Shown here: in pieces, positions 1 to 64,000 of the stretch | Position numbering within the stretch: the stretch's first letter is position 1 | How the letters are laid out: every line of letters begins with the position of its first letter | Origin: Halobaculum halobium | Lineage (GTDB): Archaea; Halobacteriota; Halobacteria; Halobacteriales; Haloferacaceae | Length of the DNA stretch: 64,000 nucleotides | Direction: 5' to 3' | Assembly (NCBI RefSeq): GCF_030127145.1 | Contig: NZ_CP126158.1 | Location: 2,666,001 to 2,730,000, forward strand | Made by a program: the position numbers and the translations under genes | Notes under the pieces: generated by a model | Database searches by the model: none | What the model saw: the letters and a program-made list of their open reading frames with translations, nothing else | Told to the model about the DNA's origin: nothing

Positions 1-1204
1 TCCCGGAGTTCTGGATCTGCTTGGCGGTCGACTCCGGCCCCATGCCGGTCGTCTCCACCCAGAACACCGCGAAGATGGCGCCGCCGATGATCATGAACGT
101 GAGGTCGACGAGCACCCGGATGATGATCTGCCACGGTTCGGCGCTCACGGTGAACGCCCCGGAGAACCACATCCAGTCGGCCCGCTGCTGGATCGGTGCG
201 AGGTAGTAGAACAGCCCGCTCACGGGCTGGCCCTGCGAGTAGACGCCGACGATCGCCGGGAGGGTCACGTAGTTGTTGAGGATCTGCCCGAGGAACTGGA
301 TGTTCGCCTGCAGCGCGCGAACGAGGATCATCGGGAGGACGGACGCGTAGATGAGCTTCACGGGGAAGCGGCCGCGGGCGCCCTTCACCCGGGCGTGGCT
401 CAGCGGTATCTCGACGCGAACGGACTCGGTGTACACGACGACCGCGAAGATGAGCACCGTCGTGAACAGCGCGAGGATGTTCCCCGGGTCGAACAGCAGC
501 GACTGGACGAACGGGTCAAGCTCGATGCTCCCGGTGATGATGCCGTACCACGCGGGGAAGAAGCCGGTCACTTGCGTGCCCAGCGCGGGCACGGCGAACA
601 GCCCGGCGACGAGTTGCTGGCTCACGCCCGCAATAATGAACAGGCCAATCCCGGAGCCGACGCCCCACTTGGAGATGACCTCGTCCATGAACAGGATGAG
701 GACGCCGCCAACGAACATCTGCGCGAACAGCAGCGTTCGCATCCCGCCGGCCCCGATGCCCAGCGAGGTCGCGAGCTGGCCGTCAACCGGCAGGTAGTTG
801 CCGGCGAACACCATCGGCAGCCCCGTCAGACAGATCATCACGACGACGAGCAGCTTCTGAAGCCCCTGGTACAGCACCTGGTCGCGGGGGTCGTCCGTGT
901 CGAGGCCGAGCAGGTCGGCGCCGCCGAGCAACTGGAGGACGATTGACGCCGTGACGATCGGCCCGATACCGAGCTGTAGGATCGACCCCTGCGAGCCCGC
1001 GAGGATCGACCGGAATCGGCCGTAGAAGTCGCCTTCGGCCCCGCCCGTCGCGAGCCCGAACATCGTGATGTTCGTGAGGAAGAAGTACATCACGAGGATA
1101 CCGGCCGTCCAGGCGAGCTTCCGCTTGAAGGGGACGTGCCCCTCCGGACGCTCGACCGTCGGCATCCGCGTGAGTACGGGTTCCGCGGTCTCTTTCCAAC
1201 CCAT
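1..1204 (-). CDS. secY: Protein translocase subunit SecY, 3' end cut by window
   Basis: Core pore subunit of the Sec translocon in the cytoplasmic membrane, which exports and inserts proteins with SecE and SecG/Sec61beta. The visible 401 residues open with MGWKETAEPVL and hold the plug region (ITMFGLATGGAEGDFYG) and eight or nine hydrophobic helices. The last 80 or so residues expected for the family lie beyond base 1. The ATG at 1204 lies about 32 bases downstream of a TATA-like CGTTAAGG (1231-1240, read on the minus strand), so secY probably has its own promoter although it follows uL15 by only 243 bases. No frame damage is seen. Confidence 0.95.
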   Translation of the reverse strand, partial: MGWKETAEPVLTRMPTVERPEGHVPFKRKLAWTAGILVMYFFLTNITMFGLATGGAEGDFYGRFRSILAGSQGSILQLGIGPIVTASIVLQLLGGADLLGLDTDDPRDQVLYQGLQKLLVVVMICLTGLPMVFAGNYLPVDGQLATSLGIGAGGMRTLLFAQMFVGGVLILFMDEVISKWGVGSGIGLFIIAGVSQQLVAGLFAVPALGTQVTGFFPAWYGIITGSIELDPFVQSLLFDPGNILALFTTVLIFAVVVYTESVRVEIPLSHARVKGARGRFPVKLIYASVLPMILVRALQANIQFLGQILNNYVTLPAIVGVYSQGQPVSGLFYYLAPIQQRADWMWFSGAFTVSAEPWQIIIRVLVDLTFMIIGGAIFAVFWVETTGMGPESTAKQIQNSG

Positions 1205-1447
1205 ATATCGTGCACCTGGTTGGCCGGCACACCTTAACGCTTCGATTGGGTCCGCGGGCGCAACGCCCGGCGAGACGCCGACGGCGGCCGCTCCCGGCTG
1301 ATCCGCCAACCCGTCGTTGGCGGGTGCGACGACCGTCGGCGACGCACTCACACAGTCGCGTCCGGAGCAGCCGTTGGCCGTGCTCCGTGCATCGTGACGC
1401 GACCGCAAAGAAGTGAAACCGCGAACTGCGGCGTCAGCCGTCGGCGA
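1205..1447 (-). promoter_or_regulatory. uL15-secY spacer: likely terminator and secY promoter
   Basis: This 243-base gap is the only sizeable gap inside the cluster. Read on the minus strand it begins with a small hairpin (CCGC-GAACT-GCGG, 1419-1431) followed by a T-rich run (1405-1418), which fits a terminator after uL15. It ends with a TATA-like element near 1231-1240 about 30 bases before the secY ATG. No open frame of interest lies between them. Confidence 0.5.
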
Positions 1448-1954
1448 CTACTCGTCGTCGCTGTCTTCGTCGGACTGCTCCTCGGACGCCTCGGCGTCGG
1501 CTTGCGCCTGCTCGGCGCGCTCGGTCAGCTCCGCGGAGCCGCCCGCCTCCTCGATGAGGCTGCGGGCATCGGCGGTGAACGCGTCGGCGACGACGTGCAG
1601 TTCCCCGCGGACCTGCCCGCCGCCAAGCACCTTCACCACGTCGACCTCGTGGCCGTCCTCGGCCACGTCGCGAGCGTCGAGGGCGTAGCCGTCGCCCTCC
1701 TCCTCGGCGAGACCGTCGGCCGCCAGCAGAGCGGCGTCCTCGTCGAGCTTCTGGACGGAGACCTCGACGACCTCGTCTTGCACGCCCTGCGGGCGCTTGA
1801 AGCCGTACTTGCCCAGCGGACCGTACTGCTGTCGCTCGTGTTTCTTGCGTCCCGCGTTGCCGCGGCCGCCCCGGTGACCGGCGCCACGCCGGTTCTTGTG
1901 GGAGCCGCCGCCGTGCGTCCGCGAGCCGCGCTGTCGTCGTTTCTTGCTCGTCAT
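1448..1954 (-). CDS. rpl15: 50S ribosomal protein uL15
   Basis: Large-subunit protein of 168 residues. The N-terminus, MTSKKRRQRGSRTHGGG, is a basic Gly/Arg/His-rich arm typical of uL15 that reaches into 23S rRNA. The globular part follows (KVLGGGQVRGELHVVADAF), and an acidic tail (EEQSDEDSDDE) is usual for haloarchaea. The start at 1954 shares one base with the uL30 stop, so the two are probably translationally coupled. It is the last gene before the spacer that carries the secY promoter. Confidence 0.96.
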   Translation of the reverse strand: MTSKKRRQRGSRTHGGGSHKNRRGAGHRGGRGNAGRKKHERQQYGPLGKYGFKRPQGVQDEVVEVSVQKLDEDAALLAADGLAEEEGDGYALDARDVAEDGHEVDVVKVLGGGQVRGELHVVADAFTADARSLIEEAGGSAELTERAEQAQADAEASEEQSDEDSDDE

Positions 1955-2412
1955 TATCGCATCGCCTCCAGGAGCGTGTCGATGTCGTCGTGACGACCGA
2001 GCGCGCCGCCGTTCTTCACGGCGTGCTTGATGCCGTCGTGACCGCCGCGGGGGGCGTGCAGCCGCAGCACCGGCGCCAGCCCCTCCTCGCGCAGCGTCGT
2101 CTCCTCGGCGACCAGCGCAGCCGCCAGCGACTCGACATCGTCGTAGTCCGTGTTGTCGGCGACCCACTCGTCGTCGACGTCGGCGTCGCCCTCGGCGGGC
2201 TCGCCGCGCCGCTCGATGAGCATCGCGACCGTCTCGACGTCGGGCTCGCCGAACGCGACGAAGTCGTTCACCTTCGCGATCATCCCGCGGTAGGTGTCCT
2301 CCTCGGGCACCAGCGCGCAGTGGTTGATCGCGTGGACGTTGAGCATCTTCAGGGTGTCGCGCTGTGCGGCGGACATGTCGATCTCGCCGCGAAGCTGGAC
2401 GACCGCCTGCAT
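1954..2412 (-). CDS. rpl30: 50S ribosomal protein uL30
   Basis: Large-subunit protein of 152 residues, the long archaeal/eukaryotic form rather than the 60-residue bacterial one. It opens with [19 protein letters not shown] and carries the ferredoxin-like uL30 core (LKMLNVHAINHCALVPE). It ends with HAPRGGHDGIKHAVKNGG, the conserved archaeal C-terminal part. It touches uS5 upstream and uL15 downstream with one-base overlaps. Confidence 0.96.
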   Translation of the reverse strand: MQAVVQLRGEIDMSAAQRDTLKMLNVHAINHCALVPEEDTYRGMIAKVNDFVAFGEPDVETVAMLIERRGEPAEGDADVDDEWVADNTDYDDVESLAAALVAEETTLREEGLAPVLRLHAPRGGHDGIKHAVKNGGALGRHDDIDTLLEAMR

Positions 2413-3059
2413 CAGTGCTCACCCTCCGCTTCGCGCTGGACGCGTCGCGCCCGGTCGGGCGTGCGCGCCTGCGAGGCGTTCTGCAGGGCGTTGAACGTCG
2501 CCTTCGCGAGGTTGACCGTCGTCCGCGTGTTCCCGTTCGAGGACGTCCAGGCGTCCTGGATGCCCGCGAGTTCGAGGATGTTGCGGACGGTCGGAGCCGC
2601 CGCGAGGCCCAGTCCCTGCGGGGCGGGCTTGATCTCGACCTCGACGGACCCGGCCTTCCCGTTCGCCGTCCGGGTGAGGGAGTTGACTCCGCCGGCGGAG
2701 TCCTCCCACGAGCCCGAGCCGCGGTCGACCTTGATCATGTTCAGCTTAGCCACTTCGATGGCCTTCTCGATGGCGCCGCCGACTTGGTCGTCGCGGCCCT
2801 CGGCGTAGCCGAGATAGCCGTCGTTGTTGCCGATAGCGACGACACAGCGGAACTTCACCCGGCGCCCGGAGTCGGTCATGCGCTGGACCATGTTGATGTC
2901 CAGCACCTCGTCCTCCAGATCGGGGATGAGCTGGTCGACCAACTGCGGCTCCTTCAGCGGGAGCCCCGAGTTGAGCGCCTGCTCCATCGAGGTGATGTCG
3001 CCCTCCTGTACCTTCCGGCCGAGCCGCGTGCGCGGCTCCCATCCGCCGTTTCTACTCAT
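2412..3059 (-). CDS. rps5: 30S ribosomal protein uS5
   Basis: Small-subunit protein of 215 residues that helps keep decoding accurate. It shows the N-terminal double-stranded-RNA-binding fold ([21 protein letters not shown], then [17 protein letters not shown]) and the C-terminal domain around [19 protein letters not shown]. Its start overlaps the uL18 end by 8 bases and its stop shares one base with uL30. Confidence 0.97.
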
Positions 3060-3615
3060 TGTCGAATTCCTCCGTCAGGGTCTCCCGAAGCTCGTCGAAG
3101 TGCTCGGGCAGGTCCGCCGCGTCGAACGCCCCGCTGTACAGCGGCTCGTCGAGCTGCTCGGCGTACGCGGCGATGTGCTCGCCACGGGTGCGCGACCAGT
3201 CCGCGAGGACGCTGTCGTTGTGGGGGATCTCGAGCCCGGCGTCGATCGCTCCTTCCTGCACCGCGAACGCCTTGTTCCCGGGCGTGGCGGTGTTCAGGCC
3301 GATGTCGAGAACGGCCTCATCGAGGCCGTCCTCGACCGCCCGCAGCCCCGCGAGATAGCCCGTGAGGTACGCGCTGGGGAGATTGGCCGTCGGGGCCTCC
3401 CAACCGTACTCCGCGAGATCCTCGCTGGATGCGGCCGCGTGTGTGATGTCGCCATCGGGGCCGGGGGAAACCAGCTGCGCCCTGACGTGCTTGTTCGACA
3501 GGCGCGCGACGAGGCGCGGCTTGCCGGATTTCAGCAGGCGCAACCTCTGGTGGTAATCCGTCCGGACTTCCCGGCGGCGACGCATCGGTACCTTGTAGCG
3601 TGGTCCGGTCGCCAT
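3052..3615 (-). CDS. rpl18: 50S ribosomal protein uL18
   Basis: 5S rRNA-binding large-subunit protein of 187 residues, the archaeal/eukaryal size. The start [20 protein letters not shown] gives the standard N-terminus; the frame is open further upstream but that sequence is not family-like. Recognisable blocks are the [21 protein letters not shown] strand and the [11 protein letters not shown] helix. It shares one base with eL19 upstream. Confidence 0.96.
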
Positions 3616-4076
3616 CAGTCGTCCTCCAGTGTTACGTCGTAGTTGTTCACGATGTACGAGTCGAGTCGTCGCACGTCCTCGAAGGCGCCGCCCGAGGCCT
3701 TGTTGTACAGCTCGCGGTACTGCGTGCTGTTCAGCGGGCCGTCGTCGCGGAGCGTCTTGAGGCGTGCGCGCTGGGCGCGGATCCGCGAAATCCACTCGTC
3801 CTTGGAGTTCTGGCGGCCGCCGGCTTTCCCTTTGCGGGACCCGGCGCCGGTGCGGTGGCCGTACGAGCGCTTCTCGTCGCGCTCGCGGGCACGGCCACGC
3901 GAGTTCCCCTTGGCGTCCTTCTCGCGGATGTTGCCCTGTTCGATCTGCTCGCGGATGTCCTCACGCGTGATCGCGTCCGCGAGTTCGTCCTGTGCCTCCG
4001 GGTTGAGCCACACGCGGCTCTTGCCGATGTCGAGTTCATCGGCCGCGAGCCGGCGCTGTGCTGCCAGGTCGCTCAT
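3615..4076 (-). CDS. rpl19e: 50S ribosomal protein eL19
   Basis: Archaeal/eukaryal-specific large-subunit protein of 153 residues. The core is [20 protein letters not shown], then [20 protein letters not shown], followed by a long basic segment ([19 protein letters not shown]) that threads into rRNA. It overlaps eL32 by 4 bases (ATGA) and uL18 by one base. Confidence 0.96.
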
Positions 4077-4777
4077 TGGTCAACCTCCACTTCGACGTAG
4101 GTCGGGTTGAGGACGCGGATCTCGCGGTCCTCGCACTCGTCCTCGATGGCCTCGCGCTTGCGTCCGCCGACGGTGGACGCGATGCGCACGGCCTGGGTGT
4201 CGCCGTCGACGCCCTCGAGGTCGTCCGTGTTGAACACGCGGACCTCCTCGAAGCCGCTCGGGTGCAGGCCGCGGGCCGCCTTCGGCGAGCGGAAGCCGGC
4301 CTCGACTTTCGGGCCCTTGCCCTTCATGCTGCGGCGCTGCTTCGACAGCTGGCCGCGCGGGCGTCGCCACGAGGTCGGGATGCGCTTCTTCTTGTGGTAG
4401 TCCTGGCGGTTGAACTGCGGCGTGCCCTCGCGGAGCTTCTTGCCGAGCGCACGGGCGCGCTCGTCGGAGAGCTCGGGCGTCTTGTCCGCGTGACCGCGCG
4501 GGCGCAGTTCGGTCTCGACGTCCTCGGCCTCCTCCTCGTCGGCCTCGGGCTCGTCGTCTTCGATCTCGGCGTCGGCCTCTTCGTCGACCTCGAGCCCGCC
4601 AACGTCCGCCTTGATGCGGGCCGCGAGGGCGTTCCCGACGCCGTCGACCTCCGCGAGTTCGGACTGTGAGGCGGCCTTCACGTCCTCGACGGTCTCGTAG
4701 CCGGCCTCGCTGAGCGCGTCGGCCTTCGACGGGCCGACGCCGGAGATGTCCTCCAGGCTCTCGATGTCGTCGCTCAT
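4073..4777 (-). CDS. rpl32e: 50S ribosomal protein eL32 with N-terminal helix-hairpin-helix extension
   Basis: Archaeal/eukaryal large-subunit protein of 234 residues. The conserved eL32 domain fills the C-terminal half ([20 protein letters not shown] onward). Residues 1-60 form a pair of helix-hairpin-helix repeats ([20 protein letters not shown] and [20 protein letters not shown]), then an acidic linker at about 64-85. HhH extensions of this type are known in haloarchaeal eL32; their role is not established. It abuts uL6 with no gap. Confidence 0.95.
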
Positions 4778-5314
4778 TTAGACATCACCCGTGGGTTTGC
4801 GCGTGATGTACACGCCGTCCTGGAAGATGCGCGTGTCCTTGTCGGTCACGCGTGTGAGCTGTTCGATGCTGGCGGCCGTCTGGCCGACGTCCTCCTTGGA
4901 CGGGCCGGTCAAGACGAGCTCCTCGCCGTCGATCTGTACGTCGGTGTCGCCGCGGATCGCCGCGCGGCGGGGTGCCGTCTCCCCGAGGAAGTTCGTGATG
5001 ACGACCTCGTCGCCCTCGACGTCCACGTCCATCGGGAAGTGAGCGTAGAAGACTTCCATCTCGTACTCCCACCCCTCGGTGACCCCGTGGACCATGTTGT
5101 CCACGTGGCTCGCGAAGGTGCCGACGGTCGCGTTCGTCTGGCGGTCAGCGTCGTCCGGGTACGCGATGACGACGGCGTTCTCGTCCGTGGAGACGCTGAC
5201 GTCGGGGTACCACAGGCGGCGCGTCACCGAGCCGTTCGGCCCCTCGATCGTGAGATCGAGGTGGTCGAGGTCGGCGGAGACGTCCTCGGGTAGTTCGATT
5301 GTTCGTTCTGCCAT
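4778..5314 (-). CDS. rpl6: 50S ribosomal protein uL6
   Basis: Large-subunit protein of 178 residues that sits near the factor-binding site. It has the two tandem uL6 domains, the first with LTIEGPNGSVTRRLWYPDVS and the second ending with GVYITRKPTGDV. It lies 2 bases after uS8 and directly before eL32. Confidence 0.96.
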   Translation of the reverse strand: MAERTIELPEDVSADLDHLDLTIEGPNGSVTRRLWYPDVSVSTDENAVVIAYPDDADRQTNATVGTFASHVDNMVHGVTEGWEYEMEVFYAHFPMDVDVEGDEVVITNFLGETAPRRAAIRGDTDVQIDGEELVLTGPSKEDVGQTAASIEQLTRVTDKDTRIFQDGVYITRKPTGDV

Positions 5315-5316
5315 TG

Positions 5317-5709
5317 TCAGTAGACGTATGCGATTACCTGGCCACCGATGCCCGCCTCGCGGGCCTCGTAGTGGCTCATGACGCCGTGACTCGTCGTCAC
5401 GATGAGTGCGCCGTAGTCACGCGCGGGGAGGAATCGCTTCTCCCATCGCTCGTAGCCGTCCGCGGCCACGGAGTAGCGCGGCTTGACGGCGCCGCACTCG
5501 TTGATGGCGCCTTTCAGTTCGACCTCGAACGTTCCCGCTCGGCCGTCGTCCACGAACTCGAAGCCGTCGACGTAGCCGTTGTCGTACAGCACTTCGAGCG
5601 TGGAGCCGATGATGTTCGAGGCGGGCTGGACCGTGTATTCCAGATGGCCGACGTCCTCGGCGTTGTCGAGGCCGGCGAGGGCGTCGGAGAGTGGGTCGTT
5701 ACCTGCCAT
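5317..5709 (-). CDS. rps8: 30S ribosomal protein uS8
   Basis: Primary 16S rRNA-binding protein of 130 residues. It opens with MAGNDPLSDALAGLDNAEDV, as in archaeal uS8, and ends with the signature TTSHGVMSHYEAREAGIGGQ and the C-terminal VIAYVY. It lies 3 bases after uS14. Confidence 0.97.
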   Translation of the reverse strand: MAGNDPLSDALAGLDNAEDVGHLEYTVQPASNIIGSTLEVLYDNGYVDGFEFVDDGRAGTFEVELKGAINECGAVKPRYSVAADGYERWEKRFLPARDYGALIVTTSHGVMSHYEAREAGIGGQVIAYVY

Positions 5710-5712
5710 AGT

Positions 5713-5904
5713 TTATCGGTACTTCCGGAACCCCATGTCCCGGGCGACCTCGCGGAAACACTGGCGACAGAGGTTGATGTCGTACTTGCCGACGAGCCCC
5801 TGTTTTCGCTCGCAGCGTCGGCACGCGACCTCCTGGCCGGTGCGCTTTGCTGCGTGCTCGCCCGTTTCTTCGGGTCCTGTGGATTCTGTGTCTGCGTCGC
5901 TCAT
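5713..5904 (-). CDS. rps14: 30S ribosomal protein uS14, zinc-binding form
   Basis: Small-subunit protein of 63 residues with a C-X2-C / C-X2-C zinc ribbon ([10 protein letters not shown] and [11 protein letters not shown]) and the conserved end DMGFRKYR. The first 22 or so residues are acidic and poorly conserved. The ATG at 5904 is preferred because it overlaps the uL5 frame by 4 bases (ATGA), like its neighbours. Confidence 0.95.
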
Positions 5905-6425
5905 GCTGTGACCTCCACGTCGAACTCGCGTTCGAGGAACGTGACGGCGTCCTCGACGGTCATCCGGTGCTTGCTCGGGATCGACCGGGTCACCTTGTTC
6001 CGCTGGGAGACGCGGTAGCCCGGACGCGTGAGCGTCACGGTGACGTCGAGCCCGTAGATGCCGATCTGCGGGTCGTACTCTTGACTCGGGAACTCCGTGT
6101 GTTCGGCGACGCCGAAGCTGAAGTTGCCCGTGTCGTCGAACTGCGAGGCCGAGAGATCGACCAGCTCCAGCGCGGTGTCGAGGAACTCGTCGGCGTCCTC
6201 CTCGCGCAGGGTGACCTTCGCCCCGATGGGGTCACCGGGACGGATGTCGAACTCGGCGATCGCGCGCTTGGCCGTCGTTCGAACCGTGTCCTGCCCGGTG
6301 ATCTCCTCGAGGATCTCCTCGCCGTTAGCGAGTTCGCGGCCACCCTGACCGACGCCCATGTGGACGACGACCTTCTCGATACGTGGTTCGCGCATCTCGT
6401 GGATATCCGCTTCGGCCTCGCTCAT
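5901..6425 (-). CDS. rpl5: 50S ribosomal protein uL5
   Basis: Large-subunit protein of 174 residues that contacts 5S rRNA and the P-site tRNA. Visible blocks are [20 protein letters not shown], the [17 protein letters not shown] strand and the [18 protein letters not shown] motif. The C-terminus is typical ([17 protein letters not shown]). It overlaps eS4 and uS14 by 4 bases each. Confidence 0.96.
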
Positions 6426-7120
6426 TCGTCATCACCCGTGAAGTTCTCGTCGATGACGACGACGTACTCTTCGATCGTCTCGAAGCCGCCGTCTTCCTGT
6501 TCGACGGTCACGGCGTTGTCGCCGGAACCGGCCGTGACGGTGATGTCCGAGATCTCGCCGATATCGCCGGCGTGCGAGCCGGCGACCGCGGTGACGAGTG
6601 CGCCCTCCTCGTACGGGAAGTGCGCGACGACGTCTTTCGTCTCGTTGTCGACGACCAGCGAGTCGCCGCCGGCGTAGCTCCCGTCGTCGCTGACGAGGGT
6701 CGTCCCGTCGTGCAGCATGTACTGGAAGTCGCCGCCGGCGACCTGCGTCTTGCCGGCGACCTTCCCCAGCCGCGAGGAGGCGGCCTCCTCGTCGATGGGG
6801 GTGAGGGAGAGCCGACCGCCCTCGCCGGGGAACACGCGGTAGTACTCCTCGCGCTCGGCAAAGGCCAGGATGTCGAACATCCCGACGGGGCGGGCCTCAT
6901 CGGAGACCGCCTTGCCGTTGACGAGCACGGATCCGTGATCGAGCGCGTAGCGCGCCTCCTTGCGCGAGTCGACGTAGCCCAGCACGTCCCGAAGGACGAT
7001 GAGCAGGGGAACGCCTGACTCGCCGTGCGGGCCCGCGCCCGCCTTCACGGTGAACGTCTCTTCCTTCCGCTCGATCGGCCACGAGTTCGGGGCCGACAGT
7101 CGCTTCTGGTGGTTACTCAT
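6422..7120 (-). CDS. rps4e: 30S ribosomal protein eS4
   Basis: Archaeal/eukaryal small-subunit protein of 232 residues, with an S4-type RNA-binding module ([20 protein letters not shown], residues about 45-65) and a KOW-like segment ([15 protein letters not shown]). The start [16 protein letters not shown] is the family N-terminus. The frame remains open upstream to 7318, but that sequence is an Arg-rich antisense-type artefact. It follows uL24 by one base. Confidence 0.96.
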
Positions 7121-7121
7121 G

Positions 7122-7484
7122 TTATGCAGCCTCCTCGTCGGACTCCAGACGCGCCTCCCGGCGGTCGTCCTCGAGGTCCAAGTCGACGACGCGAACGTTC
7201 GAGGTGTCGAGCGGACGCGGGGTCTCTTCCCCGTCGGCCTTCTCGACGACGACGTCCTCGACGTGGATCTGCGACAGCCGCAGGTCCACATCGAGCACCT
7301 CGCCCTCCTCGCCCGCAAAGTCGCCGCGCATGACCTCGACGGTGTCGCCCGCGTTGACGCGGACGTTCCGCTGGCCGTACTCCTCCCGGAGCTCCTCCGA
7401 GAGGGTGGCGCGGACGAACTTCTGCCGCTCGTGGAGCGGCGCGTCTCGGGTCCGGGTGCGCTGTTTGTGCGGTTGTTCGCTCAT
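7122..7484 (-). CDS. rpl24: 50S ribosomal protein uL24
   Basis: Assembly-initiating large-subunit protein of 120 residues. The KOW motif is clear ([20 protein letters not shown], residues about 43-62), preceded by [19 protein letters not shown] and followed by [20 protein letters not shown]. The tail is acidic. It overlaps uL14 by 4 bases. Confidence 0.96.
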
Positions 7485-7879
7485 ACGATCTGAGTCGCGG
7501 TTGATGCGATGCTCCCGAAGCGTTCGGCGACCTCTCGCGCGATGGGACCCTTGATTTCGGTCCCACGCGGCTCCTCCATGTCGTCGATGACGACGGCGGC
7601 GTTGTCCGCGAACTTCACGCGGGTGCCGTCGGGTCGACGAATGGACTTGCGCTGGCGGACGATAACGGCCTCCAGCACCTGGCGCCGCATCTCCGGCGTC
7701 CCCTTGGTCACCGAGACGGTGACCTTGTCGGCGACGCCCGCTTTGGGGTGGCGATTCTTCGTGCCCGAGTAGCCGGACACGGAGATGACCTTCAGCTCAC
7801 GCGCGCCGGTGTTGTCGGCGCACGTGATGAGTGAGCCCTTTTCGAGGCCCTGCGTGACGTCGGCCTTCAGGGCCTCCAT
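7481..7879 (-). CDS. rpl14: 50S ribosomal protein uL14
   Basis: Large-subunit protein of 132 residues at the subunit interface. It carries the signature [18 protein letters not shown], then [20 protein letters not shown] and [20 protein letters not shown]. The end [20 protein letters not shown] is typical. It shares one base with uS17. Confidence 0.97.
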
Positions 7880-8211
7880 CAGGCATCACCGTCCGTGTCG
7901 AGCTGTTCGACCACGACGTGGCTCTTCGTCTTCGACAGCGGCCGCGTCTCGGCGATCTGCACCTCGTCGCCCTCCTCGATGTCGAGGCAGGGCGAGACGT
8001 GTGCCGGCACGCGGCTTCGTCGTTTCATGTACCGGTCGTACTTCGGCACGAACACGTCGTATTCGCGCTCGACGACGACCGTCTTGTCCATCGCTGTGGA
8101 GGCGACTGTTCCTTCGAGCGTCTGTCCGCGCACGGAAAGCGATCCGTGGAACGGGCAGTTCTCGTCGGAGCAGGACTCCTCCGGTTCTGTTACGTTCAGT
8201 CCGATTGCCAT
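7879..8211 (-). CDS. rps17: 30S ribosomal protein uS17
   Basis: Small-subunit OB-fold protein of 110 residues. The N-terminal segment [20 protein letters not shown] is the archaeal extension with its cysteine pair. The core shows [20 protein letters not shown] and the motif [20 protein letters not shown]. Its start lies 16 bases inside the preceding rnp1 gene, the deepest overlap in the cluster. Confidence 0.96.
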
Positions 8212-8711
8212 TGGTGATCACCCGCACGTTCCGTGCGGAAGGCGGGTCGTGAGAGCAGTCTGGCCCCATCCACCGTAACGGAGACCGCGTCCTCGCAACC
8301 GTCCGACTGACCGGCTGTGACCCCGGTAGTATCGTACTGCCCGCGCTTCCCGGCCAGTGTGGGGAAGTCGGACGACGGAAGTTCGAACGTGGACCCGGGG
8401 GCCTTGCGGTCCCCCGCGGCTTCATCTATGACGGGCGACGCCTCGCCGCTTCGAGGCGCGTCCGTACTAGGCCCGGCTGGGCGACGGCCCACGTCGCCAG
8501 CCGTTCGCTCAGTGGAGAGAACGAACCGGAACGTCGTCCCCTCCTTCGGCACCCGTTTGTCCCCCCGAGCGGTACGCACCGTGAGGGTGCGCATGCTCTC
8601 GGACACGACGACGCCCGCGAGCCCGACGTGGGCGTCGCTGGCGGCGGCGACCACCCTGACGGGGAGGCCGCGGAGTTCGTGTCGCGTGAGCGTCTCGGGT
8701 GTGAGTGCCAT
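8196..8711 (-). CDS. rnp1: Ribonuclease P protein component 1 (Rpp29/Pop4 family) with a large insertion
   Basis: Protein subunit of archaeal RNase P, which trims 5' leaders of pre-tRNA. The 171 residues include the N-terminal [20 protein letters not shown], the sheet [34 protein letters not shown], and the closing [20 protein letters not shown]. Between FRFVLS (about residue 66) and the final strand (about residue 144) lie roughly 75 Ser/Gly/Pro/Asp-rich residues; archaeal Rnp1 proteins are normally about 95-140 residues. The position between uL29 and uS17 is the usual one in archaea. The insertion looks like an unstructured loop and the flanking fold seems intact. Confidence 0.88.
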
Positions 8712-8722
8712 GTGTCGTGTCG

Positions 8723-8941
8723 TTACTCGTCTGCGTCGGCGAGGTCGCCTTCCTCGCCCTGGATCGTCTTGATCCGGGCGATCGTGCGCTTCAGCTCGCC
8801 GACCCGCCCCGGGTTGTCCGGGGCGCCGCCGGCCGCCTGCACGGCCTTCGCGTTGAGGAGTTCGGTCTCGAGCTCCTCGAGTTCGGCCTCGCGTTCTGCG
8901 GCCGTCATGTCGCGGATCTCCTGGGTGTGAAGGATCGCCAT
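8723..8941 (-). CDS. rpl29: 50S ribosomal protein uL29
   Basis: Two-helix large-subunit protein of 72 residues near the exit tunnel. [20 protein letters not shown] begins the first helix and [20 protein letters not shown] is the conserved second helix. A short acidic tail follows. It starts 3 bases after uS3. Confidence 0.95.
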
Positions 8942-8944
8942 CGG

Positions 8945-9907
8945 TTACTCCTCCTCCTCGTCCGCGTCGGCTTCGTCGGTCGCCTCATCGTCGGCGTCGT
9001 CCTCCATCTCCGCGACGAGATCCTCGGCCTCGGCCTCGACGTCCTCGTCGAGGTCGTCGAGCTCGACGTCATCCTCCTCGGACGGCTCGGCGGTCTCCGC
9101 GGCGTCGCCGTCGGCGGTCTCGTCGCTCTCGATGACTTCCTCGACGACCTCCTCGTCGATGACGTCCTCCTCGTCGGGGACGTCCTCGTCGTCGAACTCC
9201 GGCTCGCCGTCGGGGATCTCGGGGTCCGTCTCCGGAACCGCTTCGTCGTCGACGTCGGCCAGGAGGTCCTCGACGCCACCCTCGGCCTGCTGCTCGACCT
9301 CGGGCGCGTCGGCGTCCTCGGCGATCTCGAAGTCGTCGGGCAGCGTCGCGCCCGGCGGGATGATCTTCACCGTGACGCCGATGGTGCCGAGCTTCATGAC
9401 CGCGACGCCCTGGCCCTCGTCGACGACCTCCTCGGCGGGCTCGCCGTTGTGCTTGATGTACCCGCGGTTGAACTTCTCCACGCGCGAGCGGGCACCCGTG
9501 ACCTTCCCGGAGAGAACGATCTCGGCGCCCAGCGCGCCCGCGTCCATGATCCGGTCGATCGTCGTGTGGCCCGCGCGGCGGAAGTACCAGCCGCGCTCGA
9601 GTGCGTTCGCCAGACGGTCCGCGACGATCTTCGCGTTGAGGTCGGGTTCGTCGACCTCCTGCACGTCGATCTGCGGATCGTCCATGTCGAAGCGCTCCTC
9701 GAGTTCGGTGGTCACCTTGCGGATGTTCTTCCCGCCCTTGCCGATCACCATACCGGGCTTCTCGGCCTTGAGCACGATCTGCGTGCCCATGGGCGTCTTC
9801 GCGACCTCCATCCCGCCGTAGCCGGCGCGACCGAGCTCGTCCTCGAAGAACTCGTTGATCTGGCTCCGTCGGAGCCCGTCCTCGATGAACTGGTGCTCGT
9901 CCGCCAT
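8945..9907 (-). CDS. rps3: 30S ribosomal protein uS3 with long acidic tail
   Basis: Small-subunit protein at the mRNA entry channel. Of its 320 residues, the first 205 or so are the KH domain (KPGMVIGKGGKNIRKVTTEL, with the GKGG loop) and the uS3 C-terminal domain (SGKVTGARSRVEKFNRGYIK, GTIGVTVKIIPPGATLPDDF). From about residue 206 to the end the protein is almost entirely Asp, Glu, Ala and Val. Acidic C-terminal tails are known in haloarchaeal uS3; this one exceeds 100 residues. Confidence 0.96.
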   Translation of the reverse strand: MADEHQFIEDGLRRSQINEFFEDELGRAGYGGMEVAKTPMGTQIVLKAEKPGMVIGKGGKNIRKVTTELEERFDMDDPQIDVQEVDEPDLNAKIVADRLANALERGWYFRRAGHTTIDRIMDAGALGAEIVLSGKVTGARSRVEKFNRGYIKHNGEPAEEVVDEGQGVAVMKLGTIGVTVKIIPPGATLPDDFEIAEDADAPEVEQQAEGGVEDLLADVDDEAVPETDPEIPDGEPEFDDEDVPDEEDVIDEEVVEEVIESDETADGDAAETAEPSEEDDVELDDLDEDVEAEAEDLVAEMEDDADDEATDEADADEEEE

Positions 9908-9908
9908 G

Positions 9909-10367
9909 TTAGTCGTCCTCCTCGATGATCATTTCGACGTCCACTTGCGGGGTGTTCCAGGCGCTCGCACGGCCCATCGCGCGGGGCTTGCGGCCCTGCT
10001 GCTCGCCGACCTTGTGGGCGGCGACGTGTTTGATCGTCATCGACTCGCCGTCGAATCCCTGCTCGTCGGCGTTGTGCGTGACGTTCTCAAGGAGCTTCAG
10101 GAAGTCCTTGGAGGCCTTCTCGGGGTAGCGGCCGGCGTCCCAGCCGTCGATGTCCGAGCGGTGACCCACGCCGGAGTTGTGCTTGCGGAACGGGACGGAG
10201 CGCTCCCCGTCGATGACCGCGTGCAGGTACTCCTCGGCGTCGGCGACCGTCTCGCCCTTCAGTTCGCGGGCGATGGCCTTGCTGTGCTTGAAGCTGATCT
10301 GCCGCTCGCGGAGCATCCCCTTGGCGGTGGTCTCCGGGTCGGCGTCGACGCTGTAGCTGATTCCCAT
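9909..10367 (-). CDS. rpl22: 50S ribosomal protein uL22
   Basis: Large-subunit exit-tunnel protein of 152 residues, archaeal size. It shows MGISYSVDADPETTAKGMLR, FKHSKAIARELKGETVADAE and the beta-hairpin segment AHKVGEQQGRKPRAMGRAS that lines the tunnel. It lies between uS19 and uS3 with 1-2 base gaps. Confidence 0.96.
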   Translation of the reverse strand: MGISYSVDADPETTAKGMLRERQISFKHSKAIARELKGETVADAEEYLHAVIDGERSVPFRKHNSGVGHRSDIDGWDAGRYPEKASKDFLKLLENVTHNADEQGFDGESMTIKHVAAHKVGEQQGRKPRAMGRASAWNTPQVDVEMIIEEDD

Positions 10368-10369
10368 TG

Positions 10370-10792
10370 TTACTTGAGGGGCACGAACTTCGAGGACCGG
10401 GTCGCGCCGATGCCGGCCTGACCGTGTTCCACGGAGTTGCGTGTCAGATTGAACTCGCCGAGGTAGTGCCCGATCATCTCGGGCTCTACCCTGACGCGCT
10501 CGAAGTGGCTCCCGTCGTACACCTCGAACGTGAGGTCGACGAACGACGGCAGGATCGGCATGTCCCGAACGTGCGTCCGGATCGGGTCGTTTGCCGTCTC
10601 CTCTTCGGTGGCGTCCTCGGCGGTCGCCAGCAGCTTCTGCTGCTGGACTCCGAGTCCTCGGTCGATGGTTCGCCGCGCGCGGGCGGGAAGCAGTTCAACG
10701 ACCTCGTCGAGTTCCATCGCCTGCAACTCGTCGAGCGTGTGGCCGCGGTAGGTGAACTCACCCTCGCGGCCGGTGCGGTATTCCGAACTCAT
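10370..10792 (-). CDS. rps19: 30S ribosomal protein uS19
   Basis: Small-subunit head protein of 140 residues. The start [20 protein letters not shown] is chosen at 10792, one base after the uL2 stop; the frame is open further upstream but unrelated to the family. The conserved end reads [20 protein letters not shown], then [14 protein letters not shown], diagnostic of uS19. Confidence 0.96.
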
Positions 10793-10793
10793 G

Positions 10794-11522
10794 TTATCTG
10801 TCTCCACCTCGACCGGTTCGCTTCGAGGCGATGTCGCCGACCTTCCGCCCCGGCGGGGCGTTCCGCGAGACGGACTTCGGCTGCCCGGGGTGCTGACGGC
10901 CGCCGCCACCGAACGGGTGGTCGACGGCGTTCATCGCGACCCCGCGGACGCGCGGGTACTTGGTCCCGCGACTCCGCATCTTGTGGTACTTGTTTCCGGC
11001 CTTCACGAACGGCTTCTCCGTGCGACCGCCGCCGGCGACGACGCCGATGGTGGCGCGGCAGTCGGGGCTGAGCCGCTTGACCTCCCCGGAGGGGAGCTGG
11101 ACGACCGCGACGTCGCGGTCGTGGGTGAGCAGCGTCGCGTTGACGCCCGAAGCGCGGGCGAACTTGCCGCCGTCGCCGGGCTTGGACTCGACGTTGCACA
11201 CCGGAACGCCCTCGGGGATCTCCGCGATCGGGAGCGTGTTGCCGGGCTTGATCTCCGCGGAGACGCCGACTGACAGCGTCTCGCCGACGGTGACGCCCTC
11301 GGGCGCGAGCACGAGGCGGCGGTCGCCGTCCTCGAACTCCACGTCCGCGAGCGGAGCCGAGCGCGCGGGGTCGTGTTCGATGCCGACGACCTCGCCGTGA
11401 ACGGTGTCAGCATCGCGTTCGGCGATCTTCTTGTGCTGCTTGTCCGACTTGTAGCGGTGCGAGGGGGCTCGGAACGTCGAGCCGCCGCGACCGCGTCGTT
11501 GTCCCTGAATTCTGCGTCCCAT
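10794..11522 (-). CDS. rpl2: 50S ribosomal protein uL2
   Basis: Large-subunit protein of 242 residues needed for the peptidyl-transferase centre. The N-terminus [20 protein letters not shown] is standard for archaea. The C-terminal signature [20 protein letters not shown] contains the conserved histidine region, followed by [19 protein letters not shown]. Confidence 0.97.
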
Positions 11523-11523
11523 C

Positions 11524-11778
11524 TTAGAACACCCCGATGCGGGAGGCGACTTCCTGCGCGTCGCTGTCCTCGTCGAGTTCGACGGTCGCCTTCTTGGTCC
11601 CCTTAGGGGTCACCTGCGTCCGGACCGACTCGACGCCGACGTCGAACTGCGCGGCGACGGCGTCGGCGATCTCGGGCTTGGCGGCGTCCACGTCGACGAT
11701 GAACTGGAGCTTGTTCTGGAAGTCCATCTCGTCCATCGCCTTCTCCGTGACGAGCGGGTGGTGGATGACCGAACTCAT
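11524..11778 (-). CDS. rpl23: 50S ribosomal protein uL23
   Basis: Exit-tunnel rim protein of 84 residues that docks the signal recognition particle and other nascent-chain factors. MSSVIHHPLVTEKAMDEMDF and the strand DVGVESVRTQVTPKGTKKAT are characteristic. It overlaps uL4 by 4 bases. Confidence 0.96.
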   Translation of the reverse strand: MSSVIHHPLVTEKAMDEMDFQNKLQFIVDVDAAKPEIADAVAAQFDVGVESVRTQVTPKGTKKATVELDEDSDAQEVASRIGVF

Positions 11779-12521
11779 CGCTCGGCCACCTCCTCCAGCG
11801 CGCTCTCGGTGAAGACGGTCAGGCGGCCGGCGTGCGTGCCGGGCGCCAGGTCCTCGACGCTCACCTCTCGACCGGTCGCCACGTCGGCGCCGGCGAGGTT
11901 GCGGGCGGCCTTCGACGGCTCGCCGCTGGTGACGAACAGGACCGACTTGGGTTCGCGCGTCTTGCGACCGCGGGTCGTCCCGCGTCCCGCGCGGATCGTG
12001 CGCCCCTCGTCGGCGCGCTCGATGTCGGCGTCGATGCCGACGGCCTCGAGGAAGGAGACGACGTCCTTCGTTTTCACCAGCTCCTCGAACTCGTCGGAGA
12101 CGACGAGCGGGAGCTCGGTGTCTTCGTCGAAGGCGTGGCCGCGCTCGGCGACCTGCTCGGCGTCGGCGGTGGCCGCGATGGCCGACCGCGTCGCGAGCTT
12201 GCGCTCCTTGTCGTTCACCTTCTTTGTCTGGTCCTTCTCGGCCTTCGGCGGGTGGGCCTTGCGGCCCTTGACGGTCTGCGGGACGCGGCGGCCCTGCCCG
12301 TTCGAACGGGGCACGTGAGCCATACCGCGGCCGGAGCCGAACGACTCCGCGGGAGTGCGGAGGCCGGCGAACTCGTCAGCGCCGTACGCCTGTTTCCGGT
12401 TTGCCTGCGCGGCGACGACGGCCCGCTGGATCAGGTCCGAGCGGAACTGCGTCTCGAAGACGTCGGGGAGGTCGATCTCCCCCGCGTCGTCGCCGTTCAG
12501 ATCGCGTACTGTTGCCTTCAT
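11775..12521 (-). CDS. rpl4: 50S ribosomal protein uL4
   Basis: Large-subunit protein of 248 residues with a tunnel-constricting loop. It starts MKATVRDLNGDDAGEIDLPD. The loop sequence FGSGRGMAHVPRSNGQGRRV is conserved in archaea, and the domain ends with LAPGTHAGRLTVFTESALEE. It shares one base with uL3. Confidence 0.96.
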   Translation of the reverse strand: MKATVRDLNGDDAGEIDLPDVFETQFRSDLIQRAVVAAQANRKQAYGADEFAGLRTPAESFGSGRGMAHVPRSNGQGRRVPQTVKGRKAHPPKAEKDQTKKVNDKERKLATRSAIAATADAEQVAERGHAFDEDTELPLVVSDEFEELVKTKDVVSFLEAVGIDADIERADEGRTIRAGRGTTRGRKTREPKSVLFVTSGEPSKAARNLAGADVATGREVSVEDLAPGTHAGRLTVFTESALEEVAER

Positions 12522-13537
12522 TATCCTTGGTTCGATGCGGTGGAGACGTAGCGCACCTCGGGGTCGAGGCGCGGCTGGTCGTTCGGCCGAATGGCCGGTC
12601 TAAATCGCAGGAGGCGCTGGGAGGGACCCGGCAGCGAGCCCTTCACGAGCGCGTAGTGGCCGTCCACCTCGCCGTAGCCCTTGAAGCCGCCCTCGACGGA
12701 GGCGTCGTCGCCCTCGCCGAAGTCGATGAGCCGCTTGTTGAGCTCCGTGCGCTGGTGGTAGCCGGTCTGCCCCTGCTGGGGGACGGTCGAGCGAACGCGC
12801 GAGGGGTTCCACGGGCCGAGGTTGCCGATCCGGCGCCGCCAGCCCTGTCGCGCGTGCTTGCCCTTCCGCTTCTGGACGCCCCAACGCTTGACGGGGCCCT
12901 GGGTGCCCTTCCCCTTCGTGATGCCGGAGACGTCGGTGTACTCGCCGGCGCGGAAGACGTCGCCGAACTCGTGTTCGCCGCCGTCCTCGACCAGGTCGAG
13001 CGCGTAGTCGAGGCGCTCGTCCATCGAGTCGCCGCCGACACGCGTCTCCATCACGTCGGGCTTCTTCTTGGGGACGTTCGAGAGCTTCGCCGGTTCGGTG
13101 TGGGTGATGAACCGGAGGTCGTCGACGACGCCGTCGTCGACAAGTTCGCGAAGCTCCTCGGCGTCCGCCTCGAAGGTGTTCTCCGCCGGCAGGTCGAGCG
13201 TGCGGTCGAGCTCCTCGTGGAACTCGGTGGCCCAGACCTCGGTTACCGGCTTCTGTCCGTACGGCGTGTCCTCGTAGGCTCGCAGAGCGACCGCTCGCAT
13301 CGGCGGCACTTCCACGACCGTCACGGGAACGGACTCCTCCATCCCCTCGCGCGGGGAGTCGGATTCGTCGTTCACCATGACGACGTGGGTCATGCCCGCC
13401 TTGTAGCCCGCGAAGCCCTGGACGCCGGCAGCGCCGTCGTCCTCGGGCCACGAGCGGATGCGGGGGACTTCACTGCTCGCGCGCTTGCGCGGGCCGAAGC
13501 CCAGCGAACCCTTGCGTGGTCTGCTTGGTTGTGGCAT
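12521..13537 (-). CDS. rpl3: 50S ribosomal protein uL3
   Basis: Large-subunit protein of 338 residues, archaeal/eukaryal size, first ribosomal gene of the cluster. It opens MPQPSRPRKGSLGFGPRKRA and shows GFAGYKAGMTHVVMVNDESD, TDVSGITKGKGTQGPVKRWG and NPSRVRSTVPQQGQTGYHQR. It follows the SPOUT methyltransferase gene by 10 bases, so the two are probably co-transcribed. Confidence 0.97.
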   Translation of the reverse strand: MPQPSRPRKGSLGFGPRKRASSEVPRIRSWPEDDGAAGVQGFAGYKAGMTHVVMVNDESDSPREGMEESVPVTVVEVPPMRAVALRAYEDTPYGQKPVTEVWATEFHEELDRTLDLPAENTFEADAEELRELVDDGVVDDLRFITHTEPAKLSNVPKKKPDVMETRVGGDSMDERLDYALDLVEDGGEHEFGDVFRAGEYTDVSGITKGKGTQGPVKRWGVQKRKGKHARQGWRRRIGNLGPWNPSRVRSTVPQQGQTGYHQRTELNKRLIDFGEGDDASVEGGFKGYGEVDGHYALVKGSLPGPSQRLLRFRPAIRPNDQPRLDPEVRYVSTASNQG

Positions 13538-13547
13538 TGTGTTTGGC

Positions 13548-14381
13548 TTACTCCGTGAGTGTGAGCGGCGAGAGCGCGGCGAAGATCGCTTCTTCGGTCC
13601 GCACCACCTCGCTGCCCTGTCGCGGAATCGCGTTCAGCCAGAGGTCGAACCCCGAGCCGTCCGTGGCGTCGGGGTCGACCGGGACATCCTCGGTGTCCAT
13701 GCCGAGGATGGCCGGGAGCCCCCTGCCGGGTGAGCCGAACGCGACGGCGACGTGTGTGTCGCGCGTGCGAGCACGCACGTCCGCCAGGCCGGACACGGAC
13801 AGTTCGCGTCCGTGTCGCGACGTGGCGATCGCGGTGTCGGCGTCGGCGAGGGCGTCCTCCAAGGCCGCGCCAGCCACCCGAAACCCCGGTGCGGGGTCGT
13901 CGGTGAGGCGGGCACGGACCGGTTCTCTCGAAGAGACCCTGACGGTGACGCGCTCCCCCTCCACGTACTCCCGTCCGGGAGACGCGTGCAGGGAGATCGG
14001 GTGTTGCATTCCGCAATTGACCCGAACGCGGCCTTCAGGTCCGACCTCGGTCACGATTCCCTCTCGTAATTCCGACCCGTCTGGGCCGGATCGAGCGGGC
14101 CGCATCGGCGGGAGCACGCCGACGTACCGGAGCTCGTCGCGTTTCCCCCACACCTCGCGTCGGAGGTAGGCGGGGGTCGCGCAGTACTCCAGTACGGTTC
14201 GGACGTACTCGCTGCCTCTGCGGCGTTCGCCTTCCCGGTCGGGGAAGACGACCAACCGGTCCGCCCGGAAGATCGTCGCCGCACGGGCGACGTAACCGAG
14301 TTTTCGCGTGGCCTCGCGGCCGTCCTCGGCCTCCCGGACGAGCGACGACGGAACGAGCACATCGAGCGTCGTTCCGTTCAT
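13548..14381 (-). CDS. SPOUT-superfamily RNA methyltransferase (C9orf114/Methyltrn_RNA_3 family)
   Basis: Predicted SAM-dependent RNA methyltransferase of 277 residues heading the ribosomal cluster. It begins TLDVLVPSSLVREAEDGREA and continues IFRADRLVVFPDREGER; an OB-like insert occupies about residues 100-155 (GIVTEVGPEGRVRVNCGMQH). The SPOUT knot segment lies at THVAVAFGSPGRGLPAILGM and NAIPRQGSEVVRTEEAIFAA, where GSPGRG and IPRQGSEVVRTEEA match family signatures. Members are thought to methylate rRNA or other RNA, but the archaeal target is not established. A TATA-like element (14424-14436) lies about 45 bases upstream, probably the promoter of the whole cluster. Confidence 0.85.
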   Translation of the reverse strand: MNGTTLDVLVPSSLVREAEDGREATRKLGYVARAATIFRADRLVVFPDREGERRRGSEYVRTVLEYCATPAYLRREVWGKRDELRYVGVLPPMRPARSGPDGSELREGIVTEVGPEGRVRVNCGMQHPISLHASPGREYVEGERVTVRVSSREPVRARLTDDPAPGFRVAGAALEDALADADTAIATSRHGRELSVSGLADVRARTRDTHVAVAFGSPGRGLPAILGMDTEDVPVDPDATDGSGFDLWLNAIPRQGSEVVRTEEAIFAALSPLTLTE

Positions 14382-14423
14382 TGTCGCTGCACCGGACTGT
14401 ACTCAGTTGTTCCTCAGCCACGA

Positions 14424-14436
14424 GGTAAAAGGGTAT
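14424..14436 (-). promoter_or_regulatory. Candidate TATA box for the ribosomal cluster
   Basis: Read on the minus strand this is TACCCTTTTACCT, about 45 bases before the methyltransferase ATG at 14381. It is the only AT-rich stretch between that ATG and the divergent tRNA region, so it is the likely start point for transcription of the cluster from uL3 to uL15. Confidence 0.5.
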
Positions 14437-14577
14437 TGACTCGCGCCCCCGTAGACACGGCGTCACACACCCGTCTGCGGGCGTTTCACGTGTGAACCAC
14501 TCTCGTACCAGTCGCCGTCACAGTGCTGGGATCGCGACCCACGCGAGGGTCCCGCACGGCGCCGTCGGAGGAACGGA

Positions 14578-14588
14578 TTTATATATTA
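14578..14588 (+). promoter_or_regulatory. TATA box for tRNA-Gly
   Basis: TTTATATATTA is a near-consensus archaeal TATA box in otherwise GC-rich DNA. It lies 64 bases before the tRNA, which implies a 5' leader of roughly 40 bases to be removed by RNase P. Confidence 0.7.
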
Positions 14589-14651
14589 CCCTGCCGTTAG
14601 TGGTGAATGCGCACCGGGAGAAAGCCGGAGACGGCGCCCGGATGCAGGTAC

Positions 14652-14722
14652 GCACTGGTAGTGTAGTGGTATCACGTGACCTTGCCATGGTCACAACCGG
14701 GGTTCAAATCCCCGCCAGTGCA
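14652..14722 (+). tRNA. tRNA-Gly, anticodon GCC
   Basis: A 71-base tRNA. The acceptor arms GCACTGG and CCAGTGC pair perfectly, with discriminator A. The anticodon stem TGACC/GGTCA encloses the loop TTGCCAT, giving anticodon GCC for GGC and GGU codons. The T arm reads CCGGG GTTCAAAT CCCCG. CCA is not encoded; a T-rich run (ATTTCTCT) follows at once and may terminate transcription. No intron is seen. Confidence 0.97.
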
Positions 14723-15004
14723 TTTCTCTGCCGACGATCGAACTCGCGTGGCGACGCCTCGTGAGTTTGGCCGGTAGCGCGTGCAGTTCGTTGAGGTTCT
14801 GAAACGAGGAGTGAAGCGAACGCCGTGATCGGTACGTCCGTGGTTCAGCATCCGGGGGTGTGGATCTGGCCCGGTCACCCCACAGCGAGACGCGGTCTCG
14901 CGGGCCGCGATCGCGACGTTACCAGCCCAATCAGTCCACGAGCGCCGGCGATTGTCACACGCGACGCCAACGCTTATTCTACCCCCGACGTATCCGAGAA
15001 TACG

Positions 15005-15406
15005 ATGGACGATCTAGACGACGTCTTCGTCGCCCAGGTGATGTCCGAGAGCCTCTACACCGTCACGCCCGACACGTTGGTCGAGGACGCGGCCACGGGA
15101 ATGATGGAGCGCGGCATCGGGTCGGTGATCGTCGTCGACGACGACGGTACGCTCCGCGGGATTCTCACGAACACCGACTTCGTGCAGATCGTCGCCGAGC
15201 GACAGCCGAAAGACCAGACGCCCGTCTCGGAGTACATGAGCACCGACCTCGTCACCGCCGACCCCGGCGACTCGCTGGCGGACGTCGCCGCGACGATGCT
15301 CGACCGCGGGTTCCACCACATGCCCGTCACCGACGGCGAGAGCGGCGTCGTCGGCGTCGTCTCCACCACCGACCTCACCGCGTACCTCTCGACCCTCCGA
15401 GCCTGA
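15005..15406 (+). CDS. Two-CBS-domain protein
   Basis: Stand-alone CBS pair of 133 residues, a likely nucleotide sensor. Module 1 runs about 10-60 (VAQVMSESLYTVTPDTLVED, GTLRGILTNTDFVQIVAE) and module 2 about 73-128 (VSEYMSTDLVTADPGDSLAD, VVGVVSTTDLTAYLSTL). CBS domains bind AMP, ATP or SAM; nothing here fixes the ligand. The ATG at 15005 is chosen because a TATA-like TTATTCT lies about 28 bases upstream and upstream sequence is not CBS-like. Distant neighbours give no clue to a partner. Confidence 0.88.
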   Translation: MDDLDDVFVAQVMSESLYTVTPDTLVEDAATGMMERGIGSVIVVDDDGTLRGILTNTDFVQIVAERQPKDQTPVSEYMSTDLVTADPGDSLADVAATMLDRGFHHMPVTDGESGVVGVVSTTDLTAYLSTLRA

Positions 15407-15466
15407 ATCGGCGGGATTCCGGGGCCAACGATCGAATCGCCTTCGGAACCGGACGATGACCCCGCG

Positions 15467-15493
15467 GGCGGGACAACCGATTTGTCTCCCGCC
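15467..15493 (+). promoter_or_regulatory. Hairpin in front of the thiamine-binding-family gene
   Basis: GGCGGGACAA and TTGTCTCCCGCC form an inverted repeat with a two-base bulge and a 5-base loop. It ends 14 bases before the ATG at 15508 and covers the place where a TATA box for a leaderless transcript would sit. It may be an operator, or a terminator for the CBS gene. It lacks the conserved core of a TPP riboswitch. Confidence 0.4.
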
Positions 15494-15507
15494 GCCGACT
15501 GGCCGCT

Positions 15508-15822
15508 ATGACCGTCATCGCGCTGTTGAGCGTCGCGCCGGTTGTCGAGGGGAGTATGGCCGGCGAGGTCGCGAAGGCCGTCGCCGCCCTCGAGGACTTC
15601 GACGTCGCCTACGAGACGAATCCGATGGGTACCGTCATCGAAGCCGAGGAGATCGGGGAGCTGATGGCGGCCGCGACGGCCGCACACGAGGCCGTCGACG
15701 GCGACCGCGTCTCCACGTTCCTGAAGATCGACGACAAGCGAACGCGCAGCCAGCGCGCCGACGAGAAAGTCGGCGCCGTCGAACGCGAACTCGGCCGTCC
15801 CGCCCGGAGCGACGTGAGTTAA
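15508..15822 (+). CDS. MTH1187/YqgV-family thiamine-binding-like protein
   Basis: Small cytoplasmic protein of 104 residues with a ferredoxin-like fold. Family marks are MTVIALLSVAPVVEGSMAGE, the YETNPMGTVIEAEEIGELMA strand-helix and VSTFLKIDDKRTRSQRADEK. Members of the MTH1187 family bind thiamine or a related ligand in some structures; the physiological role is unsettled. It stands alone between the CBS gene and the metal ATPase, with a hairpin just upstream. Confidence 0.82.
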   Translation: MTVIALLSVAPVVEGSMAGEVAKAVAALEDFDVAYETNPMGTVIEAEEIGELMAAATAAHEAVDGDRVSTFLKIDDKRTRSQRADEKVGAVERELGRPARSDVS

Positions 15823-15856
15823 TAATTCGTCCACAGTTCGTTGTTATGATATACCA

Positions 15857-15891
15857 CCAATTCAGCCGGAATTGGCAGGAGAATTAATACC
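15857..15891 (+). promoter_or_regulatory. Candidate metal-responsive operator and TATA box
   Basis: A perfect inverted repeat, CCAATTC-AGCCG-GAATTGG (15857-15875), lies directly before a TATA-like GAATTAATACC (15881-15891) and about 45 bases before the ATPase ATG. Palindromes placed like this upstream of metal exporters are typical binding sites for ArsR/SmtB or MerR-type sensors. No such regulator gene is seen in the window. Confidence 0.5.
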
Positions 15892-15919
15892 GACTCGGAC
15901 AGTAGCGTCGGCAACAGCG

Positions 15920-18900
15920 ATGACGGACGACCACGACGATCACCCGGGCGCCGACCACGCTCTCGGCGAGGACCGAGAGACCGGCCCCGGCGGCGACGAG
16001 TCGGGCGAGTTCTCACTTCGTGTGCCCGACATGGACTGCGCCTCCTGCGCCGCGAAAGTCGAGCGGAGCGTCTCGGGGGTCGACGGCGTGATCGACGTCG
16101 ACACATACCCGACGACCGGCGCGCTCTCGGTCACGACCGACGGCTCGATCGACCGCGAAACGGTCGGTTCGGCTGTCGAGACCGCCGGCTACACCGTCGA
16201 GGACGAGGGCGGCCTCGAATCGGTGACGCTGGCTGTCCCGGAGATGGACTGCGCCTCCTGCGCCGGCAAGGTGACCGGCGCGCTGGAGCGCGTCGCGGGC
16301 GTGCGCGAACTCGACGCGCACCCGACGACGGGGAACGTCCTTCTCCGCTTCGACCCCGAGGCGACGACGCTGACGGCGATCGTCTCGGCCGTCGAGTCTG
16401 CCGGCTACGAGGTCGTCTCCACGTCACTCGACGGAGACGGTGAGAGCGGCGGCGCCGGCGAGGACGAGCGCTCGGTGTGGCGGAGCCGTCGCGCGTACGC
16501 GACGTACCTCGCTGCGCTGCTCACCGGCGTCGGACTGGTGCTCGCGAACCCCTTGGCGCCCGCGGGTGCGGGGCCGACAGTCGATCTTCTGGGTCGTGCG
16601 GTCCGGATCGGCGACCTCGCGTTCCTCGGGGCGGTCGCAGTCGGCGGCGTCGCCGTCTTCCGTAACGGCTACTACTCGCTGCGCCAGCGCAGCCTCGACA
16701 TCGACCTGCTGATGAGCGTCGCCATCCTCGGCGCCGTCGCCGCCGGAATCGGCTTCGACGAGCCGCTGTACTTCGAGGCGGCGACGCTGACGACGCTGTT
16801 CTCCGTCTCTGAGCTGCTGGAGGGGGCGGCGATGGACCGCGCGCGCGACTCCCTCCGCGAGCTGATGGAGCTGTCGCCGACCGAGGCGACCGTCGTCAGA
16901 AACGGCGAGGAGGAGGTCGTCCCCGCCGACGCCGTCGCCGTCGGCGAGACCGTCGTCGTCCGCCCCGGCGAGCGGATCCCCCGCGACGGCTCCGTCACCG
17001 ACGGCGCGAGCGCGGTGAACCAGGCGCCCGTCACCGGCGAGTCCGTGCCTGTCGACAAGGCGCCCGGCGACGAGGTGTTCGCGGGCACCATCGTCGAAGG
17101 GGGATACCTGGAAGTCGAGGTGACGACCGAAGCCGGCGAGGACACGCTCTCGCAGGTGGTCGACATGGTCGAGGCCGCCCAGGGCGAGCGCTCCGAGCGC
17201 GAGCAGTTCGTCGAGCGCTTCGCGGGCTACTACACGCCGGTCGTCGTCGGGTTCGCGCTCGTCGTCGCCCTCGGTCCGCCGCTGGCCGTCGGCGCGGCGT
17301 GGGAGACGTACGTCCTCTACGGACTCACCCTGCTCGTCCTCGCGTGCCCGTGCGCGTTCGTCATCTCGACTCCGGTCACGGTCGTCTCGGGGATCACCTC
17401 CGCCGCCCGCAACGGCGTGCTGATCAAGGGCGGCACCCATCTGGAGGCGATGGGCGACGTTGACGCGGTCGCGTTCGACAAGACGGGCACGCTCACGAAG
17501 GGCGAACTCACCGTCACCGACGTGATCCCGCTCGGCGACAACACCGCAGACGACGTGCTTCGATGCGCCCGCGGGCTGGAGCTCCGTTCGGAGCACCCGA
17601 TCGGCGACGCCATCGTCGAACGCGCGGAGGCCGAGAACGTGGGAGACCGCGCCGTCGACGACTTCGAGGCCGTCACCGGGAAGGGCGTGCGCGCGACGCT
17701 CGACGGGACGCCCCACTACGCCGGCAAGCCCGGCCTGTTCGCGGATCTCGGCTTCGACCTCTCGCACGTCCACGCCGCGACCGACGGCGGGGTCGTCACC
17801 AGGACCTCCAGAGCGATCTGCGAGCGGAACAACTGCCTCGACCTCCTCTCGGACACCGTCCCCGAACTCCAGGCGGAGGGGAAGACCGTCGTGCTCGTCG
17901 GGACCGAGGCCGACCTCGAAGGGGTGATCGCGGTCGCCGACGAGGTGCGCCCCGAGGCGCGCCGCACCGTCGAACGCCTGCGCGAGGCGGGCGTCCGGAC
18001 GGTGATGCTCACCGGCGACAACGAACGCACCGCCCGCGCGGTCGGGGAAGCGGTCGGCGTCGACGACGTGCGCGCCGAGCTGCTCCCCGACGAGAAGGTC
18101 GCCGCCGTCGAAGCACTGCTCGCCGAGCACGACGGCGTGGCGATGGTCGGCGACGGCGTCAACGACGCCCCCGCGCTGGCGACCGCGACGGTCGGGATCG
18201 CCATGGGCGCCGCCGGCACCGACACCGCGCTCGAAACCGCGGACGTGGCGCTGCTGGCGGACGACCTCTCGACGCTCCCGTACCTCCGGACGCTGGCCGA
18301 GCGCGCGAACGCGGTCATTCGCCAGAACGTCTGGACCAGCCTCGCGGCGAAGGCCGCGCTCGCGGCGGCGGTGCCGTTCGGCCTCGTCCCCATCTGGTTC
18401 GCGGTGCTCGCCGGCGACGCCGGGATGACCGTGGGCGTCACCGCGAACGCGAGCCGACTGGCGCGCGTGTCGCCCGCTGACCCGGACGCGTCGGAACGCC
18501 CGACGGACGCCGGCGGCACGGGCGATCGGGGGATCGGGAGGACCCGGACGGCAAAGACGGGTCCGCGGAGAGCGAGGAACGGCGATCGGTCGTCGAGGCG
18601 TGACGCGAGCGATCCGTCGCGGGTCCGAACCCGGCGGCCGCGCTCGGATCGCACTCACCCGCGGAGCCACGAACGCGAGGCACACGTGAGCGTCGCCGAT
18701 CGACTGAACCGACACCAGGTCCTCGTCTACGCGGTCGGCGTCGTGGCCGCGGTCACGGCTGCGGTCGCACGGCCGGACGGCGTCGCGGCCCTCGACGCCG
18801 CGATCGACCCGGTGCTCGCGGCGCTGCTGTACGTCACCTTCCTCGAGGTCCCGTTCGTCAGGCTGCGCCGGGCGTTCACGAACGGCCGGTTCATCGGGGC

Positions 18901-19687
18901 GGCGATGGCGACGAACTTCCTCGTCGTCCCGATCGTCGCGTGGGCGCTCACGCGACCGATCGCGGGCGACCCGGCCGTCCTCGTCGGTGCGCTGCTGGTG
19001 CTGTTGACGCCGTGTGTCGACTACGTGATCGCCTTCACCGGGATCGCCGGCGGCGACGCCGAACAACTCACGGCGGCGACCCCGGCGCTGCTGTTCGTGC
19101 AGTTCGCGTTGCTTCCCGGCTACCTGTGGCTGTTCGCCGGCCCCGCGGCCGCGGCGGCGGTGGAGGCCGAGCCGTTTCTGGCGGCGTTCGCGACGCTCAT
19201 CGCGGCGCCGTTGACGCTCGCGTGGGCGACGGAGGCGTGGGCCGAGCGCTCGGCGACGGGCCGGCGCGCGGAGGCCGCGCTCGGGACCCTCCCGGTTCCG
19301 ATGATGGCGCTGACGCTGTTCGTCGTGATCGCCTCGCAGTTCTCCCGCGTGAGCGCGTCGCTCGAACAGGTTGGGGCGGTCGTCCCGATTTACGCGGTGT
19401 TCCCGGTCGTGATGATCGCCGTCGGCCGCGTCGCCGCCGGCGTCTTCGCCCTCGATCGCGGCGAGAGCCGCGCGCTCGTGTTCACCTCGGTCACGCGCAA
19501 CTCGCTGGTCGTCCTCCCCCTGGCGCTGGCACTGCCGGACGGCTACGCGCTGGCGCCGGCGGTCGTCGTCACACAGACGCTCGTGGAGCTAGCCTGGATG
19601 GTCGCGCTCACGCGGGCGGTGCCGCGGTGGATTGTCCCGGGCGCGTCCGGGGAGCGATCCGTTCCGGATCCGCGGGTGGAGGAGTGA
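15920..19687 (+). CDS. Zn/Cd/Pb-type P1B-ATPase fused in frame to an Acr3/BASS-like permease
   Basis: A 1255-residue open frame. Residues 1-850 are a heavy-metal P-type ATPase with two HMA domains (C40ASC43 and C111ASC114), the membrane CPC site (476-478), the phosphorylation motif DKTGT (D520) and GDGVND (744-749). Lys811 and Asp833 in the last helices are the pair typical of Zn/Cd/Pb exporters rather than Cu ATPases. Residues about 923-1255 (from the in-frame GTG at 18686, SVADRLNRHQVLVYAVGVVA) are a separate 8-10-helix permease resembling haloarchaeal arsenic-resistance/bile-acid-symporter-family proteins (LLTPCVDYVIAFTGIAGGDA). The join (about 18473-18685) is Arg-rich and reads like untranslated DNA, so two genes may have been joined by an indel. 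The start at 15920 is chosen over 15872 because a TATA lies 5' of it. Confidence 0.85.
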   Translation: MTDDHDDHPGADHALGEDRETGPGGDESGEFSLRVPDMDCASCAAKVERSVSGVDGVIDVDTYPTTGALSVTTDGSIDRETVGSAVETAGYTVEDEGGLESVTLAVPEMDCASCAGKVTGALERVAGVRELDAHPTTGNVLLRFDPEATTLTAIVSAVESAGYEVVSTSLDGDGESGGAGEDERSVWRSRRAYATYLAALLTGVGLVLANPLAPAGAGPTVDLLGRAVRIGDLAFLGAVAVGGVAVFRNGYYSLRQRSLDIDLLMSVAILGAVAAGIGFDEPLYFEAATLTTLFSVSELLEGAAMDRARDSLRELMELSPTEATVVRNGEEEVVPADAVAVGETVVVRPGERIPRDGSVTDGASAVNQAPVTGESVPVDKAPGDEVFAGTIVEGGYLEVEVTTEAGEDTLSQVVDMVEAAQGERSEREQFVERFAGYYTPVVVGFALVVALGPPLAVGAAWETYVLYGLTLLVLACPCAFVISTPVTVVSGITSAARNGVLIKGGTHLEAMGDVDAVAFDKTGTLTKGELTVTDVIPLGDNTADDVLRCARGLELRSEHPIGDAIVERAEAENVGDRAVDDFEAVTGKGVRATLDGTPHYAGKPGLFADLGFDLSHVHAATDGGVVTRTSRAICERNNCLDLLSDTVPELQAEGKTVVLVGTEADLEGVIAVADEVRPEARRTVERLREAGVRTVMLTGDNERTARAVGEAVGVDDVRAELLPDEKVAAVEALLAEHDGVAMVGDGVNDAPALATATVGIAMGAAGTDTALETADVALLADDLSTLPYLRTLAERANAVIRQNVWTSLAAKAALAAAVPFGLVPIWFAVLAGDAGMTVGVTANASRLARVSPADPDASERPTDAGGTGDRGIGRTRTAKTGPRRARNGDRSSRRDASDPSRVRTRRPRSDRTHPRSHEREAHVSVADRLNRHQVLVYAVGVVAAVTAAVARPDGVAALDAAIDPVLAALLYVTFLEVPFVRLRRAFTNGRFIGAAMATNFLVVPIVAWALTRPIAGDPAVLVGALLVLLTPCVDYVIAFTGIAGGDAEQLTAATPALLFVQFALLPGYLWLFAGPAAAAAVEAEPFLAAFATLIAAPLTLAWATEAWAERSATGRRAEAALGTLPVPMMALTLFVVIASQFSRVSASLEQVGAVVPIYAVFPVVMIAVGRVAAGVFALDRGESRALVFTSVTRNSLVVLPLALALPDGYALAPAVVVTQTLVELAWMVALTRAVPRWIVPGASGERSVPDPRVEE

Positions 19688-19778
19688 TCCGGTCCCCCGC
19701 GTCGCCGAGGGGTCGCCGCCCGAAGCGCGCGTGACTCGAACCGGGAACCATTATGGCTCGCGCGTCGAAGCGCCGGTA

Positions 19779-20639
19779 ATGCCGGAGTTCAACGCCTTCT
19801 TCGAGCGCCTGCGCGAGCGGATCGACTCACGCGACACCGTCGTCTCCGTGGGGCTGGACGCCGACATCGGCCGGATCCCGGAGCAGCTCCTCGACAAGGA
19901 CCTCCCGCGGTGGGCGTTCAACCGTCGGATCATCGACGCGACCCACGAGTACGCCGCGTGTTACAAGCCAAACGCCGCCTTCTACGAGGACGCCGACGGC
20001 TGGCGCTCGCTCCGCGAGACGGTCGCGTACGCCCACGGCAAGGGCGTCCCCGTCCTGCTCGACGCCAAGCGCGGCGACATCGGCAACACGGCCAGGAAGT
20101 ACGCGGAACTGCTGGAACACGTCGACGCGATCACGGCGAACCCGTACATGGGCCGCGACTCGCTGGAGCCGTTCCTCTCGAAGCCCGACAAAGGCGTGTT
20201 CGTCCTCTGTCGCACCTCCAACCCCGGCAGCGCCGACCTCCAGGACCTGGAACTCGACTCCGGCGAGCCGCTGTACCGACGGGTCGCCGCGCTCGCGGAC
20301 CTGTGGAACGAGCGCGGGAACGTCGGGCTCGTCGTCGGCGCGACCGCGCCCGACGAACTGGAGGAACTGCGCGAGGCGGTCCCCGACCTCCCATTCCTTG
20401 TCCCCGGCGTGGGGGCGCAGGGCGGCGACGCGGAGGCGGCCGTCGAGCACGGACTCGCCGACGGCGTCGGACTCGTCAACTCCTCGCGGGGGATCATCTT
20501 CGCGGGGGAAGACCGCGAGGCACACAGCGCCTCGGGGGGTCGGTCGGCGGAGTCGGGAGACCCCGAGGAGACCTTCGCGAAGGCGTCCGGGCAGGCTGCG
20601 AAGCGACTCCGGGATCGACTGAACCAGTACCGCGGGTGA
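19779..20639 (+). CDS. pyrF: Orotidine 5'-phosphate decarboxylase
   Basis: Last step of UMP synthesis, OMP to UMP, cytoplasmic. The 286 residues form a TIM barrel with the catalytic motif DAKRGDIGNT (residues about 95-104), the early TVVSVGLDADIGRIPEQLLD, ITANPYMGRDSLEPFL and LVPGVGAQGGDAEAAVEHGL near the phosphate site. This is the longer subtype (about 270-290 residues) also found in actinobacteria and haloarchaea. The ATG at 19779 follows a TATA-like CCATTATGG by about 28 bases, consistent with a leaderless message. No other pyrimidine gene is nearby. Confidence 0.94.
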   Translation: MPEFNAFFERLRERIDSRDTVVSVGLDADIGRIPEQLLDKDLPRWAFNRRIIDATHEYAACYKPNAAFYEDADGWRSLRETVAYAHGKGVPVLLDAKRGDIGNTARKYAELLEHVDAITANPYMGRDSLEPFLSKPDKGVFVLCRTSNPGSADLQDLELDSGEPLYRRVAALADLWNERGNVGLVVGATAPDELEELREAVPDLPFLVPGVGAQGGDAEAAVEHGLADGVGLVNSSRGIIFAGEDREAHSASGGRSAESGDPEETFAKASGQAAKRLRDRLNQYRG

Positions 20640-20738
20640 CGCCGGGACCGCTCGGCACCCGGATCTGACGGGGTCGCGTCACTTTGGGCGGGACAGTCGG
20701 GGGATTCGTATTTACGTCTCGGTCGTGGAGTAGCGGCC

Positions 20739-22553
20739 ATGTCACCCGGGGGTGTCGCGATCGTGTTGCTCGCGTTCCTCGGGGGAGCGACCGGGGTCAT
20801 CGTCGGGGGGTACGCCTGGCGCAATCGGAGCGAGCCGGGGGCGACCGAGTTCGCCGTGTTGATGGCGGGCGTCGCCGTCTGGTCGCTGACCTACGGCGTC
20901 GCACTCACCGTCTTCGACCCGGTCGTGCGGCTGTGGCTCGAGATCCCGCTGGAGGTCGGCAAGGCGATCATCGCGCCGGCGTGGCTGTTCTTCGCGCTCG
21001 GGTACACCGGCCGCGGCGAGTACGTCACGCGGCGTCTCGTCGCCGCGGTCGCGGTGATCCCCGTGCTCACCACGGTGCTCGTCGCAGCGACTCCCTCCCA
21101 CAGCCTCATGTGGACCGCCTACCGGATCGACCCCACGCTCGGCACCGCGACGGTGTCGTTCGATCCCGGGGGGTGGTTCTACCTCCACGCGGGATTCGGC
21201 TGGGCGGTGATCGGGGCGGGGATGGTGTTCCTGCTGGAGCCGGTGATATCCTACGGCGAGCGCTACCGCGACCAGGGATTGGCGCTCATCGTCGGTGCCG
21301 CCGTCAGCTTCGCGGCCCACGTGAAGGCCGTGTTCTTCCTGCCGCCGGCGCCGGCGCTCGATCTGACCCCGCTGACGCTCGCGTTCACGGGGGTGTTGTT
21401 CGGGTTCGCCCTATTCCGATTCGACTTACTCGGGCTGCTCCCGGCGACACAGACGCTCGGTCGGCGCGCAGCCATCGAGGACGTCGGCGTCGGCCTCGTC
21501 GTCGTCGACGCCGCCGGGACGATCGTCGAATTCAACGGCGCGGCCCGACCTCTCCTCGGGATCGGTCGCGACGGCGACGCTAACGGGTCGGCTGACGGCG
21601 TCCACGAGCCGATCGACCCCACATCGCCCGCCAGCGACGCCGCGGCAGGCGAGTCGCTCGCCTCGTACGTGTCCGGCGTCGACCTGAGCGCTACCGGCCC
21701 CCAGCGCATCGAGGCGGCCGACGGCGACGGCTACCGCGTGTACGAGGCGACCGCCTCGCCCATCGGCGACCACACCGACCGGACCGTCGGCTACACCGTC
21801 ACCTTCGCGGACGTGACCGACCGGGAACTGCGGCGCCAGCGACTCGAGGTCCTCAACCGCGTGCTCCGGCACAACCTCCGCAACGACATGACGGTCGTCG
21901 TCGGCAACGCGGACCTGCTGGTGGACCGCGTCGGCGACGACGAGCGCCCGCTTGCCGACGCCATCGCCAGGCGCGGGCGCGCGCTCCAGCGGCTCGGCGA
22001 GAAGGCGCGCGACGCCGAGGCGGTGCTCGCGGACGGAGCCACCGCCCGCGAGGTCGCGGTCGCGGACCTGTGTGGGGGACTGGCCACCCGCGCCCGCGAC
22101 TCGTATCCCGACGCGTCGGTCGGGGTGAGCGTCCCCGACGGGCTCGCGGTGACCGTCGCGCCGACCGTACTGGAGACGGTGCTGTGGAACCTCGTCGAGA
22201 ACGCCCTCGAACACGGGTCGGCCGTGACCGTTCGGCTCTCCGCGAGCGTCACCGACGGGGGCGTCGCGTTCGCCGTCGCCGACGACGGTCCGGGGATCCC
22301 GGAGGCGGAACTGGAGAGCATCCGGTCTGGGACGGAGACGGCCCTGACGCACGGGAGCGGGCTGGGGCTGTGGGTCGTCCGCTGGGGGACGCGCATGCTC
22401 GGCGCTGACCTCTCGTTCGAGGAGCGCGATCCCACCGGCACCCTCGCCACGGTGACGCTCCCGCCGGACGCGCCGAAGGGGCCATCGGCACCGGGATCGG
22501 CTGAGGCCGAGGGCGACGGCGACGGCGGAGCCGACAGCGAGAAGAACGGGTGA
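20739..22553 (+). CDS. Membrane histidine kinase: 7TM - PAS - HisKA - HATPase
   Basis: Orphan sensor kinase of 604 residues. Seven hydrophobic helices fill about residues 5-232, a 7TM sensor of the haloarchaeal type. A PAS-like domain covers about 240-360 (AIEDVGVGLVVVDAAGTIVE), followed by the dimerisation helix with the phospho-acceptor H378 (RVLRHNLRNDM). The ATP-binding lid is seen in LVENALEHG (N box), VADDGPGIPEAE (G1) and GSGLGLWVVRWG (G2). A TATA-like CGTATTTACG lies 28 bases before the ATG. No response regulator or HalX gene is adjacent, so its target cannot be inferred. Confidence 0.9.
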   Translation: MSPGGVAIVLLAFLGGATGVIVGGYAWRNRSEPGATEFAVLMAGVAVWSLTYGVALTVFDPVVRLWLEIPLEVGKAIIAPAWLFFALGYTGRGEYVTRRLVAAVAVIPVLTTVLVAATPSHSLMWTAYRIDPTLGTATVSFDPGGWFYLHAGFGWAVIGAGMVFLLEPVISYGERYRDQGLALIVGAAVSFAAHVKAVFFLPPAPALDLTPLTLAFTGVLFGFALFRFDLLGLLPATQTLGRRAAIEDVGVGLVVVDAAGTIVEFNGAARPLLGIGRDGDANGSADGVHEPIDPTSPASDAAAGESLASYVSGVDLSATGPQRIEAADGDGYRVYEATASPIGDHTDRTVGYTVTFADVTDRELRRQRLEVLNRVLRHNLRNDMTVVVGNADLLVDRVGDDERPLADAIARRGRALQRLGEKARDAEAVLADGATAREVAVADLCGGLATRARDSYPDASVGVSVPDGLAVTVAPTVLETVLWNLVENALEHGSAVTVRLSASVTDGGVAFAVADDGPGIPEAELESIRSGTETALTHGSGLGLWVVRWGTRMLGADLSFEERDPTGTLATVTLPPDAPKGPSAPGSAEAEGDGDGGADSEKNG

Positions 22554-22636
22554 CAACCGGGTCGGCGGAGAGCCGCAATCCCGACCGCGGTGGCTGACCT
22601 CCGGGTCCGACCGACGCCGTCACAGGCTCCGGACAG

Positions 22637-22780
22637 TCACGTCGCCGAAGCCGCTGTGCAGTCTGCACAGAGCCGTCGGTCGGCGTCCCAGTGGTCCTCG
22701 CAGACGACCGCGCCGCACTGCCGACAGGAGTGCGACGCCGTCGCGCGCTCACAGATCTGGCAGAGTCCGGTCGTGCTCAT
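22637..22780 (-). CDS. Small zinc-finger protein, HIT/treble-clef-like (47 residues)
   Basis: A short minus-strand frame between the kinase and the membrane/J-domain pair. It begins MSTTGLCQICERATASHSCR and continues with CGAVVC, DHWDADRR and LCADC. The spacing C-X2-C ... C-X2-C ... C-X2-H ... C-X2-C gives eight zinc ligands in a cross-brace pattern like HIT or B-box fingers. Haloarchaea have many small zinc-finger proteins of 40-70 residues that are often missed in annotation. Start and stop are clear but no strong TATA box is visible. The function is unknown. Confidence 0.7.
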   Translation of the reverse strand: MSTTGLCQICERATASHSCRQCGAVVCEDHWDADRRLCADCTAASAT

Positions 22781-22938
22781 GGATGACCCTCGTGTGGATC
22801 CTCGCCGCGCGGCGACTTGGGCGCTCCGGGGATGCGCGCGCGACGGGAACGTCGCGGCCGCGGTGTCGGCGCGATATCGACGGCACGCCGCGCCAGTCGC
22901 GGCGAGGGGTTTACGGTCCGTCGTCGCCGATCACTGGT

Positions 22939-23295
22939 GTGGACCGCGACGTGCTCCTGCTCGGGATCGCCGCCGTGCTCGCCGGCCTGACGGCCACGCT
23001 CGCGATGCTGGGGATCGCGTACTCGCCGTTCGTACTCCTCGCGGCGATCCCGACCGGTGCGGCCGCCTACTTCCTCTGGTATCAGGCGTCCGGCCGGCTG
23101 AAAGAGGACATGCGATCGCGCGCGGCCGGCCGACGTGCGGCCTCCCGTGCGGGAGAGGGCGCTCCGGGGGGAACTCCAGGTTCGCCCGCGAAGCGCGCGC
23201 CCGGATGGGTGACGGCGGTCGCGTCGGCCCGCGTGGCACGGGCGGTCGTGACGGCCGGGCGCGCGGTCGCGGCCCGACAGGCGGCGCCGCGATGA
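22939..23295 (+). CDS. Small membrane protein preceding the J-domain gene
   Basis: A 118-residue frame from GTG 22939. It has two hydrophobic helices (LLLGIAAVLAGLTATLAMLG and SPFVLLAAIPTGAAAYFLWY), then a basic, low-complexity tail rich in Ala, Arg and Gly. The GTG is chosen because the frame before it is Arg-rich and not membrane-like. Its stop overlaps the ATG of the J-domain gene by 4 bases. In related haloarchaea, as far as I recall, a two-helix N-terminus and a J domain form one protein, so the pair may be a split gene. Confidence 0.6.
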   Translation: MDRDVLLLGIAAVLAGLTATLAMLGIAYSPFVLLAAIPTGAAAYFLWYQASGRLKEDMRSRAAGRRAASRAGEGAPGGTPGSPAKRAPGWVTAVASARVARAVVTAGRAVAARQAAPR

Positions 23296-23480
23296 ACGCC
23301 AACTCGGGGATGCCGCCGGGCGACGCGCGCCGGACGCTCGGCGTCGACGCCGACGCCTCCCAATCGGAGGTGAAAGCCGCCTACCGCGACCGCGTGAAGG
23401 AGACGCACCCCGACTCCGGCGGCGACGAGGACGAGTTCAAGCGCGTGAACCGCGCCTACGAAACGCTGAAAGACGACTGA
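23292..23480 (+). CDS. J-domain (DnaJ-like) protein
   Basis: A 62-residue protein that is almost only a J domain: ARRTLGVDADASQSEVKAAY, then the HPD tripeptide (ETHPDSGG) that stimulates Hsp70 ATPase, and FKRVNRAYETLKDD. It starts inside the stop of the membrane gene (ATGA). It is therefore either a free J domain or the C-terminal half of a membrane-anchored co-chaperone separated by a frame change. Confidence 0.8.
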   Translation: MNANSGMPPGDARRTLGVDADASQSEVKAAYRDRVKETHPDSGGDEDEFKRVNRAYETLKDD

Positions 23481-23633
23481 CGAGCCGAGACCCGGCATCG
23501 CCGCGGGCGCCGCAGGAAGCGCTAGTTTCGCCCCGGTCCCGCCGGTCGCCGCGAGGCGATCCCGTTCGGTATCGTGACAATGCGTGGCATACACGTGAAA
23601 ACCGTTATACTTGCCCACCGCTACCCCTCGGTT

Positions 23634-25256
23634 ATGGGCGCTGACCGGGCCGTGCTCCGGCGGACCATCGAGCACGGCGAGGAGGAAGGCGGGAACGTGG
23701 AGTTCAAAACCCGCCTCACGCGGGAGGTCCATCTCGCGGAGGGACGGATGGAGTCGCTGGCCGCACAGCTTCGCCACCGGGTGCTCTCGGGCGACGGCGA
23801 GGCGCTGTACGTGGTCGGCGTCACAGACGACGGCGGCATCGCGGGCATCCCGCCGACCGCGTTCTCCGAGTCGATGGACGTGCTCTCGCTGCTCGCCGAG
23901 GAGGCCGACGCGCACATTCACGAGGTGGAGACGTGGGCCGCCGGGACCGGCGAGGCCGAGGGCGGACTCGTCGGCCTGGCGACGATCCGGGAAGGTGCGG
24001 CCTTCGAGGCGGACGACGACCACATCGTCGTCGGCACCGCCGGTCACGTCGACCACGGGAAGTCCACGCTCGTCGGCACGCTCGTCACGGGACAGACCGA
24101 CGACGGCGAGGGCGGCACCCGATCGTACCTCGACGTGCAGCCGCACGAGATGGACCGCGGGCTGTCGGCGGATCTCAGCTACGGCGTCTACGGCTTCGAC
24201 GACGACGGGCCCGTCCGCATGGACAATCCCGACCGGAAGACCGATCGCGCGCGGGTGGTCGAAGAGGCCGACCGCCTCGTCTCGTTCGTCGACACCGTCG
24301 GTCACGAGCCGTGGCTGCGCACCACTATCCGCGGGCTCGTCGGCCAGAAGCTCGATTACGGCCTGCTCACCGTCGCCGCCGACGACGGCCCGACGAAGAC
24401 GACCCGCGAGCACCTCGGTATCCTGCTGGCGATGGAGCTGCCGACAGTCGTCGCGATCACCAAGGTCGATGCCTCGCCCGAGGAGCGCGTGCTGGAGGTC
24501 GAGCGCGAGGTCGAATCGATGCTGCGCGACGTGGGGAAGACCCCGCTCAGAATGGAGCGCCACGGCGTCACCACCGCCGTCGAGGAGATCGGCGACGGCG
24601 TCGTCCCGGTGCTGCAAACCTCGGCGGTGACCGAGCGGGGACTGGACGACCTCGACCGGATGCTGGAGCGCCTCCCGAAGCGCGAGGACGACGCAGACGG
24701 CGACTTTCGGATGTATATCGACCGCTCCTACGACGTGAAGGGCGTCGGGGCGGTCGCCTCCGGCACGATCCGCTCGGGCGAGGTGGAGGCGGGCGACGAG
24801 CTCTTGCTCGGGCCGATGCCCGACGGGTCCTTCCGCGAGGTGGAGGTGCGCTCCATCGAGATGCATTACCACCGGGTCGACAGGGCCCGCGCGGGTCGGA
24901 TCGTCGGCATCGCGCTCAAGGGCGTGAAGGAGTCCGAGGTCGAGCGCGGGATGGCGCTGGTGCCCCGCGAGGCCGAGGTGCGGCCGGTTCGCTCGTTCGA
25001 CGCCGAGGTGATGGTGCTCAACCACCCCACCCGGATCCAGGACGGGTACGAGCCGGTCGTCCACCTGGAGACTGTCAGCGAGGCGGCCGTGTTCCGCCCG
25101 GAGGGCGGTCGCCTGCTGCCGGGCGACACCGGCGAGACGGAGGTCCGATTCAAGTTCCAGCCGTACCTCGTCGAGGAGGGACAGCGGTTCGTCTTCCGCG
25201 AGGGGCGAAGCAAGGGCGTCGGCACCGTCACGGGCGTGAACTACGGCGGCGAGTAG
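23634..25256 (+). CDS. GTPBP1-like translational GTPase
   Basis: Cytoplasmic elongation-factor-like GTPase of 540 residues. After a 130-residue N-terminal domain (EFKTRLTREVHLAEGRMESL) it has G1 GHVDHGKST (residues about 140-148), G3 as DTVGHE instead of the usual DxPGH, and G4 TKVD. The EF-Tu-like domains 2 and 3 follow (SYDVKGVGAVASGTIRSGEV and FRPEGGRLLPGDTGETEVRF). GTPBP1/GTPBP2 relatives act in ribosome rescue and mRNA surveillance in eukaryotes; the archaeal role is not settled. A TATA (GTTATAC, 23603-23609) lies about 28 bases before the ATG. Confidence 0.88.
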   Translation: MGADRAVLRRTIEHGEEEGGNVEFKTRLTREVHLAEGRMESLAAQLRHRVLSGDGEALYVVGVTDDGGIAGIPPTAFSESMDVLSLLAEEADAHIHEVETWAAGTGEAEGGLVGLATIREGAAFEADDDHIVVGTAGHVDHGKSTLVGTLVTGQTDDGEGGTRSYLDVQPHEMDRGLSADLSYGVYGFDDDGPVRMDNPDRKTDRARVVEEADRLVSFVDTVGHEPWLRTTIRGLVGQKLDYGLLTVAADDGPTKTTREHLGILLAMELPTVVAITKVDASPEERVLEVEREVESMLRDVGKTPLRMERHGVTTAVEEIGDGVVPVLQTSAVTERGLDDLDRMLERLPKREDDADGDFRMYIDRSYDVKGVGAVASGTIRSGEVEAGDELLLGPMPDGSFREVEVRSIEMHYHRVDRARAGRIVGIALKGVKESEVERGMALVPREAEVRPVRSFDAEVMVLNHPTRIQDGYEPVVHLETVSEAAVFRPEGGRLLPGDTGETEVRFKFQPYLVEEGQRFVFREGRSKGVGTVTGVNYGGE

Positions 25257-25296
25257 TCCGCCGACCCGCTCTGTTCGTCCCGTCGTCCCGTCGCCC

Positions 25297-26007
25297 TCAG
25301 CGGAGCAGCGCCGCCATCGACGGTACTCGAACCGCACCCGCCGGCGTCGGCTCGCGGTCGCCGACCAGTACCGCTTCCATCCCGACCGCGAGCGCGCCCG
25401 CGGCGTCCGACTCGGGGGAGTCGCCGACGTGAACCGAGTCGCCGGCGACGACGCCGAGCGCGGACAGCCCCGCCTCGAACGCCGCAGGATCCGGCTTCGC
25501 GGGCGCGTCGTGGCCCGCGAACACCACCTCGGCGGCGCGGTCGTCGACGCCGACCGCGCGGGATTTCGCCGCCTGCGCGTCCGGCGGACCGTTAGTGACG
25601 ACGGCGTAGGGCGTCCCGTGCGCGTCGAGCGCGTCCAACAGCCCGCGCGCCCCCGGCCGCCACGCGACGTTCGCGTGATCGCGCTCATCGGCGAACGCAC
25701 GCGCCACCGAACGCCCGAGTTCCGGGTCGCGACCGCGGTCCTCACAGAGCGCGGCGAAACACGCCGCTCGGAGTTCCGCCATGGAGTCGGTTCGGTCGTT
25801 GAACTCCTCGAAGCGGTCGGCGTACGCCTCGACCGGGAACACCGGATCGACGCCGACGGCGTCGAAGGCGGCCGACAGCACCTCACCCGGCGACCGCCGG
25901 TAGGCGACGAGCGTCTCGTCGAGGTCGAACGTCACTGCAGCGGCGCCGGCCAGCGGGGGAGCGAGCCGCGGTGGGTCGGCGTCCTCAGGCATCGTTCGTG
26001 CGCTCAT
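25297..26007 (-). CDS. HAD-superfamily hydrolase
   Basis: Probable small-molecule phosphatase of 236 residues with the four HAD motifs: I, VTFDLDETLV (residues about 25-34); II, VVTNGPPDAQ; III, the Lys of APAKPDPAAFEAGL; and IV, VHVGDSPESDAAGA. The helical cap between motifs I and II (about 40-120) makes it a class C1 member. Its start overlaps the upstream gene by 4 bases, placing it third in a mch - unknown - HAD operon. The substrate is not predictable. Confidence 0.86.
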   Translation of the reverse strand: MSARTMPEDADPPRLAPPLAGAAAVTFDLDETLVAYRRSPGEVLSAAFDAVGVDPVFPVEAYADRFEEFNDRTDSMAELRAACFAALCEDRGRDPELGRSVARAFADERDHANVAWRPGARGLLDALDAHGTPYAVVTNGPPDAQAAKSRAVGVDDRAAEVVFAGHDAPAKPDPAAFEAGLSALGVVAGDSVHVGDSPESDAAGALAVGMEAVLVGDREPTPAGAVRVPSMAALLR

Positions 26008-26597
26008 CCATCGCGCGCGCCCTCGCTATCGTGCTCCCCGCTCGCGTCCCCCTGGAGACCGCCGCCGCGGAGGTCACGGAGTCGATCGGTCGCGACGTAA
26101 CGCCCGTCCCGGCGCGTCGCGAGGTCGAGCAGGGCGAACCAGGCGAGGTGTCGCTCGACGCGCTCGCGCCACACCGACTCCCAGTCGTCCGTCCGGTAGC
26201 GCTCCCACTGCGGCACGCGGTCGACGAACGCCGCGAACGCCTCGTCGACGGTGGTCCCGTCGGCGTCCCCGGTGGCCCCGTCATCCGACTCGCTCGCCAG
26301 CAGCGCGTCGGCCACGTCGCTTGCGCCGTAGACTCCGGACAGGAACTGTTCGCGGACGTACGCGGGCGTCGGGTCCGCGCGCACGCGCTTGAATCCCTCG
26401 TCGGTCTCCGCGGCGAGCCCCAGCGCTCGGAGGAACGTGAGCCACGTGCGGGCCACGTCGCGCGAGCGGAAGCCGAGCCGGTGCAGCAGCCTGGCGCAGC
26501 AGTCGTCCTCGCTCCCCGGGACCAGCGGGACGGCCGCCTGCGCGTCGGCGACGAACGCGACCGTGTCGGGCGCCGCCGGGACGAGTTTGAACTTCAT
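26004..26597 (-). CDS. Conserved haloarchaeal protein of unknown function
   Basis: A 197-residue acidic protein opening MKFKLVPAAPDTVAFVADAQ. The middle is helical (DVARTWLTFLRALGLAAETD, FKRVRADPTPAYVREQFLSG) and could be a winged-helix-like unit. No catalytic or metal motif and no membrane segment is seen. It lies 13 bases after mch and overlaps the HAD gene by 4 bases, so it is co-transcribed with them. I do not recognise a named family. Confidence 0.7.
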   Translation of the reverse strand: MKFKLVPAAPDTVAFVADAQAAVPLVPGSEDDCCARLLHRLGFRSRDVARTWLTFLRALGLAAETDEGFKRVRADPTPAYVREQFLSGVYGASDVADALLASESDDGATGDADGTTVDEAFAAFVDRVPQWERYRTDDWESVWRERVERHLAWFALLDLATRRDGRYVATDRLRDLRGGGLQGDASGEHDSEGARDG

Positions 26598-26610
26598 CGC
26601 CGGCGACGGC

Positions 26611-27546
26611 TCACTGGTAGTCGAACGACGCCGCGAGCAGGTCCTCGCGCGTCTCTCCGAGCGCGTACGTCGGCCCGTCGAGCACGTCGACGCTGACGGC
26701 GCCGGGCGCGAACACAGACTCGTCGAGCTCGTAGAAGTCGTAGTCGGCGTCGGCGAACACCTCGGCGAACGGGCGGCCGTGCTCGGCGGCGGCGCTGGAG
26801 GGGATCTCGTCGAACCGGTCGAAGTCCTCGGTGACGGTGAGGTGAACCTCGCCGCCGTACGCGAGCGCGTCGTTCGTCCGCCCCATCGCTTCGGTCTCGT
26901 CGTAGCTCACGGGAGCCACCGGCGCCGAGCCGGCCACCGACTTGACGTTTTCGGGGTCGTAGCCGAGCTCGAACAGCCGGAAGACGGCCAGTTCCGCGGC
27001 GCGGGCGGCGGCGGTCACACTCCCCGCCGTCGAGCCGAGCGCGGTCGTCGGGAGGAAGACCGCGGGCTCGTTCACGTTGGCCTTCTCGGCGACGTGCTCG
27101 ACGACGGCGTCGTCGGGGAGGGTGGCCGATTCGACGCACAGCACCGTGAGGTCGAACTCGTCGTAGTAGCCCAGCGCCTGGAACTCGCGCTCCTCGCCCA
27201 CGAGCGCGCGGGCGGGGCCGGAGCCGAGCCCGGAGAACCCTGGGAGGTCGAGTTCCCAGCCGGCCTTCTGACACCCGAGCAGGGCGATCCCGGGATGGTC
27301 GGTCGTCAGCTCCACGTACGGGGTCGGCGACCCGTCGACGCGGCCCATCCGCGTCTGAACGGTGGCGAGGCCGGCGGTCTGGATCTCCGCGAGCAGCAGC
27401 CCGGCCTCGAGGCCGCCGTCGGCCTCGACGCCGAAGTCGACGACGGTCGCGCCCGAGTCGAGTTCGTAGCCGGTGATGTTGAGCTCGTCGGCGAAGTCGA
27501 GCGCCTCGTCGACAAGTTCCACCGCCATGCGATTGAGACTGTCCAT
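26611..27546 (-). CDS. mch: Methenyltetrahydromethanopterin cyclohydrolase
   Basis: C1-carrier enzyme of 311 residues that interconverts methenyl and formyl tetrahydropterin. Family blocks are MDSLNRMAVELVDEALDFAD, VELTTDHPGIALLGCQKAGW and SGPARALVGEEREFQALGYY. The distal part has NDALAYGGEVHLTVTEDFDR and GRPFAEVFADADYDFYELDE. Haloarchaea lack methanogenesis but keep Mch for C1 metabolism. It is the first gene of a three-gene operon; its ATG at 27546 is followed directly by the conserved N-terminus. Confidence 0.93.
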   Translation of the reverse strand: MDSLNRMAVELVDEALDFADELNITGYELDSGATVVDFGVEADGGLEAGLLLAEIQTAGLATVQTRMGRVDGSPTPYVELTTDHPGIALLGCQKAGWELDLPGFSGLGSGPARALVGEEREFQALGYYDEFDLTVLCVESATLPDDAVVEHVAEKANVNEPAVFLPTTALGSTAGSVTAAARAAELAVFRLFELGYDPENVKSVAGSAPVAPVSYDETEAMGRTNDALAYGGEVHLTVTEDFDRFDEIPSSAAAEHGRPFAEVFADADYDFYELDESVFAPGAVSVDVLDGPTYALGETREDLLAASFDYQ

Positions 27547-27611
27547 GGACGGGATTGAACGGCATGCGGGTTAAACTCGGTCTTGTCCTGGTGGTCGAAG
27601 ACCGGAGGAGT

Positions 27612-28058
27612 TTATCGCGGGAGGAACGCTGCGAGATACCAGCCGAACAGCAGCGGGGAGACGAGCAACGCGATCGGGACGGCTATCCACACCTGCCCCG
27701 CGAGCACGTCGTACTGGCCGAGCGTGACCGAAACCGGCGTTCCTTCGGCGTATCCGACGACGAACTCGAAGCCGACGGTGAGCACCGTCCAGAGTATCCC
27801 GACGAGGGCGAGTTCTGCCCGGGCGTAGACGACGGGCGTCAACGAGAAGTAAGCGAACGAGACGACGAGTATCGCGGCGACCAACACTCCGGTGCTCAGG
27901 ACGTGACCGGCGTATGTCCCGACGCGGGGAATGAGGAGGACCTCTCGAACGGCGCCGTTGGCGACGGCGATGACCGCCATCACGACCCAGATACCCAGCG
28001 GGTACAAGAACACGTGCGGCCTGACCGACACCGCTTCCGACCAGAGCGAGGTGGTCAT
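27612..28058 (-). CDS. Four-helix integral membrane protein, unknown function
   Basis: A 148-residue protein with about four transmembrane helices: LYPLGIWVVMAVIAVANGAV, LSTGVLVAAILVVSFAYFSL, ELALVGILWTVLTVGFEFVV and QVWIAVPIALLVSPLLFGWY. There is no recognised domain or charged active-site pattern. It lies 65 bases upstream of mch on the same strand and after gltB. Codon use is less extreme than its neighbours, so it could be a more recent arrival. Confidence 0.7.
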   Translation of the reverse strand: MTTSLWSEAVSVRPHVFLYPLGIWVVMAVIAVANGAVREVLLIPRVGTYAGHVLSTGVLVAAILVVSFAYFSLTPVVYARAELALVGILWTVLTVGFEFVVGYAEGTPVSVTLGQYDVLAGQVWIAVPIALLVSPLLFGWYLAAFLPR

Positions 28059-28162
28059 GCGCCCCCGTTCTCAGTGCGACGACAAATTCACACCGGTGAG
28101 CCGCACCTGTGTCCCGGTCGAACTCCAGGGCGACCAGTGCCACCCGAGGGGTCCGAAACAGG

Positions 28163-31100
28163 CTAGTCGTCTCCCACCACGCCGGCGCCGAACTCCGCGG
28201 TCGCGGTGCCGGTCTCGGCCGCGTCGGGCAGTTCCTCGCGCACGTCGTCGCCGCGGCCCTCCGCGATGACCTCGGCGTACGCGTCCGGCAGGACACGCGT
28301 GAACGCGCCGACGACCGACTCCCAGTCGTCGAGCAGCTCTCGCGCGCGGTCGCTGCCGGTGCGCGCGAGGTGGTTCTCGACCAGTCGGCGGAGCATCGCC
28401 TCGTCTTGGTCGGTCAGCTCTTCGTTCAGGCTCACCATCCCGGGGTTCGTCTTGGCGGCCAGGTCGTCGTCGGGGTCGTGCACGTACGCGACGCCGCCGG
28501 ACATCCCCGCGGCGAAGTTGCGGCCGACCTCGCCCAGCACCGCGACGACGCCGCCGGTCATGTACTCGCAGCCGTGGTCGCCGACGCCCTCGACGACCGC
28601 CTTCACCCCGGAGTTGCGCACGGCGAATCGCTCGCCGGCCATCCCGTTAACGTACGCCTCGCCGTCGGTCGCGCCGTACAGCGCGACGTTGCCGATCAGG
28701 ATGTTCTCGTCCGGCTCGAAGGCGGCGTCTTCGGGCGTCTGCACGACGACCGTTCCGCCCGACAGGCCCTTGCCGACGTAGTCGTTGGCGGCGCCGACGA
28801 GGTGGGCGTCCACGCCGTGGGCGAGGAACGCGCCGAACGACTGGCCCGCCTCGCCGCGGAAGTCCAGATCCAGCGTGCCCGCGGGGAGCCCGTCCTCGCC
28901 GTGGGCGTCGGAGATGCGGTTCGAGAGCGTCGCGCCGACCGCGCGGTCGGTGTTATCCACGTCGGCCGCGAGCGCGGCCGGCTCGCCCGTCTCCACGCTG
29001 TCGCCCAGCTCGTCGAGGAGCTCCCAGTCGAGTGCCTCCGCCAGGTCGGGGTGGTCCTGCTCGCGCACCTTGTGGCGCGGGCCGTCGTCGGCCGGCTCGG
29101 CGATGAGCGCCGACAGGTCGAGCTTGCTGGCTTTCGGGTGGTCGACCTCGCGCTGGGAGAGGCACTCGACGCGCCCGACCAGGTCGTCGACCGAGGTGAA
29201 GCCCAGGTCGGCCATGATCTCGCGCAGCTCCTGGGCGATGAACTGCATGTAGTTGATGACGTGCTCGGGCTCGCCCGGGAAGCGGTCGCGCAGGTCCTCG
29301 CGCTGGGTCGCGACGCCGACCGGGCAGGTGTTCTGGTGGCACTGCCGGGCCATCACGCAGCCTGAGGAGACGAGCGCGGCCGTCCCGAACGCGAACTCCT
29401 CGGCGCCAAGCAGCGCGGCGACGGCCACGTCGCGGCCGGTCTTGAGCCCGCCGTCCGCGGAGACGGTGATGCGGTCGCGCAGTCCCGTCGCCCGCAGCAT
29501 CTGGTTCGCCTCCGCGACGCCCAGCTCCCACGGGAGACCGGCGTTCTTGATCGAGGTCTTCGGCGACGCGCCGGTGCCGCCGGAGTGGCCCGAGATGTGG
29601 ACCACGTCGGCCTCGGCCTTGGCGACGCCGGCGGCGATGGTGCCGATGCCGGCCTCCGAGACGAGTTTCACGTTGACGTCGGCCTCGGGGTTGGCCGCCT
29701 TCAGGTCGTAGATGAGCTGCTTGAGGTCCTCGATGGAGTAGATGTCGTGCAGCGGCGGCGGCGAGATGAGGCCGACGCCAGGCGTCGAGTAGCGCACGTG
29801 CGCGATGTACTCGTTCACCTTCGCGCCGGGGAGGTGGCCCCCCTCGCCGGGCTTGGAGCCTTGCGCCATCTTGATCTGGATCTCCTCGGCGTTCGCGAGG
29901 TAGTTCGACGTGACGCCGAAGCGCCCGGAGGCGACCTGCTTCACGCTACAGCCGCGCTCGGTGTCGAAGCGCTCGGGCGGCTCGCCGCCCTCGCCGGTGT
30001 TGGACTTCGCGCCGATCCGGTTCATCGCGATGGCGTTGTTCTCGTGTTGCTCGGGCGAGAGGCTCCCGAGGCTCATCGCGGCCGTCGAAAATCGTTTCGC
30101 GATCTCGTCGACGGCCTCGACCGCATCGACGGGGACCGGGTCGCGATCGCTGTCGATGTCGAGGAGGTTGCGAAGCTCCGCGGGCTCGTCGGGGTCGTTC
30201 ACCTGCGCAGAGAACTCGTCCCACGCCTCGCGGTCGCCCTCGCGGACGGCGGTGTGGAGCGCGTTCACCGAGTGGGGGTTCCAGCCGTGTTTGATCCCCG
30301 AGGAGCGGTTCTCGTACTCGCCTTGCGTCTCCAGTTGCGGGTCGTCGCCGAAGCCGACCGCGTAGCGGTCGCGGAGGTCGGACTCGATCTCGGGGAGGCC
30401 GATCCCCTCGGTCCGGATCTCGGTGCCCTCGAAGTACTCGCGCACCAGACCCGAGTCCAGGCCCACCGCCTCGAAGATCTGCGCACCCTGGTAGGACTCG
30501 ACCGTCGAGATGCCCATCTTCGCCATCGTCTTCAGCAGGCCCATCTCCAGGGCGTCGCGGTAGGCGCCGAGCGCCTCCTCCTCGTCGGCGCCGTCGGGGC
30601 CCGCGACGATGTCGCGCACCGTGTCGTACGCGAGGTACGGACACACCGCGCCGGCGCCGTAGCCGACGAGACACGCCACGTGGTGGACCTCGCGGGGGTC
30701 GCCCGACTCGACGACGAGCCCGGCGCGGGCGCGCAGTCCCTCGCGGACGAGGTGGTGGTGGACGGCGCCCGTCGCCAGCAGGCTCGGGACGTGCATCCGG
30801 TCGGGACCCATGTCGCGATCCGAGAGGACGACCACGTCGGCGCCGTCGCGGACCGCCGCTGCTGCGGCCGCGCGGAGGTCCGCGACGGCCGTTTCCAGAT
30901 CCGCATCGGGATCGAACGTCATGTCGAGCGTCACCGACGCGAGATCCCCGTCGGTCGCCGTTCCCAGGTCCTGCAGCGTCCTGGTCTCCGCCTCCGTGAG
31001 GATCGGCGACTCGTTTACTACCTGCCGCGCGTGCTCCGGGGTCTCGCCGAGGAGGTTGCGCTGCGGGCCGAGTCGCGTCTCCAGGGACGTGACCAGCTCC

Positions 31101-32707
31101 TCGCGGATGTAGTCGATCGGCGGGTTCGACACCTGCGCGAACAGCTGCTTGAAGTAGGTGAACAGCGGGCGGTCGAACCCCGAGAGCACAGACAGCGGGG
31201 TGTCGTCTCCCATCGACCCGACCGGGTCCTTCCCCTGCTCGGCCATCGGGCCGATAAGGTGGTTGAGCTGGTCGGTCGTGTAGCCGAAGGCCGCCTGCTT
31301 GCTTCGGAGGGCGTCGCCCGGTCCGGTTTCCGGCGACGGGTCCGTCTCGGCGGTCACGTCGGCGAGGTCGCGCTGCTCGGCGTCGACCCACTCGCCGAAC
31401 TTCGCGTCGGTGAGGTCGGCGAACACCTCCCCGTCGTCGAGGACGCGACCCTCGCTGCGGTCGGCGACGAACGTCTCGCCGGGGCGGAGGCGACCGCGTT
31501 CTTTGACCTCGCTCGGGTCGTGCTCGAGCGCGCCGACCTCGCTGCCCATCACGAGCCGGTTGCCGGCGGTCACGTCGTATCGACACGGTCGCAGTCCGTT
31601 GCGGTCGAGCACGCCGGCGACGCGGTCGCCGTCGAAGCCGATGACGAGCGCGGGGCCGTCCCACGGCTCGACGAGCGAGGCGTGGTAGTCGTAGAAGTCG
31701 CGGCGCTCCTCGCTCATCGCGTCGTCCTTCCGGTACGCCTCCGGGATCATCATCCGCAGCGCGTGCGGGAGGTCGCGCCCGCCCTGCAACAGCAGGTCAA
31801 GCGTCTCGTCGACGGAGGCGGTGTCCGACTGGTTCGGGTCGGAGATGATCGGGCGGACGGCGTCGAGTTCCTCGTCGGTGAAGCCGCCGTCCGCGAGGTC
31901 CGACTGCCGGGCGCGCATCCAGTTGACGTTCCCCTGGATCGTGTTGAACTCGCCGTTGTGGACGACGTTGCGGTACGGGTGCGCGAGGTGCCACGCGCCC
32001 AGCGTGTTCGTCGAGAACCGCGCGTGCACGAGCGCGACGCCCGAGTCGAGGCGCTCGTCGCGCAGGTCGGGGTAGTAGGCGTCGATCTGATCGGCCTTCA
32101 GCAGCCCCTTGTAGACGACGCGCTGGCGGTCCAGCGAGCAGACGTAGAAGCGCTCGCCCGCGAGGTCCTCGGCGGCCGACTCGACGGCGCGCCGGGAAAC
32201 GTACAGCCGTCGGTCGAACGTCTCCTCGTCGATGTCGTCGTCCGCCGTCGGCGCGACGAACACCTGTCGAACGTCTGGTTCGGCGTCGAGCGCGGTCTTC
32301 CCCAGGTCGGCGCCCGCCGCGTCGGTGGGCACGTCGCGCCACGCGAACGCGTCGAGGCCGTGGGCCGCGAGCGTCTCCTCGAACATCGCCTCCAACTCCT
32401 CGCGCGCGACGTCGTCGGTCGGCATGAACACCGATCCCACCGCGTACGTCTCGGGGAGGTCGCCGACGACGGCCTCGAAGAACTCGTCGGGGCGTTCGAT
32501 CATGATTCCGGCACCGTCTCCGGTGTTCTGTTCTGCCCCCGTCGTGCCTCGATGTTCGAGATTCTCCAGCAGGTCGAGTGCGTCCGATACTACTTCGTGT
32601 GACCGCCCGCCGTCGAGGTCGACGACGGCGCCCACACCACAGTTCGAGCGCTCGTCAGTGGGGTCCGCCAGGCCCCCGACGCGCGCCGACGCGTCCGGCT
32701 CAGTCAT
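28163..32707 (-). CDS. gltB: Glutamate synthase large subunit, likely ferredoxin-dependent
   Basis: GOGAT enzyme of 1514 residues that makes two glutamates from glutamine and 2-oxoglutarate. The N-terminal Ntn amidotransferase is preceded by a 22-residue propeptide, with the nucleophile Cys23 in SNCGVGAVVDLDGG. Central and FMN domains follow, with the iron-sulfur cluster motif CVMARQCHQNTCPVGVATQ (C-X5-C-X4-C). The C-terminal beta-helix shows glycine-rich repeats (YMTGGVVAVLGEVGRNFAAG). No gltD small subunit lies nearby, consistent with electrons from ferredoxin. An inverted repeat covers the promoter. Confidence 0.96.
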   Translation of the reverse strand: MTEPDASARVGGLADPTDERSNCGVGAVVDLDGGRSHEVVSDALDLLENLEHRGTTGAEQNTGDGAGIMIERPDEFFEAVVGDLPETYAVGSVFMPTDDVAREELEAMFEETLAAHGLDAFAWRDVPTDAAGADLGKTALDAEPDVRQVFVAPTADDDIDEETFDRRLYVSRRAVESAAEDLAGERFYVCSLDRQRVVYKGLLKADQIDAYYPDLRDERLDSGVALVHARFSTNTLGAWHLAHPYRNVVHNGEFNTIQGNVNWMRARQSDLADGGFTDEELDAVRPIISDPNQSDTASVDETLDLLLQGGRDLPHALRMMIPEAYRKDDAMSEERRDFYDYHASLVEPWDGPALVIGFDGDRVAGVLDRNGLRPCRYDVTAGNRLVMGSEVGALEHDPSEVKERGRLRPGETFVADRSEGRVLDDGEVFADLTDAKFGEWVDAEQRDLADVTAETDPSPETGPGDALRSKQAAFGYTTDQLNHLIGPMAEQGKDPVGSMGDDTPLSVLSGFDRPLFTYFKQLFAQVSNPPIDYIREELVTSLETRLGPQRNLLGETPEHARQVVNESPILTEAETRTLQDLGTATDGDLASVTLDMTFDPDADLETAVADLRAAAAAAVRDGADVVVLSDRDMGPDRMHVPSLLATGAVHHHLVREGLRARAGLVVESGDPREVHHVACLVGYGAGAVCPYLAYDTVRDIVAGPDGADEEEALGAYRDALEMGLLKTMAKMGISTVESYQGAQIFEAVGLDSGLVREYFEGTEIRTEGIGLPEIESDLRDRYAVGFGDDPQLETQGEYENRSSGIKHGWNPHSVNALHTAVREGDREAWDEFSAQVNDPDEPAELRNLLDIDSDRDPVPVDAVEAVDEIAKRFSTAAMSLGSLSPEQHENNAIAMNRIGAKSNTGEGGEPPERFDTERGCSVKQVASGRFGVTSNYLANAEEIQIKMAQGSKPGEGGHLPGAKVNEYIAHVRYSTPGVGLISPPPLHDIYSIEDLKQLIYDLKAANPEADVNVKLVSEAGIGTIAAGVAKAEADVVHISGHSGGTGASPKTSIKNAGLPWELGVAEANQMLRATGLRDRITVSADGGLKTGRDVAVAALLGAEEFAFGTAALVSSGCVMARQCHQNTCPVGVATQREDLRDRFPGEPEHVINYMQFIAQELREIMADLGFTSVDDLVGRVECLSQREVDHPKASKLDLSALIAEPADDGPRHKVREQDHPDLAEALDWELLDELGDSVETGEPAALAADVDNTDRAVGATLSNRISDAHGEDGLPAGTLDLDFRGEAGQSFGAFLAHGVDAHLVGAANDYVGKGLSGGTVVVQTPEDAAFEPDENILIGNVALYGATDGEAYVNGMAGERFAVRNSGVKAVVEGVGDHGCEYMTGGVVAVLGEVGRNFAAGMSGGVAYVHDPDDDLAAKTNPGMVSLNEELTDQDEAMLRRLVENHLARTGSDRARELLDDWESVVGAFTRVLPDAYAEVIAEGRGDDVREELPDAAETGTATAEFGAGVVGDD

Positions 32708-32734
32708 GCCTGTCTGTTTACGAGGCCCGGGTAA

Positions 32735-32780
32735 AGGGTTGACCCTAAACGGCTAAGGGTGTGTTATTGGCATATTAGGA
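32735..32780 (-). promoter_or_regulatory. gltB upstream operator-like sites
   Basis: The gltB TATA-like CCCTTTAC (about 27 bases before the ATG) runs into an inverted repeat AGGGT-TG-ACCCT (32735-32746), and a further AAGGGT half-site follows at 32755-32760. The AT-rich GCATATTAGGA at 32770-32780 recurs exactly upstream of leuA (58043-58053). Position over the TATA box suggests repression; the regulator is not known. Confidence 0.4.
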
Positions 32781-32949
32781 TGATATAGGATGACTGTATG
32801 TCCTCGGACGACCGTGAACGTTCTCGATCGCGAGACGGCGCGCTGGGACTCACCGTCGAGTGATCGTTCGGTGGAATAACGAAACGCGCGACCGGAGCGG
32901 TCGGCGGAGATCGCGGCGATCGGCGAAGGCGTCCGCCGACCCTCGGAGC

Positions 32950-34449
32950 TCAGTACGACTTCGCGAAGTACGCCGTCCGCGTCGCGTCGTCGCCGCAGAC
33001 GGCACACGCGTCGTCGTGGTCGGTCCCGCGGCGCTCGTCGTCCTCCTCGAAGGGGATCATCACGATCTCGGCGGCGATCTGGTCTTTGATCTCTCCCTCG
33101 CAGGCCTCGTCGCCACACCAGGGCGCCTTCACGTAGCCGCCGTGCTGGCCGATGGTGCCGAGGATCTCGTTGCGCGAGTCGGCCTCGCGAACCTCGCCGT
33201 CGAGGTTCTCCTCTGCGGCGGCGTACAGTTTCGCGTACACCTCGTCGAGGTGCTCGCGGGCCGCCCCGGCGACGCCGTCGCGGTCGACAGTCGACTCCGC
33301 CCCGTCGGGACGGTGGACGACGGTTATCTCGTCGTCCTCGACCTCGTAGGGGCCGATCTCGAATCGGACGGGCACGCCGTTGAGCTCGTGTTCGTTGAAT
33401 TTGAAGCCGGGGTTACGCGTGTCGCGGTCGTCGAGTTCGACCCGGATCCCAGCCTCCTCCAGTTCGTCGGCGACGCCCTCGGCGTACTCGAGCACCTCGT
33501 CTTTCGTCTCCTCCTGCCAGATGGGGACGATCGCGACCTGCGTGGGCGCGACGGTGGGGGGCAAAACGAGCCCCTGATCGTCGGAGTGAGTCATGATCAG
33601 CGCACCCAGCGCGCGCCACGAGAACCCCCACGAGGTGGTGTGGGCGAGCCGCTCCTCCTCGTCCTCCCCGGAGAAGGTGATGTCGAACGCCTCGGCGAAG
33701 CTCGTTCCGAGGTAGTGGGAGGTGCCGCCCTGCACGGACTTGCCGTCGGGCATCAGCGCCTCCACCGTCGTGGTCGTGTCCGCTCCGGGGAACTTGTCGT
33801 GGTCGGGCTTCTGTCCGCGGAGGACGGGGATCGCGAGGAAGTCCTGGTAGGCGGACTCGTACTGCTCGAGCCGGGTCAGCGTCTCCTCCCACGCGTCGTC
33901 GCGGTCGGCGTGAGCCGTGTGCCCCTCCTGCCAGAGGAACTCCTTCGTGCGGAAGAACGGCTTCGTCTCCGTCGCCTCCCAGCGCACGACCGAACACCAC
34001 TGGTTCACACGCAGGGGCAGGTCGCGGTGGCTCCGGACCCACTGGCTGATGTAGGGCGTGATGATGGACTCGGAGGTGGGCCGGACTGCGAGGCGCTCCT
34101 CGAGCTCCTCATGGCCGCCGTGGGTCACCCATGCCACCTCGGGGTCGAACCCCTCCACGATGTCCTTCTCGGCCTCGAGGTACGACTCGGGGATGAACAT
34201 GGGGAAGTAGGCGTTCTGCACCCCGGTGTCCTTGAACTTCGCGTCCAGGAAGCCCTGGAGGCGCTCCCACAGCGCGTACCCGCGGGGTCGAGTGATGATG
34301 AACCCGGACATTCCCTCGGGCGCGTAGTTCGCGAGCCCCGCCTTCTTCACCACCTCGGCGTACCACTCGCCGGTCTCGTACTCCTTCGACTTCGTGATCC
34401 CCAACTCCTGGGCGTCGTCGCCGGAGTCGGCGGATTCGTGTTCGCTCAT
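32950..34449 (-). CDS. proS: Prolyl-tRNA synthetase, archaeal/eukaryal type
   Basis: Class II synthetase of 499 residues that charges tRNA-Pro. Motif 2 surroundings are visible (VRPTSESIITPYISQWVRSH, RDLPLRVNQWCSVVRWE) followed by TKPFFRTKEFLWQEGHTAHA. The anticodon-binding domain includes APTQVAIVPIWQEETKDEVL. The C-terminal zinc domain has Cys residues at WCGDEAC and DACAVCGDD and ends with FAKSY, the family C-terminal Tyr. A TATA-like GAGTTTAAGAC lies about 25 bases upstream. Confidence 0.96.
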   Translation of the reverse strand: MSEHESADSGDDAQELGITKSKEYETGEWYAEVVKKAGLANYAPEGMSGFIITRPRGYALWERLQGFLDAKFKDTGVQNAYFPMFIPESYLEAEKDIVEGFDPEVAWVTHGGHEELEERLAVRPTSESIITPYISQWVRSHRDLPLRVNQWCSVVRWEATETKPFFRTKEFLWQEGHTAHADRDDAWEETLTRLEQYESAYQDFLAIPVLRGQKPDHDKFPGADTTTTVEALMPDGKSVQGGTSHYLGTSFAEAFDITFSGEDEEERLAHTTSWGFSWRALGALIMTHSDDQGLVLPPTVAPTQVAIVPIWQEETKDEVLEYAEGVADELEEAGIRVELDDRDTRNPGFKFNEHELNGVPVRFEIGPYEVEDDEITVVHRPDGAESTVDRDGVAGAAREHLDEVYAKLYAAAEENLDGEVREADSRNEILGTIGQHGGYVKAPWCGDEACEGEIKDQIAAEIVMIPFEEDDERRGTDHDDACAVCGDDATRTAYFAKSY

Positions 34450-34666
34450 ACTCGTGGATATCGGACTGCCGTCTTAAACTCGGTGCGATCGGCCTGCGAA
34501 GGGTGAGAAGTGAGTGCGTGGCTAGGCGCCACGCGGCGGGGTCGGAACGCGGACGCGCCGCTCGCGACGACGACAACGGACCGCGATCGAGGCGCGGCGA
34601 GCAGCGCTCATAGTCGGGTCGACCGCCGCCGCGGACAAGAGGGTTCCCCCGGCGTGTGTACCGCTG

Positions 34667-35177
34667 TCACGGTCGACCGAGTCCGAGCGCGTCGACGCCG
34701 GTCTTCACATCGACGTACCGCGGCTCCCCGTCGTGGTAGCGGAACGTCCCCCGGAATCGGTCGCCGTCGAGCACTGCCGGCAGCCACTCGCGGTCGGTCG
34801 CCCACATCTCTCCCGTCGAGAGGTCGCCGACGGGCACCCACACCGGAATCGCCTCCTCGCTTTCGGTCGGCGTGCCGTCGTACGCCGTCGCGCGGAACAC
34901 GTGCACGACGGCCGACCAGTCGTCGGCCCAGTAGGCGAGCGCGCCCGCGCGTTCCGGAATCGTGGACGCTGATGTCGAGCCCCTCGCGGACCTCGCGAAC
35001 GACACACTCGCGGGGCGTCTCCTCGCCCTCGAGTTTTCCCCCGGGACCGACCAGCTTCCCGGCGCCGACGCCGCGCTGTTTGCGGATCAGAAGCGTCCGA
35101 TCGCCGTCGACGATGTGACACAGCGTCGCCTCGGGAAGGGCCTCGCGGGCGGCCGCGGGGCCGAGCGGTGCGGTCAC
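34667..35177 (-). pseudogene. Nudix hydrolase gene broken by a frameshift and a Nudix-box deletion
   Basis: Two frames together give one Nudix protein. The 5' part (from GTG 35177, MTAPLGPAAAREALPEATLC) has GAGKLVGPGGKLEGEETPRE and runs to REVREGLDISVHD. The 3' part (PERAGALAYWADDWSAVVHV to VDALGLGRP, ending 34667) is in another frame. The switch lies near 34955-34985. The Nudix box should read RE-x-x-EE-x-G but is REVREGLD, missing two residues including one catalytic Glu. The GTG overlaps the upstream gene's stop as GTGA, supporting this start. As read, the protein would be inactive unless the sequence contains errors. Confidence 0.72.
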
Positions 35178-35680
35178 AGATCGTCGCTCGCTGTCGGTTC
35201 GACCGCGAACGGACTGTCGCCCTCGCGCCACGACCAGCCCGGCAGTCTGGTCTGGAAGCCAGCCGCAAGCGCCGCGTCGAGGTCGTCGGCGCCGGCCGTG
35301 TCGCTGTCGGCGGCGCCGTCCACGCGCGTATCCGCGAAGTGGAACGTCGCCTCCGCCAGCAGCGCGAGCGGCTGGCCGCCCGCGATGGTCGACGCGAGCT
35401 GTCGGCCGAGCAGTTCGTCGACGACGAACCCGGGGTAGTCTCCCTCCACGTCGAGGTCGCGGAGGAGTCCGGCGAGGGCGGCGACGTTGACCGCGCGGTC
35501 GCCGTCGGTGAACACGCGGTCGACCTCGCGGCGGTACTGCTCGTCGGTGACCGCGTCGACCTCGGTGTCGAATAACTCGCCCAGCGCGGTCCGCGTGTCG
35601 TTGAGCAGGGGGACGACCGCGGGGGCGCGCTCGCGGAGTCGATCCCGCTCCGCGGCCACAGTCGCAGGCGTGAGTCGCAT
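35174..35680 (-). CDS. Conserved haloarchaeal protein, unknown function
   Basis: A 168-residue acidic, mostly helical protein: MRLTPATVAAERDRLRERAP, DAVTDEQYRREVDRVFTDGD and LAGLLRDLDVEGDYPGFVVD. It has no membrane segment and no clear catalytic motif. It is coupled to the broken Nudix gene by a GTGA overlap and is divergent from the aCPSF1 gene, sharing a short intergenic region. I do not assign a family. Confidence 0.7.
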   Translation of the reverse strand: MRLTPATVAAERDRLRERAPAVVPLLNDTRTALGELFDTEVDAVTDEQYRREVDRVFTDGDRAVNVAALAGLLRDLDVEGDYPGFVVDELLGRQLASTIAGGQPLALLAEATFHFADTRVDGAADSDTAGADDLDAALAAGFQTRLPGWSWREGDSPFAVEPTASDDL

Positions 35681-35721
35681 ACGGGCCGTTCGGACCGCCC
35701 CCTGGTAGGGGTTTGCGAAGG

Positions 35722-35731
35722 GTTTTATAAC
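35722..35731. promoter_or_regulatory. TATA box between the unknown gene and aCPSF1
   Basis: GTTTTATAAC is the best TATA candidate in the divergent gap. It lies about 42 bases before the minus-strand ATG at 35680 and about 160 bases before the aCPSF1 ATG. If used for aCPSF1 it would produce a 5' leader of roughly 135 bases, unusually long for a haloarchaeon. Confidence 0.5.
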
Positions 35732-35805
35732 GCGCGGGGGATACGGGGTGATAAGCGGGTTTTCCGTCGCCCACGAGGGCAGCTACAACGGAGCGTCCCG
35801 TACGC

Positions 35806-35892
35806 ATGCAGTCTTCAACTCACAGTCGACCCGAGGGCGTCGCGTCCGACAGCCGCGCCCTCCGGGACCCGCGACGATCCTCTCACATATGA
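35806..35892 (+). CDS. Possible 28-residue upstream ORF coupled to aCPSF1
   Basis: An ATG at 35806 opens 28 codons (MQSSTHSRPEGVASDSR and so on) whose TGA overlaps the aCPSF1 ATG as ATGA. The peptide has no recognisable fold. The exact coupling geometry, matching that of genuine operon neighbours in this genome, is the main support. It could instead be chance in open GC-rich DNA. Confidence 0.35.
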   Translation: MQSSTHSRPEGVASDSRALRDPRRSSHI

Positions 35893-37814
35893 GTCAAGTC
35901 GAGAAGCAGTTAGCCGACACGAAAGCACAGATCGAATCGGAGATCCCCGACGATATCTCCGTCACCGACGTGAAGTACGAGGGCCCGGAGCTGGTCGTCT
36001 ACACGCGTCACCCGAAGGAATTCGCCCAGGACGGCGACCTGGTCCGACGGCTCGCGTCCAAGCTCCGAAAGCGGATCACCGTCCGACCGCACCCGGACGT
36101 GCTCTCCGATCCGCGCGAGGCCGAGACGAAGATCGAAGAGATCATCCCCGGAGACGCCGGGGTCACCGACCTCGACTTCCACGAGGACACCGGAGAGGTC
36201 GTCATCGAGGCCGAGAAGCCCGGCATGGTCATCGGCCGCCGCGGCTCGACGCTCCGGGAGATCACACAGGAGGTCGGCTGGACGCCCGAGGTCGTTCGGA
36301 CGCCGCCCATCGAGTCCTCCACCGTCTCGAACGTTCGAAACTTCCTGAAGCAGGAGCGCGAGGAGCGCCGCGACATCCTCGAGCGCGTCGGCCGAACCAT
36401 CCACCGCGAGGAGATGGCCGACGAGCAGTGGGTCCGCATCACGACCCTCGGCTGCTGCCGTGAGGTCGGGCGCGCCTCGTTCATTCTCAACACCGCCGAG
36501 ACGCGGATCCTCGTCGACTGCGGCGACAAGCCCGGCGCGGAGGGCGAGGTGCCGTACCTCCAGGTGCCCGAGGCGCTGGGCGCGGGCGCACAGAACATCG
36601 ACGCGGTCGTGCTCACCCACGCCCACCTCGACCACTCGGCGCTCATTCCGCTGCTGTTCAAGTACGGCTACGACGGCCCGATCTACTGTACGGAGCCAAC
36701 GCGCGACCTGATGGGCCTGCTCACGCTCGACTACCTCGACGTGGCGAGCAAGGAGGGGCGCACGCCGCCGTACGAGTCGGCGCAGGTGCGAGAGGCGATC
36801 AAACACACCATCCCGCTGGAGTACGGCGACGTGACCGACATCGCCCCCGACGTGAAGCTCACGTTCCACAACGCGGGGCACATCCTCGGCTCTGCGGTGT
36901 CGCACTTCCACATCGGCGACGGCCTCTACAACGTCGCGTTCTCCGGCGACATCCACTACGACGACACGCGGCTGTTCAACGGCGCGGTCAACGACTTCCC
37001 GCGCGTCGAGACGCTCGTGATGGAGTCCACCTACGGCGGCCGCAACGACTACCAGACGGATCAGGAGGACTCCGAGCGCAAGTTGGTCGAGGTGATCAAC
37101 GAGACGTACGAGGACGACGGGAAAGTGCTCATCCCGGCGTTCGCGGTCGGGCGCTCCCAGGAGATCATGATGGTGCTGGAGGAGGCGATGCGCACCGACA
37201 AGATCCCGGAGATGCCGGTCCACCTCGACGGGATGATCTGGGAGGCGACGGCGATCCACTCGACGTACCCCGAGTACCTGCGCGACGACCTCCGTGACCG
37301 GATCTTCCACGAGGACGAGAACCCCTTCCTCGCCGACCAGTTCAACCACATCGACGGCGGCGAGGACGAGCGACAGGAGGTCGCCGACGGCGGCCCCTGC
37401 ATCATCCTCTCCACCTCGGGGATGATGACCGGCGGCCCGATCATGTCGTGGCTGCGCCACCTCGGCGGCGAGGAGCACTCCACGCTCACCTTCGTCGGCT
37501 ACCAGGCGCAGGGAACCCTCGGGCGTCGCATCCAGAACGGCTGGGACGAGATTCCGGTGCAGGACCCGCGCGACCGCAGCCGCGAGTCGACCATCTCCCT
37601 GCGGATGGGAGTCGAGGTCGTCGACGGCTTCTCCGGCCACGCCGACCGACAGGGGCTCGAGAACTTCGTGAAGACGATGAACCCGCGCCCCGAGAAGGTG
37701 CTGTGCGTCCACGGCGACGAGCGCTCGGTGCAGGACTTCTCGTCGGCGTTGTACCACGAGTACAACGTGCGAACGTTCGCCCCGAAGAACCTGGAGACGT
37801 TCCGGTTCAAGTGA
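35889..37814 (+). CDS. Archaeal CPSF1 (KH - metallo-beta-lactamase - beta-CASP ribonuclease)
   Basis: A 641-residue endo/exoribonuclease that terminates archaeal transcription by 3'-end cleavage. N-terminal KH domains (residues about 60-145, [20 protein letters not shown]) bind U-rich RNA. The metallo-beta-lactamase core has HAHLDH (HxHxDH motif), [15 protein letters not shown] and [10 protein letters not shown]. The beta-CASP insert follows ([38 protein letters not shown]), and later motifs are [15 protein letters not shown] and [15 protein letters not shown]. Length and order match the aCPSF1 family. The ATG at 35889 gives the conserved start [20 protein letters not shown]. Confidence 0.95.
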
Positions 37815-37825
37815 ACCGCTTTTGA

Positions 37826-37913
37826 CCGGGGAGTTCCTCGGCCGCCTTCGGCGGCCTGCGGGAACCCCCGGCCAAAACCCGTTCCTGCTGCTGACGGGAA
37901 ATCGAAGATTTCC
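37826..37913 (+). terminator. Strong hairpins after aCPSF1
   Basis: The first hairpin spans 37826-37871, with outer arms CCGGGGAGTTCC and GGGAACCCCCGG around an inner GGCCGCC-TTC-GGCGGCC. A second, GGAAATC-GAA-GATTTCC, is at 37897-37913. There is no long T run after either, so they may protect the 3' end or act in processing rather than intrinsic termination. The remaining sequence to 38055 holds no plausible gene. Confidence 0.45.
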
Positions 37914-38055
37914 TGAATGCCAACACCGCTCGCTCGGGCCTGCCGGCCCTCGCTCGCGGTCCAACACGGAGTGGTCTCGGATCGGTCCCTGGACGCTCAC
38001 GGTCAGTCGACCGATCACCGCCGGTACTCAAGTTCCGTCCCGTCGAGAGACTGGT

Positions 38056-38445
38056 ATGCGCCTCGCGCTCATCGCCCACGACGAACAGAAGGAGATGCTC
38101 GTCGAGTTCGCTCGCGAGTACACCGACACGCTCGCCGAGCACGACCTGCTCGCGACGGGAACGACCGGCAAGCGGCTCAACGAGGAAACCGACCTGACGG
38201 TCGAGCGAAAGTCCTCGGGACCGCTCGGCGGCGACATGCAGATCGGCGCGGAGGTCGCCGACGGCGACTGTCACGGCATCGTCTTCCTGCGCGACCCCCT
38301 GACCGCTCAACCCCACGAGCCGGACATCTCCGCGCTGTTGCGCGTCTGCGACGTACACGACGTGCCGCTGGCGACCAACCCCGCGAGCGCGGCGTACCTC
38401 ATCGAAGGGATCGACCGCGAGGGGACGGGATATCACGGAAAATAG
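38056..38445 (+). CDS. mgsA: Methylglyoxal synthase
   Basis: Converts dihydroxyacetone phosphate to methylglyoxal and phosphate. The 129 residues show [40 protein letters not shown], the conserved [16 protein letters not shown] and the phosphate-site region [20 protein letters not shown]. The typical N-terminal IAHD and C-terminal [13 protein letters not shown] are present. It stands alone on the plus strand. The ATG at 38056 gives the family N-terminus. Confidence 0.93.
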
Positions 38446-38489
38446 CCGGCGCGGTGGACTTTTTCACTTCGACCGCCGAATCGTTGCCA

Positions 38490-38936
38490 GTGAGCCACCG
38501 GATCCCGGTCCGCGTCGCCGTTGCGCTCCTCGTGTCGCTGACGGCCCTCGGGGGGCCCGTCGTCGCGCCCGCCGCGGCCGCGCCCGAGGACTGCTTCGGC
38601 GACGGACGGGACCTCGACGTCGGCACCGAGGGCCCGACGATCGACCTGTCGATCTACACGTCGCTGTTCACGAACCTCGGGGGTGAAGGCGCGCTCGGAA
38701 TGTCCGCCGTCGGCCACACCGGCGAGTACGAGGTGATCAGCCTCCGGACCGGCGTCGTCTTCGCGGGCGTCGGCGACCCCGAGGGGTTCCTCACCGACCC
38801 CTTCTCGCGGTTCGGGCTCGCGTTCGACTACACGCTCTCGCTGCCGATGCTGTCGGCCGCTCCCGGCGACACCACCTACGAGCAGTCGGAGGCGCCCGTT
38901 GAGGGCGTCCCCGAGGCCGAGTGCTCTGTCGACTGA
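38490..38936 (+). CDS. Exported haloarchaeal protein of unknown function
   Basis: A 148-residue protein with a Sec-type signal peptide (residues 1-30: SHRIPVRVAVALLVSLTALG, with cleavage plausible after APAAAA). Two Cys remain in the mature chain (EDCFGDG and EAECSVD at the very end) and may form a disulfide. The middle is beta-rich (GEYEVISLRTGVVFAGVGDP, PFSRFGLAFDYTLSLPML). The GTG at 38490 is chosen because an AT-rich element ACTTTTTC lies about 30 bases upstream. Similar small secreted proteins occur in other haloarchaea; function unknown. Confidence 0.65.
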   Translation: MSHRIPVRVAVALLVSLTALGGPVVAPAAAAPEDCFGDGRDLDVGTEGPTIDLSIYTSLFTNLGGEGALGMSAVGHTGEYEVISLRTGVVFAGVGDPEGFLTDPFSRFGLAFDYTLSLPMLSAAPGDTTYEQSEAPVEGVPEAECSVD

Positions 38937-39062
38937 GGCGCGCGAGGCTGCTCGAACCGCCGTCGGTTCGGGGTCGCTCCGGCGCGTTCTCTCCGGAATC
39001 GAAGTCGGCGGGACCGCAGACAGGTATTTACCGGTTCTCGACGTGAACTGTGCAGAGTAGTT

Positions 39063-41324
39063 GTGGTCCCAGACCCAGGGGCGGACGACGACCCGCCCGT
39101 CGAGGAGCCGGCCGACGACGAACCCGCGCCAGAGCGCGTCACCGAGGGCCCCGTCCCAGACGGTACCTCGGAGCGGACCGGCCTCGACGAGCGCCGTCGC
39201 CGGCTCCTCGGGATCGCGGGTGTGGGGGTGCTCGGCGCCGCTGGAGTCGCCGGCGCGTGGCGCGCCTCGCGCCCGGCCGGAGCGCCGCCGGCCGAGACGC
39301 CGTCTGCGACCCCCACGCCGAACGCGACGGAGCCGGCGACAGAGCCGACCGAGACACCGCCCGAAGCGTCGACCGACGAGGTGCCCGCGTTGGTCCGGCG
39401 GTACGCGCCCGACCTCTACTACGGGCGGTTGGAGAAGTGGTTCCCCACCGATCCGCGCCCCTACGTGATCGAGACGGCGGACGGCCGGGTCGTCGACGGG
39501 TTCACCGCGCTCGACGAGTACACGGCCGAGTTCACAGCGACGGGCGCGCCGCCGGCCCCGACGGTGTTCTACAACGTCGTCGAGGCCGCAGACGGCGTCG
39601 ACGCGATCCAGTACTGGCAGTACTCCGTGTTCGATCAGTTCACCGTCAACTTCCACTGGCACGACTGGGAGCTGTTGCAGGTGTTCGTCGACCGCGAGTC
39701 CGGCCGGCCGTTGCTGTTGTCGGCGAGCGCGCACTCGCGGTCGGTTCCGAACAACGAGTTCCTCGATCCCGGTCTCCCCGATGGGACTCGCCCGGGCGTC
39801 CTCGCGGAGGTGGGTTCTCACTCGAGCGCGAGCGAGGTCAACGGGCGCGTCCCGACCTTCGAGCGACTCGCGGGCGGGAGTTGGAACTCGGACGTGTCGA
39901 ACGACTTCGTCGACGTCGCGTCGGGTGAACTGGCACGGTTCGCCTACGGACTCCCGCGCGACGAGGGGGCGCGGCTCCCGTTCGTCATGCCGGAACTCGA
40001 CGGGCACCGCCTCGACGACCACCCGGACCTCTCGGTCGGCCCGGCGGGGTTCATCGACGCGGCGGTCACCGTGACCGACTGGCGCGGGCTCCCTCGGCCG
40101 CCCGAATCGCTGCCGCTTCGCGTTCCCGGACTCGTTTTCACCCACCCGGAGAGCGCGACCGGGGGGGACGCGACGTACGCGCTCGAACCGATCGAGGTCG
40201 TCAGCGACGCCATCGACGACTTCGTCGGCCCACAGTTGAGTTTCGAGTTCGCGATTCCCGGTTTCGTGGAGGATCAACTCGCGAGCCACATCACGTCGGT
40301 CGGCATCCCTTGGGAGCAGGAGCGGTTCACTGACCCCCTCGCGGACGTCACCGACCCCGCCCACCGGCAGCGCATCGACGGGGAGTCGCCCGCGGGACTA
40401 CGAAACCGCGTCGTCGGACGGGTGCGGCTGCTCCAGACCGGGGCCGAAGGGGCCCTCGACCGCGTGAGCGACGGCGCGCGCGACGCACTCGCGGATTCGA
40501 TCACCGTCTCGTTCCGTCAGCCCCCAGTGGAACTGTGCACGCAGCTCGCGAGCGAGGACCCGGTCGCGTCGGTCACCAGGGCGGGTGCGTTCGGCTACCT
40601 GCACGTCGCGCCCGGCGAACACCGGCTCACCGTGAACGGCCCGGGGATCGCGCCGCTGGCTGTCGGATTCGACCATGACGGCGGACTCCTCCAGGCCGGC
40701 TCGGCGGGCGATCTGACGGTCGTCGCAAGCGAGAACGCCGGCTGGATCCGAGGGGACGGCCGTGACGCCGCCGGAGTCGCGCACGTCCGGGTCGTCGAAG
40801 ACTACGCGGGTGTCGTCTACGACGGCGCCCCCGTGGAGGACGACCGCTTCGCCGTCGCAGTTCACCGCGGTGGCCACTACACGGTCACCGTCGTCGACAG
40901 TGAGGGTCGCCCCGGCGCGTACCGCGTCGCCCCGGCCGACTTCGACGACGCCGGCGAGGCGGTCCGCGAGACCGTCGGGACGGGGAAGGCGAGCCTCGCG
41001 CGGACGCTCCGTGCGGAACTGTCCGCCCTCCTCGATCTGGCGAGCGAGTTCGCACGACAGGACCGCGGCGGCGACGAGGTCGTCGATCGACTCTCGGCCG
41101 CGCTGGAGGACGTCGACGCGGCGACGGCGACCGCCGAGCGCGGCGACGCCCAGTCCGCGAACGACCGGCTGTCGCGTGCGGCGGCGGCGCTGGAGGAGGC
41201 GCTCGACGTGCTGTTCAGCGAGGACCTCGGGGGGTACGACGACTCGTCGGTAGTGGCGCTGTACCCGCGCGTGCAGGAGGCGATAGGCCGGGCGGAACAG
41301 GCGATCCGAACCGAACTCGCCTGA
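39063..41324 (+). CDS. Exported protein with NLP/Vps62-like HWHDWE motif
   Basis: A 753-residue secreted or anchored protein starting at GTG 39063; a TATA-like GGTATTTACC lies about 35 bases upstream. A twin-arginine-like segment at about 44-66 (RRRRLLGIAGVGVLGAAGVA) is followed by a Thr/Pro-rich spacer to about 108. The next domain begins LVRRYAPDLYYGRLEKWFP, continues IQYWQYSVFDQFTVNF and has HWHDWE at residues 198-203. That motif and its setting resemble the GHRHDWE heptapeptide of NPP1/NLP proteins and the HxxDWE of Vps62-like proteins. Beta-rich repeats follow to about 630, then a helical C-terminus. Substrate and function are unknown. Confidence 0.7.
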   Translation: MVPDPGADDDPPVEEPADDEPAPERVTEGPVPDGTSERTGLDERRRRLLGIAGVGVLGAAGVAGAWRASRPAGAPPAETPSATPTPNATEPATEPTETPPEASTDEVPALVRRYAPDLYYGRLEKWFPTDPRPYVIETADGRVVDGFTALDEYTAEFTATGAPPAPTVFYNVVEAADGVDAIQYWQYSVFDQFTVNFHWHDWELLQVFVDRESGRPLLLSASAHSRSVPNNEFLDPGLPDGTRPGVLAEVGSHSSASEVNGRVPTFERLAGGSWNSDVSNDFVDVASGELARFAYGLPRDEGARLPFVMPELDGHRLDDHPDLSVGPAGFIDAAVTVTDWRGLPRPPESLPLRVPGLVFTHPESATGGDATYALEPIEVVSDAIDDFVGPQLSFEFAIPGFVEDQLASHITSVGIPWEQERFTDPLADVTDPAHRQRIDGESPAGLRNRVVGRVRLLQTGAEGALDRVSDGARDALADSITVSFRQPPVELCTQLASEDPVASVTRAGAFGYLHVAPGEHRLTVNGPGIAPLAVGFDHDGGLLQAGSAGDLTVVASENAGWIRGDGRDAAGVAHVRVVEDYAGVVYDGAPVEDDRFAVAVHRGGHYTVTVVDSEGRPGAYRVAPADFDDAGEAVRETVGTGKASLARTLRAELSALLDLASEFARQDRGGDEVVDRLSAALEDVDAATATAERGDAQSANDRLSRAAAALEEALDVLFSEDLGGYDDSSVVALYPRVQEAIGRAEQAIRTELA

Positions 41325-41352
41325 GGATCGTCCCTTCGACGGCGTCGCGCCC

Positions 41353-42240
41353 TCACTCCTCGGTGACCGCCTCGCTCGGGTCGACTGCCTCCCCGGCGAG
41401 TTCGTCCACACCCCTCCGGTCGCACAGGTCGTACAGCGGGCAGGCCTCCGGTCGCTTCAGGCAGGCCGGGTCGCGGGCGGTACAGTACTCACGTCCGAAC
41501 TGGATCATCGCGGTGTGGCCGAAGCCGCATTTCTCGGGCGGCACCGCCTCCTCTAGTGCGGCCCGTACTGCCTCGTGGTCGGCATCCCCGGGCGCCAGCC
41601 CCATCCGGCGGGAGATGCGATGGACGTGCGTGTCAACGGGAAAGACGCCGCCGCGGCCGCCGGCGAACAGGAGGACGCAGTCGGCGGTTTTGGGCCCGAC
41701 GCCGTCCATGTCGAGCAGCGTCTCGCGGACCGTGGCCGGGTCCGCCTCGCGAACGAAGGCGTCGAACCCGTCGGCGCCGCCGTACTCCTCGACGACGCGC
41801 TCGGCGAGCGCGACGATCCGCTCCGATTTCACGTTGTACAGCCCTGCTCCGGAGATAGTCTCGGCCAATTCGTCCCGCGCGGCGTTCGCCAGCGACGACG
41901 CCAGATCCCCTGGCCACTCGGATCCGCCACGCTCGCGGCCCGCGTCGCTCCCCGATCGCGTCGCCGCGGCGCCGGGCGGCTCCTCCGGCCCGTACCGCGC
42001 CAGCAGCGCGTCGTGTGCCGGCTGGCTCGCCTTGTCGCTGGTGTTCTGCGAGAGGACCGTCCGGACCAGACATTCGAAGGCGTCCTGCCCGCCGTAGGCC
42101 TTGCGCCAGTACAGGTCGCCGAGGGCGTCGACGACGGCCTCGCCGCGCGTCGCCGGCTCGTCAGCCGAGTCGAACGCCGCCGGACGGCCGCCGCCCGCGT
42201 CGCCGCCGCTGATGTTCTCGGCCGGTTCGTCGTCGGACAT
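41353..42240 (-). CDS. nth: Endonuclease III-type DNA glycosylase/AP lyase
   Basis: Base-excision repair enzyme of 295 residues. The helix-hairpin-helix MDGVGPKTADCVLLFAGGRG holds the catalytic Lys, and the Asp lies in PVDTHVHRISRRMGLA. The 4Fe-4S loop reads C-X6-C-X6-C-X5-C (YCTARDPACLKRPEAC, then PLYDLC), four residues longer between the second and third Cys than bacterial Nth. An Ala/Ser/Gly-rich insertion at about 95-120 separates LVRTVLSQNTSDKASQPAHD from the repair core. The start MSDDEPAEN at 42240 is preferred over an ATG 27 bases upstream. Confidence 0.9.
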   Translation of the reverse strand: MSDDEPAENISGGDAGGGRPAAFDSADEPATRGEAVVDALGDLYWRKAYGGQDAFECLVRTVLSQNTSDKASQPAHDALLARYGPEEPPGAAATRSGSDAGRERGGSEWPGDLASSLANAARDELAETISGAGLYNVKSERIVALAERVVEEYGGADGFDAFVREADPATVRETLLDMDGVGPKTADCVLLFAGGRGGVFPVDTHVHRISRRMGLAPGDADHEAVRAALEEAVPPEKCGFGHTAMIQFGREYCTARDPACLKRPEACPLYDLCDRRGVDELAGEAVDPSEAVTEE

Positions 42241-42337
42241 GGCCGCCGTTCGGGCGTCATCGTACAAGAACCGTCGCCCGCGCGGTCTGGGTGCCTGGTG
42301 GTCGGGCGGCCTCCCCGCGTCAGCCGGTGGTCGCCGG

Positions 42338-42808
42338 TTACGGTTCGACGCGCAGCGTCACTGTCAGCGGTGCGCCCCGCTCCAGCGCGGTCACGAGCCG
42401 TCGGTCGAAGTCGGCGGCGGCCTTGTCGGCGTCGACCATGATCGTCCGCTCGTCGACGTAGTCGCTGGTGCGTCCGACAATGCTCCGGTCGCCCTCGTAC
42501 GATAGGTCCGGGTGGCCGCGTCCCGTCACCGTCTCGGTCGCGTCCGCGGCGCCGAACTCGGCGACGATCGTCGCCTCCCGCGAGCGACACGCCTCGACGA
42601 ACGACCGCGGCACGTCCGCCGGAGTCGTGTCCGCCTCGATCGCGAGGATGCAGTCGCCCGCGGGCGTGAGCCAGTCGTCGCTCGTCACCTCGAAGGTGCT
42701 CGTGTGCTCGGCGCTGACGTGCTCGTGGCCCGACGCGCGGACGGTCACCTCCCGGATCGGACCCGCGGTCGTCGTCGCGTCCGACTCGCTCGACGCCTCG
42801 TCGGTCAT
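42338..42808 (-). CDS. DUF371-family protein
   Basis: A 156-residue cytoplasmic protein. Family-like blocks are VTVRASGHEHVSAEHTSTFE, TSDDWLTPAGDCILAIEADT and TGRGHPDLSYEGDRSIVGRT. DUF371 is widespread in archaea and uncharacterised; the conserved His and Cys positions are suggestive but unproven. It lies between endonuclease III and the DUF368 gene on the same strand, with gaps of 97 and 53 bases. Confidence 0.8.
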   Translation of the reverse strand: MTDEASSESDATTTAGPIREVTVRASGHEHVSAEHTSTFEVTSDDWLTPAGDCILAIEADTTPADVPRSFVEACRSREATIVAEFGAADATETVTGRGHPDLSYEGDRSIVGRTSDYVDERTIMVDADKAAADFDRRLVTALERGAPLTVTLRVEP

Positions 42809-42861
42809 ATCGGTGCTGGGCGACGGCGGGACAAAACGCCCGCGGGTCGCGATCGAGGCGA

Positions 42862-43875
42862 TCAGTCCAGGTCGACGCCGCCGGCGAGCCGGTCGAGTCC
42901 GACGACGAGAAGCGCGCCGACCGCGGCCGCGACGACGAACTCGCCGCCGACCGTCGCGGTCCAGGCACCGATCTCCTCGCCGACGCGGACGACGGGCGCC
43001 CTGAGTGCGCCGACGATGAGGCCGATCAGGAACGCGAGCGTCGCCTCGCGCCGCGCCGCGAGCGCCGCCCGAACCGCGTGGGCGACGGTGAGCAGTCCGA
43101 CGACGCCGCCCGCGAGGAACGCGACCACCGGGATCCCGGCCTCGATGGCCGCGGCCATCGGGCCGCCGGTCGCGACCGCCAGCAGCGAATCGACGAACAC
43201 GGACAGCGCCTCGGTCATCCGCTCGTACTGGCCGAGGATGACCAGCAGGAGCGACCCCGAGATGCCGGGGAGGATCATCGCGCTCACCGCGACCGCGCCC
43301 GCGAAGAACGTCGCGAGCGCGGTCTCGCCGAGCGCCGCGGACGCGCGCCCGGAGGCGACGAACGCCAGCGCCGCTCCCGCGACGGCCGCGGCGGCCCGGC
43401 CGGCGGTGTCGACGCGGAACTCGTCTCTGAGCACGACCGCCGACGCGCCGATGAGCCCGAAGAAGAAGCCGTACGTGAGCACGGGGGCCGTCTCCAGCGC
43501 GACGTGTAACACCCGGGTGACGGTGAGGATCGCGGTGGCGATTCCCGCGCCGAGCGCGAGCAGGAACGCCCCGTCGATGTCGGTCCAGACGGCGCGAAGC
43601 TGGTCTCGGTCACCGAGGAGCCCCTCGATCGTGCGGCGCGCGAGCGACGGCGAGGCGGCCGTGACCGCGGCGATGAGGCGGTCGTAGATCCCGGTGATCA
43701 ACGCGATGGTCCCGCCGGAGACGCCGGGGACGGCGTCGGCGGTCCCCATCGCGACCCCGCGGAGGTACGTGCCGATCGGTCCCTCGTCGCGTTCGATCAG
43801 GGTCGCGTCCGCCGAGCCGGTCGCCTCCGAATCGTCCGCCGCGTCGACTGCGTCATCGCCGCTGGAGTCCGTCAT
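42862..43875 (-). CDS. DUF368 (PopT-type) polyprenyl-phosphate translocase
   Basis: An integral membrane protein of 337 residues with 8-9 helices and the two DUF368 inverted motifs, ADAVPGVSGGTIALITGIYD near the N-terminus and SAMILPGISGSLLLVILGQY in the middle. DUF368 proteins were identified in bacteria as undecaprenyl-phosphate translocases (PopT), which return the lipid carrier to the cytoplasmic face. Here the gene starts immediately after the aglB stop with no gap, so a role in recycling dolichol phosphate after N-glycan transfer is a natural inference. The first 28 or so residues are an acidic cytosolic tail. Confidence 0.85.
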   Translation of the reverse strand: MTDSSGDDAVDAADDSEATGSADATLIERDEGPIGTYLRGVAMGTADAVPGVSGGTIALITGIYDRLIAAVTAASPSLARRTIEGLLGDRDQLRAVWTDIDGAFLLALGAGIATAILTVTRVLHVALETAPVLTYGFFFGLIGASAVVLRDEFRVDTAGRAAAAVAGAALAFVASGRASAALGETALATFFAGAVAVSAMILPGISGSLLLVILGQYERMTEALSVFVDSLLAVATGGPMAAAIEAGIPVVAFLAGGVVGLLTVAHAVRAALAARREATLAFLIGLIVGALRAPVVRVGEEIGAWTATVGGEFVVAAAVGALLVVGLDRLAGGVDLD

Positions 43876-46800
43876 CTACGGCGTGACGTGTCGGCGGATC
43901 GGAGCACGGACCGATGGTGCGGCCCCGTCCGTCGCACCCGTTCCCGCGAACGACTCGCCGCTCGGGTCGTCGCTCGTCGAATCGAGCCCGTTCAGCGAGT
44001 CGAACTCCGCGGGCAGCGAGCTCGTGTTCTCGGAGTCGTCGGTCGTGTTGTTCGTCTCCGAGCCGTTCTCCTGGGCGCCTTCGGGCGCACGGAGGACTTC
44101 CTCGGACAGCGTCACCGTCGCGGTCTCGTCGGTGTCGCCGTTGACAGCGCCCTCGCTCACGTTGAACGTCCCTTGGTTGCGGACGATGTACGCCGACTCG
44201 TTGCTCTCGACCTCGCCGGTGACCGTGTACGCGCCCGTCGCGCGGACGCTCACGTTGGTGTAGCCGTTCTCGGGGCCGTACTCGTCGTAGCCGGCCGTCG
44301 AGTAGGGGACGGTGAACTCGAACTCGCCGTCCTCGTTCGCGGTAGTCTGCTGCTCGTAGGTGAACGTCGACGCGTTGCCGCCGGTGCCGCCCTCGGGAAC
44401 TTCCATCTCGACGGTCGCGGTGACCGTCTCGTTGGGGTCGGCGCCGTCACCCTCGACGGTCGCGCCGGGCACCTTCTCGAACGTCTTCACCCACTGCGGC
44501 TGCGTCTGCTGCAGCAGCGACGGGCGCAGCCCCAGCGACTGCGACTCCTGCAGCACCGTCCGTTGGTACTGACTCGAGGCGTACGCCGAGGTATCGGAGG
44601 TGCTCACGAGCCGGTAGTGCTCCAACGCGGGCACGGACTCGCGCGGGAACGCGCCGACGCCGCCGATCTGGGCGGTGCCGTCCTCCTCGACGAACTGCTG
44701 TGCGGCGCTCTCGTTGGCGAACGTCCGCACCGCGGTTGCGTTCTCGCCCTGCGGTAGCACCTTGTAGCTGGTTCCGTCCTCGGCGGAAACGGTGTCGTAG
44801 TCGAACACGATCACCCGGTCGCCGAACAGCGTCTGGACCGCCGGGTCGGCGCGACTGCCGTGGTACATGTACAGCCGCACCATCATGCTCTCGTAGTAGC
44901 GCTGCTTCTTGTCTTGGAAGGCGACACCGTAGCGAGTGCCCTGCTGGGTCTCCTGTGCGCGCAGCGTCGGCTCGTAGTAGTCCGAGGCGTTCGTGTCGTC
45001 GTCGAAGACGACGGGCGCGCCGAACTTCGAGCCGACCGTGACCATCTGCCAGTCGATCATCGTGTACCGCATCTGTTCGGCCTCGCCGTCGTCGTCGATG
45101 TTCGCGAGCACCTCGCTCGCCTCCTCCTCGCTGGGTGCGAGGAGGTAGTTCGCCGCGGAGGTCGCACCCTGCTGGAACGGGTTGGCGTGCGGGATGCGCT
45201 CGCCGCGCGTGGTGATCCAGTGCCCGTAGTCCCACCACGACATCACACCATAGGCACCCTCGGGATAATCGTAGTCGCCGGCGGCGGGCCGCTGGTAGGT
45301 TTCGTAGTAGTCGAGTTCGTCGGCGTTGCCGGCGCCGCCGAGGTTGCCCTCGGCGGGCGTGTTACTGTTCATTTTCTGCAGACTCTCGTCCCAGATAGTC
45401 ACTGCGCCCGGACCGGTGCTGTTGCCGACGCCGACGGCGGTGTTCGTCTTGTCGATGGACACCTGGCCGGTGCTCCCCAGCGACAGCGGGACGACGAGCA
45501 CCGGACCGAGGACGACCAGCACCGTGAGCACCACGGCGATGATCTGGTACGTCTCCACGTCCGGCATCGAGAGGTCCGCCGAGAAGTCGATCCCGATAAC
45601 CGCGAGGATTTCCCGGAGGAAGTAGGCGTTCATTCCCGCGACGGCGACCGCGAGGTAGTAGTTGAAGCGCACCTGCGTGAACGCCGCCGCGGTGATGAAC
45701 GCCGCCCACACGAACACGAACAGGTGTTCGGCGTCATAGCGGACGCGCGCGGCCGCGCCGAACACGAGCAGCGCGACGAGCGCGAGGCCCGCCACCTGCG
45801 GGTTGAGTCCGAGCCCGCTCGCGAGGTCGTTGAAGATCGGCGCTCCGACGAACACGAACAAGACGACGAGCGTCGAGCCGGCGAGGTAGTAGTAGTCGCT
45901 CGTGGTGCCGCGCTTCCACAGCGGCTTGACGAGCATCCACACCGCGGCCGCGAGGGCAGTGATGAACGCGAAGCCGTACTCGGCGAGGACGACGCCGAAG
46001 CCGCCGTAGTACTGGACGAGCCCCGACTGGAGGAACGGCTGGGCCTCGCCGATAGTCCGTGCTGTCGCTGTAGCAGAGAAGCCGACGAACCGGAGGAGGT
46101 TGCTCTCGATCGTGGTGAACGGCGCCGCCTCGACGAAGATAACGAGGAGGACGCCGACCGCGCCGAGCACGCCGACCGTCGCCGCGAACCCGTCGTCGTT
46201 CAGTCGTTCGTCCGCGAACTCGCGGGCGTCAAGCTGACGTGCAAGGAACGCGAGGAAGACGGCGCCCGCGGCGGTCGCGAGCGCGAAGGCGGGCTGGATG
46301 AGGCTCATCGCGGTCGGGGAGAACGTCGCCTCCTCGAACTTAACCAGGGCCATGAGCGCCGCAACCACCATCGAGATAACCGCAACGAACGCGACGTGGT
46401 CCGGGGATCGGTCACCCGCATAGTCAGAGACGGCTTGGAACACGACGTATGCGGCGAAGATACCGAGTAGGAGGACGCCCGGTGGCCACACCCACAGATA
46501 CAGCCCGATCGCGAACCCCCCGAGTGCACTCCAGTACAGAGTGGGCTTCAGTTCGTCCCACTCGCTCGCTTGCACGAGTTCCCAGATGGGGCGGTCCCGC
46601 TGGGCGACTGCGAGCGCGACCATGATCGAGACGACCGCGAACGCCTGAAAGAACGGTTCCACAATGTTGTGGTCGGCGAAGCCGACGAGTCCGCGCCGGA
46701 GGAACGTTCCAGGCAGGAGCATCAGGATGACCGCGCCGAAAAGGCCTGCGAGGCGGCCCCCGAGGCGCTTCCCGATGAGATAGGTGGGGACCGCGATGAG

Positions 46801-47244
46801 CGCCCCGAAGACCGCGGGCGCAACGAGGAGGGTCTTGGCGACGAGTGCCTCGGAGGGGGCCCCGAGGCCGACGATGAGGGCTGCGGTGGCGACCAGTTGG
46901 TCGTAGAGCGTACCGAATTGGCCGGAGTTGGTCCCGAACGGGTAGTACGTCCACGGGTCCCACGGCATCGTGGAGGGCCAGTTCGCGACGGTGTACCGGA
47001 CCTGTCTGAGGTGGTACCACGCGTCGTTACCGTTGAAGTACACCTGCCCGTCGCGGATGAAGTTACTGTAGGACTGAAGGCGGACCCACAGCATGAACGC
47101 GACGATCGCGAGGAGCGTCGGGATATGGTAGAGGTCACCGAGGACATCGGTGGCCGACTTCCCCGCGAAGGAGTAGTCGAGGCCCGGGACGGAGGTGGCG
47201 GAGTTCCCACCGTCCGGGGTCGTGTCGCTATCGCTTCGACTCAT
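43876..47244 (-). CDS. aglB: Dolichyl-phosphooligosaccharide--protein glycotransferase AglB
   Basis: Archaeal STT3-type oligosaccharyltransferase of 1122 residues that moves the lipid-linked glycan onto Asn of S-layer and other exported proteins. The membrane half (about residues 40-620) has 11-13 helices and the acidic motif GNDAWYHLRQVRYTVANWP. The catalytic WWDYG motif is at 670-674. A DW motif region (TMIDWQMVTVGSKFGAPVVF) follows. A long beta-rich C-terminal region ends in an Asn/Ser/Thr-rich stretch. The ATG at 47244 is preferred over an upstream one at 47331 because a TATA-like GCTTATCC (47268-47275) lies about 28 bases before it. Confidence 0.95.
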   Translation of the reverse strand: MSRSDSDTTPDGGNSATSVPGLDYSFAGKSATDVLGDLYHIPTLLAIVAFMLWVRLQSYSNFIRDGQVYFNGNDAWYHLRQVRYTVANWPSTMPWDPWTYYPFGTNSGQFGTLYDQLVATAALIVGLGAPSEALVAKTLLVAPAVFGALIAVPTYLIGKRLGGRLAGLFGAVILMLLPGTFLRRGLVGFADHNIVEPFFQAFAVVSIMVALAVAQRDRPIWELVQASEWDELKPTLYWSALGGFAIGLYLWVWPPGVLLLGIFAAYVVFQAVSDYAGDRSPDHVAFVAVISMVVAALMALVKFEEATFSPTAMSLIQPAFALATAAGAVFLAFLARQLDAREFADERLNDDGFAATVGVLGAVGVLLVIFVEAAPFTTIESNLLRFVGFSATATARTIGEAQPFLQSGLVQYYGGFGVVLAEYGFAFITALAAAVWMLVKPLWKRGTTSDYYYLAGSTLVVLFVFVGAPIFNDLASGLGLNPQVAGLALVALLVFGAAARVRYDAEHLFVFVWAAFITAAAFTQVRFNYYLAVAVAGMNAYFLREILAVIGIDFSADLSMPDVETYQIIAVVLTVLVVLGPVLVVPLSLGSTGQVSIDKTNTAVGVGNSTGPGAVTIWDESLQKMNSNTPAEGNLGGAGNADELDYYETYQRPAAGDYDYPEGAYGVMSWWDYGHWITTRGERIPHANPFQQGATSAANYLLAPSEEEASEVLANIDDDGEAEQMRYTMIDWQMVTVGSKFGAPVVFDDDTNASDYYEPTLRAQETQQGTRYGVAFQDKKQRYYESMMVRLYMYHGSRADPAVQTLFGDRVIVFDYDTVSAEDGTSYKVLPQGENATAVRTFANESAAQQFVEEDGTAQIGGVGAFPRESVPALEHYRLVSTSDTSAYASSQYQRTVLQESQSLGLRPSLLQQTQPQWVKTFEKVPGATVEGDGADPNETVTATVEMEVPEGGTGGNASTFTYEQQTTANEDGEFEFTVPYSTAGYDEYGPENGYTNVSVRATGAYTVTGEVESNESAYIVRNQGTFNVSEGAVNGDTDETATVTLSEEVLRAPEGAQENGSETNNTTDDSENTSSLPAEFDSLNGLDSTSDDPSGESFAGTGATDGAAPSVRAPIRRHVTP

Positions 47245-47351
47245 TGCATCGATGGACTTGGAAAACGAGGATAAGCCTTGTGAAGTGGTCGCCCACACTT
47301 CGTCCACAAGAATGCACAACACGTAAGCCACAGACGGTTCTGCTACCGTGT
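47245..47351. promoter_or_regulatory. Divergent promoter region aglB / AglG-like gene
   Basis: The aglB TATA-like GCTTATCC is at 47268-47275 on the minus strand. The plus-strand gene begins at GTG 47352, with a weak AT-rich element (ACACGTAAGCC, about 47319-47329) upstream of it. The 107-base gap therefore probably serves both directions. Confidence 0.5.
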
Positions 47352-48272
47352 GTGCAAGTCTCCGTCGTCCTCTGCACGTACACGGAGTCGATGTTCGTGG
47401 ATTTTTGCGAGGCGGCGGACAGTATCCTCAACCAGTCCTATGAGGAAGTGCAGTTGGTCATCGTCGTCGACGGCAACCATAACCTGTACGACAGAGTGAT
47501 CGAGGAGTACGGGGATAGGTCCGATGTCGTGACCCACTGCAACGACTGGAACGTCGGTCTTCTAGAGAGTCGGAATACCGGTGCTGAACTCGCCGACGGA
47601 GACGTGGTCGCCTTTATCGACGATGACGCTGTGGCGGATAAGCACTGGGTCGAGGAACTCGTTGGGAGCTACGAGGCGCAAGACGCAGTCGCGGTCGGAG
47701 GGAAGATGACCGCCGATTGGGTTGCGGGGCGCCCCTCCTATCTCCCCGAGGAATTCTTCTGGCTTGTCGGCGTGACTCATCGGGGGTTCGCCGATGGCCC
47801 CGGCCCAGTCCGAAACACATTCGGCTCGAATATCTCCTTCGACCGAGAGGTGTTCCTCCATCTTGGAGGCTTCGACGCAGAAGTCGGGGGCCGCAAGGGC
47901 GACAAGAATCTGCAGGGCGGCGAGACGGAACTGTGTGCGCGCCTTCGCAAAGAGTACGGAATGAGCGTCTGGTACAATCCTAATGCGACGGTCGCACACA
48001 AGGTATATGAATATCGAACTGACATAATCTGGCTGCTCGACCGGGCGTTTTGGCAGGGCTACTCCAAACGCGGGATGCAACAGCTTGTCCCCGACTCGGG
48101 CGGCGAAGAGGGTGAGTTTCTCGGCGACCTGCTGCGAGAGTACACTCCCGAACGCTTGTATCGCTTGTTTCGTGATCCTTCCAGTCCAAAAGTTCAAAAG
48201 TTAGTGCTGTTGCTGGTGCTAACAGGAGCAGTCGGCTGTGGGTACGTGTACGGTATTGCTAAGTGGGGTTGA
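47352..48272 (+). CDS. AglG-like family 2 glycosyltransferase
   Basis: A 306-residue transferase for building the dolichol-linked N-glycan. The GT2 fold begins at once (QVSVVLCTYTESMFVDFCEA), with NTGAELADGDVVAFIDDDAV providing the metal-binding DDD. Further on are GGFDAEVGGRKGDKNLQGGE and ETELCARLRKEYGMSVWYNP, the ED-type region for acceptor handling. A C-terminal hydrophobic helix (KLVLLLVLTGAVGCGYVYGI) anchors it. It resembles AglG, a glucuronosyltransferase of Haloferax, in size and context. GTG 47352 is the only start that gives the full fold. GC content is visibly lower than in aglB. Confidence 0.82.
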   Translation: MQVSVVLCTYTESMFVDFCEAADSILNQSYEEVQLVIVVDGNHNLYDRVIEEYGDRSDVVTHCNDWNVGLLESRNTGAELADGDVVAFIDDDAVADKHWVEELVGSYEAQDAVAVGGKMTADWVAGRPSYLPEEFFWLVGVTHRGFADGPGPVRNTFGSNISFDREVFLHLGGFDAEVGGRKGDKNLQGGETELCARLRKEYGMSVWYNPNATVAHKVYEYRTDIIWLLDRAFWQGYSKRGMQQLVPDSGGEEGEFLGDLLREYTPERLYRLFRDPSSPKVQKLVLLLVLTGAVGCGYVYGIAKWG

Positions 48273-48274
48273 TA

Positions 48275-49465
48275 ATGGAGGGCGAAAATGAATCCGGCGA
48301 CAACTGGACTGGTGGGGACTCCGAAGACATTGGCGACGTAAACCCCCTTCCGGGCGTCTGTGTCGTGACACACCCGCTGAGTCCTGCTGGAGAGAATGCA
48401 ACACGGACTCTATTGAACGTTCTTGCGGCGATTACGACTGTCTCTCTGGTGACCGCTGACCTTCCGGAGAACTCGTCGATCTGGGACGATCACCTTGTTT
48501 TCGAGGTATCTGAGCACGGGGCTGGTCAGTCAAATATCCTCATTGCTGCGTATCGCTTCCTGCGCAATCAGCTCCGGATGGCAGCGCGGATACGCGAGCG
48601 TGATGAAGAAATCGTCTTGTTCTTCGGAGCCACCTCGTATCTTCTCCCTGTCTTGTTCGCAAAGGCGATCGGGAAGACAATTGTTGTCGAACCGCGGGGA
48701 GACGTTCCGCTGACGCTCCGGTTGAACTGGGAACAGCGGATGCCGGCGCAGCTGGCTCGTGTGCTCGCGGGACTCGTCCGGGCGCTCGAGGAGGTGTGTT
48801 ACCGCGCCGCCGACGCAATCGTGACGTACACGCCGTCGATGGCTTCTGAACTGGGATTGACACGCTTCGACGGGAAATTGTACCCAAACGGCGCACGGTA
48901 CGTGGATACCGACGCTTTCGATGTGCGTGTTCCATTCGAGTCGCGGGGGGAAGTCGTCGGGTTTGTCGGTCGGCTGGACGAGGAAAAGAACGTCCGATCG
49001 CTCTTGGCGGCGGCGCAGAATCTACCCGAGTCGACTAATTTCCGGTTCATCGGCGATGGTCCACTATTTGAGGAGCTGGAGACCACAGCGACGACAGACC
49101 GAGTCAGCTTTGCCGGCTGGGTCGACCACAATGAAGTCTCTGCGGAACTGAACGAGATGCGCCTGCTCATCCTTCCGTCTGACCCGACGGAAGGACTCCC
49201 GACGACGATACTGGAATCGCTCGCGTGTGGGACTCCCGTGTACGCGACACCAGTCTCTGGCGTCCCAGACGTGGTCAGAGAGGGGGAGACAGGCTTTCTC
49301 ATGAATGACCCATCACCCGAGGGCATTGCGGCTGATGTCGCCACTATCCTCGACCGGGACGACCTTATCGAGGTGAGCCGGCAGGGGCGAGCAGAAGTCG
49401 TGCGCGACTACGACTTCGAGGCAGCGACCCATCGGTATCGGGATATCTTCGCAGACCTCGCATGA
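48275..49465 (+). CDS. Family 4 glycosyltransferase
   Basis: A 396-residue GT-B fold enzyme. The N-terminal domain starts PLPGVCVVTHPLSPAGENAT; the donor-binding half shows VVGFVGRLDEEKNVRSLLAA, RFIGDGPLFEELETTATTD, and the E-X7-E motif in EGLPTTILESLACGTPVYA. It lies 2 bases after the AglG-like gene on the same strand and shares its lower GC, so the two likely arrived together and add strain-specific sugars. The ATG 48275 is used; a GTG 12 bases upstream is possible. The exact sugar cannot be told. Confidence 0.85.
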   Translation: MEGENESGDNWTGGDSEDIGDVNPLPGVCVVTHPLSPAGENATRTLLNVLAAITTVSLVTADLPENSSIWDDHLVFEVSEHGAGQSNILIAAYRFLRNQLRMAARIRERDEEIVLFFGATSYLLPVLFAKAIGKTIVVEPRGDVPLTLRLNWEQRMPAQLARVLAGLVRALEEVCYRAADAIVTYTPSMASELGLTRFDGKLYPNGARYVDTDAFDVRVPFESRGEVVGFVGRLDEEKNVRSLLAAAQNLPESTNFRFIGDGPLFEELETTATTDRVSFAGWVDHNEVSAELNEMRLLILPSDPTEGLPTTILESLACGTPVYATPVSGVPDVVREGETGFLMNDPSPEGIAADVATILDRDDLIEVSRQGRAEVVRDYDFEAATHRYRDIFADLA

Positions 49466-49561
49466 ACAGAGGCGACTGGCGTGGTGACTACCAGTCTCGC
49501 GACTACGGGCCGCTGTCTGTTCCCGAAACCCCTAACTCACACCCGGAACCACTCCACACAC

Positions 49562-50569
49562 ATGACTGACGACGTCTGCGTACTCCTCCCCACCTACGAC
49601 GAGGCCGCCACCGTCGCAGACGTCGTCACGGAATTCCGCGACCACGGCTTCACTAACATCCTCGTCATCGACGGCGGCTCCACGGACGACACTCGCGAAC
49701 GCGCTCGCGATGCCGGCGCGCGCGTCGAGATCCAATCGGGCTCCGGCAAGGGCCAGGCTATCCGCGAGGCCGTCCGCGAGCACGTCGACGCCGAGTTCGT
49801 CCTCATGGCCGACGCCGACGGCACCTACCGCGCGAGCGACGCCGACGCCATGCTCGAACCGCTCCGAAGCGGCACCGCCGAACACGTCATCGGCGATCGC
49901 TTCGCCGACATGCACGACGACGCGATGACCGGCCTCAACCGCGTCGGCAACACGATTTTCAATAGCCTGTTCTCGCTCATTCACCGCGAGGACTTCGGCG
50001 ATATCCTCTCGGGATACCGCGCCTTCACCGTCGACTCTTTCAAGCGCCTCCGCCTCTCGGCGGACGGCTTCGGTATCGAGACGGAACTGGCCGTCGAGTG
50101 CGCGCGCCACGGCGTCCGCACGACCGTCGTCCCGATCACGTACCTCCCGCGTCCGGACGGCTCGAACACGAACCTCCACCCGGTGCGCGACGGGGGGATC
50201 ATCCTGATGGCGATCTACCGGCAGGCGAAGACCTCGAACCCGCTGTTCTACTTCGGGAGCGCGGGCGTGGCCTCCGGGCTCGCGGGCGGACTCGTCGCCG
50301 CGTACGTCGCCTATGACTGGTTCGCAAACGGGATCTCCCACAACGTCCTCGCGATCGTCGCGGGCGTCGGGGTCATCCTCGGCGTGCAACTGCTCATCTT
50401 CGGCGTGCTCTCGGACCTGCTTGTCACGCTCCACGGCGAGACACTCGACCGAGTCGAGGCGCTCGAACGGGAGATGCCGGCCGGAGCGGACACGAGTAGC
50501 GAGGAAGCCACCGAAAAAGGGGTGACACCTACGAAAGACGAGGGATGTGTGGGCCCCCCCGAGCAATAG
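49562..50569 (+). CDS. aglJ: AglJ-like dolichyl-phosphate hexosyltransferase
   Basis: Family 2 glycosyltransferase of 335 residues that in Haloferax loads the first hexose of the N-linked glycan onto dolichol phosphate. The catalytic domain has CVLLPTYDEAATVADVVTEF, the metal site EFVLMADADGTYRASDADAM and LSGYRAFTVDSFKRLRLSAD. Two C-terminal membrane helices follow (LFYFGSAGVASGLAGGLVAA and LAIVAGVGVILGVQLLIFGV). GC returns to the genome level here, unlike the two genes before it, which marks AglJ as the conserved core and the previous pair as the variable part. The ATG at 49562 gives the family start MTDDVCVLLPTY. Confidence 0.88.
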   Translation: MTDDVCVLLPTYDEAATVADVVTEFRDHGFTNILVIDGGSTDDTRERARDAGARVEIQSGSGKGQAIREAVREHVDAEFVLMADADGTYRASDADAMLEPLRSGTAEHVIGDRFADMHDDAMTGLNRVGNTIFNSLFSLIHREDFGDILSGYRAFTVDSFKRLRLSADGFGIETELAVECARHGVRTTVVPITYLPRPDGSNTNLHPVRDGGIILMAIYRQAKTSNPLFYFGSAGVASGLAGGLVAAYVAYDWFANGISHNVLAIVAGVGVILGVQLLIFGVLSDLLVTLHGETLDRVEALEREMPAGADTSSEEATEKGVTPTKDEGCVGPPEQ

Positions 50570-51223
50570 CCTCTCCTGTGTAGTGCTGCCTCACTAGATC
50601 CGGAGGACGAGTAGACTGTTGCCCGAGGGTAGCCCCCCTCGCTCAGAATCACAGAAGCGCAGGTTCGAGCAACGTCGAAGGAACCTCTACCGCGGTCAGC
50701 GTACCTTCACAATCGATTCAGCTCCCCGGTAACAGGCGTTTGAACAAGTGTGTGGGTGATTGTGGCGTTCTCGGTTCGGGTACGATCGTCGGCCACGATC
50801 GCTCACTACATGGCGTCTATCGGCCGATACCGCGCGGAGCAAGAAAATACGGGATGACACGACAACTCACTCGATACAGGACTCCCAACGGTGCTGATGA
50901 AAACCCGTAGACTGCGACCAGGTGTGACCGCTCCTGTGCTGTGATGATGTCCCCCGGCAGCGCTTCTTCGAGGCACTGCTTGCGGCTACACGCTGATCAC
51001 CTCGGCCGCAGGCACCCACAGTCTGCCACTCGTCTATTGATACGACTCTTTCCGGAGGTCCATCGCTGCTGTGAACGCCGCCGGACGTCCGGTGTGGCTT
51101 CGATACCCCCTTTCGGACAACAGGAGCGAGCGAGTCCGATTCGGGACAAGAGGGCCGGCCGATAGTGTTCGACCGTTCGGAGTAGACACTCGGATGATGG
51201 AAACCGGACCTGATCGGATATGG
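50570..51223. other. Gene-poor stretch between aglJ and the DUF5789-like gene
   Basis: About 650 bases with no convincing frame on either strand. The base composition is closer to even than in neighbouring genes and open stretches are short and Arg/Ser-rich. No inverted repeats of insertion-sequence type or tRNA-like folds were found by eye. It may be remnant DNA from rearrangement at the end of the glycosylation locus. Confidence 0.5.
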
Positions 51224-51550
51224 TCAGAACGGTAAGAGTGCGCGAACCCGCCCGAGCAGTGACCCCGCGCCGCTGCGCCGCCGGTCCTCGAAGATCGGAT
51301 GGAGACGATTGAGCAGGTCGCGCTCGGTCTCGAACCGTTCCTCCGGGAGCTCGCGGAGCACCTCCGCCAGATCGAGCGTGTTTCCCGCGGCGTCGTAGGG
51401 GACGCTCGTGTTCCGCATCGACGCGATCAGCTCCTCGGTCGTCGCCGGGAACCGCACGCCCGCTCGGTCGAGGCGGGCGTCCAACGCCGCGATGCCGAAC
51501 TCGATCGACTCGGGCTCGCTCGTGTCCCCCTGCGGCGGTCTGGCTGCCAT
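51224..51550 (-). CDS. Small haloarchaeal protein, DUF5789-like
   Basis: A 108-residue acidic cytoplasmic protein ending ALLPF. It has the segment VRFPATTEELIASMRNTSVP, YDAAGNTLDLAEVLRELPEE and RDLLNRLHPIFEDRRR, which I associate with the haloarchaeal DUF5789 family. There is no catalytic motif. It stands divergent from the CopG-like gene with a short gap. Function unknown. Confidence 0.7.
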   Translation of the reverse strand: MAARPPQGDTSEPESIEFGIAALDARLDRAGVRFPATTEELIASMRNTSVPYDAAGNTLDLAEVLRELPEERFETERDLLNRLHPIFEDRRRSGAGSLLGRVRALLPF

Positions 51551-51691
51551 TACGCCGAGTTGCCGCCCCGGGGACTAAAGCGGACGGGCCCACGGACGCG
51601 ACGCAGGAGTCGGTGGCTCGCACGACGCAGACGGCGTGTCGCCGGCGGCGGCTCCGTCGCGCTTATCGGTCGCGCGCCCGTTCCCCGAGCC

Positions 51692-51901
51692 ATGACCGAC
51701 TACACCACCGTCTCCATCCCGAAGGACCTCGCCGAGCGCGTCGAGGAGACGCTCGAGGGGACGAGCTTCTCGTCGACCTCCGATCTCGTGCGCTTTCTCC
51801 TCCGAAGCATCGTGATCCAACACCAGAAACAGGGGTCGCTCTCGGAGGCACAGTTCGAGGAGATCACCGAGCAACTCCGCGACCTCGGCTATTTAGAGTA
51901 G
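51692..51901 (+). CDS. Ribbon-helix-helix (CopG/Arc-like) DNA-binding protein
   Basis: A 69-residue protein whose first strand TDYTTVSIPKDLAERVEETL and helices TSDLVRFLLRSIVIQHQKQG give an RHH fold; such proteins dimerise and repress promoters. The remainder is a short helical tail ending DLGYLE. A TATA-like GCGCTTATCGG (51658-51668) lies about 28 bases before the ATG, consistent with a leaderless message. No toxin gene follows, so it is probably a stand-alone regulator rather than an antitoxin. Confidence 0.82.
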   Translation: MTDYTTVSIPKDLAERVEETLEGTSFSSTSDLVRFLLRSIVIQHQKQGSLSEAQFEEITEQLRDLGYLE

Positions 51902-51930
51902 GGACGCAGCCGACTCTCACTTATCACGAC

Positions 51931-52377
51931 TCAGTCCTCGACCCGCTCCTCAGGCGGGTGCGCGTCGACGACGACCAGTTCCCGCCGACGCCCCCGGCGG
52001 TCGTACGCGGTCACGTTCTCGGAATCGTACGGCGGCACCGCCACCAGCACCGCGGCCGCGAGGTCGTCCTCCTCGGTGAGCCGGCGGTCGCCGTCGGGAT
52101 GCGAGAGAAAGCGTGCACGGCCCGCAGGTCGACCCAGATCCATCCCGAACACAGCCGAGACGGACCCGGCGGCCGCCGGGAAGTAGAAGTGCGTGAGAAC
52201 CGGCGTCGACGGATCCAGATCCGCAGGTCTGTCGACCAACTCGCCTCCGGGCGTCGCGTCGAGGACGACGTTCTCGGCTTTGGGGTCGGCGTCGGCCGCA
52301 CGTTCGACCAGCAGCGAGAGCAGGTCGGCGGTGATGTACACTGGCGCGGGATCCTCACGGCTGGGAGTGGCGTCCAT
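51931..52377 (-). CDS. Hypothetical haloarchaeal protein
   Basis: A 148-residue acidic protein: APVYITADLLSLLVERAADA, VLTHFYFPAAAGSVSAVFGM and DDLAAAVLVAVPPYDSENVT. It has the regular haloarchaeal codon pattern and looks like a genuine alpha/beta protein. No known domain, membrane helix or metal site is recognised. It is 81 bases downstream of the frameshifted gene on the same strand and convergent with the CopG-like gene. Confidence 0.6.
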   Translation of the reverse strand: MDATPSREDPAPVYITADLLSLLVERAADADPKAENVVLDATPGGELVDRPADLDPSTPVLTHFYFPAAAGSVSAVFGMDLGRPAGRARFLSHPDGDRRLTEEDDLAAAVLVAVPPYDSENVTAYDRRGRRRELVVVDAHPPEERVED

Positions 52378-52458
52378 TCCAACCGATCCGTCCGTCGTCG
52401 CGTCGGCGGGACCGTCGCCGCCGGGGCCGCCGCCGGTTGGGGGATCACGACGGGGCGC

Positions 52459-53138
52459 TCACCCGAGGAACTGCCCGATGGCCTTCGCGTACAGTCCCGG
52501 CGCGTTTCCGCGCGAACTGTCGAGCGCGGCCGCGAGCTCGCGTCCGGCGTCCTCCATGACGCCGGCGCCGTGTCCACACAGCACCCGCTCGGGGTCCAGC
52601 CCGGACAGCGCGCGCCGCGGCGGGAACAGCCGGAGCATCGGGTGAACACCGAGGGTCTCGGCCCCCGTGCGCATGTACGAGGAGGCCCCGACGGACTCGG
52701 GGACGTACAGCGTGCCGCCGTCCTCGTCGTACAACCCGACCTCCTGCCACGGCGGGATCGACGAATCGCGGATCGTGATCGCCTGCAACCCGCCGAGTTG
52801 GCGTCCAAACCGCTCGACGGGCGCGTCGAGCTTCGTGGCGACACCAGTCATCCAATCGGGCACGTACACGGGCACGTCGTGGCGGGTCGCGATCGCCGCC
52901 GCGTCGCGCTTGTGGCGATCGAGACAGACCACTACCCCGGTGACTTCCCCTCCAGATCAGCCAGGAGGTCGTCGACACCGTCGGCGTCCACCGGATCCAG
53001 TACCCACACGTCACCGTCGACGGACAGGGCGTGGCTCGCGCGCTCCATCGTCTCGTCGGGATAGGCGATCCACCCAACGCCGTCGGTGAACTCGTCGATC
53101 ACGGTGAGGTCGGCGTCGCCGGAACCTTTCATCGCCAT
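52459..53138 (-). pseudogene. Conserved haloarchaeal gene split by a one-base deletion
   Basis: Two frames join into one protein of about 225 residues. The 5' part (from ATG 53138, MAMKGSGDADLTVIDEFTDG to DDLLADLEGKSPG) ends at TAG 52932-52934. Reading one base differently at the G run (52947-52950) gives GEVTGVVVCLDRHKRDAAAI and continues without a stop through RDSSIPPWQEVGLYDEDGGT to GLYAKAIGQFLG. Restoring one G to the four-G run repairs the frame. The whole resembles a haloarchaeal family of unknown function with VLDRHKRDAA and HPMLRL blocks. Either an assembly error or a real inactivation. Confidence 0.72.
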
Positions 53139-53160
53139 CGGAAGACGAAACGGGCGCCGC

Positions 53161-53171
53161 GGGCTTAAGTG
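53161..53171. promoter_or_regulatory. Shared TATA-like element of two divergent genes
   Basis: GGGCTTAAGTG contains the palindrome CTTAAG. It lies about 27 bases before the minus-strand ATG at 53138 and about 30 bases before the plus-strand ATG at 53197, so one AT-rich core appears to serve both directions. Confidence 0.5.
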
Positions 53172-53196
53172 GGGTGCCGCCGGAAGGGTGGACGAG

Positions 53197-53964
53197 ATGA
53201 CGACGCGACCCGCGGCGACGCAGCCGCGCCCGGCGCTCGCGTCGCTCGCGCTGGAGGTGTCCGACCTCGGGCGCGCGGCGACGTGGTACGCCGACACGTT
53301 CGGTCTGGTTCCGACCCGTCGAACCGCTACCGAGTGTGCCTTCGACGTCGGCGGCACCGAGTTCGTGCTCCGTCGGCCCGACTCGGTCCCGCGCGGCGGC
53401 CTCCACACGCACTTCGCGTTCGAGACGCCCGCCCGCGAGTACCCCGCTTGGCGCGCTCGCTTCCCCGACGCGCCCGAAATTGATTTCGGCACCTTTCGCT
53501 CGCTATATCTCGAGGACGACGACGGCCACGCCCCGGAGATCGGCGGGACGGCCCCCGACGGGACCGGAACCGGTCTCGTCGGCGTGTTCGAGGTGGTGCT
53601 GGAGGTGGCGAACGTCGACCTCGCGAGCGACTGCTGGTCGGCACTCGGGTTTTCGGCGGTCGACCGCGGCGACGGGCGGCGACGGATCCGGATGCGCGGC
53701 CCCGCCGGCGCCGACCGACAGTTCGACGTGGAACTGTGGGAGCCCCAGCTGGGACTGGCGGGCGCCCGTGGTGGCGTCCACGTCGACCTGGCGTTCCGGG
53801 TACGCGAGCCCGCGGCCGTCGCGGAGCACGCCTACGGCGACCTCCCTTCGGTGACAGTCCAAGAGGCGCCCGATGGGTCGGTCGAGCTGTACGACCCGGA
53901 CGGCCACCACCTCGTGTTGCTGCCCGACGACGAGAGTACGGACACGGCAGAGGAGGAGCCGTGA
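53197..53964 (+). CDS. VOC-family (glyoxalase/dioxygenase-like) protein with two modules
   Basis: A 255-residue protein with tandem VOC folds: module 1 about 15-120 (ALASLALEVSDLGRAATWYA, GGTEFVLRRPDSVPRGGLHT) and module 2 about 125-245 (VGVFEVVLEVANVDLASDCW, GSVELYDPDGHHLVLLPDDE). H-x-x-F (THFAF) and ELYDPDGHHL hold possible metal ligands. Haloarchaeal relatives are often annotated as glyoxalase, but the substrate cannot be named. The ATG at 53197 is chosen by the shared TATA element upstream. Confidence 0.8.
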   Translation: MTTRPAATQPRPALASLALEVSDLGRAATWYADTFGLVPTRRTATECAFDVGGTEFVLRRPDSVPRGGLHTHFAFETPAREYPAWRARFPDAPEIDFGTFRSLYLEDDDGHAPEIGGTAPDGTGTGLVGVFEVVLEVANVDLASDCWSALGFSAVDRGDGRRRIRMRGPAGADRQFDVELWEPQLGLAGARGGVHVDLAFRVREPAAVAEHAYGDLPSVTVQEAPDGSVELYDPDGHHLVLLPDDESTDTAEEEP

Positions 53965-54467
53965 CGGAGATCCGGTCTGGTCCGACGCCGACGAAGGCGG
54001 CGTCGCCGGACCCACCGAGCCGGCCGAGGGCGATTACCGGCACCTCGTGACCGGGGACGTGGCGAACACGCCGAACCCGACACGCGCGAAACGCGAGTTG
54101 GACGTGACGATCGGCGCGTCGCTGTTCGGGCGTCAGTAGTTCTGGCGGTCTCAGTCTCGTTGCTATTCGTCTATGCAGCAAGATCTCGGGTGAGGTGAAA
54201 TCTCACCGAAGTGCCGGATTTCTCACGATGAGTGAGAAGCCTTGTTGAACCCTATTGGTCGGACCCGATTCTCGATGAACTAGCCGTTACCGCTGAACGC
54301 TCTTCCAGTTCGACATGTTGTTCATAGAGCCATGCTGAATATCCGGCGCAAATCCCCTTTTGGTGACCCGGCGACGACGAATAGCAAGCCACCGAGAGCA
54401 ACTTCCGAAGAACACCAAGTGCGGCGTAGTTCGCCGATGCTCTTCGAAGATATGGATCGAATCCACA
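53965..54467. other. Spacer with small inverted repeats, no clear gene
   Basis: About 500 bases. A short open run from about 53975 to 54139 ends PTRAKRELDVTIGASLFGRQ but has no start codon in frame. An inverted repeat TTCTCAC-GATGA-GTGAGAA lies around 54221-54239, and a GGTGAG/CTCACC pair lies close before it. GC falls from about 54150 on. Nothing here can be called a gene with confidence. Confidence 0.4.
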
Positions 54468-55001
54468 CTACCGGATAATTGACCGGAGATGCGTGCAGAG
54501 GTCTTTTACCGCCTGTGTGACCCGTCGCCGGCGACGTGAGTTGACATCGACTTCTATGCCGTGGCTCTCGATCCAGTTCCGCATTTTCCTCCGACCGACT
54601 TTCCGCTTGATTCCGACCTGCCGGAAGTGTTTGATCGGGTGTCGCAGCCAGCTGTATTCCTCGTGGGCGAACACGTCGATATACTCCGGGGAGTGGGCGA
54701 TGAGGATGACGTGGATCTGTCTGTCGGCCAGCACGGTCCGCCGATACGTCCAGCTCCCGTTTGGCTCCGACCCAACTGACGGCTGATGATACCACGCCAG
54801 TGGGTCCCACTCGAACCCGTGTTTCCGGAGTGTTTCTGTGAACTCGTCCAGCGGCTGTTGAACGGTGCCGACATATTCGGTATCACGAAGGCGATACTCG
54901 GGCTGTCCGAGAGCTCGGCCGAGTCGGGTGATCAACGGACCGAGCCGCGTTCTCACGCGGGAGGGAACATTGGGTTCGAGAGTCTCAACGATAGACTCCA
55001 T
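54468..55001 (-). CDS. Hypothetical protein in low-GC accessory region
   Basis: A 177-residue protein: MESIVETLEPNVPSRVRTRL, YVGTVQQPLDEFTETLRKHG, FEWDPLAWYHQPSVGSEPNG and VILIAHSPEYIDVFAHEEYS. The C-terminal third is basic (KRKVGRRKMRNWIESHGIEV). It reads as a real alpha/beta protein and I recall similar haloarchaeal hypotheticals located near mobile DNA. Codon use is less GC-biased than in core genes. Function unknown. Confidence 0.6.
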   Translation of the reverse strand: MESIVETLEPNVPSRVRTRLGPLITRLGRALGQPEYRLRDTEYVGTVQQPLDEFTETLRKHGFEWDPLAWYHQPSVGSEPNGSWTYRRTVLADRQIHVILIAHSPEYIDVFAHEEYSWLRHPIKHFRQVGIKRKVGRRKMRNWIESHGIEVDVNSRRRRRVTQAVKDLCTHLRSIIR

Positions 55002-55124
55002 TCGGCGCCCGTTGGGGTTCCATCATCTCGAATGTGTCGAACCGGCGAAACGTAAGTGAACTGAGCGATATCCCGCAACCGTGTCCCGACCGAGATCACC
55101 CCGTGCTGACTACACCCTCTGTAC

Positions 55125-55152
55125 GTAGCGAAGCTACCCGCCATATGGAGGG
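55125..55152. repeat. Small hairpins, possibly a remnant insertion-sequence end
   Basis: GTAGC-GAA-GCTAC (55125-55137) runs straight into a second stem CCC-G-CC-ATAT-GG-A-GGG (55137-55152), followed by GGATTCTTACGG. Adjacent hairpins of this kind recall the right ends of IS200/IS605 (TnpB) elements of haloarchaea. No tnpB or tnpA frame remains nearby, so this is only a suggestion. Confidence 0.3.
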
Positions 55153-55175
55153 GGATTCTTACGGTCTAATCTAGA

Positions 55176-55192
55176 GTGGAACAGCCGCTGAG
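55176..55192 (+). repeat. 17-bp near-direct repeat, left copy
   Basis: GTGGAACAGCCGCTGAG matches GTGGAACAGCCACTGAG at 56146-56162 in 16 of 17 positions. The two copies flank the SDR gene (55320-56084), as expected for a duplicated target or the ends of an inserted unit. Confidence 0.5.
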
Positions 55193-55319
55193 TGAATCTG
55201 CGAATTGATCGTAACTGTTCCTACAACTCGGTGACTGATCTCTGGAACGATCTGGCCAGATTTCGCGTGATAGTGCCCAACCACGACGTTGATACGTGTT
55301 ACACGCGAATTTTTGTGTT

Positions 55320-56084
55320 ATGGACTGGACAAAACGACACCGTACTGTCGTAATCACCGGGGCAAACGAGGGGATCGGCTATCATCTTCTCACCTCGCTC
55401 GTCGAGGACGGCTACCGAGTTGCTGGACTCGATATCAACGGAGAGCACATCGAACCTCTCCAAAACAGCCACCCTGAATTGGTGCGTTTTATCGACTGTG
55501 ATGTGACCGTAGATGAGGACGTCGAGACAGCGATCGGGGAGGTCGTGAGCGAATGGGGACCGATCGACATCCTCGTCAACAATGCTGGAATATTCAACTT
55601 CGACCTCTTCGAGGACCAGACGCTCGCCGACACAAAACGGGAGTTCGAGGTGAACTACTTCGGCTATGTCCGGCTGATCCACGCGATCCTGCCGCATATG
55701 CGGGAACGGGGGGAAGGACTCATCCATAACGTGAGTTCCGGGGCAGGCCTCGTCGGCCATCCCGGACTCTCCGGCTATGCATCGACGAAAGGCGCTATCG
55801 AAGCGCTCGTGCGATCGCTGCGGCTGGAACTGCAACATGAGAATGTCACGTGTACAGTGATGCACCCGCCGCTCTCGAACACGCGCTCCACGGCCGAACT
55901 CGGCTATCCGGAATCCCTGCTGAGTGACCCGAAAACCGTCGGCCGCAAGCTAGCTGGGAAGATCGAATCGAGGGGGCCGGTTATCTACGCCGACTGGAAG
56001 ACGAAATTCGGCCTCGCCGTCTCGAAACGCGTTCCGTATCTCGTCCGAAAGGGAACCCAGCAGTTCGTCGAACCCACCGAGTAA
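55320..56084 (+). CDS. Short-chain dehydrogenase/reductase
   Basis: A classical SDR of 254 residues. The cofactor motif TGANEGIGYHLL (TGxxxGxG), NNAG in ILVNNAGIFNFDLFED, the catalytic Ser in NVSSGAGLVGHPG and YxxxK in SGYASTKGAIEALVRSL are all present. An Asp after strand 2 (VAGLDINGEHIEP) points to NAD preference, though this is indirect. It is flanked by 17-bp repeats and sits in low-GC DNA, so it is likely acquired. ATG 55320 gives the conserved N-terminus. Confidence 0.9.
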   Translation: MDWTKRHRTVVITGANEGIGYHLLTSLVEDGYRVAGLDINGEHIEPLQNSHPELVRFIDCDVTVDEDVETAIGEVVSEWGPIDILVNNAGIFNFDLFEDQTLADTKREFEVNYFGYVRLIHAILPHMRERGEGLIHNVSSGAGLVGHPGLSGYASTKGAIEALVRSLRLELQHENVTCTVMHPPLSNTRSTAELGYPESLLSDPKTVGRKLAGKIESRGPVIYADWKTKFGLAVSKRVPYLVRKGTQQFVEPTE

Positions 56085-56145
56085 ATCCTCTGTACTCATG
56101 GAAGGTACACCGCATGGCGAGGCAAGTTCTCGCACTCTGATCGGT

Positions 56146-56162
56146 GTGGAACAGCCACTGAG
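56146..56162 (+). repeat. 17-bp near-direct repeat, right copy
   Basis: GTGGAACAGCCACTGAG is the partner of the copy at 55176-55192, 62 bases after the SDR stop. Between it and 56300 no gene is seen. Confidence 0.5.
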
Positions 56163-56300
56163 CACGTGTGCGCGTGTAAATAGTTCTGGGGAGTTCCGTT
56201 CTGGTGACATTCACCGAGTTGATCGTGGTTGTGGTGAGATTTCATGTCACCGTCTCGCTAGGTGTCTCACTTTCATGGAGGCGCCGGTGAGTCGTCTCAA

Positions 56301-56618
56301 CTAGTAGTCTAATTGCTCTCGCAATTCGTAGTGCTGTGCATGATCGTCGAATCTTATGAGTACATCACGCGCCTCCTGAGGTACGTGAGCAGTCTCGTAA
56401 TCCTCCCCTGCGAATTGCTTCACCGATTCAATCGATCTGAACCTCATGATCGTGACGAATTCGACTTCCTCCGGGCGTGAGCGACGCAACAATCGAAACC
56501 CACGATACCCATCGATTTCTTTGTCGTCAAAGCTCGGGATTATCTCTTCTCTCAGAAGCCGCTCATACTCATCCGCGTTTTCCGGGGTCGTCCATCCGTG
56601 CCAAATGCGTTCGATCAT
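56301..56618 (-). CDS. ABM-domain (antibiotic-biosynthesis-monooxygenase-like) protein
   Basis: A 105-residue dimeric alpha/beta-barrel type protein: MIERIWHGWTTPENADEYER, REEIIPSFDDKEIDGYRGFR, VEFVTIMRFRSIESVKQFAG and YETAHVPQEARDVLIRFDDH. The motif pattern (W at position 6, GYRG, VTIMRF, F-A-G-E-D) is that of small ABM proteins, which act as cofactor-poor monooxygenases or stress proteins. The gene stands alone and is lower in GC than core genes. Confidence 0.75.
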   Translation of the reverse strand: MIERIWHGWTTPENADEYERLLREEIIPSFDDKEIDGYRGFRLLRRSRPEEVEFVTIMRFRSIESVKQFAGEDYETAHVPQEARDVLIRFDDHAQHYELREQLDY

Positions 56619-56833
56619 CGGTTCTCGTTGTCATTCGATCCTTTTCTGTCGGACGGTTATCGGTGTCATGAGGGAGTCTTCAAGTTGTAGCGAGCCAACC
56701 AATGCACCGGCCCCTTCCGATTTTCCCGGGGTTTGCATGCAGTACATAGCTGGCTCTCATAGAGTCGCCATATAGAACCACCAAACAGAATTTGATGGTA
56801 AGAATCTTTGACTGTGGTAGACTATATGCTTCT

Positions 56834-57079
56834 ATGTCAACAGAGACCGATGGGCAGGGACGGCTGTACATCCCGAAAGAGGTCCGCGAGAAGTACGGCC
56901 AGAAGTATCATCTCGTGATGTACGAGGACAGAATCGAGTTGATTCCGGTCGCAGACGATCCACTCGCCGCCGTCCGCGAGGCGGCGGGCGACCTTCGTGA
57001 TGCACCAGTCGAGGACATTCGAGAAGACATCGAAGAAGAAGCAATGGCAGACGCCGGAGAGGAGGACGCCGATAGATGA
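56834..57079 (+). CDS. AbrB/MazE-type antitoxin (VapB-like)
   Basis: An 81-residue antitoxin with an N-terminal swapped-hairpin SpoVT-AbrB domain (GQGRLYIPKEVREKYGQKYH, LVMYEDRIELIPV) and a helical, acidic C-terminus (DAPVEDIREDIEEEAMADAG) that would wrap the toxin. Its stop overlaps the toxin ATG by 4 bases. The ATG 56834 is chosen because the frame before it is not AbrB-like; GCCATATAG (56767-56775) could be the TATA box. Confidence 0.85.
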   Translation: MSTETDGQGRLYIPKEVREKYGQKYHLVMYEDRIELIPVADDPLAAVREAAGDLRDAPVEDIREDIEEEAMADAGEEDADR

Positions 57080-57462
57080 CGGTGTACGTCGAGACGGACT
57101 TCTTGCTCGCACTCGCCAAGGACTCCGACTGGCTGCAGGGGTCCGCTGAGGAAGCACTCGGGGAATACGAGGTCGAAACATCGGCGTTCTCCTACCTCGA
57201 ACTCCTTCTCGCCCGAGAACGCTACGAGTTCGACTACGTACCGCTCGTGGCGAATCTGCTCGAACTCGTTCCAGTGCAGGACGAGAAAGAGAAACAGGTA
57301 GTTCTGAAAGCAGTCAACTATTACGACGAGGGGATGACACCGTTCGACGCGTTCCACGCAGCGACTGCGGAAACGCGAGGGATGGACGTACTCTCCTCTG
57401 AGAGAGACTACGAAGACATCGAGGTAGAGCGAGTCCCACTCGAACCGACCGATGAGGAATAA
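57076..57462 (+). CDS. PIN-domain toxin (VapC-like)
   Basis: A 128-residue PIN nuclease. Acidic residues sit in TVYVETDFLLALAKDSDW (D8), FSYLELLLARERYEFD (E), the conserved D in GMTPFDAFHAATAETRGMDV and SSERDYEDI. Such toxins cleave tRNA or other RNA when free of antitoxin. It is coupled to the AbrB gene (ATGA). The pair lies in low-GC DNA, as expected for a mobile stabilisation module. Confidence 0.87.
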   Translation: MTVYVETDFLLALAKDSDWLQGSAEEALGEYEVETSAFSYLELLLARERYEFDYVPLVANLLELVPVQDEKEKQVVLKAVNYYDEGMTPFDAFHAATAETRGMDVLSSERDYEDIEVERVPLEPTDEE

Positions 57463-57559
57463 GACCGAGGGCGTCGGATCGAGCGCGAACCCCGAGGTGG
57501 AGGAGTACGTCCTCCGATGTGCCGATTGCGGCGCCGAGACCGATCGCTTCTCGGGGTAG
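57452..57559 (+). CDS. Possible 35-residue zinc-motif peptide
   Basis: ATG 57452 lies inside the VapC end and opens 35 codons (MRNKTEGVGSSANPEVEEYV, then CADCGAETDRFSG). One C-X2-C-G knuckle is visible, like half of a small zinc-finger protein. It may be the N-terminal remnant of a longer gene, since the next bases do not supply a second knuckle. Confidence 0.35.
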   Translation: MRNKTEGVGSSANPEVEEYVLRCADCGAETDRFSG

Positions 57560-57618
57560 CTGCTGGAACTCTCCGACGCCCGTCCCGCCACGTCGTGCCG
57601 GGTCGAACCCGCCGACGC

Positions 57619-57909
57619 TCAGCTCAGTTTCTCGGTGTCGACGTCGACGCCCGGCGGGGAGACGATGAGGAAGCCTCGGAAGTGGGTCAATTCCCCGCCC
57701 ATATCCTTCACCTCTCGCGCGAAGCCGCCGGCCCGCTCGTTCAGATCGCCCTCGACGGCGAGCACGAGCACGTTCCCGTACTCCACGTTGCGCACCCAGT
57801 GCTCGGGTTCGGTCTCCCCGTCGAGCACCCCTAAGATCACGTCCCCCACGGTCCCCTCCGACTCGATCATCTCCTCGGCGTCGCGGAGGTCGAGCCCGAA
57901 ATCGGTCAT
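57619..57909 (-). CDS. DUF5779-like haloarchaeal protein
   Basis: A 96-residue protein: MTDFGLDLRDAEEMIESEGT, VGDVILGVLDGETEPEHWVR, NVLVLAVEGDLNERAGGFAR and FRGFLIVSPPGVDVDTEKLS. This corresponds to a small family I recall as DUF5779, present across haloarchaea. The start at 57909 is preferred because CCCTTTTGAAA, a TATA-like element, lies about 27 bases upstream; the longer frame to 58029 is not family-like. Function unknown. Confidence 0.78.
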   Translation of the reverse strand: MTDFGLDLRDAEEMIESEGTVGDVILGVLDGETEPEHWVRNVEYGNVLVLAVEGDLNERAGGFAREVKDMGGELTHFRGFLIVSPPGVDVDTEKLS

Positions 57910-58162
57910 ATCGCCGCTCACGGCGTGTGCTTTCAAAAGGGTTCGGTCCACGGTCGGACGCCCGTCTGACCCCGACGGACCGGCGATCGCCTCGCACCCG
58001 CGGTCGGCCGGATGATGCCCACCCCGCATCCGTCAATATCATGCATATTAGGAAATACTAAGAATCGTATTCAACGGGTAGTCGGCGAAGTCATTCGATT
58101 TTACGGTAGATCGAACGTTCGTGATGGATCTCTGCGGCGGCGTCGACCTGTCCGACCACAAC

Positions 58163-58204
58163 GCTTTACAATCAGTTCTGCTCTCCCATGGGATGATGTC
58201 CCAT
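58163..58204 (+). promoter_or_regulatory. leuA promoter and start-site hairpin
   Basis: GCTTTACAATC (58163-58173) is a TATA-like box about 26 bases before ATG 58193, so transcription likely begins at that ATG. An inverted repeat ATGGGA-TGATG-TCCCAT (58188-58204) covers the start. It could be an operator or an mRNA hairpin at the initiation site. Confidence 0.5.
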
Positions 58205-59441
58205 AATCAGGACTCGTCGGTAACCAGTCCGGCGGAACGAGTTCTTCCAGGGCACACTGAGTGCAACTGACGAGTTCGATTCTGTCCGAATCTTCGACAC
58301 GACGCTCCGCGACGGCGAGCAGTCGCCGCGCACGTCGTTCGACTACGAGGAGAAACGTGAGATAGCCGCGGCGCTCGACGAGCTGGGCGTGTCCGTCATC
58401 GAGGCGGGCTTCCCGGTCAACTCCGACGCGGAGTTCGAGGCCGTCAAAGACATCGCGGAGTCGACCGACACGACCGTCTGCGGGCTCGCCCGCGTGGTCG
58501 AGAAGGACATTCAGGCCGCCATCGACTCGGGGGTCGGGATGATCCACACCTTCGTCTCCACGAGCGACGTGCAGATCGAAGACTCGATGCACGCCACCCG
58601 CGAGGAGGTGAAACAGCGGGCGGTCGAGGCCGTCGAGATGGCCAAGGAGTCCGGCGCCGAGGTCATGTTCTCGCCGATGGACGCCACCCGGACCCAGGAG
58701 TCGTTCCTGGTCGAGGTCATCGAGGCCGTCGACGAGGTCGGCGTCGACTGGATCAACATCCCCGACACCTGCGGCGTGGCGACGCCGCGCCGCTTCGGCG
58801 ACCTGATCGAGGTCGTCGCCGAGCACACGGACGCCGGCATCGACGTCCACACCCACGACGACTTCGGGCTGGCGGGCGCGAACGCGCTGGCCGGCGTCGA
58901 GGCTGGCGCCCACCAGATGCAGGTGTCGGTCAACGGCATCGGCGAGCGCGCGGGCAACGCCGCCCTCGAGGAGGTCGTCATGGCCGCCGAGTCGCTGTAC
59001 GACGCCGACACCGGCATCGACACGACCCGGATCACCGAAGTGTCGCGGATGGTCGAGCAGGCCAGCGACATCGAGGTGCCGCCGAACAAGCCCGTGGTCG
59101 GGCGCAACGCCTTCAGCCACGAGTCCGGCATCCACGCCGCCGGCGTCATCGAGAACAGCGACACGTTCGAGCCGGGGGTCATGACCCCGGAGATGGTCGG
59201 CGCGACCCGCGAGCTGGTGATGGGCAAACACACCGGCACCCACTCGGTCCGCCAACGACTGACCGACGCCGGGTTCGACCCGACGGAGTCGCAGGTGCGC
59301 ACCATCACCCGCCGGGTGAAAGACGCCGGCGCCGAGGGCCGCGTCACCATGTCCGACGTTCGCCAGTTCGCCCGCGAGGAGGGCGTCGCCGAGATGGAGG
59401 ACGACGGCGAAGAGGAGCGCGAGCGGGAGGCTCGGATCTGA
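58193..59441 (+). CDS. leuA: 2-isopropylmalate synthase family (LeuA), start region out of frame
   Basis: Claisen-type enzyme joining acetyl-CoA to 2-oxoisovalerate, first step of leucine synthesis. The frame from 58224 carries EFFQGTLSATDEFDSVRIFD, the metal and catalytic motif DTTLRDGEQSP, HTHDDFGLAGANA, NGIGERAGNA and the HESGIHAAGV region; the C-terminal 130 or so residues form the regulatory part. That frame has no ATG or GTG before 58389, which would lose DTTLRDGEQ. The TATA-supported ATG 58193 is in another frame and stops at 58270. An extra base between 58224 and 58240 would explain it. Citramalate synthase is a possible alternative. Downstream neighbours are ilv and leu genes. Confidence 0.82.
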
Positions 59442-59510
59442 GGGCGGCGGTGCGCTCTCCCCGCCCACGAGCGGGCAGGAGGCGCCGCAATCGTTGCCAC
59501 CCGCGCCACG

Positions 59511-59520
59511 GTTATACGGA
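59511..59520 (+). promoter_or_regulatory. TATA box for ilv leader
   Basis: GTTATACGGA lies 15-25 bases before ATG 59535 and marks a fresh promoter between leuA and ilvB. Confidence 0.6.
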
Positions 59521-59534
59521 TCCGACCGGTAGCC

Positions 59535-59639
59535 ATGTGCGAGATGACGACCCGTTCCACGACGGCCGCCGTTCGCCCGGCGCCCGCCGAGCGTGTCGTC
59601 GCCCTTCTCGCCGGGACCGCGGGTATCGTAGGGGCGTAA
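59535..59639 (+). CDS. Putative 34-residue leader peptide of the ilv genes
   Basis: A short frame directly after a TATA box: MCEMTTRSTTAAVRPAPAER followed by VVALLAGTAGIVGA. The second half is hydrophobic and rich in Val, Leu and Ile, the products of the operon that follows, which is what an attenuation leader would look like. It may alternatively be a small conserved membrane peptide. A second ATG at 59544 is possible. Confidence 0.5.
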   Translation: MCEMTTRSTTAAVRPAPAERVVALLAGTAGIVGA

Positions 59640-59682
59640 GCGCCCCCACATCACCCACCCCCGACGCGCGTATCGACACCAG

Positions 59683-59750
59683 ATGACCAGCGACCAGCGA
59701 TCACCGACCGCGAACGAATGACACACACGGATGGAGGAGACCGACGATGA
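59683..59750 (+). other. Two tiny ORFs chained by ATGA into ilvB
   Basis: ATG 59683 opens 12 codons (MTSDQRSPTANE) ending at TGA 59719-59721, which overlaps ATG 59718. That opens 10 codons (MTHTDGGDRR) ending at TGA 59748-59750, which overlaps the ilvB ATG 59747. The chain of exact ATGA overlaps suggests ribosomes reach ilvB by repeated termination and restart. Confidence 0.35.
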
Positions 59751-61594
59751 CCGAGCCAGCGACCCCCGACGCCGAGCCCGACGAGGGCGACGGCGGGGGG
59801 CGAACCGACCGAGCGGAGCGACCCGACGAGGCGGACGCCGAACCGACCGACGAGCCCACCGCCGACGCCGCCGCGGCGCGAGCGGAGGCAGCCACGAGGT
59901 CTCCGGGGACGGGGGCGAACGCGGTTATCGCCGCCCTTGAAGCCGCCGGCGTCGAGACGGCCTTCGGCGTGCAGGGCGGGGCGATCATGCCCGTCTACGA
60001 CGCGCTCTCGGCGTCGTCGATCCACCACGTGACAATGGCTCACGAACAGGGAGCAGTCCACGCGGCCGACGCCTACGGCATCGTCCGCGGCGACCCCGGC
60101 GTCTGCATGGCCACCTCGGGACCGGGCGCGACGAACCTCGTCACCGGCATCGCCGACGCGTCGATGGACTCGGACGCGATGCTCGCGCTGACGGGACAGG
60201 TCCCCTCGGACATGGTCGGCTCCGACGCGTTCCAGGAGACCGACACGGTCGGCGTGACTGCGCCGATCACGAAGCACAACTACTTCGCCAGCGACTCCGA
60301 CGACGTGGGCCGAACTGTCGGCGAGGCGTTCGCGCTCGCGGGGACTGGTCGTCCGGGGCCGACCCTGGTCGACCTCCCGAAAGACGTCACGTTCGGTGAG
60401 ACCGACCGCCCGGTCGGCGAACCGGCGGCGCCCGACCGAGCGATCCCCGACGCCGAGGCCGACGACCGGCAGGTCGAGGAGGCCGCGAGCGCGATCCAGC
60501 GCGCCGAGCGTCCCCTCTGCCTGTTCGGCGGCGGCGTGATCAAAGGCGACGCGACCGAGGAGGCGCGGGCGTTCGCCCGCGAGTTCGGGATCCCGGTCGT
60601 GACGACGATGCCCGGCATCGGATCGTTCCCCGAGGATGAGGACCTGTGTCTCTCGTGGGCGGGGATGCACGGCACCGGCTACGCCAACATGGCGATCACC
60701 CACACGGACTGCCTGATCGCGGTCGGAACGCGGTTCGACGACCGCCTCACCGGTGGCGTCGACACGTTCGCGCCCGAGGCGGAGGTCGTCCACGTCGACA
60801 TCGACCCCGCCGAGATCTCGAAGAACGTCCACGCCGACTACCCGGTCATCGGCGACGCGGCGACGGTGCTCGACCAGCTCGACGCCGCCATCGGCTACGC
60901 GGACGCGCCCGACACCGCGGCGTGGCGCGAGCAGTGCGCCGCGTGGCGCGAGCAGTACCCGATGGACTACGCCATCGACCCCGACGAGCCGGTGAAACCG
61001 CAGTTCGTCGTCGAGGCGTTCGACGCCGCCATGGACGACGACGCGTACGTCACCACCGGCGTCGGCCAACACCAGATGTGGGCGGCCCAGTACTGGACGT
61101 ACCGCGAGCCGCGGACCTTCGTCTCCTCGCACGGGCTGGGGACGATGGGGTACGGGCTGCCCGCGGCCATCGGCGCGCGCGTCGCCGCCGACGACGACCG
61201 GCAGGTGATCAGCTTCGAGGGCGACGGATCGTTCCTGATGACGATCCAGGAGCTCTCCGTCGCCGTCCGGGAGAACCTCGACGTCACGATCGTCGTGCTC
61301 AACAACGAGTACATCGGGATGGTTCGCCAGTGGCAGGACGCCTTCTTCGAGGGCAACCACATGGCCTCCCAGTACGACTGGATGCCGGAGTTCGACACGC
61401 TCGCGGAGGCGTTCGGGGCGAAGGGCTTCCGCATCGACGAGTACGACGACGTGGAGGGCGTCGTCGAGGAGGCGCTGGCGTACGACGGCCCCTCGGTCGT
61501 CGACGCCCACATCGACCCCGAGGAGAACGTCTATCCGATGGTCGCCAGCGGCGCCGCGAACGGCCAGTTCGCGCTCGCGGAGGACCAGCTATGA
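59747..61594 (+). CDS. ilvB: Acetolactate synthase, large (catalytic) subunit
   Basis: TPP enzyme of 615 residues that condenses pyruvate for valine and leucine or with 2-oxobutyrate for isoleucine. After an acidic N-terminal extension of about 60 residues it shows GVETAFGVQGGAIMPVYDAL, the catalytic Glu in MAHEQGAVHAADAYG, and CMATSGPGATNLVTGIADAS. The TPP motif GDGSFLMTIQELSVAVRENL to VLNNEYIGMVRQWQ ends the fold. Its stop overlaps the ilvN ATG by 4 bases. Confidence 0.96.
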   Translation: MTEPATPDAEPDEGDGGGRTDRAERPDEADAEPTDEPTADAAAARAEAATRSPGTGANAVIAALEAAGVETAFGVQGGAIMPVYDALSASSIHHVTMAHEQGAVHAADAYGIVRGDPGVCMATSGPGATNLVTGIADASMDSDAMLALTGQVPSDMVGSDAFQETDTVGVTAPITKHNYFASDSDDVGRTVGEAFALAGTGRPGPTLVDLPKDVTFGETDRPVGEPAAPDRAIPDAEADDRQVEEAASAIQRAERPLCLFGGGVIKGDATEEARAFAREFGIPVVTTMPGIGSFPEDEDLCLSWAGMHGTGYANMAITHTDCLIAVGTRFDDRLTGGVDTFAPEAEVVHVDIDPAEISKNVHADYPVIGDAATVLDQLDAAIGYADAPDTAAWREQCAAWREQYPMDYAIDPDEPVKPQFVVEAFDAAMDDDAYVTTGVGQHQMWAAQYWTYREPRTFVSSHGLGTMGYGLPAAIGARVAADDDRQVISFEGDGSFLMTIQELSVAVRENLDVTIVVLNNEYIGMVRQWQDAFFEGNHMASQYDWMPEFDTLAEAFGAKGFRIDEYDDVEGVVEEALAYDGPSVVDAHIDPEENVYPMVASGAANGQFALAEDQL

Positions 61595-62382
61595 GCGAGC
61601 GTACCGAGGGCGACCGATCCGAGGAGGAGACTGAGCGATCGGCCGGAGCGCCTACCACCGACGGCGGCACCGACCACCCGGCCGAGTCGCCGGTGGCCGA
61701 GCACGCACGTCCCGCCGGCGGCGACGCCCCCGAGACGGGGCTGGCGGGACCGACTCCCGACGAGCGGCCACACCCGACGGGTCGCCGAGACGAACACGGC
61801 GTCCGCAAGGAGCCGGACCACGGTCCGGAGCCGACGCGACGCGCGACCGTTTCCGCGCTCGTCGAGGACGAACCGGGCGTCCTCGCGCGCGCCGCGGGGC
61901 TGTTCCGCCGCCGGCAGTTCAACATCGAGAGCCTGACGGTCGGCCCGACGACCGTCGAGGGCCACTCGCGGATCACCCTCGTCGTCGAGGAGACCGAGGC
62001 GGGGATCGAGCAGGCGAAAAAGCAGCTCGCGAAGCTCACGCCGGTCATCGCGGTCGGCGAGCTGAGCGGCGACGCCGTCGCCGCCGAACTGGTGTTGCTG
62101 AAGGTCCGCGGCGAGGAGCCCGACAAGGTGCACGCGATCACCTCGATGTACGACGGGCAGACCCTCGACGCCGGCCCGCGTACCATCACCGTGCAGATCA
62201 CCGGCGACGAGAACACGATCGACGACGCGATCGACGCGTTCGACCAGTTCGGCATCATCGAGATCGCCCGGACCGGCCAGACGGCCCTGGAGCGAGGGGA
62301 CTCCCCGACGACGCCCGGCGAGGAGCCGGGGCACTCGGCGGGCGAGACGGACGACGACGAGTTCACGAACTACGACGACTGA
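61591..62382 (+). CDS. ilvN: Acetolactate synthase, small (regulatory) subunit
   Basis: Regulatory partner of IlvB that binds valine. Of its 263 residues the first 80 or so are an acidic, low-complexity extension. The ACT domain ([40 protein letters not shown]) spans about 82-155 and the ALS_ss C-terminal domain ([40 protein letters not shown]) follows. The tail is again acidic. Bacterial IlvH is about 160 residues, so the extra length lies in the two acidic ends. Confidence 0.94.
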
Positions 62383-62431
62383 CCGCGCCGCATCGACAGC
62401 CAAATCACACCACACCGCACACTACACACCG

Positions 62432-63505
62432 ATGACAGACTCCGATTCCACCTTGGACACAGACGTATACTACGACGAGGACGCCGACCGCTCGGCGATC
62501 GACGACAAGACCGTGGCCGTGCTCGGCTACGGCAGCCAGGGCCACGCCCACGCGCAGAACCTCCACGACTCCGGCGTCGACGTGATCGTCGGCCTGCGGG
62601 AGGACTCCTCCTCGCGCGCGGCCGCCGAGGGCGACGGGCTGCGCGTGGAGACGCCCGCTGACGCCGCCGCCGAGGCGGACATCGTCTCCGTGCTCGTCCC
62701 CGATACGGTCCAACCGACCGTGTACGAGGAGATCGAGCCGGGGATCGAGGAGGGCGACACGCTCCAGTTCGCGCACGGCTTCAACATCCACTACAACCAG
62801 ATCGTGCCGAAGGACGGCGTCGACGTGACCATGGTCGCGCCCAAGTCGCCGGGCCACCTCGTGCGCCGCAACTACGAGGCCGGCGAGGGCACCCCGGGAC
62901 TGCTCGCCGTCTATCAGGACGCCACCGGCGAGGCGCGCGAGGAGGGCCTTGCGTACGCTCACGCGATCGGCTGTACCCGCGCGGGGGTCGTCGAGACGAC
63001 GTTCCGAGAGGAGACCGAGACGGACCTCTTCGGCGAGCAGGCGGTGCTGTGCGGCGGCGTCACCTCGCTCGTGAAGCAGGGGTACGAGACGCTCGTCGAC
63101 GCGGGCTACTCCCGCGAGATGGCGTACTTCGAGTGCCTGAACGAACTGAAGCTCATCGTCGACCTGATGTACGAGGGCGGGCTCGGCGAGATGTGGGACT
63201 CCGTCTCCGACACCGCGGAGTACGGCGGACTCGTCAAGGGCGACGAGGTCGTCGACGAGCACGCCCGCGAGAACATGGAGGGGGTGCTGGAGGCGGTGCA
63301 GGACGGCACCTTCGCGCGCGAGTGGATCGCCGAGAACCAGGCCGGCCGACCCTCCTACACGCAGCTTCGCGAGGCCGAGAAGAACCACGACATCGAGGAC
63401 GTGGGCGAGGACCTCCGCTCGCTGTTCGCGTGGGACGCCGACGAGGCCGCCGAGGACGGCGAAGGCGAGGAACCCGGCCAGGCCGAGGTACGCGCCGATG
63501 ACTGA
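62432..63505 (+). CDS. ilvC: Ketol-acid reductoisomerase
   Basis: Second step of branched-chain synthesis, using NAD(P)H and Mg2+. The 357 residues have the Rossmann motif [20 protein letters not shown], then [20 protein letters not shown] and [20 protein letters not shown]. The knotted domain holds the metal ligands in [20 protein letters not shown] and [22 protein letters not shown]-terminal acidic stretch of about 25 residues is haloarchaeal. It lies 49 bases after ilvN. Confidence 0.96.
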
Positions 63506-63617
63506 GGAGCGCACCGTCGCCGACGTGGATCACACCGCGCCGTATCCCGAAGCGAACGACGTGTGGTCGCGCGGATTCGCGCGCGCCAGCGACGACCCGA
63601 GGGACGTACGCCGATGA
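63498..63617 (+). CDS. 39-residue mini-protein between ilvC and leuC
   Basis: ATG 63498 sits in the last codons of ilvC and the stop TGA 63615-63617 overlaps the leuC ATG (63614) as ATGA. The peptide ([20 protein letters not shown], then [14 protein letters not shown]) has a strongly non-random codon pattern, so it is probably expressed. I recall similar short proteins at the same place in other haloarchaea. Function unknown; it may couple leuC translation to ilvC or be a small subunit. Confidence 0.6.
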
Positions 63618-64000
63618 GCAAGGGGACCCTGTACGACAAGGTGTGGGAGCGACACAAGGTCGCCGACCTGCCGAACGGGCAGGACCAGCTGTTCATCGGC
63701 CTCCACCTCGTCCACGAGGTGACGAGCCCGCAGGCGTTCGGGATGCTGCGCGAGCGCGACATGGAGGTCGCGTTCCCGGATCGGACGGTCGCCACAACCG
63801 ATCACATCGTCCCGACGCGCCCGGAGGGGCGCGATCGTCCGCTCGCCGACGACCAGGCGGAGGAGATGCTCACGCACCTGGAGCGCAACACCGAGGAGGC
63901 GGGCATCCGCTTCTTCGGCCTCGACGACGACCGCCAGGGCATCGCCCACGTCGTCGGGCCCGAGCTGGGCTTCGTCCAGCCGGGGATGACCGTCGTCTGC
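63614..64000 (+). CDS. leuC: 3-isopropylmalate dehydratase large subunit, 5' part only
   Basis: Aconitase-family enzyme for leucine synthesis, cut by the window end after 129 codons. The visible part is the family N-terminus: [40 protein letters not shown], and ATTDHIVPTRPEGRDRPLAD. The iron-sulfur cysteines lie beyond the window. It is coupled to the preceding mini-ORF. Confidence 0.93.
   Translation, partial: MSKGTLYDKVWERHKVADLPNGQDQLFIGLHLVHEVTSPQAFGMLRERDMEVAFPDRTVATTDHIVPTRPEGRDRPLADDQAEEMLTHLERNTEEAGIRFFGLDDDRQGIAHVVGPELGFVQPGMTVVC

Follow-up and report, generated by a model that had tools for sequence, protein, structure and literature searches.

A DUF368 gene retained beside aglB in Halobacteria as a candidate for dolichol phosphate recycling

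In most genera of Halobacteria a gene of the DUF368 family lies next to aglB, the gene of the N-glycosylation oligosaccharyltransferase, and we consider it probable that the two form a unit, the DUF368 protein recycling what AglB leaves behind as a by-product. The pair was studied from a window of 64,000 nucleotides of Halobaculum halobium (contig NZ_CP126158.1, positions 2,666,001 to 2,730,000), to which coordinates without a locus prefix refer. Adjacency of DUF368 and aglB does not prove that their products share a substrate; the recycling interpretation is likely to be right for Halobacteria and is too broad for archaea as a whole.

The aglB locus and the DUF368 protein

On the minus strand, aglB runs from an ATG at 47244 to a TAG stop at 43876-43878, and the ATG of the DUF368 gene abuts this stop. 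The initial annotation had placed the DUF368 start at the base right after the aglB stop, and the sequence confirms it. The features of the locus are as follows:

42338-42808, minus strand: DUF371 gene, downstream of DUF368 (PF04027)
42862-43875, minus strand: candidate DUF368/VCA0040-like polyprenyl-phosphate translocase, 337 aa (PF04018, E 1e-63)
43873-43878, minus strand: junction of the aglB TAG and the DUF368 ATG, zero bases between, by direct reading of the sequence
43876-47244, minus strand: aglB, oligosaccharyltransferase, 1122 aa (TIGR04154, 877 bits; PF02516, PF22627, PF18079)
47352-48272, plus strand: AglG-type glucuronosyltransferase, divergent from aglB (NF041394, 487 bits, above cut-off)
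48263-49465, plus strand: family 4 glycosyltransferase (PF13692, PF00534)
49553-50569, plus strand: AglJ, the first glycosyltransferase onto the dolichol phosphate carrier (TIGR04182, 436 bits, above cut-off)

The AglB score lies well above the TIGR04154 cut-off of 450 bits, and the STT3, AglB_core and AglB_L1 domains are all present. The genome has a single DUF368 gene and a single full AglB. Upstream of aglB, an AglG-type gene is found most often (22 of 45 linked loci, the cluster counted being a broad GT2 group), while DUF371 directly follows DUF368 in only 5 of the 45 and is a lineage-specific neighbour outside the conserved unit. Elsewhere in the window, positions 39063-41324 of the plus strand encode a 753-aa protein that matches no Pfam or NCBIfam family.

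The DUF368 protein belongs to PF04018, with 216 bits against a gathering cut-off of 26 and a match over domain positions 1-227 of 246. It also has the conserved residues that bacterial and other archaeal members share, which form 20 invariant columns among 77 aligned sequences, two bacterial ones included. Its closest named relative is a Halobaculum saliterrae protein with 83% identity. The label "PopT-type", given in the initial annotation, was not borne out: the protein reaches 87.4 bits with the NCBIfam PopT model (NF052563) and 193.3 bits with the VCA0040-type model (NF052564), each with an equivalog cut-off of 400 bits, and since it falls below the cut-offs for both named transporters, PopT is the wrong name for it.

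A PGxSG motif occurs twice, at residues 50-54 and 203-207, and is invariant. The internal repeat around the two copies has 11 identities in 36 positions (shuffle p 3e-4, for a hand-picked register), the pattern expected of a two-fold carrier. A confident AlphaFold2 model of the protein (pLDDT 89.7, pTM 0.83) is all helical. A Foldseek search of solved structures with this model returned nothing under E 0.001, with rmsd near 20 Å, and a sequence search for solved structures gave no convincing chain. Elsewhere in the family, the DUF368 protein of one other genome (G219, f13 g61; L060:3117-4187) gives two overlapping profile matches, 1-194 and 129-230, as if part of it were duplicated. Fusion of DUF368 to AglB was considered and rejected; the long frames seen in L074, L100 and L131 arise by extension from stop to stop, and DUF368 occupies just their end.

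Conservation and history of the pair

The initial annotation called for a survey of aglB neighbourhoods, and the survey revealed a strong and ancestral link across Halobacteria. PF04018 is present in 144 of 145 Halobacteria genomes, and AglB scores above its cut-off in 144 of 145. The lone genome without DUF368 (G021) carries DedA, AglB and BacA. Linkage was scored in the 140 genomes for which both gene positions were available. DUF368 is the next co-directional gene after aglB in 95 of these, covering 39 of 58 genera and 9 of 10 families, and lies 1.8-3.2 kb downstream in the same direction in another 5; however, it is unlinked to aglB in the remaining 40, so that the physical linkage claimed from the one locus holds for most genomes and not for all. 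At three of the near loci the intervening genes include an AglM-like UDP-glucose dehydrogenase, a glycosylation-type gene.

Chance is not a plausible source of this contact, because we estimate the probability that a randomly placed gene falls on the same strand within 1 kb downstream, in a genome of about 3.4 Mb, to be of the order of 1e-4, and the arrangement recurs in 95 of the 140 scorable genomes. The two genes stay adjacent although the flanks on either side vary: across 45 loci with direct linkage, 26 kinds of gene lie beyond DUF368 and 20 kinds precede aglB. At the level of genera (n = 55), DUF368 is near aglB in 40, and GlpC, a neighbour common to several families, in 16. Because the outer flanks vary and GlpC is near aglB in far fewer genera, we regard aglB and DUF368 as a retained unit. 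The gap between them ranges from -4 to 188 bp in the 45 loci and is 6 bp or less in 23, a spacing that makes the pair a candidate single transcript; we infer that co-transcription matters. The distances of AglB and DUF368 correlate (Spearman 0.47), which fits common inheritance and is no evidence of interaction.

In the protein tree the halobacterial DUF368 sequences form one clade, with linked copies on most early branches, and six changes of linked state suffice for the 94 sequences; the linkage is ancestral. A well-supported clade of 36 contains unlinked copies only, mostly from two families (at least two), and is nested within sequences of the family to which Halobaculum halobium itself belongs (examples are L108, L110, L113, L131, L140 and L154). 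Judged from this placement, it is likely a transferred DUF368 lineage. Its members sit at unrelated sites, beside a MutS-like, FMN oxidoreductase or peptidase gene. In several genomes with a transferred copy only, the aglB flank keeps the cdc6-like, glpC, glpB and glpA genes without DUF368. In one genome with a transferred copy elsewhere, a decayed DUF368 with a stop is still found between aglB and the cdc6-like gene (L170:7190-7549, minus strand), and this remnant is most similar to the intact linked DUF368 of L091, a member of the same genus. These flanks and the remnant therefore indicate that, in these lineages, the linked copy disappeared where another was able to serve. Since genomes holding a second copy could lose the linked one, the function can apparently be provided from another locus, and a deletion and complementation design is therefore realistic. 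A different arrangement is seen in genus g3 (probably Haloferax), where DUF368 retains the downstream neighbours of its linked relatives and aglB is elsewhere; most of this genus is among the 40 genomes with the genes apart.

Outside Halobacteria the association was not recovered. In a phylum sample of 247 genomes, about 202 of them from outside Halobacteria, DUF368 was present in 78, of which 34 are non-halobacterial (about 17% of those sampled). STT3 is present in all 34; however, it adjoins DUF368 in none of them. The nearest cases, STT3 at 12-15 kb from DUF368, come from four genomes of one family, and several non-halobacterial DUF368 genes adjoin a nucleotide-sugar epimerase. M. jannaschii, M. 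acetivorans and S. acidocaldarius have STT3 and lack DUF368. DUF368 does not co-occur with AglB across archaea as a general archaeal N-glycosylation gene would. The proposal that it performs the missing recycling step of archaeal N-glycosylation is thus supported, in Halobacteria, by linkage and by the published translocation activity of the family, and "archaeal" is too wide a term for it.

Carrier recycling and its alternatives

The haloarchaeal N-glycan is assembled on dolichol phosphate and not on the pyrophosphate (PMC8674786, PMC4335974), and AglB would therefore leave dolichol phosphate outside the cell. The bacterial members of DUF368 recycle C55-P (PMC9876793; family function also in PMC12826051 and PMC12893004), bacterial mutants pile up free carrier on the outer surface (PMC9876793, PMC12826051), and a DUF368 homologue of H. 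volcanii at least partly rescues a V. cholerae mutant (PMC9876793). By analogy with these proteins, the substrate of DUF368 in Halobaculum halobium would be dolichol phosphate and the direction of transport inward. In the cycle that we propose, AglJ, AglG and other transferases would assemble the glycan on dolichol phosphate at the inner leaflet, and a separate flippase would move the charged carrier outward. AglB would then hand the glycan to Asn, so that dolichol phosphate stays behind on the outer leaflet, and DUF368, as an all-helical membrane protein with a PGxSG internal repeat, would bring it back to the inner leaflet.

The general idea is not new, since the authors of PMC9876793 noted the enrichment of DUF368 in Halobacteria and its possible bearing on dolichol phosphate. 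No paper naming DUF368 together with aglB was found in the literature searched, and the available portions of the haloarchaeal pathway papers searched do not describe a return of the spent carrier. With a near-universal gene next to aglB in most genera and a homologue in a tractable species, this recycling step becomes directly testable.

The strongest alternative, to which we give almost an even chance, is that DUF368 serves the general dolichol phosphate pool and owes its place near aglB only to AglB being the largest consumer or to an inherited gene order. The transport step is common to both explanations, and the difference is how dedicated the pair is. A general pool would also supply exopolysaccharide, archaellum, S-layer and DolP-mannose synthesis and take in carrier made de novo outside. 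It would suit a gene that is near-universal while its linkage is not, and whose transferred copies sit beside such unrelated genes. Other users of the carrier are indeed described: AglS uses DolP-mannose, in another haloarchaeal DolP pathway (PMC4335974), and an exopolysaccharide glycosyltransferase is linked to dolichol phosphate mannose synthases (PMC9943897). However, pure inheritance leaves unexplained the persistence of the pair through replacement of both outer flanks, and the frequency of gaps of zero to six bases.

DedA proteins, found in 145 of 145 Halobacteria genomes, raise a second alternative, namely that DedA is the main dolichol phosphate translocase and that DUF368 transports a different anionic lipid or works only under alkaline or high-sodium stress. 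In V. cholerae the DUF368 phenotype depends on alkalinity and sodium and DedA shares the role (PMC9876793), and the lone genome without DUF368 has both DedA and AglB. Given this ubiquity, DUF368 need not be the only route, and DedA is uninformative as a discriminating partner. We nevertheless judge this explanation unlikely: DedA subfamilies are not alike, a polyprenyl-phosphate flippase role being attributed to only part of them (PMC10127716), and in a bacterium the Haloferax DUF368 can partly stand in for a C55-P translocase (PMC9876793).

That DUF368 is instead the forward flippase for AglB, moving the glycan-charged carrier outward, would fit its position and a forward step only tentatively assigned to AglR and Agl15 (PMC4335974), but is very improbable, as polysaccharide flippase-like genes (PF01943, MurJ-like; cluster c49) lie near aglB in 16 of 55 genera and bacterial DUF368 mutants build up free outer carrier, the opposite of a forward defect.

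Beside the proposed AglB-DUF368 recycling unit, a second gene pair was observed. Of 59 Halobacteria, 31 have BacA/UppP and 35 have a second, divergent protein of the STT3 type (STT3-b); both occur in 29 genomes, BacA alone in 2, STT3-b alone in 6 and neither in 22 (Fisher p 8e-9, uncorrected for relatedness). Seven genera vary in these genes: g2, g3, g22 and g32 are fully concordant, and g21, g25 and g37 have one genome each with STT3-b alone. The two genes lie within 1.5 kb of each other in 8 of 29 pairs and within 50 kb in 19 of 29. Loci with the pair include L182:7935-12548 (the own genome, contig C1, outside the window), L188, L190 and L201; the order in L188 and L190 is GlmU-like, GlmS-like, BacA, STT3-b, the family scan having covered L188 only. 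In the own genome, five archaellin-like genes, of which three were scanned, accompany BacA and the second STT3 (L182:1329-9470), and because of this location archaellins may be a substrate of the second STT3.

Hbt. salinarum reportedly builds a second N-glycan on a pyrophosphate carrier (PMC8674786). We tentatively suggest, as a reading that falls somewhat short of an even chance, that Halobacteria have two separate carrier cycles, AglB with a DUF368 translocase and the putative STT3-b with the BacA/UppP pyrophosphatase. In the second cycle the STT3-type transferase would presumably release dolichol pyrophosphate, with BacA/UppP as its pyrophosphatase partner. Two cycles, each specific to one oligosaccharyltransferase, would explain both gene pairs, and if they exist, the recycling partner would predict which carrier an archaeal oligosaccharyltransferase uses.

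Comparison with known systems

Like the agl clusters of Hbt. salinarum and Hfx. volcanii, the window combines aglB with transferases of the AglG and AglJ types. As published (PMC4335974), the Hbt. salinarum cluster, VNG1048G-VNG1068G, stops at aglB, and a DUF368 neighbour does not figure in the pathway described. The activity that we propose is also the one proposed in bacteria for the DedA/UptA polyprenyl-phosphate flippases (PMC12826051, PMC12893004, PMC10127716); unlike DUF368, these belong to another Pfam family, PF09335, and are present in all Halobacteria examined. With PopT, of the S. aureus SAOUHSC_00846 type, the protein has the Pfam family and the inferred activity in common; however, it scores only 87 bits against the PopT model, and the context of PopT is the bacterial cell wall. 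The closest likeness is to VCA0040 of Vibrio cholerae, through PF04018 over the whole domain and through the VCA0040-type model, the nearest curated one at 193 bits. It differs from VCA0040 in falling below the 400-bit cut-off of that model, in its expected substrate, dolichol phosphate, and in that the halobacterial DUF368 gene is, in most Halobacteria, fixed beside an oligosaccharyltransferase gene.

Follow-up and report, generated by a model that had tools for sequence, protein, structure and literature searches.

The closest described counterpart of the locus studied here is the glycosylation cluster of Haloferax, which is made up of the genes lying between aglB and aglJ and which, in the parts of the published account drawn on here, differs in composition between isolates, with lateral transfer suggested and surface types likened to serotypes (Shalev et al. 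2018, PMC5867893). That Haloferax has an aglB-aglJ cluster, that this cluster varies and that it can be likened to serotypes has therefore been in print since 2018; what we add are the borders of the interval and direct comparisons of cassettes. The order of sugar addition given in the relevant sections of the work on Haloferax and Halobacterium is that AglJ supplies the first sugar, that the second, a hexuronic acid, comes from AglG or Agl25, and that the third is added by the next transferase, after which AglB carries out the transfer (PMC5867893, PMC8674786, PMC4335974). Haloferax volcanii mutants without aglG or aglI are among the material of one of these studies (PMC4335974). For Halobacterium salinarum, the same partial sources identify VNG1068G, VNG1067G and VNG1066C as AglB, Agl25 and Agl26, with Agl25 adding the first hexuronic acid and Agl26 the second (PMC8674786, PMC4335974), and they list Agl25, Agl26 and Agl27 as the second, third and fourth transferases (PMC8674786). 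Strains of Halorubrum lacusprofundi are described, in the excerpts used here, as having a variable 37-kb N-glycosylation region with aglB, which the authors link to virus pressure (PMC6011602). Passages of two other papers report paired exchange islands, named homeocassettes, in Halorubrum ezzemoulense (PMC11078007) and an effect of aglB loss that changed infection by one virus and left infection by another unchanged (PMC10384203). For Halobaculum, a limited search for literature on glycosylation or the S-layer, made over parts of the sources, returned nothing beyond a review of haloarchaeal viruses.

In this study we analyse the interval between aglB and aglJ in a window of 64,000 nucleotides from Halobaculum halobium (G000:C1:2666001-2730000, where G000 is the source genome; positions below are those of the window unless another genome or locus is named), with genes called mechanically from open frames and GC by codon position, and compare it with the corresponding interval in ten further Halobaculum genomes (G001 to G010). 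We conclude, with a probability of roughly 80%, that this interval is a slot for exchangeable glycan cassettes, of which G000 holds a two-gene version consisting of aglG and a GT4 gene. The conclusion draws on five observations: a contrast in GC3, a conserved frame, variable content, discordant histories and the positions of the borders.

The left anchor of the interval is aglB (43876..47244, minus strand, with its start ATG at 47244), which encodes the oligosaccharyltransferase, is transcribed away from the interval and matches TIGR04154 with 876 bits (cut-off 450) as well as the Pfam families STT3, AglB_core-like and AglB_L1. At the opposite edge stands the right anchor, aglJ (49562..50569, plus strand, ATG at 49562), the dolichol-phosphate hexosyltransferase gene, which is likewise transcribed away from the interval (TIGR04182, 436 bits, cut-off 325). 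Between the two anchors a scan of the sense frames finds two glycosyltransferase genes and no flippase gene, flippase-family candidates being located elsewhere in the genome, and no RNA family rises over threshold at 40000-60000 of the window. The first of the two genes, GTa (47352..48272, plus strand), belongs to the GT2 family and is identified as aglG by a match to NF041394 that spans positions 1-304 of 304 and, at 499.4 bits, exceeds the curated equivalog cut-off of 440. Its DDD, the acidic metal-binding motif of GT2 enzymes, is intact at residues 90-92; the frame is open from 47244 (TTG), and the family match begins at residue 1 of the reading from 47352.

The second gene, GTb (48263..49465, plus strand), overlaps the end of aglG and is assigned to the GT4 family by its matches to PF13692 (4e-29) and PF00534 (Glycos_transf_1, 2e-27, 96.6 bits against a cut-off of 26.4). 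Its reading frame suggests that it may start at the ATG at 48275 in place of the GTG at 48263. At residue 310 it contains EGLPTTILE, an instance of the EX7E motif that is a hallmark of GT4 glycosyltransferases and has the role of a catalytic motif. We also considered a third-sugar transferase of the AglI/Agl26 type, these being GT2 enzymes, and rejected this assignment: all four Pfam matches of GTb, the best of them Glyco_trans_1_4 and Glycos_transf_1, are to GT-B-type families, and none is to GT2. Of the solved structures, a diphospho-undecaprenol-linked GalNAc transferase, which we take to be PglA of Campylobacter, matches best (residues 171-397, E about 2e-12).

GC3 is 0.696 in GTa and 0.670 in GTb, against 0.898 in aglB and 0.869 in aglJ (third-position G/C versus A/T, the pair against both anchors pooled: chi-square 134, p about 5e-31). 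The initial annotation had described a lower-GC pair between aglB and aglJ, and both that description and its coordinates are correct; GC3 is far from equal across the locus. Among the 44 other ORFs of the window that pass a filter of at least 120 aa and GC3>GC1>GC2, the mean GC3 is 0.880 (sd 0.067) and none lies below GTa or GTb. Lower values are found among ORFs that the filter excludes, at 56301-56618 (105 aa, 0.58), 56792-57079 (95 aa, 0.60) and 14492-14764 (90 aa, 0.62), and an excluded frame at 395-946, probably spurious, has a GC3 of 0.67. A second low-GC3 patch, at 54468-57462, is similar to the pair or below it. This patch holds an SDR gene, an AbrB-like gene (under the model cut-off) and a 128-aa ORF overlapping the AbrB-like gene, and the VOC-type gene and leuA are separated by 4.4 kb in G000 and by 1.5 kb in G001 and G006, which suggests an insertion at these positions.

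How far base composition can be read as history is limited by the relatives. GC of the interval lies under that of the anchors in all 11 Halobaculum genomes, by 0.03 to 0.155, so that low GC cannot date the pair, and with the other low-GC3 patch in the window also in mind we do not accept GC3 by itself as proof of transfer. The GC3 of AglG is slightly lower than that of aglB in 22 of 32 loci, with a mean difference of -0.03 (two genomes entered twice), and the deficit in G000, at -0.16, is the second largest of the 32. In G002 (L037 8537-15153) the anchors have low GC3 too (aglJ 0.56 and aglB 0.70-0.77, with leuA at 0.90), a composition that would fit an import that brought its flanking sequence with it.

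The frame of the locus is constant throughout the genus: in each of the 11 Halobaculum genomes, one per species, a single contig carries both aglB and aglJ, and their transcription points away from the interval. The interval between them, whose edges were placed visually close to where the anchors start, measures 1.5 kb in G001, 2.2 kb in each of G000, G002 and G008, 3.7 kb in G003, 12.3 kb in G009, 17.1 kb in G005, 17.8 kb in G004, 21.8 kb in G010, 23.1 kb in G006 and 33.5 kb in G007. Glycosylation genes occupy it and vary among these relatives, and G001 retains no more than remnants. AglG is above its cut-off in four of the 11 genomes and GTb is found at E<=1e-30 in two, G000 and G008, so the pair, far from being common to all relatives, occurs in two of 11; GTb of G008 is interrupted by three frame changes, which may reflect decay or sequencing error.

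The content of the intervals was surveyed in 92 proteins, hand-picked from the mechanical calls with spurious-looking frames and the broken G008 GTb omitted. These include 15 GT2 (PF00535), 13 GT4 (PF00534), 10 phosphodiesterase-type, 8 sulfatase, 7 epimerase and 7 flippase-type (Polysacc_synt) proteins, a single protein being able to count under several families, and nucleotide-sugar enzymes are present as well. The recurrence of the sulfatase and phosphodiesterase-type families in the longer intervals is a hint of sulfated or phosphate-modified glycans. The interiors are not wholly unrelated, because one gene of ~1.2 kb, on its sequence a semi-conserved glycosyltransferase of the locus with weak matches to the AglG model in a 392-aa frame, recurs in six of the 11 intervals (G004, G005, G006, G007, G009 and G010, at 75-93% nucleotide identity with the G004 copy as query). 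It adjoins aglJ in G004, G005, G006 and G010 and lies inside the intervals of G007 and G009. In the 1.5-kb interval of G001 (L036 10503-12013) we see an IS1182-like transposase fragment and an apparent GT4 tail (below the cut-off), and no intact glycosyltransferase. Two of the anchors, G009 aglB (G009:C16:123273-126259) and G003 aglJ (G003:C1:1273813-1274695), are each called as two overlapping pieces and therefore contain a frame change in the gene or in the assembly.

Beyond the genus, AglG is above its cut-off in 95 of 170 genomes of the family. Distances between the genes are given among the matches listed, which represent 151 of the 160 genomes with aglB and 151 of the 164 with aglJ: AglG lies within 4 kb of aglB, start to start, in 78 of the 94 genomes with both on one contig, and aglB and aglJ are at most 45 kb apart in 73 of the 96 with both on one contig. 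Across the 18 other genera with a same-contig aglB-aglJ pair, again among the matches listed, the two are mostly 7-35 kb apart in 13 and far apart in g3, g6, g11, g16 and g21. An AglG near aglB is the norm of the family, and the word "inserted", which the initial annotation had used for the pair, is misleading; we rejected an insertion between ancestral neighbours: in most related genera the slot is larger, and the pair fills a short version of it. When GTb is sought at E<=1e-60, a level that omits four weaker matches, AglG is found within 4.2 kb of it in 14 of 14 family genomes and within 150 bp in nine, and on this count we regard aglG plus GT4 as a recurrent module and not a chance pair.

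The larger size of the slot in most related genera is a point in favour of the strongest competing explanation, that the short interval of G000 is a larger cluster deleted down to aglG and one GT4 gene with no import. Such deletion would also agree with the reduction of the G001 interval to a transposase fragment and a GT4 tail and with the three frame changes in GTb of G008. In G000, however, the pair is contiguous, overlapping and open, and it recurs as a unit in other genera; moreover, deletion alone leaves both the lower GC3 and the clade to which AglG belongs (see below) unexplained. We therefore consider contraction without import unlikely, if still the alternative most deserving of attention, and contraction and import can both be true together.

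Direct comparison of cassettes indicates that elsewhere in the genus a whole cassette has clearly moved. The sister genomes G004 and G006 have 98.5% nucleotide identity over the rpoB locus (4.8 kb), and eight genes of the region, among them both anchors, are 89.7-98.6% identical; the two genomes have in common 1,282 of 17,771 interval bases, which are those of the recurrent ~1.2 kb gene. G004 and the distant G005, with 94.5% identity at the rpoB locus, have 16,441 of the same 17,771 interval bases in common, in two main blocks of 88.4% (11.4 kb) and 86.4% (5.1 kb) identity. Outside the interval, identity between this second pair of genomes is 80.6% for aglB, 83.5% for aglJ and 74.7% for the gene that follows, all below the interval blocks, with local matches as the basis for the interval and complete genes for the anchors; two slow genes, leuA (91.1%) and ilvB (89.6%), lie above the interval. 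A search for recombination breakpoints in aglB and aglJ gave no mosaic breakpoint pointing clearly at the interval.

The pair in G000 also has relatives that differ from those of its surroundings. In a tree of AglG from 39 loci, which sample a subset of the 95 AglG-bearing genomes of the family, G000 and G008 are separated by a 100/100 branch from G002 and G003; the former have as companions loci of the genera g11, g14, g16, g19, g21 and g26, and the latter are closest to g12 and g17. Identity of AglG to that of G000 is highest in g14, g16 and most of g21 (63-67%, with two g21 loci at 52-53%), while identity of AglB to that of G000 is highest in g8, g9, g15, g17 and g19 (51-58%), with g14, g16 and g21 at 38-44% (N-terminal parts). 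These two deep clades of AglG, the frame and varied intervals seen in 11 of 11 genomes, the cassette common to G004 and G005 and the replacement between G004 and G006 together support, through the relatives and not by GC3 alone, the earlier proposal that sugar-adding genes are exchanged within a conserved frame.

The presence of the pair in both G000 and G008 allows more than one reading. The aglB tree contains a clade of G000, G007 and G008 (100/99) with G000 beside G008 (96/96), and the rpoB tree joins G008 with G007 (93/99) and places G000 without support; blastn of the G007 interval against that of G000 gives no coverage over 300 bases. Between G000 and G008, the nucleotide identity of the two genes of the pair is 82.9 and 80.5% and that of aglB 89.1%. 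Faster evolution, separate import and common descent would all fit the greater divergence of the pair, and the grouping of the two genomes in the aglB tree is what plain common descent of the pair in both would produce. From these comparisons the pair may either have been inherited jointly or have passed from one genome to the other. We found no close donor, the nearest GTb outside the genus being 64% and the nearest AglG there, among the loci compared, 67% identical, and so the transfer need not be recent; nor did plasmids yield any GTb at E<=1e-30. A scan of named genomes for GTb returned three loci, in Halobaculum saliterrae, in Haloarcula amylovorans (58%) and a bacterial GT4 (31%), and Halobaculum saliterrae WSA2 (NZ_WUUS01000005.1) has the same pair of aglG and GTb.

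A second alternative is that the pair is old and vertically inherited, was lost in the other species, and has low GC3 through weak codon selection on poorly expressed glycosyltransferases. It would account for the closeness of AglG to aglB in 78 of 94 genomes of the family (among the matches listed) and for the slight deficit of AglG in 22 of 32 loci, but not readily for a deficit as large as that of G000, for congeners whose AglG falls in a different deep clade, or for a genus in which a whole cassette has evidently moved. We judge it improbable, and clean vertical descent of the pair was rejected as the likeliest explanation. That an assembly error or contamination put low-GC foreign genes here is scarcely credible, since, for all that contig C1 has a redundant, partly repeated end and a start that repeats the window from inside aglJ, G008 has the same pair with the same neighbours and the redundant copy starts downstream of the pair. 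The redundancy of C1 concerns window positions 49992-64000 (G000:C1:1-73034 and 2715992-2828450), the repeat from inside aglJ being at 99.9%, and the end of the contig holds repeated copies of a ~22 kb stretch, as in an untrimmed or misassembled circle.

The borders of the exchangeable slot can be located from 55 genome pairs. On the aglB side, the median identity is 90% over the first 0-40 bp upstream and 29% at 51-170 bp, where one pair of the 55 (G000-G008) reaches 60%. On the aglJ side the corresponding medians are 68% and 34%, and five of the 55 pairs reach 60% in the outer stretch (G000-G008, G001-G007, and G004, G006 and G010 mutually); the last three genomes all carry the recurrent ~1.2 kb gene. 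Upstream homology thus mostly stops ~40 bp before the anchors, sharply at aglB and more weakly at aglJ. In each border block a TATA-like stretch precedes the start codon by about 27-30 bp, a distance that in haloarchaeal promoters suggests leaderless transcripts. The block upstream of aglB (47245..47284, minus strand, with a TATA-like box at 47266-47284) and the partly conserved block upstream of aglJ (49522..49561, plus strand, with a box at 49522) are probably, to judge from these features, the core promoters of the two anchors, and because identity falls ~40 bp upstream the exchangeable part seems to end at those promoters.

If the interval is an exchangeable slot, AglJ would place the first sugar onto dolichol phosphate as the invariant first step, AglB would move the finished glycan onto protein as the invariant last step, and homologous recombination in the flanks would exchange the interior, leaving both anchors undisturbed. 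A swap would be harmless to the anchors because both face outward and each probably has a core promoter to itself. In G000, AglG would most likely add a hexuronic acid to dolichol-phosphate-hexose as the second sugar, and UDP-sugar dehydrogenase-family genes present in the genome could supply its substrate. GTb, probably the third-step transferase, would most likely add a third sugar before transfer by AglB. Further sugars might come from enzymes encoded elsewhere, such as those of a second glycan gene group on C2. That group (G000:C2:201633-243191) comprises glycosyltransferase, UDP-sugar dehydrogenase-family and flippase-family genes. Exchange of the pair would then be expected to alter the S-layer glycan, as the initial annotation had supposed. 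We put forward more tentatively, and without leaning towards it, the idea that the slot is built for exchange, with leaderless outward core promoters as borders, such that any cassette could be inserted without breaking the first or last step; the minimal two-gene version in G000 would then make a trisaccharide whose third step is performed by a GT4 enzyme, a chemistry for which we found no description in the portions of the haloarchaeal N-glycan literature consulted.

An exchangeable surface-sugar locus in Halobaculum provides natural experiments, namely sister species in which nearly the entire cassette differs and distant species with a cassette in common. Given these natural differences, the relation of N-glycan type to mating and virus susceptibility becomes testable by cassette swaps in an archaeon that loves salt and is harmless.

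Bacterial O-antigen and capsule loci have conserved anchors, a replaceable low-GC interior and recombination in the flanks, and the initial annotation had compared the present locus with O-antigen loci. The analogy holds for the conserved anchors, for interiors that are largely different (with one gene common to six of 11) and for transfer between lineages; it does not extend to a flippase or polymerase, neither of which is encoded in the G000 interval, and the product here, unlike theirs, is a protein-linked glycan moved by AglB. Halorubrum lacusprofundi resembles Halobaculum in having divergent surface-glycan genes around aglB, but there the variation is between strains of one species, and the parts of that account used here describe no aglJ anchor (PMC6011602). 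Halobacterium salinarum, as far as the same partial sources describe it, is alike in that neighbouring locus numbers belong to AglB, a homologue of AglG and a transferase for the third sugar, and unlike in that Agl26 is an AglI homologue whereas GTb is a GT4 enzyme, and in that its cluster is longer. The Haloferax cluster, in the sections of its description drawn on here, has the same two anchors and a composition that varies between strains and species. Halobaculum departs from it as another genus, in which sister species differ over most of the interval, the interval can shrink to 1.5-2.2 kb and a GT4 enzyme probably performs the third step.
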